Source: a virus. From it: a stretch of 40,612 nt of DNA. The translations under genes were made by a program, and so were the position numbers. The notes under the pieces were generated by a model. It worked only from the letters and a program-made list of their open reading frames with translations, was not told where the DNA came from and made no database searches. The stretch covers positions 1 through 40,612 of IMG/VR virus record IMGVR_UViG_3300007760_000039, one strand, 5' to 3'. Positions 1 to 40,612 of this stretch are shown piece by piece (the first letter of the stretch is position 1; every line of letters begins with the position of its first letter).

Positions 1-119
1 AGCTGTGGAGGGTAGAGGCATGAAGCGTTGGCTAGTGATCGCAGTGATGTGTGTGATGGTGCCCTGGTTGATGGGCGCGGAGCCTTTTCCTCATGCGGCG
101 GGAGGCGGTGGGGCTACGA
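1..119. repeat. Left copy of 119-bp terminal direct repeat (circular seam)
   Basis: Bases 1-119 are identical to 40494-40612. Joining the ends restores an uninterrupted gene order: the stop of the 40104 gene at 40506-40508 equals position 13-15 here, immediately before the ATG at 20. A repeat of exactly 119 bp is what a k=119 de Bruijn assembler leaves on a circular contig, so it is more likely an assembly overlap than a physical terminal repeat. It implies a circular or circularly permuted genome of about 40,493 bp. Confidence 0.95.
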
Positions 120-1228
120 CCTCTAGCGGTGGTGTGACCTATCCAAGCTCTGCGACTGACGACTTTGCGGTAGGTGGTACGGGACCCACCGCGCCCTTTT
201 ACGTGGATGGTGCCGGTAATGTGGACGCTACGTCGTTCGTATCTGCGCGCCACGCGACCGATGGCGGCGCATCGGAGCTATGGAACGGCTTGAATGACGG
301 CAATTTTCGGCTGCGTATGCAGGTGGACAATGCGGGGTTGTTGTCGAATGACGACTGCACGCTAACGGACGCGGGGTGGACGGGTGCAAGTTGTCCATTT
401 GGTACGCAATGGTTCGCGCTGATGAGTCGCTCGGGCGCCCTTACGGGTACCTCGGCGATAAACGCGGATGTGTGGGCACCCTTCAAGATCAAGTACTTCA
501 ATGCGATGAGTTCATCGAGTGCCAATTCGGGGATTACCATCGAGGCGCTCCCCATCTGTGTAGGTGGCACAAACGAGGACGCCGTGTGCCCCAACGGTAA
601 CGCTCAATGCACGGGGGGCGGAACCTGCACGGGCGACGCTGGGATGTTTCGTTTTGCATATGCCGGGACGTATCTATGGGATATGGGGTTTGGCTGGCGA
701 AATACGGATGCCACGATCGAGGGTCAATACAAGGCGTGTAATGCGTCATCGACGAACAGCGGGCAGACGTGCATTCTCGATACCGATTGCCCGGGGGCCG
801 GTGGTGCGTGCAGCGACACGGCTGGGATACGCGCTTGCTTAAAGTATCTCGGATACATCGAGCCGAACAGTGCGGGGACCGGCTCAGTCGATCTGGATTC
901 CGAGGCCGTGCTGGCACCGGCCGGCCAGGATGATTCTGTAACTAGCCAAGTGGTTAATCACGCGGCTCTCAGTTCAGGGGTGCTGACGGTTACGACACCG
1001 CCGCTCGATTTCTACTTCTACGCCGATGACTGTCATCCTGCGAATTATCGCTGTGTCGGGGGGCCGAACGCCGGAAATCAGTGCACTAGCGATACGAATT
1101 GCATTGATCCGAACAATCCGCCTCCTTCGCCCCTGTCGGGTACATGCGAGAGCGATGGCGGCGATGAATTCGACCATGAGATTGTGCATAGGAGCACGCG
1201 CATTCGATGGTTGAAGGTGGCCGACTGA
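20..1228 (+). CDS. Secreted fibre-like protein with three Cys-rich inserts
   Basis: 402 aa from the ATG at 20, which has GGAGGG about 8 bases upstream; an in-frame GTG at 5 is less likely because it would put residues before the signal peptide. Residues 1-20 look like a Sec signal peptide (basic start, hydrophobic core, small residues at 19-20). Residues 41-100 (DDFAVGGTGPTAPFYVDGAG) resemble the start of metagenomic phage tail-fibre proteins. Three Cys-rich segments follow, with Cys at 180/190/197/203, 240/251/257/264 and 345/355/361/376; the second and third carry the D-T-D/N-C signature and all end in a short G/S-rich C. The stop overlaps the sulfatase start (TGATG). It sits where T7-like phages keep the tail fibre, so a receptor-binding or surface role is inferred; a signal peptide is unusual for a fibre. 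The gene crosses the circular seam. Confidence 0.75.
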   Translation: MKRWLVIAVMCVMVPWLMGAEPFPHAAGGGGATTSSGGVTYPSSATDDFAVGGTGPTAPFYVDGAGNVDATSFVSARHATDGGASELWNGLNDGNFRLRMQVDNAGLLSNDDCTLTDAGWTGASCPFGTQWFALMSRSGALTGTSAINADVWAPFKIKYFNAMSSSSANSGITIEALPICVGGTNEDAVCPNGNAQCTGGGTCTGDAGMFRFAYAGTYLWDMGFGWRNTDATIEGQYKACNASSTNSGQTCILDTDCPGAGGACSDTAGIRACLKYLGYIEPNSAGTGSVDLDSEAVLAPAGQDDSVTSQVVNHAALSSGVLTVTTPPLDFYFYADDCHPANYRCVGGPNAGNQCTSDTNCIDPNNPPPSPLSGTCESDGGDEFDHEIVHRSTRIRWLKVAD

Positions 1229-2646
1229 TGCGCGCCCTGATCGTTGCGGCGTTCGTGGCTCTGTGGGTCGCCCCGGCCTACGCCCAGCAGGGGGCGGTGG
1301 TGGGTGCGGGGGCGGCGCAGGGGCGCACGGCGGAGCTGGCGCTCTTGATCGTCACGCTCGACGACTTCGGCAATGTGCACGACAAAAGGTCGGGGAGTAC
1401 CGACTCACGGGCCACGGATCAGGCCACCCCCAATTTCGACACTCTCGACCAGCAAGGCGTGAGATTCTCGGCGGCCTACGTCAACCCGGCTTGCGCCACT
1501 ACGCGCGCTTCGCTCAACCTCGGGCAGCACAATTTTAGGACCGGGGTCTACGGGCCGACAGCGGGCAACCAGTTGGACGACGACACCGACCACAACCTTG
1601 CGAAGCTCGCCAGGGACGTGGGGGGTGCCGAGACTCGCGCCTATGGCAAGTATGGATTAAGCGGGCAGACATACGGCGCATGGGCAAAGGGCGGGATGGG
1701 ATGGAATTACTTCTACGGCTGGCCGGGTGTCGGCCTGGACGGCGGCGGCTATCGAAACTGGACCCTCCAAACGCAAGATCCAGCGGCCTTCGCGGCCGCT
1801 GCTCCGGCCTACACGAGCACCCCGCCCCAGAGTGCAAATCAGTCTGAGTACGTGGACGACGTGATGGTGTCGCAATTGTTGGCGGACTTCAGCACCCGTG
1901 ACAAGACAAGACCCTTTCTCGCACACATCGGCTTAGGCAACACAAGATTCCCCTTCCACGATCCTGGCATGGCGGCACCTGCACAGACATGCGATTTGCC
2001 GCTTGTGAATTACGATTGCGTGGCACTCCAGGTGCAGAAGGCCGACGCGCTGCTCGGCCGTCTGATCGACGAGATTAATTGGTCGCGCACGGTCATGATC
2101 GTCATCGGCGATAACGGCATCGATGGCAAATCCACGCTCTACGAGGACGGCATTCGGGTCCCTGCGTATGCTTACGGCGGGGGGTTGCCCACCGGCACCC
2201 TCAGCGAAACCATGAGCGTCACCGATATCTATATGACTGCTCTGGATCTGATGGGCGTTGCGAGTTACGCCGGGTCAGCCGTCATGGACGGCTATAGTTT
2301 CGCGGACCAGATTGGCTTTGCGTGCGGGCGCACCGATTCGCGCTGCTGGTCAGACCGGACTGGTTACGTGTTTTCCGGAAAGGGTAACGGCGCTCGCGCG
2401 TGGCGAGACACGCTGGGCAGTTACCCCACCTACAAATTGCACCACGAGGGCGGGGCCGGAGGCGGCGCCCAGGAGCTGTATAACCTGAACGGGTATGCCG
2501 GATATGGCAGGGAGGCCACCGACCTATGCGGAGGCAACGGTGATTGCACGAACCTGACGGGAACGGATCTGGCGGCGCACGCCGCTCTGTGCGCGTCACT
2601 CGATGCGTTCGATCCCGGCATGGCGGTATCGTGTAGTGGCCCGTAG
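1228..2646 (+). CDS. Divergent sulfatase (alkaline phosphatase superfamily), Sec-exported
   Basis: 472 aa from the ATG at 1228, which overlaps the upstream stop (TGATG). Residues 1-19 form a signal peptide ending AYA. Sulfatase landmarks follow in order: metal-binding LDDFG (D45, D46), TPNFDTLDQQGVRF (67-80), a formylglycine-type motif CATTR (C89, R93), LGQHNFRTG matching the family LTGRYPHRTG, GKYGLSG (K141) in place of GKWHLG, DNG (D295, N296), K301, YEDGIRVP, and a terminal LYNLNGYAG matching LYDLxxDPxE. The family hydrolyses sulfate esters using a formylglycine made from the C-x-P/A-x-R cysteine. Here the third residue is Thr and two usual catalytic His positions look replaced (GKYG; NTRFPF), so it may be weakly active, of altered specificity, or only a binder. 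It is the last of three signal-peptide genes and precedes the lysis cassette. Confidence 0.8.
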   Translation: MRALIVAAFVALWVAPAYAQQGAVVGAGAAQGRTAELALLIVTLDDFGNVHDKRSGSTDSRATDQATPNFDTLDQQGVRFSAAYVNPACATTRASLNLGQHNFRTGVYGPTAGNQLDDDTDHNLAKLARDVGGAETRAYGKYGLSGQTYGAWAKGGMGWNYFYGWPGVGLDGGGYRNWTLQTQDPAAFAAAAPAYTSTPPQSANQSEYVDDVMVSQLLADFSTRDKTRPFLAHIGLGNTRFPFHDPGMAAPAQTCDLPLVNYDCVALQVQKADALLGRLIDEINWSRTVMIVIGDNGIDGKSTLYEDGIRVPAYAYGGGLPTGTLSETMSVTDIYMTALDLMGVASYAGSAVMDGYSFADQIGFACGRTDSRCWSDRTGYVFSGKGNGARAWRDTLGSYPTYKLHHEGGAGGGAQELYNLNGYAGYGREATDLCGGNGDCTNLTGTDLAAHAALCASLDAFDPGMAVSCSGP

Positions 2647-2654
2647 CCGGACAA

Positions 2655-2990
2655 GTGAGCAATGAGAAGATGGCCCTCGTTGAGTGGATATCCGCTGTCA
2701 CCGTTACCGCGGTGGCTGCCACCCTCGTGGGAATATCTCGCTGGGCTGCGGTGCTAGCGGGGAGGATGACCGTGGCTGAAGAGAAGATCGAGCAATGCGA
2801 GCGGCAGCATGAGAGTCGCGCAGACCCGATCTATCAGACTCAGCGTCGAGTGGATGGGCTCGACCGAGAGGTGGAGCATCTGGCTGATCGGGTGGACCGA
2901 CACGAAGAGAAGTTGGATGCGATCAGCAACGGCGTGAACGAGTTGCTTAGGCGTATTCCGATGGATGGAAACGGGCGTGCGCGCTCGTGA
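2655..2990 (+). CDS. Membrane-anchored coiled-coil protein of the lysis region
   Basis: 111 aa from a GTG at 2655; an in-frame ATG at 2670 is an alternative. One predicted transmembrane segment (about residues 10-35, A/V/T-rich) is followed by a charged heptad-like region (R-V-D-G-L-D-R-E-V-E-H-L-A-D-R-V, about 62-100) typical of a coiled coil. The arrangement, short N-terminus, single TM, then periplasmic or cytoplasmic coiled coil, is seen in small phage membrane proteins encoded next to holins and spanins. It opens the lysis cassette just after the sulfatase. Its exact role (holin accessory, anti-holin or structural) cannot be told from sequence. Confidence 0.65.
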   Translation: MSNEKMALVEWISAVTVTAVAATLVGISRWAAVLAGRMTVAEEKIEQCERQHESRADPIYQTQRRVDGLDREVEHLADRVDRHEEKLDAISNGVNELLRRIPMDGNGRARS

Positions 2991-3153
2991 GGGTGTCTCG
3001 TATCTCGCTGCGGTGGCGGGTGCGGTGGCTGCTCTTACTGGACTCATCGAGTCATGGCACGCGATAGAAGATCGCGACGCGATCGACGCTAGCAAGGTGG
3101 CTTTCCTCGATGAGTTGGTGAGGTGCAGGGTGGAACTGGAAGGGACGCGATGA
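2965..3153 (+). CDS. Small single-TM protein of the lysis region
   Basis: 62 aa. The ATG at 2965 overlaps the end of the previous gene by 26 nt; a GTG at 2977 is also in frame. A hydrophobic stretch (SYLAAVAGAVAALTGLI, about residues 12-28) could span the membrane, followed by an amphipathic acidic/basic tail. The stop overlaps the start of the M15-like gene (ATGA), so the two are translationally coupled. Candidate antiholin or holin partner by position only; I do not recognise a named family. Confidence 0.55.
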   Translation: METGVRAREGVSYLAAVAGAVAALTGLIESWHAIEDRDAIDASKVAFLDELVRCRVELEGTR

Positions 3154-3461
3154 GTCTTGCGATCAAGCCGGGTGTCTCGATCCAGGGGCTTCGGCCCGAG
3201 ATGGTTCTGGCGCTCGTAGTCTGCGCGGGAGTCTACGCGGAGCGCGGCAAGGTATGCACGCTCACTTCTGGACTGGAGGGGGCGCATGGCAGGGCGTCCC
3301 TCCACTACACCGGGGGAGCTGTCGATCTTCGCACACGAGATCTGACACCGACTGAGGTGGGGGAAGTGGCAGGGGAGCTAGCTGAGCGACTAGGCAATGA
3401 CTTCGACGTGGTGGTAGAACACACGCACATCCACGTCGAGTTCCAACCGAAAGGGAGATGA
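3150..3461 (+). CDS. M15-like (D-Ala-D-Ala/L-Ala-D-Glu) zinc endopeptidase
   Basis: 103 aa from the ATG at 3150, overlapping the upstream stop (ATGA). The motif SLHYTGGAVDLR (51-61) supplies H52 and D59, and EHTHIHVEF (90-98) supplies E90 and H95. This is the H-x6-D ... H-x-H layout of the small peptidase M15/DD-peptidase fold, which cuts peptide cross-links in peptidoglycan. It lacks a binding domain and a signal peptide, so it would need the adjacent holin for access to the periplasm. Its place between membrane proteins and the holin supports a role in host lysis. A second muramidase (35068) is encoded in the virion block, so this is the better candidate for the lysis endolysin. Confidence 0.8.
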   Translation: MSLAIKPGVSIQGLRPEMVLALVVCAGVYAERGKVCTLTSGLEGAHGRASLHYTGGAVDLRTRDLTPTEVGEVAGELAERLGNDFDVVVEHTHIHVEFQPKGR

Positions 3462-3462
3462 G

Positions 3463-3678
3463 ATGGGTGAGAACAAATGGGTGGGTCTTTCGCGTTCGCT
3501 GTGGTCGGCACTTCTGCCGATTCTGACGATCGTGCTGACTGCGGCGGGTGTGACGAGTGCCGATGAGATCGGTGCCATGGGAACGTCGATTGTGAATGGA
3601 GGCGCAATCATCGCATCGGCGATCTTGCAGTATCTCCATCAGCGCAACCCGAAGCTGACGAGTGCGGCGCAGAGTTGA
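3463..3678 (+). CDS. Holin-like protein
   Basis: 71 aa from the ATG at 3463, one base after the previous stop, with a strong ribosome site (AAGGGAG) upstream. Two hydrophobic segments are visible (LLPILTIVLTAAGVT, about 17-31, and IVNGGAIIASAILQYL, about 43-58) joined by a short acidic loop and ended by a polar tail. Size and two-TM layout fit small class II-type holins, which form the membrane lesion that releases the endolysin. Its stop overlaps the spanin start (TTGA), and it follows the M15-like peptidase directly. Function is inferred from topology and context. Confidence 0.7.
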   Translation: MGENKWVGLSRSLWSALLPILTIVLTAAGVTSADEIGAMGTSIVNGGAIIASAILQYLHQRNPKLTSAAQS

Positions 3679-3926
3679 GTGCCTCGCTGTGGGCAATCGT
3701 TGGCAGCCTGGGGATTGGGGCTGCTGGTCTGATGCTCGCAGTAATCGTGCTGTATGGACGCGCGCGAGAGGGGCAGGGCCGAGCTGATGAGCGGTTGCGC
3801 GAGGCGAGCGGGGACGCGGAGAGGCGTGCGGAGGTGGTTGAACTCCAGGCTCGTCGTCACACTCGCGGTGAGTCTCTGCGGCGTCTCCGTCGGCTGTCGG
3901 CACGCTACCGGCGTCGCACCCGGTGA
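3675..3926 (+). CDS. Inner-membrane spanin (Rz-like)
   Basis: 83 aa from a TTG at 3675 that overlaps the holin stop (TTGA). One N-terminal TM segment (LWAIVGSLGIGAAGLMLAVIVL, positions 5-26, with no long polar run before it) is followed by an Arg/Glu-rich helix likely to form a periplasmic coiled coil. This is the i-spanin layout. A second gene with a lipobox is nested in the +1 frame over its 3' half, exactly as in Rz/Rz1 pairs. The basic, Arg-rich C-terminus is partly forced by the overlap. Spanins fuse inner and outer membrane in the last step of lysis of Gram-negative hosts. Confidence 0.75.
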   Translation: MSASLWAIVGSLGIGAAGLMLAVIVLYGRAREGQGRADERLREASGDAERRAEVVELQARRHTRGESLRRLRRLSARYRRRTR

Positions 3927-4059
3927 CGTGCCGCCATGTCCCGCTGTCTTAGTGGAGTCGGCAGCGGAAGCGTCTTGCCTGAGCGCGGAGGCACTGTCTT
4001 CGCTGGTAAACCTGTGCGAGTCGCTGGTGGTGATTCGTGGGGGGGACATCGATGAGTGA
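3826..4059 (+). CDS. Outer-membrane spanin lipoprotein (Rz1-like), nested in the i-spanin
   Basis: 77 aa from a GTG at 3826; a TTG at 3838 preceded by GGAGG is an equally good start. It begins inside the i-spanin gene in another frame and runs 133 nt past it. The N-terminus has Arg residues, a hydrophobic core (LVVTLAVSLCGVSV) and a lipobox ending VGC, so the mature lipoprotein would start at that Cys (CRHATG). The mature part is short, with Pro and several Cys. Nested start, lipobox and position match Rz1-type o-spanins. The -3 residue of the lipobox is Ser rather than the usual Leu. Confidence 0.7.
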   Translation: MRRWLNSRLVVTLAVSLCGVSVGCRHATGVAPGDVPPCPAVLVESAAEASCLSAEALSSLVNLCESLVVIRGGDIDE

Positions 4060-4141
4060 GCGCATGGAGCAGGGTAGGTATCGCTTGGCGTTCCTGACTC
4101 TTGCGGTCGCTGCGGGGTTCTTCCTGTGGGTAGCTCGATGA
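4052..4141 (+). CDS. 29-residue membrane protein
   Basis: An ATG at 4052 overlaps the end of the o-spanin gene by 8 nt and the frame closes at 4139-4141, overlapping the next ATG at 4138 (ATGA). The product is MSERMEQGRYRLA followed by a hydrophobic stretch (FLTLAVAAGFFLWVA) and a terminal Arg: one TM segment with a charged N-terminus. The tight overlaps on both sides, and the fact that it exactly fills the gap between two genes, support it as a real very small gene. Role unknown; lysis timing or antiholin is possible by position. Confidence 0.55.
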   Translation: MSERMEQGRYRLAFLTLAVAAGFFLWVAR

Positions 4142-4359
4142 GCTTGGCCGAGTTCAGGAAGCAGCGTGAAAGTACGTACAGCCAGTGGCTGGCCTCGGGT
4201 CGCAACCGGGCAGCTGCGGAGCGGTATCGCGCTTGCTGCCGCGCGCTTGGCACTACGCCACCGACACCGGGAGAGATGGAGCGAATGGTGATCCTGGGTC
4301 CGCCAGCGGGGTTCATAGTGCCCCGTGGCGGTACGCGGATCTGCTCTGTCGTGGGGTGA
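4138..4359 (+). CDS. Hypothetical protein at the end of the rightward late operon
   Basis: 73 aa from the ATG at 4138, which overlaps the preceding tiny gene (ATGA); an in-frame GTG at 4126 is possible. The first half is helical and basic (SLAEFRKQRESTYSQWLASGRNRAAAERYRACC), the second half is Pro/Gly-rich. I do not recognise a family. It is the last rightward gene of this block and converges on the Rad52-like gene, with only 20 bp between the two stops and no obvious terminator hairpin there. Confidence 0.55.
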   Translation: MSLAEFRKQRESTYSQWLASGRNRAAAERYRACCRALGTTPPTPGEMERMVILGPPAGFIVPRGGTRICSVVG

Positions 4360-4379
4360 GTGGTGGTGGCGGGTGTTGC

Positions 4380-5144
4380 TCAGAAGTCAGGGGCATCGTC
4401 TCGAGGTTTCCAGTCGTTGATCTTGGGCGCGAGTTCTGCAAGGAGCTTCTTCGGGGCCATGGCCAGGTCGCGCATTGTTGCTCCTCTCCACGGCGTGTCG
4501 GCGAGAAGCTCGGAGAGCAGGTTCTCTACCTTGATGCCTTTGACGCTGAGTTCTACCAGTCGGAGCTCGGCCATCTCGTAGATACGGGCGAGGGTGGCGC
4601 GATCCATGAGTTCGTTACCGTCAGCATCGACTCGCATGCCACAGACTGGCGATGCATCGTAGATCGCGTCGGCGAGAATCTGCAGTAGCTTGGGGCGCTC
4701 GGCTTCGGCAATCACTGTGCTGCGGCCTTTGCGGGTGAGTTGGACCCAAGGGCTTGATAGCCGGTAGAGGTACCGGCCGACGCCCCATTGTACCGCGGCG
4801 CGCTTTTGTGAGTCCGAGGCTGCAGCCTTGACGCCCTCCATCTGTGCTTCACCAGCGGCATCGCTCTTCCAGACCCAGTGGTCGTCGAGGCGGACGCCGA
4901 TGTGGCAGACTGCCATCACCTGCTCGGCCCGTTGATGGAACTCGTGTCGGCATTGCCAAGCGTTTTGTCCGAGTACGAGGTCGAAGCGATCCATGACGTC
5001 GCGAGCGTCTAGGTACGCAAGCGCGAGGCCTCGCTCGGGCTGACCGCCACTGTTTTTGCTGGTGACGCCGATTCGCCAGTGGACGGCCTTGGGGGGGAAG
5101 GGTGCGGCGAGGCGTGCGAGTTTGATTGCAGTCGTGCTGTTCAC
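4380..5144 (-). CDS. Rad52/Sak-family single-strand annealing protein
   Basis: 254 aa from a GTG at 5144 with GAGGAG seven bases upstream; an upstream ATG at 5234 would cross the regulatory gap and lacks a ribosome site. The N-terminal two thirds match the Rad52/Rad22 (Sak) fold: KLARLAAPFPPKAVHWRIG, ALAYLDARDVMDRFD, VCHIGVRLDDHWVWKSDAAGE and KRAAVQWGVGRYLYRL are typical conserved blocks. These proteins form rings that anneal complementary ssDNA in phage recombination and in priming of recombination-dependent replication. It is transcribed leftward, divergent from the Cro-like gene, and stands apart from the phage SSB (15180) with which it should cooperate. Confidence 0.85.
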   Translation of the reverse strand: MNSTTAIKLARLAAPFPPKAVHWRIGVTSKNSGGQPERGLALAYLDARDVMDRFDLVLGQNAWQCRHEFHQRAEQVMAVCHIGVRLDDHWVWKSDAAGEAQMEGVKAAASDSQKRAAVQWGVGRYLYRLSSPWVQLTRKGRSTVIAEAERPKLLQILADAIYDASPVCGMRVDADGNELMDRATLARIYEMAELRLVELSVKGIKVENLLSELLADTPWRGATMRDLAMAPKKLLAELAPKINDWKPRDDAPDF

Positions 5145-5232
5145 TGTCTTCTCCTCAAAAGGCAGGTGATGGGGCTTGGTGAGTGTTGTGGTTTTCGGTG
5201 GCGCAAGTGTAGCCCAGGTGTATACTGTAGAC
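5145..5232. promoter_or_regulatory. Divergent control region between the annealing protein and Cro-like genes
   Basis: 88 bp separate two divergent starts. On the + strand a good -10 hexamer, TATACT (5221-5226), lies just 6 bases before the ATG at 5233, with no ribosome site between, which suggests a leaderless transcript for the regulator. TGTAG occurs twice (about 5209 and 5226), 17 bp apart, and GTATAC is palindromic: plausible operator half-sites. No convincing -35 is visible. On the - strand the GTG at 5144 has a good ribosome site, but no clear promoter hexamers. Confidence 0.5.
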
Positions 5233-5520
5233 ATGCCGTATCAAGAGAAGAATCCGTTGATCCGCTGGTGCAGAGATGAAGGCATCACCCAAAGAGTGGG
5301 TGCCGCACGATTGGGCACTAAGTACGTGACCTTCCGTAAGCAGTGCGCAGGGATGCGCGGAGTTTCTTGGGAGACTGCTTACCGGTACAGCGAGCGGTCG
5401 CGTGGGGTGCTTCGGCCGGAGGAGTTGATGGCGTTCTTCTCATTCATTCGAGGGGAGAAGAGGTGCCGGACCGGCGGATCAAGGAGCAAATCAATAGCTC
5501 GGAAAGTCTCAGCCACGTAA
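5233..5520 (+). CDS. Cro/YdaS-like helix-turn-helix regulator
   Basis: 95 aa from the ATG at 5233. The first 60 residues (NPLIRWCRDEGITQRVGAARL, VTFRKQCAGMRGVSWETAYRYSERSRGVLRPEEL) resemble small one-domain HTH proteins of the Cro/YdaS type, in which a helix with A-A-x-L is followed by a recognition helix and by residues that read host/phage operators. The tail is basic and partly shaped by overlap with the next gene. Its divergence from the annealing protein and apparent leaderless start suggest an autoregulated genetic switch, with the XRE gene at 18435 as the second regulator. Confidence 0.65.
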   Translation: MPYQEKNPLIRWCRDEGITQRVGAARLGTKYVTFRKQCAGMRGVSWETAYRYSERSRGVLRPEELMAFFSFIRGEKRCRTGGSRSKSIARKVSAT

Positions 5521-6059
5521 GCGAGGGGGCTGAGTTGCTGTTTCGACAGCTACTGCACTACGTGGATGCCAATGGGTATGGGGATGCCCGTACGTCGCAG
5601 ATTATTGCGGGGTGTTGCCCACTTCGTCGCCGCGCAAAGCAGCCTGAGTTGGTGGAGAAGCGGCTGGCGGAGTTGGTCGCTGAAGGATGTGTGGAGCTGG
5701 GGTGCGCTGAGGACGGGCGTCCTCGGCTGCGCTTGACTGGATGGCCCGAGCATCAGAAGCAGCCGCGTGGCCGGGGGGGTCGCGCGGCTACGCTGTTCCC
5801 GTCAGACGAGCTCGAGGTTGCGCGTTTGGCTGAGGAGCTGAAGGCCTGGTGGGAAGGCCACGAAAAGTTGTGTGGTCCGGTGCATGTGGATTACGCGATC
5901 GAGACTTGTCGGGACTGGTCGCACGGGAGTGGTCGGAAGCGGGCGCGTTGGTTCAGTGTGCTGTGCAATGGGGTGAGGAGTGGTTGGTTGCGGCCCCGTG
6001 GGAGTCAGCCGCGTAAGGTGGGTGGCGCGCTGTCGGCGATCAGTGGAGGGAAGGCCTGA
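5463..6059 (+). CDS. Replisome-organiser-like phage replication protein
   Basis: 198 aa from a GTG at 5463 (GGGGAGAAG just upstream), inside the 3' end of the previous gene in another frame. The N-terminus PDRRIKEQINSSESLSHVSE, then GAELLFRQLLHYVDANGYGDAR and the PLRR motif, match the conserved winged-helix start of phage replisome organiser/replication initiator proteins (family form: RRIKExIxxSExxxxLSxxAExLFxRLLxxxDDxGRxDAR). The C-terminal part has a Trp-rich region (WWEGHEKLCG, WFSVLCNGV) and a basic end. Such proteins bind the phage origin and recruit the host helicase, which fits the absence of a phage polymerase here. Confidence 0.75.
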   Translation: MPDRRIKEQINSSESLSHVSEGAELLFRQLLHYVDANGYGDARTSQIIAGCCPLRRRAKQPELVEKRLAELVAEGCVELGCAEDGRPRLRLTGWPEHQKQPRGRGGRAATLFPSDELEVARLAEELKAWWEGHEKLCGPVHVDYAIETCRDWSHGSGRKRARWFSVLCNGVRSGWLRPRGSQPRKVGGALSAISGGKA

Positions 6060-6310
6060 TGGCTGAGTTCAATGGGGCGGAGAGGGAGTGCAAGCGTTGC
6101 GGAGCGAAGCTCGTGTTTCTGCTAGGTCCGGGGGACGTAGTGATGCCGCTGTCGCGGATCAATGCGGTGTACGTAAGGAACACAGATCAGGCGGGGGAGC
6201 CGTTGGTTTTGAAGGATAGGCGTGGGGGTCAGTCGTACGTGTCTCACTATGAGACGTGCCCGGATTGGCCGTTGAAGAGGAATGCTGAGACAGAGGATGG
6301 GGGTAGATAG
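6059..6310 (+). CDS. Small zinc-binding-type protein
   Basis: 83 aa; the ATG overlaps the previous stop (TGATG). The N-terminus has a CKRCGAKLVF knuckle (C-x2-C), and a later H-Y-E-T-C supplies a possible second half of a zinc site. The middle (LSRINAVYVRNTDQAGEPLVLKD) looks like beta strands. I recognise no named family. Translational coupling to the replication protein suggests a role in the same module. Confidence 0.6.
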   Translation: MAEFNGAERECKRCGAKLVFLLGPGDVVMPLSRINAVYVRNTDQAGEPLVLKDRRGGQSYVSHYETCPDWPLKRNAETEDGGR

Positions 6311-6317
6311 GGTGGAC

Positions 6318-6728
6318 ATGAAGGAGCGCGAGGAGCGGCGGCGCTTGATGGCGGAGCCGGTGCTGCTGTGGGGGTCTCGGTACGAGGAGAGGCAGGATGC
6401 TGAGATCGACATTTTGGTGCGGTACACGGCGGGGTGGGATTTGCGAATCCTGCGCCCGGCAATGAGGAGGCTGATGGGCACGTGGGCCTATGGACGGGTG
6501 CCAGGGCCGAATACGGTGCATGAGCATTGCCGGTCGATTGTGGGAAAGCTGCGGGAGTGGGAGCGGCGGACGAAGCAGGCTGCTCAGCGTCATGCGGAGA
6601 CGCTGGAGCGAGCGGAGGCGGAGAGGATGCTGGAGGACCTGGAGTCGCAGAGACTGGCGCACAAGGGTTTTCTTGGCCCGGAGATCGACGTCATCATGCG
6701 AGGCGTCTTGAGCGAGAGGCTGGGTTAG
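6318..6728 (+). CDS. Helical hypothetical protein of the replication block
   Basis: 136 aa from the ATG at 6318, preceded by AGGGTGG; in-frame starts at 6282, 6297 and 6312 exist, so the exact start is uncertain. The protein is rich in Arg and Glu. Residues 20-70 hold a compact segment (DAEIDILVRYTAGWDLRILRPAMRRL) and the C-terminal half is a long charged helix (ERRTKQAAQRHAETLERAEAERML) likely to be a coiled coil. No family recognised. It follows the zinc protein with seven bases between, in the same rightward block. Confidence 0.55.
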   Translation: MKEREERRRLMAEPVLLWGSRYEERQDAEIDILVRYTAGWDLRILRPAMRRLMGTWAYGRVPGPNTVHEHCRSIVGKLREWERRTKQAAQRHAETLERAEAERMLEDLESQRLAHKGFLGPEIDVIMRGVLSERLG

Positions 6729-6730
6729 GG

Positions 6731-6910
6731 ATGGGGAAAGCCCCGCAGTGTGCGCTGTGCGGTAGGGAGCCTCGGGCTAGGAGCCATGCTTACTGCTTGC
6801 GCTGCAAGGCGATGCAGGCGGCGGAACACAGGGGGCGGCGTAGGAAGGCGCTCAGTCGCGCCCAGGAGCTTGCCAAGGAGCTAGCTAGGGTGCTCGCTGG
6901 TCTCGGCTGA
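6731..6910 (+). CDS. 59-aa zinc-ribbon protein
   Basis: From the ATG at 6731 (TTAGGG just upstream), two bases after the previous stop. CALCG and CLRCK give a C-x2-C ... C-x2-C zinc ribbon over residues 8-30, followed by a basic helix (EHRGRRRKALSRAQELAKEL). This layout suggests a small nucleic-acid-binding protein. Its last 30 bases overlap, tail to tail, the 3' end of the RuvC-like gene on the other strand, so this is a convergent junction without a separate terminator. Confidence 0.6.
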   Translation: MGKAPQCALCGREPRARSHAYCLRCKAMQAAEHRGRRRKALSRAQELAKELARVLAGLG

Positions 6911-7417
6911 TCGCGTCGCGTCGGTGCTCTCAGCGTCTCTGAGGCGGCATCGGGCTAGGTCGAAGGTCCAGAGTGCGTCCGCCATGTCGTCGTGACCCTT
7001 CTTCTGGTGGTCGAGTGGGACGCTGAGGCGTTTGACGGCCGCTTGGATCATCTGGACCTTGGTGGCATTGCCGGAGCCGGTCGCGTGCTGCTTGATGGCG
7101 GATGGTGAGAGGGGGAGGATCTGGTGGCTGCCCTCGGCGGCGAGTATGTGGATAACACTACGAAAGCCGCAATACAGGTGGGCTGCGCTGGAGCTTGACC
7201 AGCGGCGGACCTCTTCGTAGGCGATCACGACCGGGAGGCCCTTCTCGCTTTGAAGCGGGGAGAGTTGAGCGGAGATGTGTTCGCGCAGTTGGATGAAGCG
7301 AGGTCCGTGGTCGCCTGAGAGATTCCATCGTCCGTAGAGGGGGGGCGTGATGGATTGGACGGGGCCGAGCGCCCAGCCTGTGTGCGAGCCGAGATCGAGG
7401 GCAAGAAGGCAGGTCAT
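6881..7417 (-). CDS. RuvC-like Holliday-junction resolvase
   Basis: 178 aa from the ATG at 7417, with AGGAG seven bases upstream. RNase H-fold landmarks: LALDLGSHTGWA (D8), IAYEEV (E68/E69), the basic IKQHATGSGNATKVQMI helix (K120) and GHDDMADALW (D143, D144). These four acidic positions are the RuvC catalytic set. Phage versions resolve recombination and replication branches before packaging, and would work with the annealing protein at 4380. The start overlaps the stop of the PEP-CTERM-like gene (ATGA), placing it last in the long leftward operon. Confidence 0.85.
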   Translation of the reverse strand: MTCLLALDLGSHTGWALGPVQSITPPLYGRWNLSGDHGPRFIQLREHISAQLSPLQSEKGLPVVIAYEEVRRWSSSSAAHLYCGFRSVIHILAAEGSHQILPLSPSAIKQHATGSGNATKVQMIQAAVKRLSVPLDHQKKGHDDMADALWTFDLARCRLRDAESTDATRSAETSEHPS

Positions 7418-7752
7418 GTGGAGCTCCTGAGTCGGCGTCTGACGATGAGTGCGAGGAGAAGCAGCCCGGCGATGGGGCCGAAGGAGCCGGGCTCGGGGAC
7501 AAAAGTGGGGCTCGAGTAGTCTCGGGGCGCACTCCACTCTGAGTAGAGGGCGGAGGACGGGTCGAACCAGCGAGCTTGAAGGGTGTGCGTGCCGGGAGGG
7601 AGGCACAGGTGTGCGACCCACTCTCCGTTGTGGAGGCGTCGGAGCCCTGTTTGGGATTCCCCTGCCATGATGCCGTCTGCTCTGAGGTGGAGTTGCAGGT
7701 CTCTGGCAGTGATCTGGTCTTGATGCGCCAGGCGTATCTCACAAGTGGGCAT
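7414..7752 (-). CDS. Short protein ending in a PEP-CTERM-like sorting signal
   Basis: 112 aa from the ATG at 7752. Residues 40-80 (GEWVAHLCLPPGTHTLQARWFD) look like the end of a fibronectin-type/Ig beta domain. The C-terminus is a textbook PEP-CTERM tripartite tail: VPEP (85-88), a hydrophobic helix (FGPIAGLLLLALIV, 91-104) and a basic RRRLR end. PEP-CTERM proteins are processed by exosortase and exported in Gram-negative biofilm formers. An odd point is the lack of an N-terminal signal peptide, which genuine PEP-CTERM substrates have, so it may instead be tail-anchored in the inner membrane. It lies between a Cys-rich gene and the resolvase. Confidence 0.65.
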   Translation of the reverse strand: MPTCEIRLAHQDQITARDLQLHLRADGIMAGESQTGLRRLHNGEWVAHLCLPPGTHTLQARWFDPSSALYSEWSAPRDYSSPTFVPEPGSFGPIAGLLLLALIVRRRLRSST

Positions 7753-7792
7753 GATCGGCTTTCATGGTCGGACGCCACCCACCCACACACAC

Positions 7793-8017
7793 TCATGCCC
7801 CGTGGCACATGTCATGGGCGAGTCTGGTGCGCCCGCACTCTGAACAAGTCTGGGTCAGCGGGTCGAATCGGTGCTCGCAGTCGATGACGTAGTGGCTACC
7901 GTCGTCTCGCTTGAGGCACTCGAATACCCCGAGGTCACATCGCCCCGGACCGCCGCAGCGGTATCCGCACTCGCATCGACAGGGGGTGATGGCGACGGTT
8001 CGCATCTTCTGGGGCAC
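7793..8017 (-). CDS. Cys-rich zinc-finger protein
   Basis: 74 aa from a GTG at 8017 (GGAGAAG six bases upstream); an ATG at 8005 is an alternative with a weaker site. Cysteines are grouped as CRCECGYRC, then C at the GRCDLGVFEC segment, and C-S-E-C-G with flanking His near the C-terminus: enough ligands for two zinc sites. The GTG follows the stop of the upstream frame by one base (TGACGTG), so it is part of the operon. No family recognised. Confidence 0.6.
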   Translation of the reverse strand: MPQKMRTVAITPCRCECGYRCGGPGRCDLGVFECLKRDDGSHYVIDCEHRFDPLTQTCSECGRTRLAHDMCHGA

Positions 8018-8018
8018 G

Positions 8019-8213
8019 TCAGTCTTCTCCGTAGGGGTGCGGACGCGAGGCGATCATGTCGCCAATGCCAGCGCCGAAGCTGGCGTGGTCGGTGCGCGCC
8101 AACTCTCGCATCGCGTCGTCGTGGATGGTGATGGTGATGAGCGGCGCGTTGTCGTCGTTGGCGTCGCTGATGACGAAGTCGCCGCCGATCGTCCAGTGGC
8201 CGACGATGTCCTC
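8019..8213 (-). CDS. Conserved-looking open frame without a canonical start
   Basis: Between the genes at 8216 and 8017 a frame of about 64 codons runs from GAG at 8211-8213 to TGA at 8019-8021: EDIVGHWTIGGDFVISDAND, then an ITITIHDDAMRELARTDH region, ending PYGED. It reads like a small folded protein and exactly fills the gap, but the only ATG is internal (30 codons from the end) and no GTG, TTG or CTG occurs upstream in frame back into the preceding gene. Either a start codon has been lost or mis-called, a rare codon is used, or ribosomes enter by a -1 shift at the end of the preceding gene. The start given is the first codon after the upstream stop. Confidence 0.45.
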   Translation of the reverse strand, partial: EDIVGHWTIGGDFVISDANDDNAPLITITIHDDAMRELARTDHASFGAGIGDMIASRPHPYGED

Positions 8214-8215
8214 TG

Positions 8216-8641
8216 CTAGTAGAGGAGCAGCCCCGCTGCCTGTATGCCATCCGAGGCTGTGAGGTGAACGTACTCCGCATGTTCGATGTAAACGATGGCT
8301 CGGCTGCCCTTGCGTGGGGTGGGTGTGCTAGGAAGGTGTGCATACTCGGCAGGGAGGTACGAATAGAAGTCTGGATGGGTGTACGGATTGTAATGAAGGC
8401 GCTGTGTGTGTCGAGGTGGCTTGGAGGGGCGCGAAGTCCTGGGTAGTTCGGGAGTGACGCAGAAGGCGTGGACGTTTTTGCGCCTCTCCTTGATGACGCG
8501 AAGTCTTCCAGCTTCTGAGACTGTGAACGTCACGTCCTTGAGGAAGAGTTGCGGGGCTCGAAGTACGACTCGGCCGCGGTGCCTTACAGAGTATCCTCCT
8601 GTACGGAGGTTGCGGTAGGTGTAGTAGGCAGCGGAGGGCAT
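8216..8641 (-). CDS. Conserved phage hypothetical protein with KNVHAF motif
   Basis: 141 aa from the ATG at 8641, with GGGAG seven bases upstream, overlapping the end of the Gp88-like gene by 58 nt. The N-terminal half (NLRTGGYSVRHRGRVVLRAP, then VTFTVSEAGRLRVIKERRKNVHAF) has the VSEAGRxRVxxERRKNVHAF signature that I have seen in many unnamed small phage proteins. The second half is Pro/Tyr-rich and then IVYIEHAEYVHLTASDG, probably a beta sheet. Function unknown. Confidence 0.6.
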   Translation of the reverse strand: MPSAAYYTYRNLRTGGYSVRHRGRVVLRAPQLFLKDVTFTVSEAGRLRVIKERRKNVHAFCVTPELPRTSRPSKPPRHTQRLHYNPYTHPDFYSYLPAEYAHLPSTPTPRKGSRAIVYIEHAEYVHLTASDGIQAAGLLLY

Positions 8642-9519
8642 TGGAAGGCTCCCAAGGTCTGAGGGGTGGTGGGAAGTGCGGTGTCAGCGAGGTCTTGTTG
8701 GTGATAGGTCTGGCCCTTGAGGCGTAGTCCGACAATGTGACCCGGCGGGTCGAGAAACCGTGCGTCGTGGATGTCCCCGTCGAGGATGGGTATGCCGTTC
8801 CACGAGGAGGGGAGGGGGTCTCCTTTCGGTGTGTCAAATATGGCGGCTACGTTGGTGCCGGTGGCAATGAGCGCTGGGAGGCTGTGGCGACCTCGAGCGG
8901 GTGTGAGTTCGTTGTAGGAGTAGGTGAGGTGGTAGTTCTTGGGGCGGTTGGGTTTGGTGACCTTTTGAGGGTTCTTCGTGTAGTCGTAGATCTGGAGACC
9001 AGGGATGGCTTGGGCGAGGAGACGCCCTTCTCCTGTATCGGAGGTGCCGTCGGGTCGAACTGCGGGGAACAGTCCTAGGTCAAGGGCTCTGTGCTGGTGG
9101 TGGAGGGCTTCTGCGACTAGCAGTTCTCGCCAGAGGGAGCGTGCGCCCATGTAGAGGGCGGTCTTCCAGAGGCGTGCTCTCTCCGACGTGACAGTGCGCA
9201 TCCGGCCGGAGTGTTGGCCGAGGCAGAATTTGGAGCATAGGCCCGCGTATGGGCATAGGGTGTAGGGGGTATGAGGTTCGAAGGCTTCTCTGTGAGGAGC
9301 CATGTAGAGGACGGCAGTGAGTACGCCTGCGGTCGTGCTGGCCGCTGTCTTGGCGCTTTGTCCGAGAAGATTGATTGTGTTGGGGGGCAGCGCGTCGAGG
9401 GCGGAGGCGATGATTCCTTTGCGGCGTGCCTTTCGGATGATGGATGGCCAGTGTACGCGGATCTCGGCGGTAATGGCCGCGCGGGTTCGGGTTGTGGTCG
9501 AGCTCTTGTGGAGGGTCAT
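8584..9519 (-). CDS. Gp88-like phage protein (DUF7227 type)
   Basis: 311 aa from the ATG at 9519, overlapping the upstream stop (ATGA). It contains the family signature TLCPYAGLCSKFCLGQHSGRM (C-x5-C-x3-C), a helical R-A-R-L-W-K-T segment, LFPAVRPDGTSD, LQIYDYTKNP, KNYHLTYSYNE and WNGIPILDGDIHDARFLDP. These blocks, in this order, are shared with the mycobacteriophage 'gene product 88' domain. The biochemical role of the family is not known to me; the conserved Cys cluster suggests metal binding. It lies in the middle of the leftward operon. Confidence 0.75.
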   Translation of the reverse strand: MTLHKSSTTTRTRAAITAEIRVHWPSIIRKARRKGIIASALDALPPNTINLLGQSAKTAASTTAGVLTAVLYMAPHREAFEPHTPYTLCPYAGLCSKFCLGQHSGRMRTVTSERARLWKTALYMGARSLWRELLVAEALHHQHRALDLGLFPAVRPDGTSDTGEGRLLAQAIPGLQIYDYTKNPQKVTKPNRPKNYHLTYSYNELTPARGRHSLPALIATGTNVAAIFDTPKGDPLPSSWNGIPILDGDIHDARFLDPPGHIVGLRLKGQTYHQQDLADTALPTTPQTLGAFQCPPLPTTPTATSVQEDTL

Positions 9520-9737
9520 TGGGAGTTGAGTGCTTTCTCACGACAGCCGCATTCGGCCACATTTTCCCTCGTACCGCCTCGCGTAACGTCACGTGCGGCA
9601 GCCAATAGCCTGCGGATGTTCGGATGGTCGAAGTTACGCACAGCAGCGTTGCGGAGGATCCACTTGGCGTCATTTCGACGGCGCACAGGCAGATCCATGC
9701 CATCGGTGAGGGCGATCATCTCGTCCAGCTTGCTCAT
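9516..9737 (-). CDS. Small basic hypothetical protein
   Basis: 73 aa from the ATG at 9737 (GTGGAG eight bases upstream). Sequence features: an acidic N-terminus (MSKLDEMIALTDGMD), a basic helical centre (RRRNDAKWILRNAAVRNFDHPNIRRLLAAARDV), and two Cys near the end. Starts and stops overlap both neighbours by ATGA, so it is firmly in the operon. No family recognised. Confidence 0.55.
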   Translation of the reverse strand: MSKLDEMIALTDGMDLPVRRRNDAKWILRNAAVRNFDHPNIRRLLAAARDVTRGGTRENVAECGCREKALNSQ

Positions 9738-10024
9738 ACCGTGGTCTCCACGAAGTCGTGATCGCTGATTTCGTCGTGCAACTCTTCCGCGTCGCCGCAA
9801 AGGCCGCACCGGGGCCAGAGGGTGTCCCAGTCCTCGTGGGTGTGACCTGTGAGGATGAACTCTCTCTCCGAGTCGCTCAGTTCAGGGAAGTAGTCTTGGA
9901 TATGCGGTGTACCAGGCGCTCGGTTCCACTTGAACCACTGGTCGATCTTCTCCTGAGTCGTGGGTAGCTCGAGGAGGGTGCCCTTGCGGGTAAGCGGGGA
10001 GACTCGGTAAACCTTGACGGACAT
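9734..10024 (-). CDS. Hypothetical protein with C-x2-C knuckle
   Basis: 96 aa from the ATG at 10024, with GGAG eight bases upstream. The middle carries ELSDSEREFILTGHTHEDWD, a motif of the type S-x2-E/D-R-E-F-I/L-x-T-G that recurs in small phage proteins, and a CGLCG knuckle precedes an acidic tail (EELHDEISDHDFVE). The stop overlaps the next start (ATGA). Role unknown. Confidence 0.55.
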   Translation of the reverse strand: MSVKVYRVSPLTRKGTLLELPTTQEKIDQWFKWNRAPGTPHIQDYFPELSDSEREFILTGHTHEDWDTLWPRCGLCGDAEELHDEISDHDFVETTV

Positions 10025-10045
10025 CGTGGCTCTCCTTGGGTGGGG

Positions 10046-10357
10046 TTATGAGGGTTTGCTAGACGGGATCACCCGGTATTCCCAGGTGCCTCCCTTGCCG
10101 CGGCGACGGCGTTCCACTGTGTGTCCTCCGAAGCGGGGCTTGCGGAAGTCGCGGAGTCGAGCGCTCACGCTAGCCTCAGGGCAGCCGCTGGCGTGTGCGA
10201 GCTCGAACAGTGTGCGCCAGTGTCCGTCGCTCATGACTCGCCAGACCTTGGCGTGTTGGCCTTTGAGTCTGTGGGCGTCGAGATGAGGGTCGTAGGTGTC
10301 GCCGTCGAAGCGCAGTATCTCAACAAGGGCTCCGAACAGGTCTCGTTGGTCGTTCAT
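10046..10357 (-). CDS. Winged-helix protein downstream of the methylase
   Basis: 103 aa from the ATG at 10357, which overlaps the methylase stop (ATGA). Residues 33-85 form a typical winged helix: KVWRVMSDGHWRTLFELA, SGCPEASVSARLRDFRK (recognition helix with S-V-S-A-R-L-R-D-L/F) and a basic wing (VERRRRGKGGTWEYRV). Such small phage proteins are often encoded beside replication or modification genes and probably bind DNA. Coupling to the methylase suggests shared timing rather than proven shared function. Confidence 0.65.
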   Translation of the reverse strand: MNDQRDLFGALVEILRFDGDTYDPHLDAHRLKGQHAKVWRVMSDGHWRTLFELAHASGCPEASVSARLRDFRKPRFGGHTVERRRRGKGGTWEYRVIPSSKPS

Positions 10358-11745
10358 TCGAATAACTCCCCTTGGACCTTGTTGGCGGGGATGATGTCGA
10401 GATTGGGCGCATGTCTGCCGATGGCTGCGCCGACTAAGGCTGCAGCCTGCATCGGGCTGACGCTGTTGCCGCAAAGGCGGATCTGTTCTGTTTGGGTGAA
10501 GCGGTTGCCGTAGAGATCGCGGTCGATGATGTAGTTGGAAGGGAAGCCTTGCGCAGCGTACAGTTCGTGAGGCTTGAGCATTCGCATGCCGATGTCGTGT
10601 ACGGCATATTGAGCCCCCTTGATCGTGACGAGACCGAAGCGGGCCTTGGTAGTCACAGTGTGAAGAGGTGAGGAGAGGGGCTGGTGTTGTCCCCCGGCGC
10701 TGTAGTACTTCGTAAGGAAGGCGGCGACGAGGGAATGATGGTCCTTGGCCGTTACTGTTCCAAGCGGTCTTCTGACCTCATGTCCAACGACGCCGCCGTA
10801 ATGCTTGGCGATGAAGGCTGCGACGAGGGCGTGTTTGCTCCCGCCTGCGACAACTGTTCCGAGTGGCTTTTGCAGTCCGGGGACTCGAGGAGTCTGGCCT
10901 GGACGTTCCCCGTAGCCAGTCTGTATGAGTGTAGGAATGGCTTGTTGCTCGCCTATGGAGCAGATGAAGGGGTTGTCTGTAGTGAAGACGTAGCGACGCA
11001 TGCCTTCGGCAATACGCGCCATCGTCTTCTCGGCGAGTGGCTTGGAGCGGGAGAATATCGATGGGGTGGGTAGGCTCCAGTCGATGATCTCGGAGGATGT
11101 GCGCCAGGGTCGGTTAGTGGAGCTGCCGTGAGTGGGTGCTGGCCAGACCAGGGGGTGGCCGTCACGGCGGGCCAGCATGAAGAGGCGCTTCCGTGTGGTG
11201 GGGGCTCCGTAGTCGGCTGCGGTGAGAACGCGGATTTCGAGGGTGTAACCGAGAGAGCGGAGCTGGGCGCACCATTCCCGAAAGGTCTCGCCAGTACGCT
11301 CGGGGATGGGGAGGTTATCCGTGTCCAGGGGTCCCCATTTCTGGATCTCTTCGACGTTCTCGACGGCGATGATTTCGGGGCGGACGGAGGCTGCCCAGCG
11401 GGTGACGACCCACATGAGGTCGCGGATTTTCTGGTCTCTGGGCTTACCGCCTTTGGCTCTTGAGAAGTTGGTGCAGTCGGGGGAGAACCAGGCGAGGCCG
11501 ACAGGCTTGGAGCCGCAGACTGCGCGGGGGTCAATTGAGAGGATATCGTTCCTCAGGTGGCGCGTGCCGGGATGATTGGCCTTGTGCATTTCGATGGCCG
11601 CTTCGTCGTGGTTGATCGCGATGTCGCAGGGTCGGCCGATGGCGGCTTCGATTCCTGTGGAAGCGCCGCCGCCGCCTGCGAAATTGTCTACGACGAGTTT
11701 GCCCGGCATGGCGAACTCGATCTGTATTTGGGGACTACGCGTCAT
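10354..11745 (-). CDS. C5 cytosine DNA methyltransferase (SPDC subtype)
   Basis: 463 aa from the ATG at 11745 (GAGGA five bases upstream). Motif I FAGGGGAS (22-29) binds AdoMet, motif IV is SPDCTNFSRAKGG with catalytic C91, motif VI is ENVEEI (129-134), and the C-terminal CGNSVSP (about 425-431) is motif IX/X. The usual PC dipeptide of motif IV is replaced by DC, a variant I associate with a phage-rich branch of the family. A variable target-recognition region lies between about 200 and 400, including a repeated G-G-V-V / S-A-G-G pattern with A-F-x-x-K-Y/H. It would methylate phage DNA against host restriction. It overlaps the DUF2800 gene by 11 nt. Confidence 0.9.
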   Translation of the reverse strand: MTRSPQIQIEFAMPGKLVVDNFAGGGGASTGIEAAIGRPCDIAINHDEAAIEMHKANHPGTRHLRNDILSIDPRAVCGSKPVGLAWFSPDCTNFSRAKGGKPRDQKIRDLMWVVTRWAASVRPEIIAVENVEEIQKWGPLDTDNLPIPERTGETFREWCAQLRSLGYTLEIRVLTAADYGAPTTRKRLFMLARRDGHPLVWPAPTHGSSTNRPWRTSSEIIDWSLPTPSIFSRSKPLAEKTMARIAEGMRRYVFTTDNPFICSIGEQQAIPTLIQTGYGERPGQTPRVPGLQKPLGTVVAGGSKHALVAAFIAKHYGGVVGHEVRRPLGTVTAKDHHSLVAAFLTKYYSAGGQHQPLSSPLHTVTTKARFGLVTIKGAQYAVHDIGMRMLKPHELYAAQGFPSNYIIDRDLYGNRFTQTEQIRLCGNSVSPMQAAALVGAAIGRHAPNLDIIPANKVQGELFE

Positions 11746-13018
11746 CTGAATCCTCGGCGGCAGTGGATATGGGGACGATCTTGCGGCGGCCTTCGGAGCG
11801 GGTGACTGCTTCGTCGGAGACTCGGACGAGCTTGAGGGACTCGCCGCTCTTGGTCCTTGCTGCCTTCTCCATCTGTGGAACAGATTTGAGGGTCGGCTGC
11901 GTCATAGATTCGGTTTCGCTGAGATCCCATTGCTGTGCGTAGGCAAGGGCGTGTTCTTCGCTCTTCCATTTCCGGTCGCCGGGCTTGCCATCGCGGATGG
12001 TGAATGTGTGGAGCAGTGAATCGCCTGCGGGCACTGTGTCTTCGAGCATCATGTGGTCAGTGTGCTGCTTGACTCGCTTGATCCAGAGTTCGAGGAAGGG
12101 TACGAGGCGGCGACGATCGCCCCAGTCAGTGAGTTTTGAGGGCATGGGCCAAAGTTCCTGTTCTGTGCTGTTGATGATCTCGTCGGAGAGGTCGGTCACT
12201 GCAGAGGCGACGTGCGTCTCGGAGTAGGCGGGGCAGAGAGATACTGCGGGGCACCAGCGACATTGGTTATGCGGGTCGGGGTTGAAGGAGAGGTTTTCTC
12301 CTCGTTCTGTGTCGAGGATTGTTTGGGTGACCTGCTCGGAGTACTCAAGGAGATATTCTGTGGTTAGTTCGATGTGGTCGTCGATATCGCGGGCGGGCTG
12401 GATGATGCCTGCGTTGACGGATGTGATGGAGGTGAGGCCCGCGAGTTCTGTACGCAGGTTGAGGTACGCGGCAGCTGCGTAGATGTAGAGTTGGCTGTTG
12501 CCTGCGGCGTAGACGGGTTGGCCCTTGCCTGCCTTGAGGTCACGCACGTAGAGGATTTGGGCATTGGGGTCAAAGGAGATGAAGTCGCTCGTGCCGTAGC
12601 AGTAGGTGTGCAGCGTGACCCTTTGCTCGCAGTAGTAATCGAGGCCAGGGAGTGCGCGGAGCGCTTCTATGTAGGTGCGGACGATATCGGCGAGATCCTC
12701 GTCGATGGGTATGTCGGTCGTAGGGCATACGTAATCGGTGAGATTCCAGAGCGAGAGGTCGCCTGCGAGTACGGCCTCCGCGGCGGAGTGTGCAGCTGTG
12801 CCCCGTGCCGCTTCGAGGCTGGGCGGGGGGTCGGGTGGAAGGGTAGAAGTGGGAAGAGCGAAGGGGAGCCCGGTGGCCTGGTCGATGCGGAAGAGGGACA
12901 GCTGGCGCTCAACGGGGTCAGTCTGTCGGAGTGCTTCGATAAAAGGTGTGGAGGCGGTGCAATTCATCCAGCGTACGGAGGCGGAGGGTGCGTACTTGGC
13001 GCGGTGATCTGTGGGCAT
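11735..13018 (-). CDS. DUF2800 / Cas4-RecB-like PD-(D/E)XK nuclease
   Basis: 427 aa from the ATG at 13018 (GGAG eight bases upstream). N-terminal SASVRWMNCTAS and GTAAHSAAE (E81) are standard DUF2800 blocks. The nuclease core is visible as YGTSDFISFD (D145), VRDLKAGKG (D160-x-K162) and QLYIYA. CRWCPAVSLC (C252, C255, C261), with an upstream Cys, resembles the iron-sulfur site of Cas4/AddB nucleases. These proteins are common in phage recombination modules and probably resect DNA ends to feed the annealing protein. A long hairpin precedes the gene. Confidence 0.85.
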   Translation of the reverse strand: MPTDHRAKYAPSASVRWMNCTASTPFIEALRQTDPVERQLSLFRIDQATGLPFALPTSTLPPDPPPSLEAARGTAAHSAAEAVLAGDLSLWNLTDYVCPTTDIPIDEDLADIVRTYIEALRALPGLDYYCEQRVTLHTYCYGTSDFISFDPNAQILYVRDLKAGKGQPVYAAGNSQLYIYAAAAYLNLRTELAGLTSITSVNAGIIQPARDIDDHIELTTEYLLEYSEQVTQTILDTERGENLSFNPDPHNQCRWCPAVSLCPAYSETHVASAVTDLSDEIINSTEQELWPMPSKLTDWGDRRRLVPFLELWIKRVKQHTDHMMLEDTVPAGDSLLHTFTIRDGKPGDRKWKSEEHALAYAQQWDLSETESMTQPTLKSVPQMEKAARTKSGESLKLVRVSDEAVTRSEGRRKIVPISTAAEDSDDA

Positions 13019-13034
13019 GGCGGTAGCTCCGCAA

Positions 13035-13086
13035 GGGGTGGGTAACTAGCACCGCCCGGCGCAGCGCGGTGATAGTTACCCACCCC
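13035..13086. promoter_or_regulatory. Long hairpin before the DUF2800 gene
   Basis: An inverted repeat with 21-nt arms (13035-13055 and 13066-13086, one mismatch) and a 10-nt loop. The outer stem is GGGGTGGGTAACTA. On the transcribed (-) strand the loop ends in CCGG and there is no U-tract, so this is not a simple intrinsic terminator. It lies between the DUF932 stop and the ribosome site of the next gene. Confidence 0.8.
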
Positions 13087-13123
13087 GGTGATGGTGGTGT
13101 GCCTCGAGAGCCGAGGGAGGGGG

Positions 13124-14281
13124 TTAGGGAGCCACCTGCTGGAGTTCTGTCCAGTCGTGAGAGGTCAGTGCGATGACCCGAGCTCCGGCTTCTTGGAGCT
13201 GGATGTTGCGGTCGTAGCTGGATGTGGAGTGGGCCAGGGAGGTCACCGCGTTGGCGAGGCCCCACTTGGTGAAGTCGCCACCTCGGGCGAGGGACTGCAG
13301 GAGTTCAGAGCCTTCCGTCTGCGTCAGTTCGAGCTTCTTTGTGGTGCGTGCGCAGACGTCTTCGATAGAGCCAGTGATCTCCAGTCCTGCTGCTGCTTGG
13401 AGTTGATCTACGGTTTTGTGGAACTGCACACCTTCGGTCATGTATCCGTGAACGACATCGTTGACTTGAGCGAAGAGTGCTGCGTCGCGCAATTCCTGGG
13501 TTTCGGACTTCAGGTAGTGGCTGACGTCTTCGTCGAGCTTGGCCTCGCCTCCGACGTGCGCTTTGCGGAGTAGGCTGCTGGAGACCATGCCGTTCTTGCA
13601 GACTTCTCTGTAGAGCCATTGCTGTACGGAGAAGGTGCCATCTCCTACCTCACTGTTCTTCACGATGATGCCGCCCTGGATAGGATCGTCTTCGGTGACG
13701 TCTCTCTTGAGGTGAGGGCTGAGGGCGCAGAGATAGAAGTGAGAGTCGGTGACGTTGCAAGTCTTCACCTGGAGACCCTCGCGGTCGAAGGTCTCCAGAA
13801 GAGCGTTGGCCACATCGAGGTTGTCGATGAGTCGGTAGCGGTTGGAGAGGAGGGCGCGAACCTTTCCGTCGAGCGTGCGGACGAGGTGGTCTTTGTCGCT
13901 CGAGTACAGCCAGTGGTTGACGTTTTCGACGAGAAGGGCGGGTGCTTCCTGCTCGCAGCGCTGGTAGTACTTGCGGGGGATGCCGCAGCGATCCGCGAGC
14001 TGTCTGTGTGCAAAAGGCGTGATGGGGTATGGGCTCGTGTGATCTAGGCCGAGGTGGAGTGAGAGGGCGGATCGGTCTGCATCGATTTGCTGCTCGATGT
14101 CATGTCCCCAGTGTTCTACTGCGTCGGAGCTGTTGTCCGCGAGCTTTACTCCCTCGTTGGGCTCGCAAGACGAGGGATGGATGAGTGCGAGATTGTGGGA
14201 GGGGACGATGTAATCGCTCTTGGCCTTGGCTTGGCGAAGGAGTTCCTGCACTGTCTCCTGAAGGTTGGTTTCGGTGGTCAT
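13124..14281 (-). CDS. DUF932 phage/plasmid-type protein
   Basis: 385 aa from the ATG at 14281, with AAGGAA seven bases upstream. Family blocks: FAHRQLADRCGIPRKYYQRC, VNHWLYSSDKDHLVRTLDGKVRALLSNRYRLIDNLDV (split over about 120-160), then SFYLCALSPHL-like and WLYREVCKNGMV. DUF932 proteins are common on large phages and plasmids; their function is not established, though links to DNA replication or anti-defence have been suggested. The gene is preceded by a 54-bp gap without the strong hairpin seen before other genes of this operon. Confidence 0.8.
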   Translation of the reverse strand: MTTETNLQETVQELLRQAKAKSDYIVPSHNLALIHPSSCEPNEGVKLADNSSDAVEHWGHDIEQQIDADRSALSLHLGLDHTSPYPITPFAHRQLADRCGIPRKYYQRCEQEAPALLVENVNHWLYSSDKDHLVRTLDGKVRALLSNRYRLIDNLDVANALLETFDREGLQVKTCNVTDSHFYLCALSPHLKRDVTEDDPIQGGIIVKNSEVGDGTFSVQQWLYREVCKNGMVSSSLLRKAHVGGEAKLDEDVSHYLKSETQELRDAALFAQVNDVVHGYMTEGVQFHKTVDQLQAAAGLEITGSIEDVCARTTKKLELTQTEGSELLQSLARGGDFTKWGLANAVTSLAHSTSSYDRNIQLQEAGARVIALTSHDWTELQQVAP

Positions 14282-14335
14282 AAGTACGTTCCTTTATGGT
14301 GTGGGAGGTTCGGGCATTGCGGGGAATGGGAGAGG

Positions 14336-14659
14336 CTATCGGTCGAGGGTGTAGAGGCGGTCCATCATGTCTGCGAGGCATGACCAGTGGCACCAGGCTC
14401 CGGGGTCAGCTACGGGCTCGATGCGATCGACGTCTCGACCGATCTCGTCGCCTGGATGTATGCGTTGCTCGCAGAGCATGCACTCCCAGCTTTCCCAGGT
14501 CAGATCAAGCCGGAGCATTTCTGCGTGTTCGGTCTCTCGTCGGGCAATGGCGTGTTCGCCGTATACCTCGCTAGTGGGTCGGATGTAATCGCCCGGAGTG
14601 TCGGAAGGGTCGAGATTGAGTCGCTCATATTGGCGCTCGAGATCTGAGAAGCGACGCAC
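14336..14659 (-). CDS. Zinc-finger hypothetical protein with a duplicated start region
   Basis: 107 aa from a GTG at 14659 preceded by AAGGGG, six bases away. The open frame extends upstream to a TTG at 14767 through two further 45-bp repeats, giving a possible 143-aa form; I prefer the GTG because only there is a ribosome site present. CMLCEQRIHPGDE (C-x2-C) and a later CHWSC form a likely treble-clef zinc site similar to PARP-type or LIM-like fingers. The remainder is charged and helical. Function unknown. Confidence 0.6.
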   Translation of the reverse strand: MRRFSDLERQYERLNLDPSDTPGDYIRPTSEVYGEHAIARRETEHAEMLRLDLTWESWECMLCEQRIHPGDEIGRDVDRIEPVADPGAWCHWSCLADMMDRLYTLDR

Positions 14660-14775
14660 GTTTGACCCCTTGTTCGAGTGGTAGGCGAATGAGAAGCGAA
14701 GAACGTCGTAGCTCTTGTTCCAGTGGCAGGCAAATGAGAAGCGACGTACGTGTGAGCTGTTGTTCAAGTTGCAGG
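14641..14775 (-). repeat. Three tandem 45-bp repeats over a translation start
   Basis: Units at 14641-14685, 14686-14730 and 14731-14775. On the - strand each unit holds CCTNCNACT, GAACAA, then AC-GT and CGCTTCTCA at the same offsets. Forty-five bases equals 15 codons, so copy number change keeps the frame. The unit nearest the gene is the only one with both a good ribosome site (AAGGGG) and a GTG; the other two have drifted. Confidence 0.85.
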
Positions 14776-15096
14776 TGAACCGGTTGCTGTGTCTTCGCCT
14801 TGCGTGGGATCGGGGTCACTCTCGCGCAGGGCGGTTTCGATGTGAGCGTGGAGTTCTTCGAGCTGGTCTTGGGTGAGGAAGTGATGGACCCGGAAGCTCG
14901 GGAGGCGGAGGCTGACTGGGTCGATGCTCAGCTCGAGGACGAACTGAGCTTCTCGGTTCTTCAGGGGTCGGATGTACTGTCGTGTGGAGGCGTACAGGTG
15001 GAAGACGTCGATAGTCGTCTCTGTCGGGCCGGAAGGGTTGATGTCAGCGACCAGTGCTCGGTTGTAGCGGTCGAATTGGTGCAATCGAATGCTCAT
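14764..15096 (-). CDS. Hypothetical protein downstream of ssb
   Basis: 110 aa from the ATG at 15096, with AAGGAA five bases upstream. The first 80 residues alternate short beta-type strands (FVLELSIDPVSLRLPSFRV) and the end is helical and acidic (DQLEELHAHIETALRESDPD). I recognise no family. It sits between ssb and the zinc-finger gene. Its last bases form part of the first 45-bp repeat (stop at 14764-14766), so the repeat array has grown over the gene boundary. Confidence 0.55.
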   Translation of the reverse strand: MSIRLHQFDRYNRALVADINPSGPTETTIDVFHLYASTRQYIRPLKNREAQFVLELSIDPVSLRLPSFRVHHFLTQDQLEELHAHIETALRESDPDPTQGEDTATGSPAT

Positions 15097-15120
15097 TGAG
15101 TTTCCTTAATGACGGAGAAG

Positions 15121-15158
15121 GGCTGTCTCCCCCTCTGTGCGAGCAGGGGGAGACAGCC
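15121..15158. promoter_or_regulatory. Perfect 14-bp hairpin between ssb and the next gene
   Basis: Arms 15121-15134 and 15145-15158 are perfectly complementary (GGCTGTCTCCCCCT), with a 10-nt loop. It lies 22 bases after the ssb stop on the transcribed strand and before the AAGGAA of the next gene. There is no adjacent U-tract, so processing, stabilisation or attenuation is more likely than simple termination. Confidence 0.8.
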
Positions 15159-15179
15159 TGGTGAGAGCGCGGCGGTGGC

Positions 15180-15587
15180 CTAGAAGGGCGGCTCCTCGAA
15201 GCTCGACTCGTCTGCGGGTGCGGCGTCGGTGGAGCCGTTGGAATTCCCGTTGGAGCGTGAGCTGAGGAAGGTGAGGCCACCGGGGCGGACCTGAACGTCG
15301 GAGGAGTAACGCTCGATGTTGTCCTTGTCGGTGTACTTGCGGTAGTGCATCTCGCCCTCCACGTAGACCAGGGAGCCCTTGTTGAGATACTGCGCAGCGA
15401 CCTCGGCCTGCTTGCCCCAGACGGTGATGCGGTGCCAGTCCACGGTGGGCTTTTCTTCGCCTTCCTTCTTGAAGCGCTCCGTGGCGAGGGAGAAGTTCGC
15501 GACGGAGGTGCTGTTGGCGGTGTGGCGAAGCTCGGGGTCGCGGCCCAGTCGGCCGATGAGGGTGATCTTGTTGACGGTGCCAGGCAT
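15180..15587 (-). CDS. ssb: Single-stranded DNA-binding protein
   Basis: 135 aa from the ATG at 15587 (GGAG nine bases upstream). The OB fold is clear: NKITLIGRLGRDPELRHTAN (6-25), SVANFSLATERF, WHRITVWGKQAEVAAQYLNKGSLVYVEGEM and a short Gly/Ser/Asn linker. The C-terminus ends ESSFEEPPF, an acidic tip of the kind that recruits partner proteins in bacterial SSB (DDDIPF). It protects ssDNA during replication and recombination and should partner the annealing protein, the resolvase and the replication protein. Confidence 0.95.
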   Translation of the reverse strand: MPGTVNKITLIGRLGRDPELRHTANSTSVANFSLATERFKKEGEEKPTVDWHRITVWGKQAEVAAQYLNKGSLVYVEGEMHYRKYTDKDNIERYSSDVQVRPGGLTFLSSRSNGNSNGSTDAAPADESSFEEPPF

Positions 15588-15682
15588 GGTGTTGCTCCTT
15601 TGTTGCGTAGTTGAATTGGGGCGTTGGCCGGCCCCGTAAGGGGTGGCAGGCCATAGCCCTGATTGGACGGGACAGGGTATAT

Positions 15683-15967
15683 CTAGAAGGGTTCGTCTGA
15701 GGGTATGTCTTTCGTATGGTTTTCCCTTTCTTCGTCGTCGGTTTCGTGGACTAGCGAGTCAAGCGTGGCCAGTGCGTCCATGAGGACGGTGATGCCATTG
15801 CGGATGTGGAGATCTTCGATGGCGCGGCAGGTGTCGCAGTCGGGGCAGTCGCGGCAGTCGCGGCAGTCTTGGCAGAGCTGTTGCTGTTTGGGTTCGGGCG
15901 GTGTGAGGGGTGTGCCGCAGCCGTAGCAGTAGTACCCGTCGTTGGTCTTGTCACTGAGCTTGCCCAT
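15683..15967 (-). CDS. Cys-rich protein with an SSB-tip-like C-terminus
   Basis: 94 aa from the ATG at 15967 (GAGGAG upstream). CYGCG starts a zinc site, and a run of alternating Cys (CQDCRDCRDCPDCDTC, 32-47) gives six closely spaced Cys in a C-x2-C ladder. A helical part follows (AIEDLHIRNGITVLMDALATL), then an acidic tail ending DIPSDEPF. The last eight residues resemble the conserved acidic tip of SSB proteins, and the phage ssb is the next gene. I infer possible docking on SSB-binding surfaces. No family recognised. Confidence 0.6.
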   Translation of the reverse strand: MGKLSDKTNDGYYCYGCGTPLTPPEPKQQQLCQDCRDCRDCPDCDTCRAIEDLHIRNGITVLMDALATLDSLVHETDDEERENHTKDIPSDEPF

Positions 15968-15981
15968 TTACTTCTCCTCTT

Positions 15982-16036
15982 GAGAATTTCCGTCATCGAT
16001 CCCCCGGCTCGGCGGGGATCGATGACGGAAGTTCTC
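15982..16036. promoter_or_regulatory. 23-bp hairpin overlapping the end of the RadC-like gene
   Basis: Arms 15982-16004 and 16014-16036 pair over 23 positions with one non-Watson-Crick position; the inner 17 bp are perfect (TTCCGTCATCGATCCCC). The loop is 9 nt. The stop of the RadC-like gene (15993-15995) lies inside the left arm and the ribosome site of the next gene lies just beyond, so the two genes are separated only by this structure. Confidence 0.85.
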
Positions 16037-16484
16037 CGCTCTCCTGGGCGCTGTAGTAGGACTTGTGTGCGCCGAGGATGAGGGAGTCGAGAATCCGTAT
16101 GCCGAGGATGGCTCCGGCCCTCGAGAGGCGCTTGACGACTTCTCGGTCTTCGGACGAGGGTTGTGGATCTCCCGAAGGGTGGTTGTGCCCGATGATGATG
16201 CCGCATGCGCCGATGTGGACGGCGGGTTGGAAGATCTCTCGAGGGTGGACGAGGCTGGCAGTGGCGGTGCCGATGGAGACGATGGCGTGAGCGATGTAGC
16301 GATTGCGCGCGTCGAGGTAGATGGCGCAGAAGTGTTCCCGGCTGTTGTCTCCGACCAGCGAACGCAGGAGTGCAGCTGCGTTGTCTGGGTCGGAGATTTT
16401 ATGGAGTGTCACGCCTGGGTCGGGCGGGTGTGTGTAACTGACGCGGGCCTCGCGTATGCGAAGGCCGTCTGTATGCTGAGTCAC
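15993..16484 (-). CDS. RadC-like JAB-domain protein
   Basis: 163 aa from the ATG at 16484, close after a GGAG-like site. The JAB metalloprotease signature is intact: E50 in REHFCAIYLDARNRYI, then GHNHPSGDPQPSSED (H100, H102, D106 region). It corresponds to the C-terminal domain of RadC, without the N-terminal helix-hairpin-helix, which is the usual form on phages and plasmids. JAB enzymes are zinc peptidases; the substrate of phage RadC proteins is unknown, and anti-restriction or recombination roles have been proposed. Three 22-bp iterons lie upstream. Confidence 0.85.
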   Translation of the reverse strand: MTQHTDGLRIREARVSYTHPPDPGVTLHKISDPDNAAALLRSLVGDNSREHFCAIYLDARNRYIAHAIVSIGTATASLVHPREIFQPAVHIGACGIIIGHNHPSGDPQPSSEDREVVKRLSRAGAILGIRILDSLILGAHKSYYSAQESGELPSSIPAEPGDR

Positions 16485-16514
16485 AGGGAACTCCTGTTGT
16501 CGTGTAAAGGGAAA

Positions 16515-16580
16515 GGGCTAGGTCAGTCCACCCGTTGGGCTAGGTCAGGCAACCCGTGGGTCTTGGTCAATCGACCCGGG
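16515..16580. repeat. Three 22-bp iterons
   Basis: Units at 16515-16536, 16537-16558 and 16559-16580, head to tail without spacers. The conserved parts are GGGCTAGGTCA at the left (third unit GGTCTTGGTCA) and ACCCG at the right, with 4-5 variable bases between. A 22-bp period places the binding face on the same side of the helix, as in replication iterons and operator arrays. They lie between the RadC-like gene and the hairpin at 16632. Confidence 0.8.
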
Positions 16581-16631
16581 GGGTGTAAGCAAAAAAGTGG
16601 TGGTGGTTGCGCGTTTGCGGGTCTGCCGTGG

Positions 16632-16665
16632 CGTTGCCGCCCCCCGGTTAGGAGGGGCGGCAACG
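16632..16665. promoter_or_regulatory. GC-rich hairpin downstream of the 16673 gene
   Basis: Perfect 12-bp arms (CGTTGCCGCCCC, 16632-16643 and 16654-16665) with a 10-nt loop, plus a further CTGCC/GGCAG pair outside it. It begins a few bases after the stop at 16673. Transcribed leftward, its loop ends in CCGG as in the 13035 hairpin. A run of T in the - strand (from AAAAAA at about 16593) lies about 40 bases downstream, too far for a standard terminator. Confidence 0.75.
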
Positions 16666-16672
16666 GGCAGGG

Positions 16673-17332
16673 CTAGGCCCGCTCGCGGTAGCGGCGAACG
16701 GGTCCGGGCTGGGGCGCGTCGGGTCGTGCTGCGGCGGGCGACCAGAAGATGAACGGGGCCGTGGGTCTGGTGCGGCTGTTGAGAACCTCGCGGGCTCGTT
16801 GTTCGCGTGCCTCGCGGTACAACTCTTCGTGAGGCTCACAGACGGCGGAGGCGCGCATGTGGTCGCGGTACTGATCGTAGCTAGCGAAGAGGTTGGGAGC
16901 GTTGTCCAGCATGCGTTTCGCATACTCGGGGTCGTCCGTGAGCTGTGTGCGGCGCTCCCATTGGTGGAGAGTTTCGTACACATGCTGCTCCGCGTCCCGT
17001 GCTGCGTCCCGTGATATGCGGTCCATCTCCTGTTCTTCGTAGCGGTCGGCGAGGCACTCGACGCACACGTCGGCTACCCGATCGCGGGTTGTGGCGGGCT
17101 CTCCGCATCGTGAGCACGATGCCGTGTGGAACCCTCCGTCGCTCGTGGTGGCGTCGTCAGTGGGGGTGACGGCTATCTCGGACATGGCTGCGCTGTACGA
17201 GAAGTGGGGGTTCACGTTGTAGAGGACTTCGTAGGTGATTTCGTCGGGGTGGAGCGTGCTGGTCCGCTGTTCGAACCAAGTGCCGTCGTCTGTCTGGAAC
17301 ACGTTCTTCGGGCGGTCGTGATTCTTCTGCAT
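16673..17332 (-). CDS. Hypothetical protein with a zinc ribbon
   Basis: 219 aa from the ATG at 17332, with AGGAG eight bases upstream. CSRCGEPATTRDRVADVCVECL (split over about 73-94) is a C-x2-C ... C-x2-C ribbon. Around it are an N-terminal TDDGTWFEQRT segment and a long charged helical part (RDAARDAEQHVYETLHQWERRT, about 108-130). The C-terminus is basic and Pro/Arg-rich. No family recognised. It is the second gene of the leftward operon and shares an almost identical leader (AGGA-A/G-A-C/T-TACGAA-ATG) with the first. Confidence 0.6.
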   Translation of the reverse strand: MQKNHDRPKNVFQTDDGTWFEQRTSTLHPDEITYEVLYNVNPHFSYSAAMSEIAVTPTDDATTSDGGFHTASCSRCGEPATTRDRVADVCVECLADRYEEQEMDRISRDAARDAEQHVYETLHQWERRTQLTDDPEYAKRMLDNAPNLFASYDQYRDHMRASAVCEPHEELYREAREQRAREVLNSRTRPTAPFIFWSPAAARPDAPQPGPVRRYRERA

Positions 17333-17360
17333 TTCGTAATCTCCTGTGAGTTGCGTAATG

Positions 17361-17409
17361 GGAAGCGGGGCCGCTCCCCCCGGTATGGCGGGGGAGCGGC
17401 GTCGCTTCC
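17361..17409. promoter_or_regulatory. Two-step hairpin before the 16673 gene
   Basis: Inner arms of 10 bp (CCGCTCCCCC, 17371-17380 with 17390-17399) and a 9-nt loop, and outer arms GGAAGCG/CGCTTCC (17361-17367 with 17403-17409), separated by short internal loops. It lies between the stop at 17428 and the leader of the next gene. The loop again has ACCG on the transcribed strand. No U-tract follows. Confidence 0.8.
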
Positions 17410-17427
17410 GTGTAGGTAGGGATCAAA

Positions 17428-17625
17428 CTACTTCCCGTGGTAACGGCACAGCATTTCCCAAGCATGGCGGTACTGGGCGGCATAGAAGTCTGCTTCTGCC
17501 TCGTTAAGATCGTGACCCCAATGCACGTCCCCGGACTCCGGATGAGCGTGGTAATCACTCTTCGCTTCGATCCACGCTCGGTGCGCGAGGATTACTCGAT
17601 CATCGAACTTGACTGCATGAGACAT
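17428..17625 (-). CDS. First gene of the leftward operon, hypothetical
   Basis: 65 aa from the ATG at 17625, with AGGAA eight bases upstream. The protein is short, acidic and rich in His/Trp/Tyr: VILAHRAWIEAKSDYHAHPE, VHWGHDLNEAEADFYAAQYRHAWE. It looks like a single helical bundle. No family recognised. It is the promoter-proximal gene of the early leftward operon, in the position where phages often encode small host-takeover or anti-defence proteins; that is inference from place and size only. Confidence 0.6.
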   Translation of the reverse strand: MSHAVKFDDRVILAHRAWIEAKSDYHAHPESGDVHWGHDLNEAEADFYAAQYRHAWEMLCRYHGK

Positions 17626-17721
17626 TTCGTAGTTTCCTTTCGGTTACGTAATGAAGTCGCCTGTCGCGGGCACGCGCCCACGCGGCGAACTTCCAAGCGC
17701 ACAGCCACGACGGCTTTTCGT

Positions 17722-17750
17722 GCAAACAAGGCAATAGCACGCTGAGTCAA
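17722..17750 (-). promoter_or_regulatory. Weak candidate promoter of the leftward operon
   Basis: On the - strand TTGACT (17745-17750) is a good -35 match and is followed after 17 bases by GTTTGC (17722-17727), a poor -10. It lies downstream of all four leftward terminators and about 100 bp before the ATG at 17625. The position fits an operon promoter; the -10 does not fit sigma70 well. Confidence 0.3.
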
Positions 17751-17783
17751 CCCCACGAGTCGCATGCCGCAGGCAGGAGACAC

Positions 17784-17811
17784 AAAAAAAAAGTGTGCGG
17801 CGAAGCCGCAC
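17784..17811 (-). terminator. Leftward intrinsic terminator, copy 1
   Basis: Stem GTGCGGC/GCCGCAC with a 3-nt loop (17795-17811), followed on the - strand by nine T residues (17784-17792 read in reverse). This is the strongest of four copies and the last one met before the leftward operon. Confidence 0.8.
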
Positions 17812-17857
17812 GTGCATTATCAGCGGGTTTACCAGTGTGCTACAGGCAGGAGACGGT

Positions 17858-17883
17858 GAAAAGAGTGTGCGGCGAAGCCGCAC
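17858..17883 (-). terminator. Leftward terminator, copy 2
   Basis: The same 17-nt stem-loop (17867-17883) followed on the - strand by ACTCTTTTC. It shares 26 bp with copy 1, from GTGTGCGG to GTGCATT, and a CAGGCAGGAGAC block precedes both on the + strand, so the pair arose by duplication of about 72 bp. Confidence 0.7.
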
Positions 17884-17955
17884 GTGCATTTAACACTTTC
17901 TTGAGTCTCATGCCGCGTCGATAAACCAGTTGCTAAGCAAGTAGCAAGAGCGGTT

Positions 17956-17997
17956 ATTTTCGCAGGGGATGTTCGGAACGAACATTCGTGCGAAAAT
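17956..17997. repeat. 42-bp interrupted palindrome
   Basis: ATTTTCGCA (17956-17964) pairs with TGCGAAAAT (17989-17997), and ATGTTCG (17969-17975) pairs with CGAACAT (17979-17985) around a GAA centre. The two halves are offset by 4 and 3 unpaired bases. It could bind a dimeric regulator (16 bp inside, 9 bp outside) or fold in ssDNA. It lies between terminator copies 2 and 3. Confidence 0.75.
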
Positions 17998-18098
17998 GAT
18001 CGCGGAGGTGGCACTGGGACAGAAATCAGGATCCTCCGGGCATCGGTTGCAGAATGCCGCGGAATGAGGTCTTAAAAAAAGTCGTCCGCAGTCGGGTA

Positions 18099-18123
18099 GA
18101 AAGAGTGTGCGGCGGAGCCGCAC
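18099..18123 (-). terminator. Leftward terminator, copy 3
   Basis: Stem GTGCGGC/GCCGCAC with loop GGA on the + strand (18107-18123), followed on the - strand by ACTCTTTCT. The U-tract is interrupted, so termination may be partial. Confidence 0.6.
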
Positions 18124-18172
18124 GATCAGTGTGCGGACGTACACTACCGCGGAAGGCTGCATCCGAGGTTTT

Positions 18173-18198
18173 GAAAAAGATGTGCGGCTTCGCCGCAC
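18173..18198 (-). terminator. Leftward terminator, copy 4
   Basis: Stem GTGCGGC/GCCGCAC (18182-18198), loop TTC on the + strand, opposite to copies 1-2. On the - strand it is followed by ATCTTTTTC. Transcripts from the XRE gene would meet this copy first. Confidence 0.65.
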
Positions 18199-18241
18199 AA
18201 GCAATACCGGAATCCGTCGCTTGGCATAGGCCTAGCCGTAC

Positions 18242-18302
18242 TATGGGCGGCGAGCGCCAGCCGCCCAGAGTGCGTATGGGCGGCGAGCGCCAGCCGCCCA
18301 GA
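18242..18302. repeat. Two direct 28-bp repeats, each a hairpin
   Basis: Identical units at 18242-18269 and 18275-18302, a 33-bp period (about three helical turns). Each holds TGGGCGGC and GCCGCCCA arms around an 8-nt loop. REP-like or protein-binding sites are possible; no U-tract follows in either direction. Confidence 0.8.
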
Positions 18303-18329
18303 CGCAGGCCCGACGACTACCCGTGCGAA

Positions 18330-18375
18330 GTGAGGCGGAGGCGCTCTGCGCCGGAGCCTCACGACACGCGTCGTG
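18330..18375. repeat. Two adjacent hairpins beside the XRE gene
   Basis: The first (18330-18362) has GTGAGGC/GCCTCAC and GGCGC/GCGCC stems with GGA facing GGA in a symmetric internal loop and a TCT apex. The second (18360-18375) has CACGAC/GTCGTG arms around four bases. ACTACCCGTGCG followed by AAGTGAGGC or TAGTGAGGC occurs both at about 18316 and 18394, so this block is itself a diverged duplication. Confidence 0.7.
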
Positions 18376-18434
18376 CTTGAGTTACAGACACCCACTACCC
18401 GTGCGTAGTGAGGCTCGTGTGGCGGGTAGAGATA

Positions 18435-18737
18435 TTACGTGAAGCGATCGGTACGGACGGTGTAGCGGTCGGTTCGCGCCGCGTTGTCTCGCTGAGCCGC
18501 ACGAGAACGATGGCGTCTTGCACGTTCGCGATTGGACGCACGTATCCGCTCAAGCTGGCAGAGTAGGTGTAGCGTGACGGGATAGAGCCGGGATCGCCGT
18601 GTGCCGCGCTCGTATGAGCGTATCGACGACTCGGATAACCCAAGCCGGTCGGCGACTTGGCGCTGCGTAAGACCCGCCGACTCCCGTAAGGATCGGAGCG
18701 CACCGGCTGTGCTGGTGGGAGGCGCGTGACTCGACAT
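18435..18737 (-). CDS. XRE-family HTH repressor
   Basis: 100 aa from the ATG at 18737; an in-frame GTG at 18815 would add 26 residues. Neither has a clear ribosome site. A classic HTH lies at residues 13-60: LRSLRESAGLTQRQVADRLGLSESSIRSYERGTR, with the conserved G-L-T-Q and S-S-I-R-S-Y-E-R-G. The rest is Arg-rich (RARRHRSRAAQRDNAART) and probably helical. It is the CI-like partner of the Cro-like gene at 5233. A 37-bp palindrome sits just upstream (18803). No peptidase domain is present, so SOS cleavage is not expected. Lysogeny is not implied, as no integrase is visible. Confidence 0.75.
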   Translation of the reverse strand: MSSHAPPTSTAGALRSLRESAGLTQRQVADRLGLSESSIRSYERGTRRSRLYPVTLHLLCQLERIRASNRERARRHRSRAAQRDNAARTDRYTVRTDRFT

Positions 18738-18802
18738 ACTGAGGAGAGGTAGGGGATGCTGACCGACGTGGCCAGTGGTTAGCTTCGGCCACGAGGAGTT
18801 CG

Positions 18803-18839
18803 ACGTGTGAGTCACCTCTCAATGAGGTGATTCACACGT
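18803..18839. promoter_or_regulatory. Palindromic operator candidate of the XRE repressor
   Basis: A 37-bp inverted repeat: ACGTGTGA and TCACACGT at the ends, TCACCTC and GAGGTGA inside, around TCAAT. The two halves match at all but one position. It lies at the 5' end of the XRE gene. It contains two nested half-site pairs, so it could bind a dimer or tetramer. It could also fold as a hairpin, but no U-tract follows. Confidence 0.65.
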
Positions 18840-18841
18840 GC

Positions 18842-19439
18842 CGTGTTGCACTCAAGTAGCTTGGGGCCACCAGAAAAAGGCCCGCAAGGCGGTTGCTGAC
18901 AAGAAGGGGGGGGGGTTGCAAAACCCTAAATGGGGTTTTGGCAATCGAGTCCCCTCTGTAAATCCGACCGATGTTTCCAGGCCGTCTTTGTGTTCTTGGT
19001 GGTGGCTGTCCTTGACGCCTTTCTCCAGGCACAGGTGGCCATTCAGGGGCGTCGGCCCTCTTTTGTCGGTACGTGTAGCCCCCCGGGCGTCTGGTGTTGG
19101 TGACGACTGCGCTTCTGGGTGTACCGCGGTGCGCCGTGAAGCCAGTCAAGCGGCGCTGCGTTGCCCAGGTCTCGCGGCTACTGCACGGGCTGGCTGAGTT
19201 TCACTGGCACCCGCTGTCTCGTGTCAGGGGGGTCGCCCCCCCGTCCCTACGACGTTCGTTCTTCGCCGCGGTGTCCTCGAGGGACACTGGAGCTGCGGGG
19301 GTCCGTGCCTCCCGCGCTGTCGTCTACCCTCCCTCTGGTGACGTGTTGCCGACAGGGTACTTGACGAACTGCTCAGCGCCAGTCATGATTCCCCTCGCCA
19401 GCCACACGTGAGTACCCTCTTCTCCTCGAAGAGCAACGG
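18842..19439. other. About 600 bp without a supported gene
   Basis: Frames of 60-119 codons exist on both strands but have no good ribosome sites, use odd composition and overlap each other. Visible features are ten G residues (18906-18915) and an AAAACCC/GGGTTTT hairpin (18916-18944). The block ends in a rightward terminator at 19440, which implies some rightward transcript starts within it. I see no tRNA. Confidence 0.5.
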
Positions 19440-19469
19440 CCCCCGGTCTCCCTCCCGGGGGTTTGTTGT
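19440..19469 (+). terminator. Rightward intrinsic terminator
   Basis: Stem CCCCCGG/CCGGGGG (19440-19446 with 19455-19461), 8-nt loop, followed by TTTGTTGT. It faces rightward, although no rightward gene is evident upstream, so a non-coding or very small coding transcript is implied. Confidence 0.7.
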
Positions 19470-19600
19470 ATCTAGCCGTCCCCTGAGGTATTGTGGCCTC
19501 AAGCCGGGCCTGGCGGAATCGCCGGGCTCGTGCTGATCCGGGGGCCACTGGCGCAGGGCTGCACTGGCCTCCGAGACAGCCCGTCCTATGCGGACGAAAG
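19470..19600. other. Candidate structured RNA between two terminators
   Basis: Three local hairpins lie in 130 bp: TGAGG/CCTCA (19484-19501), CCTGGCG/CGCCGGG around GAAT (19509-19526) and GGGCTG/CAGCCC (19556-19582). The segment is bounded by a rightward terminator on the left and a bidirectional one on the right. Low coding potential. It could be a short RNA, but no promoter is obvious. Confidence 0.35.
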
Positions 19601-19641
19601 AACGCCCCTCCTGGCAGTGCCGAGAGGGGCGTTCGTCTTTT
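19601..19641. terminator. Bidirectional terminator before the terminase side
   Basis: Stem AACGCCCCTC/GAGGGGCGTT (19601-19610 with 19624-19633), 13-nt loop, followed by CGTCTTTT on the + strand and, on the - strand, by TCTTTCGTC. It lies 21 bases after the stop of the leftward gene at 19663 and so ends that gene, and would also stop rightward transcripts. Confidence 0.8.
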
Positions 19642-19662
19642 GAAGCGCATCGAATGGTGGAG

Positions 19663-20127
19663 CTAGCTTAGCCCATCCCCTGCGTCGCTCAGCCCCGGGT
19701 CCGGTTTCGTGTATACCTCGGAGAATGGGGGCGCGGTGCCTTCCGCCATGGTGGCGAATTTCTCGCGGCACTTTCCGCAGAAGCCGCCTGGAGGCGGGAT
19801 GTCCGCTCTGCAGTCCGGGTTTTTGCACGAGACGAGACCCTCCGCGAGTTCGTCGGTGGGAGCCGCGGGCGGAAGTGGCGTGGCCTCCACAGCCGGTGCC
19901 GGTGGGCTGGGCCGATCGGGATCCTCGTCGCCGATCAGCGTCCTTAGCAGCTTGACCTTGCGGTCGAATTTGGTTCGGGCCTGATCGAGCTTCTCGAGAG
20001 AGCGTTGGAATTCGCGCTCGCATCGATCAGCGTGCGCCTTCGCCTTCAGGAGCTCTGCTTTTGCATGATCCAGGCCCTCTGGATGCTCTTTACCCTGTTT
20101 CGCCAGATAGTCGTCGATGACGTCCAA
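19663..20127 (-). CDS. Coiled-coil and zinc-ribbon protein
   Basis: 154 aa from a TTG at 20127, with AGGAG ten bases upstream; no ATG is available near it. Residues 8-65 form a charged coiled coil (HAKAELLKAKAHADRCEREF, then KLDQARTKFDRKVKLL). A Pro/Ala-rich linker follows, then a zinc ribbon CKNPDC ... CGKC (about 100-120), and a disordered acidic tail. No family recognised. It is transcribed leftward with the 20141 gene and ends at a bidirectional terminator, next to the terminase genes. Confidence 0.6.
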   Translation of the reverse strand: MDVIDDYLAKQGKEHPEGLDHAKAELLKAKAHADRCEREFQRSLEKLDQARTKFDRKVKLLRTLIGDEDPDRPSPPAPAVEATPLPPAAPTDELAEGLVSCKNPDCRADIPPPGGFCGKCREKFATMAEGTAPPFSEVYTKPDPGLSDAGDGLS

Positions 20128-20140
20128 TGGGTGATTGCTC

Positions 20141-20650
20141 CTACAGTATCCGGTATTTGATAATTGCGTCCGGGCTCTTGCTCTGTACCCGAGTGCTGAG
20201 ACTGTAGGTCACAGAGGCAAGCGTGTAGTCCCAGTCCAGCAGGTGGTTGCAGCCAGGCTCGAAGTCGAAGGAGTAGGACCCGGGAGCTTGACTGGGGAGC
20301 GCAGTCCCATCGACGTAGATTGACCCGTCCTCAGCGAAGATCTCGAGGTGGCCTTCGTCGTATACCCGGACCACGCTTATTTCTGCGCCCTGGATGTAGA
20401 GTTGGGAACGGTCGCGGACCTCGACCTCCCCGATTTGGGTTTCTGCGCCGACAGTGAGGTTTGTCGTCAGGTGATAGGGCGGCGAGAGGTACGGCCACGC
20501 GCGGAATCCTTCGCATTCGGTGTTCCGTACCCGCAGCGTCGCCGCGAAGGTCTCGTCGTACGCGTAGGAGTGCCCGAACTTGGAAATCTTGGTGAGCTTG
20601 TTGAAGAGGACGACGCCTCCCTGATTCACGTCGAGACCGAAAGCACGCAT
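20141..20650 (-). CDS. Beta-rich hypothetical protein, divergent from terminase
   Basis: 169 aa from the ATG at 20650; no ribosome site is visible, so the start (or a leaderless transcript) is uncertain. The sequence is rich in alternating beta-type strands with many Val/Ser/Tyr (GEVEVRDRSQLYIQGAEISV, HLEIFAEDGSIYVDG), typical of a virion or decoration beta-sandwich or beta-helix. Two Cys only. No family recognised. It is transcribed against the structural genes, which makes separate timing likely. Confidence 0.6.
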   Translation of the reverse strand: MRAFGLDVNQGGVVLFNKLTKISKFGHSYAYDETFAATLRVRNTECEGFRAWPYLSPPYHLTTNLTVGAETQIGEVEVRDRSQLYIQGAEISVVRVYDEGHLEIFAEDGSIYVDGTALPSQAPGSYSFDFEPGCNHLLDWDYTLASVTYSLSTRVQSKSPDAIIKYRIL

Positions 20651-20714
20651 GCATACAGGGTAGCGCCCCATGGGGCACTTGCTAACTGCGTCGGCTAGGC
20701 GCATCCTCGGCATT
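20651..20714. promoter_or_regulatory. Divergent spacer before the terminase operon
   Basis: 64 bp between divergent starts. It holds a perfect 12-bp palindrome GCCCCATGGGGC (20665-20676) and a CATGCATAC motif near the leftward start. No clear sigma70 hexamers are visible on the + strand. A late-gene promoter recognised by an altered polymerase, or a pac-type site near the small terminase gene, are both possible. Confidence 0.4.
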
Positions 20715-21452
20715 ATGGCAGACGAATATTCTAAGGAGGCTGACCACAGGGCGGAGATGCTCGCCAAGACGCGCACCCTGAGGGAGCCGAAGCATGAGAT
20801 CTACTGTCGAGAGCGGGTAGCTGGAGCGTCGAGGGCGAAAGCCTACGCCGTGGCCTTCGATCTGCCGCAGCACGACAAGAAGGCAATGGCGAGCTACAGC
20901 GCCCGGGGATCCAGGCTGGAGAAGCGGGTGCCTGAGGTGCTTCTCAGGATCGATGCGCTCCAGAAGCAGCTTGCTGCGGCCCAGGTGAATCGAGCAGCCG
21001 TATCCCAGGATTATGTGCGTGACGTGTGGCGGGACATCATCGAGTACGGTCGCGAGCTGACGCCTTTGCTCGACCGGGACGGCAACCCGGTCCTCGAGCC
21101 CGTGTATGGCGAGGACGGGCAGCCGCGAGTGGACAAGGATGGCGCACCGGTCATGCGGCAGGTCATGGTGATGCGCAATCCGAAAGAGGTGAATACGGCT
21201 GCAACTGCTGCCGCGCGCTCTCTGGGTATGTTCCACCATGCTGGTAATCAGAAGGATGCCGACAATCCGTCTGAGCTGTCTGACGAGGAACTGATGAGAC
21301 AGCTCGCCGACGCTGAGAAGGGGACCGATCGTGTCCGAGCTGCCCTCACCCGACGAGCAGAGGCAGAGCGACGAGAATCAGCTACGCAGGCTGAGAGCTC
21401 TGCAGAGGGAAGCGGACCGGAGGCTGAGCCTTCAGTACGCCCCGTACACTAA
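20715..21452 (+). CDS. terS: Terminase small subunit
   Basis: 245 aa from the ATG at 20715; the upstream frame extends to 20670 but lacks support. Residues 30-75 form the DNA-binding part: YCRERVAGASRAKAYAVAFDL, then SYSARGSRLEKRVPEVLLRIDALQKQLAAA, the helix-turn-helix plus coiled-coil layout of small terminases. The middle repeats L-D-R-D-G-N-P-V-L-E / D-K-D-G-A-P-V-M, and the C-terminus is acidic and disordered. It recognises phage DNA and delivers it to the large subunit, whose gene overlaps it by 122 nt. Confidence 0.8.
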   Translation: MADEYSKEADHRAEMLAKTRTLREPKHEIYCRERVAGASRAKAYAVAFDLPQHDKKAMASYSARGSRLEKRVPEVLLRIDALQKQLAAAQVNRAAVSQDYVRDVWRDIIEYGRELTPLLDRDGNPVLEPVYGEDGQPRVDKDGAPVMRQVMVMRNPKEVNTAATAAARSLGMFHHAGNQKDADNPSELSDEELMRQLADAEKGTDRVRAALTRRAEAERRESATQAESSAEGSGPEAEPSVRPVH

Positions 21453-22848
21453 GCAGGCGGAGTTTCATCGCGTCGGCAAAACCCATAAGTTCCGGCTGTT
21501 CATGGCAGGGAACCAACTGGGCAAGACGCTGTCTGGTTCCTATGAAAGTACCGTGCATCTGACGGGCGACTACCCGAAGTGGTGGACGGGTTACCGTCTG
21601 GAGCGGCCTGCTGTCATGTGGGTAGGGGGACTGTCCAACGAGCTTGTTCGGGACGGACCGCAACGCCTGCTCTTCGGACGGCCTGGTGAGTGGGGGAGCG
21701 GCATGATCCCCGAGCGAATGATCGAGAATGTCGTCAGAGGCCGTGGCGTCGCGGACGTAATCGATTACGCGAAGATTCGTCACCGGGACGGACTGTCCAC
21801 GCTCGTCTTCAAAAACTATGAGCAGGCGCCGCTCAAGTGGGCCTCTGAGACGATCGATGTGCTGTGGTACGACGAGGAGCCCACCTACGGTCATTATGAC
21901 GAGGGGCAGACGCGTCTCAACAACGGGGGCAACAGAGATCCTGAATCGGGCAAGAATCAGGGCGGCATTTCCTACATGACGATGACACCGCTGCTTGGGA
22001 TGTCTGATGTGGTGCGTTTGTACTACCCGGAGGCGGCGAGCCCGGAACACAGTTGCATTCAGATGGAGATCGATGAAGTCGATCACTACACAGAGGAGCG
22101 CAAGCGGGAGATTGTCGCCGCGTATGCGCCGTGGCAGCGCGAAGCGCGCTCGAAGGGCATTCCTGTATTGGGATCAGGACGTGTCTTCCCTGTGTCGGAA
22201 GAAGCGATTCTGATCGACCATATTGATATCCACAATGTCCCTGCTCACTGGAAGCGGATCAACGGACTGGATTTTGGATGGGATCATCCCACGGCAGCCG
22301 CCCGCTGTTTCTGGGATGCGGAGGCTGACGTCTTCTACGTACTGGGCGAGTACGCTGAGCGAGAGACGGTAATTCCTGCCCACGCGGCCACGCTCAAGGG
22401 CTGGGGCAATTCTCCGTGGGCGTGGCCTCACGATGGGCATCAGCATGACGGCAGCCACTCGGGTGACGATCTGAGGAATCTGTATGCAGGCCAGGGTCTA
22501 CGGATGTTGCCTGAGCATGCCCAGACAGTGGACGGTGGGAACAGCCTCGAGGCAGCGATACAGGAGATGCTGACTTACATGGTGAGCGGTCGGTTCAAGG
22601 TGTCGCGTGTCTGCCGAGGCTGGCTGGACGAATTTCGGCTCTACCACCGAAAAAATGGCAAGATTGTCAAGGAAAATGATGACCGCATAAGCGCTAGCCG
22701 CTATGCATTCATGATGAGGCGGTTTGCCCGCACTGGCGAAATGGTTCGGATGCCGACCAAACTAGAGGCGTACGATCCATTCGGAGGGCAGAAGTCTACA
22801 GAGCCCGACCGATACTGGTGGCCGACGAAGGAGGGGTACAACCGATGA
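21331..22848 (+). CDS. terL: Terminase large subunit
   Basis: 505 aa from a GTG at 21331 (AAGGGG upstream), inside the terS gene. ATPase: Walker A MAGNQLGKT (58-66), Walker B IDVLWYDEE (175-183), coupling motif SYMTMTPL (214-221). The RNase H-like nuclease starts at NGLDFGWDHP (D314, D318) and includes a later DDRISASRYAFMM (about 455) region. This is the DNA-packaging motor with headful or cos cleavage activity. Sequence style matches the terminases of podoviruses such as BPP-1 relatives. The stop overlaps the next start (ATGA). Confidence 0.95.
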   Translation: MSELPSPDEQRQSDENQLRRLRALQREADRRLSLQYAPYTKQAEFHRVGKTHKFRLFMAGNQLGKTLSGSYESTVHLTGDYPKWWTGYRLERPAVMWVGGLSNELVRDGPQRLLFGRPGEWGSGMIPERMIENVVRGRGVADVIDYAKIRHRDGLSTLVFKNYEQAPLKWASETIDVLWYDEEPTYGHYDEGQTRLNNGGNRDPESGKNQGGISYMTMTPLLGMSDVVRLYYPEAASPEHSCIQMEIDEVDHYTEERKREIVAAYAPWQREARSKGIPVLGSGRVFPVSEEAILIDHIDIHNVPAHWKRINGLDFGWDHPTAAARCFWDAEADVFYVLGEYAERETVIPAHAATLKGWGNSPWAWPHDGHQHDGSHSGDDLRNLYAGQGLRMLPEHAQTVDGGNSLEAAIQEMLTYMVSGRFKVSRVCRGWLDEFRLYHRKNGKIVKENDDRISASRYAFMMRRFARTGEMVRMPTKLEAYDPFGGQKSTEPDRYWWPTKEGYNR

Positions 22849-23072
22849 GGCAGCAGATTTTCGCCGGGATTCGAGAGCAGCTGGCAGGACGGGCGCTGGG
22901 CGCTCGGGTGCCCGGGAGGAGCGGTTTGGGGACGCGAAAACTCCGCTCGAAGGCAGAGCGGCTGAGCGAGCAGGCGGAGAGAAAAGAGTTGAGCGTGCGT
23001 ACGAGCTCCAAGCTGGGTGGTGGTCACTTCAGCCCCACAGACGCGCAGCGGTCTACACTGATGGGAGGGTAG
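22845..23072 (+). CDS. Small basic protein between terminase and portal
   Basis: 75 aa from the ATG at 22845, with GGAGG about 10 bases upstream and ATGA overlap with terL. It is highly basic and Gly/Arg-rich (REQLAGRALGARVPGRSGLG, RKLRSKAERLSEQAER). No family recognised. Position between terL and portal suggests a head-assembly or packaging accessory. Confidence 0.55.
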   Translation: MRQQIFAGIREQLAGRALGARVPGRSGLGTRKLRSKAERLSEQAERKELSVRTSSKLGGGHFSPTDAQRSTLMGG

Positions 23073-23078
23073 TCCCGA

Positions 23079-24689
23079 ATGCCGACGGCAGAGATTTACA
23101 GCCATATTTTTCGCGAGTACAACGAGCTCAAGACTGAGCGCGCGAATTTCGACATTCAGTGGCAGCAGATTGCGGACTATGGCCTCGGGCAACGAGATTT
23201 CACAACGCATCCGTTCGTGCAGGGACGTGGGCGGCAAACTCTCGTCTACAACGGTGCGTTTGAGCAGGCAGGGGATGACTTAGCTGCTGCGTTGGTGTTG
23301 CTGACAATCAATCCGTACTCGCGCTGGGCTTGGCTCGAGGACCCCGATCCCCGGGTCATGGAGCAGCCTGGCGTGGCGCAGCATTACGAGTTGGAGACTG
23401 AGCAGCTTTATCGTGTACTCGCCGATCCGCGAAGTGGGTTTTACACGAGTGCCCACGAGTCCTTTTTCGAGTACTCCTTCTTCGGCAACATGGGATCGTA
23501 TTGCGATACTCATGTGGATGACGGGCGTATTCAATTTCAGTCTTTGCCTTTGTCCGACTGTTTTGTGGCGGAGGACGGTTACGGATATCCCACTGTGATG
23601 TACCTGAGGCGGCGCTTGCGTGCCTATCAGGCGTATGAGCTGTGGGGTGAAGCGGCGGGTAAGCAGGTGGTGGCTGCGGCGAAGGGCAGTCGCACGCACG
23701 CGCTCTTCGAGTTCGTGCAGTGCATCATGCCGAACAAGAGGGCGATACTGCTGCCGCTGCAGCTGACTCCGATGGCATATCTTTCAGTCACGTTCAACGC
23801 GGACTCCAAGGAGATCATCGAGACCAAGGGCTACCGCGAGCGACCTTTTCAGTTTGCGAGAGCATCGAAGGATCCGGGTGAGACGTATGGGCGCGGACCT
23901 GGCCAGAAGGCATTGGCCGATTGTAAGATGATCAACCGTATGAGCCGTACCCTGCTGGTCTCGGCGGAGAAGGCGGCAGACCCGCCCCTGATGGTGGCGG
24001 ACGACGGGGTGATTGGGCATCCGACGACGGAGCCCAACGGTATCATGGTTGTTCGGAATACCGGGACGAACCAGCCGCCCGCCCAGTACCTTCTGAACCA
24101 GAGCCGCCTGGATCTGCCGCAGGAGCGGTTTCAAGACACCAAGCAGGCTATCCGAGCTCGCTTCTTCGCGGACGCGATCGAGGTTCTTCAGGATCCGCGG
24201 CTGAACATACCGCAGACTCTCGAAGCCCAGAGCCGCATTGTCAGGAGGATGGGTCCGATGGCGATGCGGATCCAGGGGGAGTGGGCAGAGCCGTTGGTAC
24301 AGCGGGCCTATGCGCTGGCGCGAAGGGCGGGCTTGATGCCTCCGCGGCCGGAGATTCTAGAAGGGCGACCGGTTCGGCTGGTTTACATCAGTCCTGCGGC
24401 GCGCGCTCAGATGAGTGCCGATGCGCAGGCGATTCTCGGGTTCACGGGAGCTTTGGCGGAGTGGAGTCAAGTGGATCAGGACGTGCTCGACAACGCGGAC
24501 TTCGACATGGCCGCAAACGAGCTGGCACGGTTCTACGGCAACTTGGGCAAGATAGTGCGTAGGCCCGTAGACGTGGAGACGATTCGCAGGGCCAAGGACG
24601 AGGCAGCTGCTGCGCAGGCGCAGATGCAGCAAGCGGCTCAGGTCGCGGCAATGGCGGCGGGCCAGGTTCCGCAGCAACCTGCGGCATGA
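23079..24689 (+). CDS. Portal (T7-type head-tail connector) protein
   Basis: 536 aa from the ATG at 23079. The N-terminus (IYSHIFREYNELKTERANFD, WQQIADYGLGQRDF) and the blocks LVYNGAFEQAGDDLAAALVLLTINPYSRWAWL, FYTSAHESFFEYSFFGNMGSYCD, GPGQKALADCKMINRMSR and IEVLQDPRLNIPQTLEAQSR match the head-tail connector family (Head-tail_con) of T7-like and BPP-1-like phages. Twelve copies form the portal ring. The C-terminus is Ala/Gln-rich (AQAQMQQAAQVAAMAAGQ). The stop overlaps the next start (ATGA). Confidence 0.95.
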   Translation: MPTAEIYSHIFREYNELKTERANFDIQWQQIADYGLGQRDFTTHPFVQGRGRQTLVYNGAFEQAGDDLAAALVLLTINPYSRWAWLEDPDPRVMEQPGVAQHYELETEQLYRVLADPRSGFYTSAHESFFEYSFFGNMGSYCDTHVDDGRIQFQSLPLSDCFVAEDGYGYPTVMYLRRRLRAYQAYELWGEAAGKQVVAAAKGSRTHALFEFVQCIMPNKRAILLPLQLTPMAYLSVTFNADSKEIIETKGYRERPFQFARASKDPGETYGRGPGQKALADCKMINRMSRTLLVSAEKAADPPLMVADDGVIGHPTTEPNGIMVVRNTGTNQPPAQYLLNQSRLDLPQERFQDTKQAIRARFFADAIEVLQDPRLNIPQTLEAQSRIVRRMGPMAMRIQGEWAEPLVQRAYALARRAGLMPPRPEILEGRPVRLVYISPAARAQMSADAQAILGFTGALAEWSQVDQDVLDNADFDMAANELARFYGNLGKIVRRPVDVETIRRAKDEAAAAQAQMQQAAQVAAMAAGQVPQQPAA

Positions 24690-25060
24690 GTATGCCTCCG
24701 GTCAAGCTGGGTCTCTCGGCGCGTGATGAGTTGGGTGGGCTGGATACCGACGAATCCGAGGGCGATCGCAGGATTCATGATTTGCTTTGGAAGGACATTG
24801 GTGAGCGGCAATTCGTTTACGAGCAGGTCTTTGGATCCGTGTCGGGCCGCAGGGTGTTGGCGGATCTGTTGATCTTCTGCCGGTACAACGGTGAGCTCTT
24901 CGACGGTTCGTCATCACACCAGACGGCGTACAATTGCGGACGGCATCGTGTAGCGCAGCGTATTGTGAGCTATGCAAACATGACGCCGGATGAGCTGAAG
25001 CGGATCATTGATAGCCACGTACGGCAGCGTAGCTACGATCCCTTCAAGGCAGACGGATAG
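24686..25060 (+). CDS. Bbp19-like phage protein
   Basis: 124 aa from the ATG at 24686 (ATGA overlap with the portal). The segment FGSVSGRRVLADLLIFCR, HQTAYNCGRHRVAQRIVSYANM matches the Bbp19 family found beside the portal or scaffold in BPP-1-type phages (pattern F-x-T-x2-G-R-x-V-L-x-D-L, then R-x3-G-R-R-x-V). The N-terminal part is acidic and variable. The role of the family is unknown; head assembly is inferred from constant position. Confidence 0.75.
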   Translation: MSMPPVKLGLSARDELGGLDTDESEGDRRIHDLLWKDIGERQFVYEQVFGSVSGRRVLADLLIFCRYNGELFDGSSSHQTAYNCGRHRVAQRIVSYANMTPDELKRIIDSHVRQRSYDPFKADG

Positions 25061-25086
25061 GCGCGACTACCCCTAACGGAGACAGC

Positions 25087-25974
25087 ATGGTAGACGGAAA
25101 GCAATCTGGACTCGGTGATTCGGGTCAGGGCGACGGTGACGGCAGCGGGAAGTGGTACGAGGCGCTTTCTGCGGAGTATCGAAGCGATGAGCATGTGACG
25201 GGTCATGACACTCTCGAGAGCTTTGTCAAGCAGGGCGTGAATGCTCAACACCTGCTCGGGCGCAAGGGCATCATCCCCCCGGGAGAGGGGGCGACGGAGG
25301 CGGATTACGCCAAGTTCTTCAACGACCTTGGGAGGCCTGCGGATCGCTTTGAGGGCTATCGCGTGGAGGACTTCCCCAAGGTAGAGAGGCCGAGCGGGGT
25401 GCCGGAAGATCAGGAGTTCGAGTCGGCGCTGTTGAAGGCTGTGTACGACGCGGGTGCGCCCCAGGATATGGCGGAGAGGCTGTATGCGTCGTATCTCGGC
25501 GCTGTCGAACCGGCGCATAGGGCTCGGATGGAGGCGCTGAATGAGGAGCATGCCAAGATCGATCGCTGGCTGGATGAGACGTACGGTTATGCGGCGGATC
25601 GGGTGCTTCAGCAGGGGACTCAGGCGTTCGAGGCGATTGGCCGTCATCTTGGCATGACGGAAGAGAAGGGACTCAAGGACTGGATGGGCGCTCTGGATCT
25701 GCCGATGGCGAACGGGACCAGCCTGGGACAGCAGCCTTTCCTCATGCAGATGATGAAGATGGTGGCGGAGGCGGGAGGTGAGGGCTCGATCCTGAAGAGC
25801 TCAGCGGGTCAGCAGGTGCGGACGTTCGAGATGAGTCGGGAGGACGCGCAGAAGGAGCTAGATCAGCTCATGTCGGATGGAGAGTTTCGCAAGAAGTTTT
25901 TCGACAGCGAACACCCGGAACACAAGACGGCGATCGAGCAGCGGGACGCGCTGTACAACGTCATTTACCAGTAG
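25087..25974 (+). CDS. Capsid scaffolding protein
   Basis: 295 aa from the ATG at 25087 (ACGGAG upstream). Acidic, helical and without Cys, with a Gly/Asp-rich start. The segment GRKGIIPPGEGATEADYAKFFNDLGRP (46-75) and the C-terminal MSREDAQKELDQLMSDGEFRKKFFD with DPxH-like HPEHKTAIEQRDALY are characteristic of the scaffold proteins of podoviruses, in which the C-terminal helix binds coat protein. Position directly upstream of the coat gene agrees. Expelled before or during packaging. Confidence 0.8.
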   Translation: MVDGKQSGLGDSGQGDGDGSGKWYEALSAEYRSDEHVTGHDTLESFVKQGVNAQHLLGRKGIIPPGEGATEADYAKFFNDLGRPADRFEGYRVEDFPKVERPSGVPEDQEFESALLKAVYDAGAPQDMAERLYASYLGAVEPAHRARMEALNEEHAKIDRWLDETYGYAADRVLQQGTQAFEAIGRHLGMTEEKGLKDWMGALDLPMANGTSLGQQPFLMQMMKMVAEAGGEGSILKSSAGQQVRTFEMSREDAQKELDQLMSDGEFRKKFFDSEHPEHKTAIEQRDALYNVIYQ

Positions 25975-25995
25975 GCTTATCGGCAGGAGACCCCA

Positions 25996-26241
25996 TTGCC
26001 TCAGCAGAGAAGCGATCAGGCGAAGAAGGGCGAAATGCAGACTGTGAGTGTGTCTTCCGGCAACACCGAGGATGAGGTGGCGCGGCTCGAGGCGGTGCGT
26101 AACGTAGCGATTTTTCGTCAGAATCGACTCGATTACAGCACGCAGCAGTTTCTCGCCGAGGTGGACACGGTTGCGCGATACCTTCGGAGAGGTCATCTTC
26201 CGAATGGACAGCGTTCGACTCTGGGTAGCGGAACGAAGTAA
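25996..26241 (+). CDS. Small head-region protein
   Basis: 81 aa from a TTG at 25996, with AGGAG six bases upstream and no ATG nearby. The protein is polar, with a helical segment (EDEVARLEAVRNVAIFRQNRLDYSTQQFLAEVDTVARYLR) and a basic end. No family recognised. It lies between scaffold and coat genes, a place where some podoviruses encode small decoration or assembly factors. Confidence 0.6.
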   Translation: MPQQRSDQAKKGEMQTVSVSSGNTEDEVARLEAVRNVAIFRQNRLDYSTQQFLAEVDTVARYLRRGHLPNGQRSTLGSGTK

Positions 26242-26360
26242 TTCGGTTCGTCCAGCGGAGACGCCGCCTTACAGCGGGCGATAGGGCTGAGCGAAGGGTC
26301 CGGGCCACCGGGTAGCTCCGAGCGTCTGACTATAACTATCAGACTACTCTGGAGCGACTC
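26242..26360 (+). promoter_or_regulatory. 119-bp leader of the major capsid gene
   Basis: The longest gap within the structural operon. A GTCTGA/TCAGAC hairpin (26324-26344) with a 9-nt A/T-rich loop stands just before the ribosome site GGAG. The loop includes TATAAC, which could also act as a -10 (26331-26336), although no -35 is clear. A separate promoter or RNA-stability element for the abundant coat mRNA is inferred. Confidence 0.45.
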
Positions 26361-27263
26361 ATGAGCGACCAGATCACAACTGCCTTCCAGCAGCAGTACA
26401 AGGACACCTGGGAGGAACTCGTCCAGCAGAAGGGCTCGCGGCTTCGCAGCGCGGTCCGCACAGAAGATCAGGTGGGGAAATCCGCCTTTTACGACCAGAT
26501 CGGATCGACGTCACCGCGCAAGCGGACGATCCGGCACGGCGACTCGCCGTACATCCCGACGCCGCACGCTCGTCGCATGTGCGTCCTGTTCGATTACGAC
26601 TGGGGCGATTACATCGACGATCAGGACAAGATTCGGACACTGAAGGATCCGACGAACATGTACGTGCGCGCAGGTGCGCACGCCATGGGCCGGGCGATGG
26701 ATGAGGAAATCATCGCGAACTTCTTCGGCACGGCAGCCGCTGGAGAGGACGGATCCCAGAGCCTGGATTTTGCTACCGATGGCGGATCTGTGGTCGCTGC
26801 GGGTGGCAGCAACCTGACGGTCGCGAAGCTGATCGACGCCAAGGCCATCCTCGACGACAACGAGGCGGCAGACGACGACGAGGGTGAGGGTGAGTACAAG
26901 TACGAGATGGCCGTGACGGCGAACTGCCTGAAGGGTCTGCTGAAGGACAGCAACAATCTCGTCGGTTCGTCGGACTACAACAACGTGAAGGCTCTCGTCC
27001 GTGGCGAGATCGATACCTTCATGGGGTTCCGGTTCCATCGGATCAATTCGAGCCTGATGCTCAACAATGGCTCTGGCCATCGTCGCTGCATGGCCTGGCA
27101 CAAGTCAGGTCTTCTTCTCGCGATTGGGAAGGACAAGATGGCCCGGATTGTGGAGCGCCCGGACAAGTCGTTCTCGGTCTACGCGTACAACTGCATGACG
27201 ATCGGGGCGACCCGCATGCAGGGCAAGAAGTGCGTCGAGATCGTTTGTGACGAATCCGCCTGA
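26361..27263 (+). CDS. Major capsid protein
   Basis: 300 aa from the ATG at 26361 (GGAG eight bases upstream). It matches the podovirus/BPP-1 coat family (Phage_capsid_2-like): ITTAFQQQYKDTWEELVQQKGSRLR, FYDQIGS, RRMCVLFDYDWGDYIDDQDKI, LKDPTNMYVRAGAHAMGRAMDEEIIANFFGTA and TFMGFRFHRINSS appear in order. The HK97 fold is expected. A D/E-rich loop (NEAADDDEGEGEYKY, about 173-187) is probably an exposed surface loop. Forms the shell from several hundred copies, with the scaffold encoded just upstream. Confidence 0.9.
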   Translation: MSDQITTAFQQQYKDTWEELVQQKGSRLRSAVRTEDQVGKSAFYDQIGSTSPRKRTIRHGDSPYIPTPHARRMCVLFDYDWGDYIDDQDKIRTLKDPTNMYVRAGAHAMGRAMDEEIIANFFGTAAAGEDGSQSLDFATDGGSVVAAGGSNLTVAKLIDAKAILDDNEAADDDEGEGEYKYEMAVTANCLKGLLKDSNNLVGSSDYNNVKALVRGEIDTFMGFRFHRINSSLMLNNGSGHRRCMAWHKSGLLLAIGKDKMARIVERPDKSFSVYAYNCMTIGATRMQGKKCVEIVCDESA

Positions 27264-27296
27264 CCGAAACCGCAACGCCAAGAAGAAGGAATAGCT

Positions 27297-27746
27297 ATGT
27301 CCGACTACTACGGCACGGAACACACGAAGGCCTTCGCTCTGGGAACGCCTCCGGCACTGCCGGAGAACGTAGAGCCGACCGACATGGGGGGGCGACTCCG
27401 CTATTGCCGGGATACCTATGCGTTCACGGGCGCGGAAACGAACGGGGACAAGATCTACGTCGGAGGCGGGGAACTTCCGAAGGGGGCCAGGATCGTTTAC
27501 AGCCACGTTTATTCGGACGACTACGGCGGTACGGCGACTCTCGAGTATGGCTTCGAGCCGAACGAAGGGGCAGACGTTGTGCTCGCGGCGGCTCTGGATG
27601 GTTCTGGCCAGATCCTGAATTACTCCGCGTTGGGGGCCTTCCCGTCCGATGCTTTGCCGGATACGGGCAGGGTCTACCTGAAGCCGAGTGGGGCGATCGT
27701 GAACGCCGTCAACGTGGTGGTGGCGTTTTTCTACGTTAGCGACTGA
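27297..27746 (+). CDS. Head decoration / BPP-1 Bbp16-like protein
   Basis: 149 aa from the ATG at 27297 (AGAAGGA upstream). Beta-rich: YCRDTYAFTGAETNGDKIYVGGGELPKGARIVYSHVY and a series of Gly/Tyr/Val strands. It lies directly after the coat gene, where BPP-1-like phages encode a capsid-stabilising (cement) protein with jellyroll fold. I recognise the position and style but not a strict motif, so decoration is the best reading. Confidence 0.7.
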   Translation: MSDYYGTEHTKAFALGTPPALPENVEPTDMGGRLRYCRDTYAFTGAETNGDKIYVGGGELPKGARIVYSHVYSDDYGGTATLEYGFEPNEGADVVLAAALDGSGQILNYSALGAFPSDALPDTGRVYLKPSGAIVNAVNVVVAFFYVSD

Positions 27747-27826
27747 CATCGTTCCAATGGGGGGAGGGCGGGGTCGGCTTCTTTCGCCGGTCGGCCTCGC
27801 CCATGCCTCCCTCGGGAGGTTCTCCG

Positions 27827-28483
27827 TTGGCAGTAGATGCATCCTTCCTGCCGATTATCAACCGAGCTCTGTCGCAGCTCGGTCGATCGGTCATTACCAG
27901 CGCACAACTCACAACTCCCGACAACAAGCAGTCGAGGCTTGTGGATCGTGAGTTTACCGCGCACCTCGACGCGCTCGTTGAGGATCATCCGTGGAAGCTG
28001 TTCATCCACAGGACGACCCTCTCTGAGAACGTGGTCGCCCCGGAATGGGGGTTCGAGCATGCGTACGATCTGCCGAACGGCACCGTTCCGGCCAGCTATC
28101 CCTACTGCGTTCGCCTCCTAGAGATCAACGACACGATCGTCTGGGGGTGGAATCTGTACACGGGCTGGACGGTCGGCTCGCACCAGTATCTGCGCTGGCG
28201 GGTCGAAGAGCGGCAGATTCTGATCGATATCGCCGATACGCTCGATATCCGGTACATCGGTCGCCCAGCAGACGCGAGCAATTTCACAGGGCAATTCAGA
28301 GAGATCCTTGCGCTCTACCTGGCGGTGGCTTGGGCAGAGTCCCTGACTGCGGCAGAGGGGCTGTCCGATCGTCTGGAGAGGCGGCTGAACGTGATGCTTC
28401 AGGAAGCGCGAACGATCGACAGCATGAACGATCGTGAAGAGCCCTTTCGGACGACGAGTTGGCTAGCGGAGCGGATCACGTGA
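27827..28483 (+). CDS. Tail tubular protein A (adaptor) homologue
   Basis: 218 aa. The frame opens at an ATG at 27803, but the TTG at 27827 has GGGAGG seven bases upstream and is the better start. The sequence INRALSQLGRSVITSA, SRLVDREFTAHLDALVEDHPW, YPYCVRLLEIND and the C-terminal IGRPADASNFTGQFREILALYLAVAWAESLT match the gp11-type adaptor of T7-like tails, which joins the portal to the nozzle. The stop overlaps the next start (GTGA). Confidence 0.8.
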   Translation: MAVDASFLPIINRALSQLGRSVITSAQLTTPDNKQSRLVDREFTAHLDALVEDHPWKLFIHRTTLSENVVAPEWGFEHAYDLPNGTVPASYPYCVRLLEINDTIVWGWNLYTGWTVGSHQYLRWRVEERQILIDIADTLDIRYIGRPADASNFTGQFREILALYLAVAWAESLTAAEGLSDRLERRLNVMLQEARTIDSMNDREEPFRTTSWLAERIT

Positions 28484-31242
28484 ACGTCAATAAGCCGCAG
28501 AACGCTTTCGTCTTTGGCGAGATCAGTCCGACGATGTATGGGCGGAAGGATCTCGAGCAGTACGCGAGCGGTGTAGCTCGGCTCGAGAATTATCTCGTTC
28601 GACAGCAGGGTGGTCTGTTGCGGCGTACGGGCTCGAGGTTCTGCTTCGAGTCTCCTGCGGGCCATGGCGAGAAGATCAGGATTGTGCCGTTCAATACGAG
28701 CGCGGCGGGGGAGACCGAGAAGCTGCTGCTGGTGTTCGGCGGTGACAGTGTGTGGGCGTACAAGGATTTGGGTACGAGCATTATCCCCCTGGCCGAGCCT
28801 CCGTTTGAGTTGATTGTAACCTCAAATACGGCGTTTACGGACAGAGCGGAGCTGTCAGACGAGAACGCCGTCGGCGCTCCCAACTTCGCTGGCCGGATTG
28901 GCTTGCACGCGAACATCGATGAGTTCGAGCTGCAGACCGGTATGGGTCCGTACACTGTGCGTTCGGCAACCTTTGATGGTGGCGTCGGGTTGTCCGTTGG
29001 TACTTCTTATTGGGTTGTGGTTCAGACGTCTATCGCCGACGGCGATTATTCGTACCTGAATTACGATCTGTCGATGGGGCAGCAGCAGCACCAGAGGCAC
29101 TACCCGGTCTATTTGGGCTTTGCGCGTACGCTCTCTCCGACGGTCGGGTTTCGCGGGTACGAGAATGCGGATCGGGCAATGGGGTTGACGAATCTGTCTG
29201 GGAGAGTCGAGTCCTTGATCTTGGATCCAAGTGACGGTGCGGGTGGTACGCGCGATTGGGTCCACCAAGTGTCCGAGGATCCGCTCGATGAGGCGTATCT
29301 GGCCGCTCTGCGGTATCAGCAAGACGGGGAAGTATTGACGGTCGCCTTGGCAAAGAATCTTTACCAGTTTTACTACACATTCAGCCCGACGGGTGTCAGT
29401 AGGCTGACGATGAGGAAAGTCCCGCTGGGCGCGAATGGGCCAGTCAAGCGCCTGGATGCTGCGACCGATGGGACGGGACTGACTCTGACAGAGGATTCAA
29501 CTCCCAATAGTTTCACGCTGGACAGACCTGGCACTGACTGTCGTATATACGAAGGGTTGGACGAGGAAGCGCAGGCAACACTGGGAAGGATTGCGGATAG
29601 TCCGAAGAAGCGGATGCTCGTCTTGAGGGACAATGCGACGAGCAAGGATTGGTGTCACGTGTACTCGGCAGGAGATTTGCAGGATGGTGGGTCCACCCTT
29701 GGGCCGAATGCTTTCGTGCGGGCATCGATGGCGTCGAAGGCGCTTGAGAACTGGACACCCGGGGGTTCGCTCGATTGCGATGCTTGGGCTTTGGGTAGTG
29801 TCTATGCTTTTGACGATGCGTTGGTTGTGCCGCCTGCGAGCGAGGCACACGGTCCTAGTCCGAAGGCCTTGGCGTTCATTCAGAACAGAATCGTCCTGGC
29901 GGGTGGCTACGATCCGAATCTGGTGTGCTTTAGTGGGACAGATGGGATCGGTGGACCGCGGTTCTTGCCGATCGCCCGGGATGGCTCGTTCTTCACGAGC
30001 GCGAGTTACAAGGCGGGTGCGTTCAATGTGGCGATCAAGGGCTTTGGAGAGGGAGACCGGGAGGTCATGGACCTCTTTGAGCTCGAGGATGATCTCTTTG
30101 TAGTGACTCGGACTCGTGTGTACCGGCTGTGGGCCTATGCGCCGGAAGAAGGTTTGCATATTGCGAATCGAGCGGTGCGGCCCGTGAATTCGTTTGGTGG
30201 TAGCAACGTCCAGAGCGCAAAGATGGAGGATGCGGCGGTCTACGTGAGCGGCAACGGGCGGAGGTTGTATCGCGTGAGGCTGGGTGGTGAGGAAGAGGGG
30301 TACACGACAGAGGACCTGACGCTATACGCCGATCATGTGTTGGGCGAAGGCGTGAAGGTGATGGCACACCAGCCGGATCCAGTGCCGCTGCTTTGGGTGG
30401 TGAAGGAGCCTGGGGCCGACGGCGTGTCGGAACTGGTGAGCTTCACGGTGAATCGGCAGCAATTGGTACAGGGCGTTGCGAGGCACCGTATCGGGGGCGG
30501 CGGGGGCACGCACACTCCAAGCGATATCTGCGTGGCCCGCAGCGGCGCAGATAATGAGTGGAATGCGTTCATCGTCATGGAGCGCAGGATCAACGGCCAG
30601 GACAGGGTTTATATCGAGGCGCTCGAGCAGACGTTCAAGGTGGATCGCACGATCGACTCGGATTGTTACTTGGATTGTTGGGCGTCGTATGTCGATACGG
30701 TCCTTTATGCCAACGTGCCTGCCAATACGTTCGATTACCTGGAGGGCGAAACCGTCGGCGTATTCGGCCAGGGCAAGTACCTCGGCACGAAGACGATCGT
30801 GAATGGCCAGTTCGATTCGGACCTGAGCGAGAACATTGTGCCTCCTAGCCTGGGTGGGACGGGGAAAGTGTCGGTTGGGTTCTTGTACAAGTCCCGCGTG
30901 GATACGTTGCCGCAGGAGCTGAGCTTGCAGGGGGGGGGCGCGACGGATCAGGAGTTGCGAGCGCCGAAGGTGGCGATGCTGAGTCTGTACAAGAGTTACG
31001 GGGGCGCTGTGGGAGCTCTGGACGAGGTGGGCAATCAGGTGAACTTGGACCGTATCGAGTTTCCCGAAGGGTCTGTACTGGCAGCCAAGCAGCTATTCAC
31101 GGGTAGCCGCCATGTCGAGATCGATGGGGATACCAATCGCGAGGGGCGGTTGTCGATCGAGATCGAGGAGCCGTATCCGTCGGATATCAATCAGCTGGTC
31201 TATCGGAACGACTACAGCTTGCGTGGTGGGACGAACGAGTGA
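28480..31242 (+). CDS. Tail nozzle-type protein (tail tubular protein B-like)
   Basis: 920 aa from a GTG at 28480 that overlaps the adaptor stop (GTGA), with GCGGAG upstream; a TTG at 28459 is less likely. The N-terminus KPQNAFVFGEISPTMYGRKD, YASGVARLENYLVRQQGGLLRRTGSRF is the signature of the large tail protein that follows the adaptor in many podoviruses (family form: FTxGELSPxLxGRxDxxxYxxGxxxLxNxxVxxxGGxxRRPGTxF). The long remainder is beta-rich, as expected for a propeller/nozzle. It forms the tube under the portal. Confidence 0.85.
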   Translation: MNVNKPQNAFVFGEISPTMYGRKDLEQYASGVARLENYLVRQQGGLLRRTGSRFCFESPAGHGEKIRIVPFNTSAAGETEKLLLVFGGDSVWAYKDLGTSIIPLAEPPFELIVTSNTAFTDRAELSDENAVGAPNFAGRIGLHANIDEFELQTGMGPYTVRSATFDGGVGLSVGTSYWVVVQTSIADGDYSYLNYDLSMGQQQHQRHYPVYLGFARTLSPTVGFRGYENADRAMGLTNLSGRVESLILDPSDGAGGTRDWVHQVSEDPLDEAYLAALRYQQDGEVLTVALAKNLYQFYYTFSPTGVSRLTMRKVPLGANGPVKRLDAATDGTGLTLTEDSTPNSFTLDRPGTDCRIYEGLDEEAQATLGRIADSPKKRMLVLRDNATSKDWCHVYSAGDLQDGGSTLGPNAFVRASMASKALENWTPGGSLDCDAWALGSVYAFDDALVVPPASEAHGPSPKALAFIQNRIVLAGGYDPNLVCFSGTDGIGGPRFLPIARDGSFFTSASYKAGAFNVAIKGFGEGDREVMDLFELEDDLFVVTRTRVYRLWAYAPEEGLHIANRAVRPVNSFGGSNVQSAKMEDAAVYVSGNGRRLYRVRLGGEEEGYTTEDLTLYADHVLGEGVKVMAHQPDPVPLLWVVKEPGADGVSELVSFTVNRQQLVQGVARHRIGGGGGTHTPSDICVARSGADNEWNAFIVMERRINGQDRVYIEALEQTFKVDRTIDSDCYLDCWASYVDTVLYANVPANTFDYLEGETVGVFGQGKYLGTKTIVNGQFDSDLSENIVPPSLGGTGKVSVGFLYKSRVDTLPQELSLQGGGATDQELRAPKVAMLSLYKSYGGAVGALDEVGNQVNLDRIEFPEGSVLAAKQLFTGSRHVEIDGDTNREGRLSIEIEEPYPSDINQLVYRNDYSLRGGTNE

Positions 31243-31661
31243 GCGTTTACATACGCGACGGAAGGCGTGAGGACTTGGAGACGATCCTTCCGAGAACCCC
31301 CGAAACTCATGGGACAACGAGTACGATCGGGAGCTTCGAGTTTTCGGCGAGTTTCGTGAAGGACGAGGCGCCGATTGGCATTGCGGGAGTGAATCGTATT
31401 TGGGACGGAGTGGGGGAGGCGTGGAGCTATTTCTCGGCCGAGATGGTAGCTGAATATCCGTTGTCTCTGACGAAGGCTGGGTGTTACATGCTGGACTCTT
31501 GGATGGATGAAGCGCCTTTCCGAATTCTGTTCGCGCTGACCCCTGACACGAGGTCATATGTGGGGTGGCTAGAACTGCTCGGCTTCAAGAAGCAGTACGT
31601 GATCAAGGAGTTCGGCCCGGGCAGCAACGAGGATTTTGCCTGGATGGAGAGGAGGATCTGA
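31239..31661 (+). CDS. T7 gp13-like / GNAT-fold virion protein
   Basis: 140 aa from a GTG at 31239 overlapping the nozzle stop (GTGA). RDGRREDLETILPR, then SASFVKDEAPIGIAGVNRIWDGVGEAWSYF and LELLGFKKQYVIKEFG look like a degenerate GNAT acetyltransferase fold, as in the phage gp13-type family. In T7 gp13 is an internal virion protein. Overlap TGATG couples it to the next gene. Confidence 0.7.
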   Translation: MSVYIRDGRREDLETILPRTPETHGTTSTIGSFEFSASFVKDEAPIGIAGVNRIWDGVGEAWSYFSAEMVAEYPLSLTKAGCYMLDSWMDEAPFRILFALTPDTRSYVGWLELLGFKKQYVIKEFGPGSNEDFAWMERRI

Positions 31662-32272
31662 TGCCCCCGGCGGTAGTCGCAGGAGCGGCGGTAGGCAGTC
31701 TGGCTTTGTCAGGTGCGCAGGCTGGCTTGAATGCTTCGGCTAATGAGGAGCAGTCAAGACTGACGGAGCAGGGTCAACTGGAGAAAGCTGCGTATATCAT
31801 GCGGGCCGAGCAGTTGGACATAGAAGACCAGTTGGAGCAGCTGACAAGTCTGACGAGCGATCAGAGTGTGGCACTTGGTGCGGCTGGGTTCGATCAGGAT
31901 TTCGGAAGGGGAGCGCTCAGAACGGAATCCGTAGGGCAGACGCGAAAGAACATCGCGCGGCTACGCATGAATACAGACCAGGCAATGATTTCGTTGGGGC
32001 TGAGTCCCGGGGCGTTCGAGCATAGGGTGGCGTCGGTAATAGCGTCGCATCACCTAGCCCAGCTTCCCGACGGGCATCCGTATTGGAACCAGATTGGCAT
32101 CGACGTAGTGGGTAGCAACCCGTCGTCGAATTATGAGTGGGCAAACGACGCAACGAATGTGGCGTTGATGCAGGCTATTGGGACGAGTGGGTTGGAGATG
32201 GAGGCTTACTCGGGGACGGATTGGATGGCAGGAAAAGGAAGTCTGCAGGTGCGGCATAGGGGACTGGGATGA
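31661..32272 (+). CDS. Internal virion protein (T7 gp14-like)
   Basis: 203 aa from the ATG at 31661, overlapping the previous stop. An N-terminal hydrophobic/Ala-rich segment (VVAGAAVGSLALSGAQAG) precedes a helical, Gln/Glu-rich body (EEQSRLTEQGQLEKAAYIMRAEQLDIEDQ). Position between gp13- and gp15-like genes, size near T7 gp14 (196 aa), and layout support an ejection protein that forms the outer-membrane channel. The C-terminus is Gly-rich and ends HRGLG. Confidence 0.7.
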   Translation: MPPAVVAGAAVGSLALSGAQAGLNASANEEQSRLTEQGQLEKAAYIMRAEQLDIEDQLEQLTSLTSDQSVALGAAGFDQDFGRGALRTESVGQTRKNIARLRMNTDQAMISLGLSPGAFEHRVASVIASHHLAQLPDGHPYWNQIGIDVVGSNPSSNYEWANDATNVALMQAIGTSGLEMEAYSGTDWMAGKGSLQVRHRGLG

Positions 32273-35013
32273 GTAATGGGAATGTCCCTGGGGCGCGAAA
32301 GCTGGGCCTGATCCCGATACAGACCTCGCGGGGAACTGGGGCGAGCTTGCGGACTGAGAAGTCGCGTAGGGACCAGGCGAATATGAACATCGCCTTTGGC
32401 CTCGCTCAGCAAACGCTTTCGACTGCGGTACAAGTCGGCAAGGGTATCTACGACTATAAGGAGAGTCAGGCAGCTATCGAGGCGAAGAACGAGTCTGTAG
32501 AGAAGCAGGAACAGGTAGAGCAGGCGGTCAGGAACGGTGAGTACGGGGATCTGTCTACCGACGAGGGGCTGGAGAAGGCGCAGGCTGAAGTCGCGGAGTT
32601 GTACAGCCAAGACAACTTCTCGAGTATGGACTTTTTCGGTATTCCGTCTGCTCGGGTAGAGCAGATTCGTAAGACCGGCCTTGCGACTGCGGAGTTCTAT
32701 TTAAGAGATGCGAGCAATCAGGCGAGAGTGCAACGCACGCTGGCAGCGGCAGACAAGCGCGCGAATCAGATGGCAGCTGATTTGGTAGACGCGGGCGATG
32801 TAAAGTCGCTGGAGAGCAATATTGCCCTATTGAACTATTCAGGAGGTGAGGACGGGGATGAGGCGTTAAATCCCTACCCAGAGTCGATGCCGGAGCCGCG
32901 GCGACGGTGGGCTGCTCGAGCGGCTGCTGGTTTCGTGGATGCGACGATCCAAGGGAGAATTCTTGATAAGGACTTCAAGGGAGCGAGAGATGTCGTTGCG
33001 AGCAAAGTGGCTAGGGATCACCTGCGTGGCGGTGCGGTCGCGCAGTGGGAGATGCGCGTAGAGGTAGCGGAGAGAGAGTGGAAGGAGGAGCAGCGGCAGG
33101 AGGCCCGGCGGGCGAGTGAGGCATTGTATGACGTGTTGGCGCTGCGGATAAAGAGGGAGGTGGGGTTGGGGGAGGCTCCCCCTCTTTTAGAGTCCCCCAT
33201 GTCAGTCGGGTATATCGATTCGTTGGTTCGAGATGGTCGCCTGCAGGGGGATCATGCGATGAAGCTCTCGGACTCTCTGTCTAAGATCTTGAGTAGGCAG
33301 CTAAGAGAACAGGCGGAGTTGGCGGCGGGAGAGCAGTTGCTGGATGGGGGTAGGTTTCCGCAGGGTCGGGAAACGCAGGAGCGCTATGAAGAGGCGCTAG
33401 CGCGGCGGCTAGAACAGGCTCCGATGCCGCATGAAAAGGACGCGATTCTTGTAGATGCGGTGAGGAAGAGCGGGTACTTGAGCGAATCGCTGAAGGGTGT
33501 TTTGAAGGGGGTTTATGCGACTGAACCGCCTGCGGTCACTCGGGCAGGAGAGCTTTATCGGGCGCTGAAGCAGGGCGCTGGGCATATGCTGGCGCAGCTG
33601 CCGGACGATCTGGTCGCGGAGCTCGAGCGTGTCGAATTTGCTGGGTCCGGTGGCGGGTTGGACATGCAGATGTTGGACAAACTGCGCGGCTCGAGATTGT
33701 CGGTGCGGGACGCGAAGGAGTTGGTAAGCCAGCGGGTAGAGGCGGGTGATGTCGATGTTGAGGAGGATATCATTGCGGCGACGGAGTTGGGGTTCTTCGG
33801 GAGTCTGGGTGCGTGGGGAGATGCTGCGAGCGCGTGGGTTGGGGATGTCACTGGGAATCGGTTTGGCTCGACGAGCGATGAGCCATCCGATAGGACGCGA
33901 TTCCAGGCTGGGTTGAGTTCTGGGAGTTTCTTGGGGGTTCCGAAGGAGCAGGCTCCTGTTCCTATGGCGGCGAAGGAGGACTATTTGCGGTTTCTCGCGA
34001 TGGCCACTTCTCGGCACCCGGATAGTGAGGGGCTTGCGAGGGAGCAGGCTAAGACTCTGTTTGCTCGGAATTGGACGTGGGAAATTCGGGGGCAAAGGTT
34101 GCATCTGGTGCAGCATGCGCCGGAGTTGAGCCTGGTGCGTGAGTTTGGGCTTTCGCCGGAAGGTTCACGGCAGGTGATGCGTGAATTGGCGCGCAATGTG
34201 GCGAGGGAACAGTTGGAAGTTTTGCGTGCGGTTGGGGATATCGAGGCGGAGGACGTGGAGCGGCTGGCTGCGAATTCGTGGCTGGAGCGGAATCAGTTGG
34301 TGCCGGGCGAGTTTATCTTGATGCACGGGGACATGTTGGATCGGAATATGTTGTCCGACATCTTGAACTTCTCTTTGACGCAAACGGATGCCGAGCATGA
34401 CGTGTGGGACGATCTGGAGCATTCGATGCTGCGCTTTCCGCGACTGCTTGGCCGGTGGATCCAGGGCTCCGACGTGTCGCTTTCGTACGATGGCCCGATA
34501 TACAAAAACGGTGAGCCGATCGTGTTCCGGTTGACTCGCGAGGCAGTGCAGGCTCAGGACGCCTATAGGAATAGTATGAGGCGAATGCAGGATAGGCAGG
34601 AAGCGGAGAGGCGTGAGAAGGCGCGCTGGTTGTATGAGCAGGATCCCGAGAGTGAGTTCAGTCAAAGACACTTCGGAGAGGCGTTCCAGGCGGAGGGAGG
34701 TAATACGTTGTGGCATTCGGGTCCTGAGAGCTTCATAGCGGGAAGTGTGGCGCGGGCGTTGGGGGGCAAGGTGTTGCGTACGAAGGGTTTGACGGACAAG
34801 GATATCATCGAGGGTCGGTCTGAACTGCTGGATGAGGGCGGGCTGCATCAGGTGGAGGTTGCGAGGCGGAAGGCGGCTTGGGCTGCTGCGCAGGCCCAAA
34901 GGGGCGAGCCGGTGGGTGGTCGGGCGTATCGGCGAGATGATTTGCTTAATCGGCTGGGGGAACGGGCTCGGCGCGAGGAGGGAGGCGAGAGTCAGGAGGA
35001 GCCTTGGTGGTGA
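32269..35013 (+). CDS. Internal virion / ejection protein (T7 gp15-like)
   Basis: 914 aa from the ATG at 32269 (ATGA overlap). Long, helical and charged with many A/E/R/Q residues; the N-terminal part (NMNIAFGLAQQTLSTAVQVG, IYDYKESQAAIEAKNESVEKQEQVEQAV) precedes a mainly alpha body. Size and position fit T7 gp15, which forms the periplasmic tunnel during DNA ejection. Local motifs are not strong enough for family assignment beyond order, size and composition. Confidence 0.75.
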   Translation: MSNGNVPGARKLGLIPIQTSRGTGASLRTEKSRRDQANMNIAFGLAQQTLSTAVQVGKGIYDYKESQAAIEAKNESVEKQEQVEQAVRNGEYGDLSTDEGLEKAQAEVAELYSQDNFSSMDFFGIPSARVEQIRKTGLATAEFYLRDASNQARVQRTLAAADKRANQMAADLVDAGDVKSLESNIALLNYSGGEDGDEALNPYPESMPEPRRRWAARAAAGFVDATIQGRILDKDFKGARDVVASKVARDHLRGGAVAQWEMRVEVAEREWKEEQRQEARRASEALYDVLALRIKREVGLGEAPPLLESPMSVGYIDSLVRDGRLQGDHAMKLSDSLSKILSRQLREQAELAAGEQLLDGGRFPQGRETQERYEEALARRLEQAPMPHEKDAILVDAVRKSGYLSESLKGVLKGVYATEPPAVTRAGELYRALKQGAGHMLAQLPDDLVAELERVEFAGSGGGLDMQMLDKLRGSRLSVRDAKELVSQRVEAGDVDVEEDIIAATELGFFGSLGAWGDAASAWVGDVTGNRFGSTSDEPSDRTRFQAGLSSGSFLGVPKEQAPVPMAAKEDYLRFLAMATSRHPDSEGLAREQAKTLFARNWTWEIRGQRLHLVQHAPELSLVREFGLSPEGSRQVMRELARNVAREQLEVLRAVGDIEAEDVERLAANSWLERNQLVPGEFILMHGDMLDRNMLSDILNFSLTQTDAEHDVWDDLEHSMLRFPRLLGRWIQGSDVSLSYDGPIYKNGEPIVFRLTREAVQAQDAYRNSMRRMQDRQEAERREKARWLYEQDPESEFSQRHFGEAFQAEGGNTLWHSGPESFIAGSVARALGGKVLRTKGLTDKDIIEGRSELLDEGGLHQVEVARRKAAWAAAQAQRGEPVGGRAYRRDDLLNRLGERARREEGGESQEEPWW

Positions 35014-35067
35014 GACGAAGCGCAACGGCGTTCTCGCGACGAAGCATGGCTGTGGGAGTGACGCGCG

Positions 35068-35679
35068 ATGGGAGATGAAAGGTCTCTGTATGAGGCTTTG
35101 TCGGAGCGCGGTGTCGCGGCGGGGCCTGGTCCCTCGCTCGAGGAGAGGGCGGGATTGGTTGGCAAGATTGCACAATTCGTTCATGGCCAGGAAGGGTTCC
35201 GTGGGATGCCATACGACGATGCAACAGGCAAGTCTGTTGAGCCTGGGGCGGCAGTGAAGGGAAAGGTGACTGTCGGATGGGGAACGGTGCTGGAGGCTGA
35301 GGCGTTCGAGGCGGGTTGGAATGCTGGGGAGTTCCCGTGGAGTGAGGATCAGGCAAATAAGGCGTACGAGTCTTTTTACCGCGAGCATATGCTGCCGGGT
35401 TTGCGGCGGCTGGAGCGAGTGTACGGCGCGTTGACGGACGAGCAGTATGTAGCGGCTGCGTCTTTCATCTATAACGCTGGCCCGACGGCTTTCAGGAAGA
35501 ACATCCTGAAGCCGTTGGAGGAAAGGGACCTGGAGACGGCGGTACACAACTGGAGTTCGTTTGTGAAGCGGAACGTGCCTCAGCCGGATGGAACTGTACG
35601 TAAGGAGGTCAGCCCGGGGTTGGTACAGCGCCGCGAGGAGGAGATTGCGCTGTTTCTGAGTGGTTTTGCCGATGAGTGA
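35068..35679 (+). CDS. GH24 lysozyme inside the ejection-protein block
   Basis: 203 aa from the ATG at 35068, with GGGAG eight bases upstream. T4-type catalytic triad: E42 in HGQEGFRG, D50/D51 in PYDDATG and T68 in VTVGWGTV, with an insertion of about 15 residues between D and T relative to T4. YVAAASFIYNAGPTAFRKN and the terminal LVQRREEEIALFL are standard GH24 blocks. No signal peptide or anchor. Because T7 places its cell-wall hydrolase on gp16, and this gene is between gp15-like and gp16-like genes, a virion-borne enzyme that opens peptidoglycan during entry is more likely than a lysis enzyme. Confidence 0.85.
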   Translation: MGDERSLYEALSERGVAAGPGPSLEERAGLVGKIAQFVHGQEGFRGMPYDDATGKSVEPGAAVKGKVTVGWGTVLEAEAFEAGWNAGEFPWSEDQANKAYESFYREHMLPGLRRLERVYGALTDEQYVAAASFIYNAGPTAFRKNILKPLEERDLETAVHNWSSFVKRNVPQPDGTVRKEVSPGLVQRREEEIALFLSGFADE

Positions 35680-38600
35680 GGGTCGGGGAGTGGAATCGGG
35701 CTTGGAGATTCCTGAGAGGCTGTATCCCACCTATGGGCTTTACAGCGGAAGGGCCAGCTCGGGCGTGGACCATGTGCCGCTGGTTTATCGCAGCGATCGT
35801 CTTCGTGTGCTGGGCGAGGCGGCATTCGGTACGGAGAATTGGATACAGACGACTCGGCGTCAGATTGCGCTCAAGAGTAGCCTGGATCCGTATTCGCTGG
35901 AGAATCTGACGTTTGACCCTTTGGCGCATGTGCCTGAACGGCATCGGCATGTTGCTGAAGAATATGTAGCTGCGTCGTCTCTTGAGGACATTCAGCGGAT
36001 TACTGATTACCTGGACGAGACGGACACGTACGCGCGGTATTTGGCTGAAGGCGGTGCTGCGGCGTTCGGTGTGGGGATTCTCGCTGGAGCGGTGGACCCT
36101 CTAATCCTAGTGCCGTCGGGTGGTGTGGCACGTGGAACGTCATTGGCAGCGCGTATGGCGAGGTTGATGTCGGTCGGGGTGGGGACGGCGGCGGTGGCCG
36201 AGGGGGTAATTCTCCACACCAACCCGAAACGCGAAAACGTGGAGGCGCTGGCGAATACGGGTGCGGCGGCGATTTTGGTTGGGGTACTGGGTCCTATGGC
36301 CCGTCAGAGGCCTCGTGGGGAGTTCGAGGACATGGTTCGGGAGCTGGGTGATGAACTCAGAGTGCCCGAGGCAGGGGAGCCGGATCCTTATTTGCCGCAT
36401 CAGGCGCGGCTAAGCGATCAGCAGGTGCTAGCGGACACGGGTTTCGCTCGGAGTGAAAGAGCTGAGCTCGCGACGCCGCTAGTACGTATGTCGAGAAAAG
36501 TGGCCGGTCGGCTTTACGAGGGTGAGGCGCTTTCTCGACAGTTGGTGGAGGTGGTCGAGGACGGCCAGGTGGACGTGATTGAGCAGTATTTGGACGATCT
36601 CGGTGTGCCTCCTGCGTTGCATGATGCGGTGATCGATGGAGTCTCGCTTGGGCGAGGTCGTCAAGAGATGGAGGAGTCTCTTGAGGCGTTGCTAGATGAG
36701 ATAGTGAGGAATCCGCTCGTGTCGGAAACGCTAAAGGGGGGTGTTGTCGAGGAGATTCAAGAGGTCTTGGACTCGCAGGGAGTTCCAAAGTATTTGCAGC
36801 ATGACATGCTGTTGCACGTTTCGAGGAAGGGCGGTGACCTCGCTCTGGAGCGTGTCGCCGGTTCGCTGGCGTCGCGTTTGTACAAGGACGGGGAGTTGCT
36901 TCCGAAGCTCGTGGAGGTCGTATCTGACGGACAGGTGGAGGTGATAGAGGAGTATCTGAACGAGGTCGGGATTCCAGCTCGGTTGCACGAGGATGTCATC
37001 GACAGTGTGGCGGGGGGACTAAGGTTTAGGGAGACGAGCGAGAGGTTGAAGCGCGGTCTTCAGAAGGAGACGCTGGATCCGTCTCTCGAGTCGGTCGTGA
37101 TGGATGGAGTTGTCGAGGATATTACAAAGAGTCTGGACGCGTTGGGTATCCCGAGAGAGTTGCAGGATGACGTCCTGTTGCACGTGTCGAATCGTAAGGC
37201 GTGGCTTGACGCGGCGGAGGCCGGAGAGTCGCTGGCGGACTCGCCGGATGTGCGGGCTGTTGTGGAGTTGGTTGGGGAGGGTCTGGAGCGGTTTTACGAA
37301 GGGAGGAAGCTGCGGGCGGAATTGGTGGAGGTTGTCGAGAACGGCGACGTCGAGGTGATTGAGGAGTACTTGGACGACGTTGGCGTGCCGCGTCGGCTGC
37401 ACGATGTGGTGGTGGATAGCGTCCAAGCTCGGGCAGCGCGGGAGGAGTTCGAGAAGGCTCTTTGGAAGCGCGCAGAGGAGATTTGGGACGAGGAGGTGGG
37501 TGCGGATAATGTTGTCACGCGGATAAAGGACGCCGAGGCTGCTGCAGACCCTCACCAGTATAGGGTTAGGGATCTGGAAGAGACGGAGTCAAAGCCGATC
37601 AGGCTGAATGAGCAGAATCAGTCCTCGGTGAGCTTGCAAGATTCAGGGTACACGGCAGAGGCGTTGTCGCGTATGACTCCGCTGCTGCGATTGTTGGTCC
37701 GCAGTCGGTCGGTGATGGCGCAGCGGTTGGCTCAGATCCTTTTCGAGCATCCCTTTCGAACGAAGCAGAGCGCTCTAGGGATTGCGGTTCCTCAGGCGGT
37801 AGAGACTCGTATCAAGATCGAGGAGCGTTATCTAGGAGAGGCGCTCGATGGTCTGGATCGGGCGTATTACGCATATCGGGAGCGGATGGCTGGGCTGGAT
37901 CGCGAGCAGCCGCATAGCAGCCAGAGGGTTCGGTGGCGGATTTTCAAGTACCAGATGGCGGATTTGAGAAAGGGGCTCGAGGCGGTCGCGCGTGACAAGA
38001 GGGAAAACCCTGGCAACCCCTGGGTTCATCGTTTGAAGCTGGCCGTGCGAGGGCAGGGTGGGGTTTTGAGCAAGGCGGAGTTTGTGGAAGAGGTGCGGGC
38101 GTATTTGCTGAATCCCGAGGAGTTCGAGCCGGGTGTGGCTCGGTGGGTGCGGACGAACGATCCGACGGTGAGCCCTGCCGAATTGGATGCCTTGAGGATG
38201 CCGGAGGTGGAGGAGGCGGCGAGGCAGGTGCAGGCTTTTTTTGGGAGGTATGAGGATCAGTTGGTTGAGGTGGGGGTGCCGACGATCGATAACTTTGTTC
38301 CCTTGCTATGGCGCAAGGACGTGATCGAGTTGAAGTTCGAGGAGTTTACGCGTGTAGTGGCGGATTTGATGGGCGAGGCATGGGGAGGAGGCGAGGACTT
38401 TACCGTTGAGGCCGTCGAGCTCGCAAACAGGATAGTGGGGGAGCCTGATGGTCGGGTTCTGTACGGGCCGTTTAAGTCGCGTCATCTAAGGGAGCGTACG
38501 TTTGAGTTCCCGCAGGACGATCCGCGAGTGCAGCAGTTCTTGGAGATGAATCTAGAGGAGGCGCTTCGTAAGTATCACAGAAGCGTCGTGCCTGATATTG

Positions 38601-40093
38601 CGTTGTTGCGTGCGTTCGGAACACTGAATTTCAAGGAGTTTTTTGAGGGGATTAGGAGAGAGTACGGACGCCACATCGAAAATTTGGAGATGGCTTATCC
38701 GCAGAAGACTGGGGAGTCGCGGGCGCAGTACAAGGTGAGGATCGAGGGTTATGGCGGGAAGTTGCGGGCGAGGCTGAGCGAGGATCTTAGGGATTTGCAG
38801 GCGGGTATCGATATCTTGAGGCATTCGTACGATGTGGGTCACGCGAATAGTGGTGCGGCTAAGTGGAGTAGGCGTATCCGGCGGTACAACGTGTTGCGGC
38901 ACGGTGGAGGGTTCGTTGTTTCGTCGCTGACCGACCCGTCGTTTTTGGTGATGGTTCAGGGCGTGGAGCGTGTGCTGGAGGCGGCTCTGCCTTTTTTGAG
39001 AGGTGGGGAAATGAAGTTGGCGCTGCAGCATATGGGTGACGACATCGGCCTGGTCGGTCCTGCTTTTGAGATGTTGCTGGATACCCGGTCTAGCGGTCTG
39101 GCTGATATTGGGGATATGCACGGCAGAGCGGAAATGCCGGATCGGTTGTTGGCGGGGGCGACAGCGAAGTTCTTCCAGATCAATCTGATGTCACCATGGA
39201 ACCAGACGTGGAAGACGTTCACTGGGATCGTGGCGGGTCTTCGTATGATGAGGGCTTTCAAGCAGGTCCACGATTCAGGTGCGTGGTCTCCCGAGGACGG
39301 AGACTGGTTGCTGTCACTAGGTATAGACCAGAGTGACGCGCGTGCGATGTGGGTCGAGTGGATGCGGGCGGACGGTGCTAGGAGGGTGGAGGGGGAATCC
39401 CTTGACCGGGGGAACGGGGTTTACATTCCTGATCTGGACTTTTGGCGCAATCAAAGGTTGGCGAACAAGATGCGTATGGCGCTGAGGAATTCGATCGATC
39501 ATACGATCGTGACGCCCACGGCGCTCGGACGTCCTTTGGCTATGCACTCATGGCTAGGTGCGACGTTGTTCCAGTACAGAAGTTTTGCTTTTCAGGCGAC
39601 CCACTCGATTTTGATCGCGGGTGCGCAGCGGCGAGATGCTGCAACGCTGAATGGCTTGGCGTTGGGAGTTTTCTTGGGCGGCATGGTTTACATGATTAAG
39701 GAGATTGACGCGGGTCGCGACCCCTTTGAGGAGGATGCCAGGACGTGGCTTTGGAATGCGGTGGATCGATCTGGGGCGTTGGCGGTTTTGGCCGATGTGA
39801 ACAATCTGGTGGAAGATGTGACTCAGGGGAGGTGGGGGGTTGGAGCGGCGTTGGGCGCAAAGCCAACGAGTCGGTGGGCGTATCGGGACGCGACGGGCAT
39901 GGTGATGGGTCCGACGGGGGGATTGCTGAACGATGTTGGGAAGGTGGTTGGAGATTCAGTGGATCTCGAGTGGTCGGATGCGACGAAGAGTGCGATGTGC
40001 CGCCTGATGCCCGGACAGAACTTGGTCGGAGTGAAGAGGTTGTGTCGGCTGTCGCATGGAGATGATGAGCAACATTCTGTGGGAGCACAGTAG
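35672..40093 (+). CDS. Giant ejection protein (T7 gp16-like) with internal repeats
   Basis: 1473 aa from the ATG at 35672, overlapping the lysozyme stop by 8 nt. Hydrophobic stretches occur near residues 127-149 and 167-181 (GGAAAFGVGILAGAVDPLIL; MSVGVGTAAVAEGVIL). Three copies of an L-Y-x-G-x-x-L-x3-LVEVV-x-DG-x-V-x-VIE-x-YL unit start at about residues 281, 403 and 541, alternating with two shorter E/D-I-x3-L-D-x-x-GIP units. The C-terminal third (LFQYRSFAFQATHSILIAGA, LWNAVDRSGALAVLADVNNL, GPTGGLLNDVGKV) matches the end of internal virion protein D. It lacks a transglycosylase domain, which the separate lysozyme may supply. Confidence 0.8.
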   Translation: MSEGRGVESGLEIPERLYPTYGLYSGRASSGVDHVPLVYRSDRLRVLGEAAFGTENWIQTTRRQIALKSSLDPYSLENLTFDPLAHVPERHRHVAEEYVAASSLEDIQRITDYLDETDTYARYLAEGGAAAFGVGILAGAVDPLILVPSGGVARGTSLAARMARLMSVGVGTAAVAEGVILHTNPKRENVEALANTGAAAILVGVLGPMARQRPRGEFEDMVRELGDELRVPEAGEPDPYLPHQARLSDQQVLADTGFARSERAELATPLVRMSRKVAGRLYEGEALSRQLVEVVEDGQVDVIEQYLDDLGVPPALHDAVIDGVSLGRGRQEMEESLEALLDEIVRNPLVSETLKGGVVEEIQEVLDSQGVPKYLQHDMLLHVSRKGGDLALERVAGSLASRLYKDGELLPKLVEVVSDGQVEVIEEYLNEVGIPARLHEDVIDSVAGGLRFRETSERLKRGLQKETLDPSLESVVMDGVVEDITKSLDALGIPRELQDDVLLHVSNRKAWLDAAEAGESLADSPDVRAVVELVGEGLERFYEGRKLRAELVEVVENGDVEVIEEYLDDVGVPRRLHDVVVDSVQARAAREEFEKALWKRAEEIWDEEVGADNVVTRIKDAEAAADPHQYRVRDLEETESKPIRLNEQNQSSVSLQDSGYTAEALSRMTPLLRLLVRSRSVMAQRLAQILFEHPFRTKQSALGIAVPQAVETRIKIEERYLGEALDGLDRAYYAYRERMAGLDREQPHSSQRVRWRIFKYQMADLRKGLEAVARDKRENPGNPWVHRLKLAVRGQGGVLSKAEFVEEVRAYLLNPEEFEPGVARWVRTNDPTVSPAELDALRMPEVEEAARQVQAFFGRYEDQLVEVGVPTIDNFVPLLWRKDVIELKFEEFTRVVADLMGEAWGGGEDFTVEAVELANRIVGEPDGRVLYGPFKSRHLRERTFEFPQDDPRVQQFLEMNLEEALRKYHRSVVPDIALLRAFGTLNFKEFFEGIRREYGRHIENLEMAYPQKTGESRAQYKVRIEGYGGKLRARLSEDLRDLQAGIDILRHSYDVGHANSGAAKWSRRIRRYNVLRHGGGFVVSSLTDPSFLVMVQGVERVLEAALPFLRGGEMKLALQHMGDDIGLVGPAFEMLLDTRSSGLADIGDMHGRAEMPDRLLAGATAKFFQINLMSPWNQTWKTFTGIVAGLRMMRAFKQVHDSGAWSPEDGDWLLSLGIDQSDARAMWVEWMRADGARRVEGESLDRGNGVYIPDLDFWRNQRLANKMRMALRNSIDHTIVTPTALGRPLAMHSWLGATLFQYRSFAFQATHSILIAGAQRRDAATLNGLALGVFLGGMVYMIKEIDAGRDPFEEDARTWLWNAVDRSGALAVLADVNNLVEDVTQGRWGVGAALGAKPTSRWAYRDATGMVMGPTGGLLNDVGKVVGDSVDLEWSDATKSAMCRLMPGQNLVGVKRLCRLSHGDDEQHSVGAQ

Positions 40094-40103
40094 GAGAGAG
40101 AGC

Positions 40104-40508
40104 ATGAAGAAGGTGATCGCCGTAGTGGGGAGCATGGGGCTTCTGTGTGCTGCGAGTCCCGCATACGCTCAGGCGGCATGGGGACAACTGAATGGCGAGG
40201 ATGAGACGATCGAGAAGGCGGGGCGCACCAGTGCGTACCCGGAGTATTCGTATGAGGTGACACTGGACGAGTCGCCCTCCGAGGCGATCCGCACTTATCG
40301 GTGCGTGACGTTCAAGACCTTGGGTAAGACTGTGAGCGGGACGTACACAGTGAAGCAGTGCATGTCTCGACTCTGCCCGAACCCGGTGGATATCATTGCT
40401 GGTGGCACTTACGCGGCGGGAGCTGGGGTTGCGGAGGACTTCGTGACGCCGTTCGTTCGCGTCGAAGGCTCAGTGGGCGACGTGATTCAGCTGAGCTGTG
40501 GAGGGTAG
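40104..40508 (+). CDS. Small secreted beta-rich protein with Cys
   Basis: 134 aa from the ATG at 40104 (AGGAGAG upstream); a longer frame from 40056 would put residues before the signal peptide. Residues 1-22 form a Sec signal peptide ending AYA. The mature part is beta-rich, with Cys residues (RTYRCVTF, QCMSRLC, QLSC) that could form disulfides, and ends in VGDVIQLSCGG. No family recognised. It follows the ejection proteins by ten bases and precedes the fibre-like gene by four across the seam. A virion accessory, host-surface modifier or superinfection-exclusion protein are all possible. Confidence 0.65.
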   Translation: MKKVIAVVGSMGLLCAASPAYAQAAWGQLNGEDETIEKAGRTSAYPEYSYEVTLDESPSEAIRTYRCVTFKTLGKTVSGTYTVKQCMSRLCPNPVDIIAGGTYAAGAGVAEDFVTPFVRVEGSVGDVIQLSCGG

Positions 40509-40612
40509 AGGCATGAAGCGTTGGCTAGTGATCGCAGTGATGTGTGTGATGGTGCCCTGGTTGATGGGCGCGGAGCCTTTTCCTCATGCGGCGGGAGGCG
40601 GTGGGGCTACGA
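40494..40612. repeat. Right copy of the 119-bp terminal repeat
   Basis: Identical to 1-119. It contains the stop of the 40104 gene (40506-40508) and, from the ATG at 40513, the first 100 bases of the fibre-like gene, which is complete at the left end. The partial copy here is not a separate gene. Confidence 0.95.

Follow-up and report, generated by a model that had tools for sequence, protein, structure and literature searches.

A divergent sulfatase homologue with a predicted export signal and two replaced active-site histidines among the late genes of a T7-like phage

The window, that is, the whole stretch of DNA analyzed here, is the complete virus record IMGVR_UViG_3300007760_000039 (40,612 bp). 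Its two ends carry an identical direct terminal repeat of 119 bp, indicating that the genome is complete and circular in the assembly (40.5 kb), and the sulfatase-like gene described below is phage-encoded, as the original prediction had proposed. The record is that of a T7-like phage, with a T7-like gene set comprising a terminase, the phrog_332 adaptor, the phrog_3437 capsid protein, the phrog_376 tail protein and the phrog_342 internal virion protein. The region spanning the circular junction is organized as follows:

1-119 and 40494-40612, no strand: identical direct terminal repeat, by sequence comparison
35660-40093, plus strand: internal virion protein (phrog_16310, 1.1e-86; phrog_342, 2.7e-58), last gene of the structural operon, ahead of the exported cassette
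40104-40508, plus strand: 134-aa protein with a predicted signal peptide (heuristic scan; no Pfam match), placed next by reading over the circular junction
20-1228, plus strand: 402-aa Cys-rich protein with a predicted signal peptide (heuristic scan; no Pfam or PHROG match), at the position of the T7-like tail fibre gene
1228-2646, plus strand: sulfatase-like gene encoding P0001, 472 aa, frame intact by translation
1228-1284, plus strand: predicted Sec signal peptide of P0001, MRALIVAAFVALWVAPAYA, with cleavage between AYA and Q (heuristic scan and sequence)
1345-2259, plus strand: PF00884 Sulfatase domain of P0001, residues 40-344 (Pfam, protein and DNA searches)
2655-2990, plus strand: 111-aa protein whose N-terminal segment is hydrophobic and which contains a coiled coil, possibly spanin- or lysis-like (weak)
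3123-3461, plus strand: candidate M15-peptidase-like endolysin (HH_signal, 22.6 bits against a cut-off of 22.1)

A small hydrophobic ORF follows the M15-like peptidase, and we take these two genes and the coiled-coil membrane-type protein, partly by inference, to be the lysis genes. The gene order therefore runs from the internal virion protein through two exported genes and the sulfatase to the lysis-type genes, which agrees with the late-operon setting originally proposed. The heuristic scan of the 49 genes found signal peptides in the products of only three, and these three are consecutive, an adjacency expected by chance in about 0.3% of cases (simple arithmetic). The 402-aa neighbour contains Cys-rich repeats of the type CVGG..G..C...C. 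Neither a tRNA nor an Rfam match that could point to the host was obtained in the phage genome, nor did it contain a gene of the formylglycine-generating enzyme (FGE) type (PF03781).

The start codon of P0001, ATG at 1228, overlaps the TGA stop (1226-1228) of the preceding ORF in the junction TGATG, and a Shine-Dalgarno-like GAAGGTGG lies ahead of it at 1213-1220. An upstream ATG at 1207 is a possible alternative; we prefer ATG 1228 because of the overlap and the preceding GAAGGTGG. From this start, the N-terminus is predicted to be a textbook Sec signal peptide, MRALIVAAFVALWVAPAYA followed by QQG with an AXA-type site, a call that rests on the heuristic scan together with a reading of the sequence and that upholds the export signal of the original prediction. 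Codon usage of the gene is phage-like (0.122, against 0.10 for the terminase and 0.13 for the portal), and its GC content matches that of the phage genome.

By sequence and by fold, P0001 belongs to PF00884. The Pfam profile is matched with 73.7 bits (E=2.1e-20; cut-off 25 bits) from position 4 to position 301 of 301, and a repeat search on the DNA gave E=8.2e-23; the match lies far beyond chance, and the HMM search upheld the claim of a full-length sulfatase-family protein. All solved structures matched by sequence are sulfatases, the best being 7aj0. AlphaFold2, supplied with an alignment that included 57 cellular relatives, returned a model with pLDDT 79 and pTM 0.85; run on P0001 with no alignment, it gave a pLDDT of only 33 and a model of no use. 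With the former model, Foldseek matched 427 PDB chains at E<=0.001 (best E 8.6e-19), and all of the top 50 were S1 sulfatases. The predicted structure thus has an alkaline-phosphatase-type sulfatase fold, where a lack of this fold would have spoken against the original assignment. The best PDB matches by sequence and fold are the fucoidan sulfatase PsFucS1 (7aj0) and the S1_19 carrageenan sulfatase ZgCgsA (9hh2), bacterial polysaccharide-desulfating enzymes with about 20% identity to P0001.

We compared the active site of P0001 with those of 119 aligned cellular sulfatases (ASA and PAS mark the numbering of reference enzymes). The relevant positions, all on the plus strand, are:

1360-1365, plus strand: metal ligands D45-D46, kept; invariant column in the 119 relatives
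1492-1506, plus strand: formylglycine motif C89-A-T-T-R93, with Thr at C+2; C and R invariant
1648-1650, plus strand: formylglycine-binding Lys, K141 (ASA K123), kept, by alignment with the 119 relatives
1654-1656, plus strand: G143 (codon GGA), replacing ASA His125, by alignment
1945-1947, plus strand: R240 (codon AGA), replacing ASA His229 / PAS His211, by alignment
2110-2115, plus strand: metal ligands D295-N296, kept, by alignment with the 119 relatives
2116-2130, plus strand: shortened active-site loop G297-K301, by alignment, with the sulfate-binding Lys K301 (ASA K302) kept

Eight catalytic residues (D45, D46, C89, R93, K141, D295, N296 and K301) are therefore kept, in columns that are invariant or nearly so, and every motif named in the original prediction was found at the expected residue. 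In the alignment, C89, DD and DN stand in sulfatase register, so this check of the original assignment did not refute it either. The altered active site that it described stood in one part and fell in another. Two catalytic histidines are indeed replaced. The position of ASA His125, which is Gly143 in P0001, holds His in 96 of the 119 relatives, while about 23 have another residue, mostly Gln, Gly or Asn; in the clade of P0001, described below, it is His in 14 of 14. The position of ASA His229, Arg240 in P0001, is His in 119/119. The Thr at C+2, which had been singled out as a key alteration, was rejected as such: Thr91 does fall outside the published S1 consensus (Pro/Ala), but Thr occurs at this position in five of the 119, including the clade members L225, L227 and L229 (clade motifs CSTTR/CTTTR), as well as in a viral sulfatase (L259), and is thus ordinary. 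In its place, the loop before K301 counts as a third departure, with four residues ahead of the Lys against 6-28 in the relatives, the shortest seen. Hence, as aligned, the real departures of P0001 are three: His125 (ASA) to Gly143, His229 (ASA) to Arg240, and the short loop. No His codon is a single step away from AGA or GGA, and a lone sequencing error at R240 or G143 was rejected for this reason.

The His at the 211/229 position is present in 99% of 4,058 S1 sequences, with mainly Lys instead in ten (SulfAtlas authors, PMC5066984), and His181/211/229 is listed as sulfate-binding and the likely acid in a sulfamidase paper (PMC4014121); according to a review, the catalytic acid is a conserved Lys or His (PMC10154612). 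At the other position, one insect sulfatase was abolished by the replacement H125N (PMC6823443). A related enzyme is BcPMH, a phosphonate monoester hydrolase that is a formylglycine enzyme of the same superfamily, in which the His125 position is changed to Thr107 (PMC4014121 Table 2); in it the His229 equivalent (His218) is retained and Lys123 has become Tyr, the opposite of P0001. None of the five published S1 signature patterns matches P0001, and likewise none matches 2/120 relatives or the viral L259. Because the defining His229 feature fails, we do not file P0001 as a functional S1 sulfatase; it is a divergent sulfatase homologue.

A FastTree phylogeny of P0001 with cellular sulfatases (332 alignment columns) nests it, with support of 1.0, in a clade with 14 sulfatases from Verrucomicrobiota-side and Pseudomonadota samples, within which the branching is poorly resolved. 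Its branch is long (1.96, or about two substitutions per site), and its identity to clade members is 21-30%. The nearest relative (L232, E=4.8e-24) is 33% identical over 361 residues of local match and 30% over the whole alignment. The searches brought up no close relative that shares its active-site changes. P0001 shares with this clade of formylglycine-dependent S1 sulfatases (PF00884, SulfAtlas S1; L232-L236, L225, L227, L229) the common fold, the metal ligands, both Lys residues, the Cys/Arg motif (CSTTR/CSPTR) and the PFH[DN]P segment. It differs in the two replaced His residues, the loss of N38 and Y134, the shortened loop and the lack of long extra domains. P0001 keeps 20 of 23 near-invariant family columns, and every clade member keeps at least 22. 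That these 20 columns and all eight catalytic residues persist on so long a branch suggests that selection still acts on the metal and nucleophile centre.

Genuine sulfatases of phages are very rare, in line with the rarity originally noted; the examples checked in phage records were mislabelled bacterial DNA. Against 50,697 phage records P0001 had one match, a Bacteroides-type sulfatase/GH2 stretch in MT835799, and two canonical sulfatase queries matched 33 and 32 records. As phage sulfatases, MT835799 was rejected as a Bacteroides-type polysaccharide locus and Campylobacter phage A11a (MG065691) as an enterobacterial-looking stretch; the matches in Salmonella and Acinetobacter phage records, judged by name and annotation only, look like bacterial assemblies and were not accepted. 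Both MG065691 (79121-87978, L196) and MT835799 (L017) are marked UNVERIFIED, and each holds apparent bacterial chromosomal DNA including sulfatase genes. Among BFVD viral structures, matches at E<=0.001 came from giant viruses of eukaryotes only, with none in tailed phages, and PHROGs holds one unnamed sulfatase family (phrog_19870). In the literature searched, which was not exhaustive, we found no characterised phage sulfatase; sulfatases are mentioned there only as entries in lists of virome genes (PMC11077953, PMC10029852).

When P0001 was the sole query, pattern scans of viral contigs and genome contigs gave no relative, and the alignment queries A1, A2 and A3 had no match in viral contigs. 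A scan with the internal virion protein likewise had no match. The clade-specific alignment query A4 identified four IMG/VR records with PF00884 domains (L259-L262), none of which has the exported cassette of P0001. L259 is free-standing, with CSTTR, GKWHL and AAHEPFH, and retains both the GKWH motif and the second His; L260 is sulfamidase-like, lies beside sugar-nucleotide-type genes, and keeps the second His with the first absent. In the other two, the sulfatase domain is part of a large tail-module protein, whereas P0001 is free-standing. L262 (5094-10274) encodes a 1727-aa protein with a C-terminal sulfatase domain, adjoining a baseplate wedge gene; residues 1-932 correspond to a conserved tail-module protein and share 39% identity with an 891-aa protein of the L261 record, which ends exactly at that point. 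In L261 (7161-9590), another protein of that tail module bears the sulfatase domain. The two domains are 36% identical, and both keep CSPTR, GKWH, PH.P and the two histidines. These two related viral contigs (L262/L261, IMG/VR 3300006736_000116 and 3300029319_000461) carry canonical sulfatase domains in or beside baseplate or tail-module proteins, which are possibly a little-known class of virion enzyme. These viral sulfatases are the best support for a surface-polymer role of phage sulfatases, but for P0001 the support is indirect. The roles originally proposed for P0001, to strip or bind sulfated polymers or to block competing phages, have only this indirect backing.

Taken together, these observations lead us to propose, tentatively and at somewhat less than an even chance, that a secreted S1-type sulfatase of bacterial origin was taken up by a T7-like phage into a late exported cassette at its tail-fibre/lysis position, where, with altered or weakened catalysis, it acts on or binds anionic surface polymers around the time of lysis. 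The homology, the fold, the operon position, the intact frame, the retained metal ligands, nucleophile Cys, Arg93 and both Lys residues, and the loss of both active-site histidines can be read from the sequence directly. In our model, P0001 would be made late in infection, exported by Sec and freed at lysis; its predicted export and its place beside the lysis genes point to a late action, either periplasmic or extracellular. Maturation of Cys89, if it occurs, would depend on a formylglycine-generating enzyme of the host, because the phage has no FGE-type gene. The targets of P0001 would then be sulfated or other anionic polymers, on the host surface or in debris, and its action on them would help progeny phages to escape or to find new cells. 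The loss of the His pair and the short loop suggest that sulfate-ester turnover is weakened, altered or absent. Replacement of the proton-donating His by Arg has probably weakened turnover or shifted it to substrates with better leaving groups; K301 would be the only remaining candidate acid, and Arg240 may serve as an extra anion-binding group. Judged from its residues, P0001 rather likely retains some catalysis. This reading is favoured by the domain and fold, the well-supported clade placement, the retained family columns, the operon integration (the stop/start overlap, the phage-like codon usage and the complete circular genome), the three tandem signal-peptide genes, the tail-module sulfatase domains of other phages and the Lys or His named as acid in the review. 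The lost 99%-conserved His, the H125N precedent, the unmatched S1 patterns, the missing phage FGE, the Thr outside the consensus and the lack of any close relative found with the same variant site count against it.

Since the metal site and nucleophile are kept and two conserved His residues are lost, P0001 may strip sulfated surface polymers or only bind them. If catalysis is lost altogether, the exported fold, still with its metal, would serve as a lectin-like module that recognizes sulfated polymers, such as an adhesin or a receptor-masking decoy on infected cells or debris. The replacement of both active-site histidines, one of them almost never lost, the shortest loop seen and the exported, Cys-rich, fibre-like neighbour fit such a protein; the eight other catalytic residues kept on a very long branch, including the Cys and Arg that are needed for catalysis alone, do not, and we consider it unlikely, if still a serious contender. 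It is distinctly improbable that P0001 is instead a component of the virion, along with the 402-aa neighbour, and acts there on a sulfated receptor at adsorption, in the manner of tailspike capsule depolymerases. The tail-fibre position in a T7-like operon, and the sulfatase domains fused to or beside baseplate and tail proteins in two other viral records, are what one would expect of a tail enzyme, but the signal peptide would take P0001 out of the cytoplasm, where virions are assembled, and in the fused viral sulfatases, which lie within virion-type proteins, both His are retained. Phage capsule depolymerases (tailspikes) would share with P0001 the purpose of processing surface polysaccharide; they have no sequence relation to it, have other folds and are virion-bound, whereas P0001 is predicted to be exported.

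We give little credence to a captured host sulfatase that is merely a passenger or is decaying, with no role in infection. The long branch would suit it, as would the absence of a sulfatase domain from 11 terminase relatives and 42 capsid relatives (0/53, most of them fragments). The intact frame, the translational coupling suggested by the overlap with the gene before it and the phage-like codon usage argue against decay, as do the retained invariant columns and two replacement codons that no single sequencing slip explains. Least credible of all, and already largely refuted, is bacterial DNA joined to a phage contig, an origin that phage-labelled sulfatase records can have (MT835799 and phage A11a look bacterial) and that is contradicted here by a gene inside a circular 40.5-kb genome, with a one-base overlap with its neighbour and GC and codon usage that match the phage.

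With the capture of a secreted sulfatase as our preferred reading, we suggest, with slightly more reserve than for that reading itself, that tailed phages use the sulfatase fold on surface polymers in two ways: as a domain of baseplate or tail proteins, and, in P0001, as a Sec-exported late protein whose site has moved away from the standard sulfatase acid (His to Arg) and whose activity is either an ester-hydrolase chemistry of a new kind or the recognition of sulfate by a pseudo-enzyme. Sulfated polymers are widespread in nature, yet hardly any phage enzymes that target them are known. With a complete phage genome that encodes a sulfatase homologue predicted to be exported, and with the tail-module domains elsewhere, it becomes directly testable whether phages process sulfated surfaces; the His-to-Arg site would also shed light on the limits of drift in the sulfatase mechanism.

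Two further observations concern the phage and its kin. Its minus strand carries genes for a Rad52-like annealing protein, a DUF2800 PD-(D/E)XK exonuclease and a C-5 cytosine methylase (4380-5234, 11735-13018, 10354-11745). Tandem late genes with Sec-type signal peptides recur beside tail or lysis genes in several uncultured T7-like phages (G029, 26170-28135; G024, 968-2969; G037, 14241-19526), and the proteins that they encode are unrelated.
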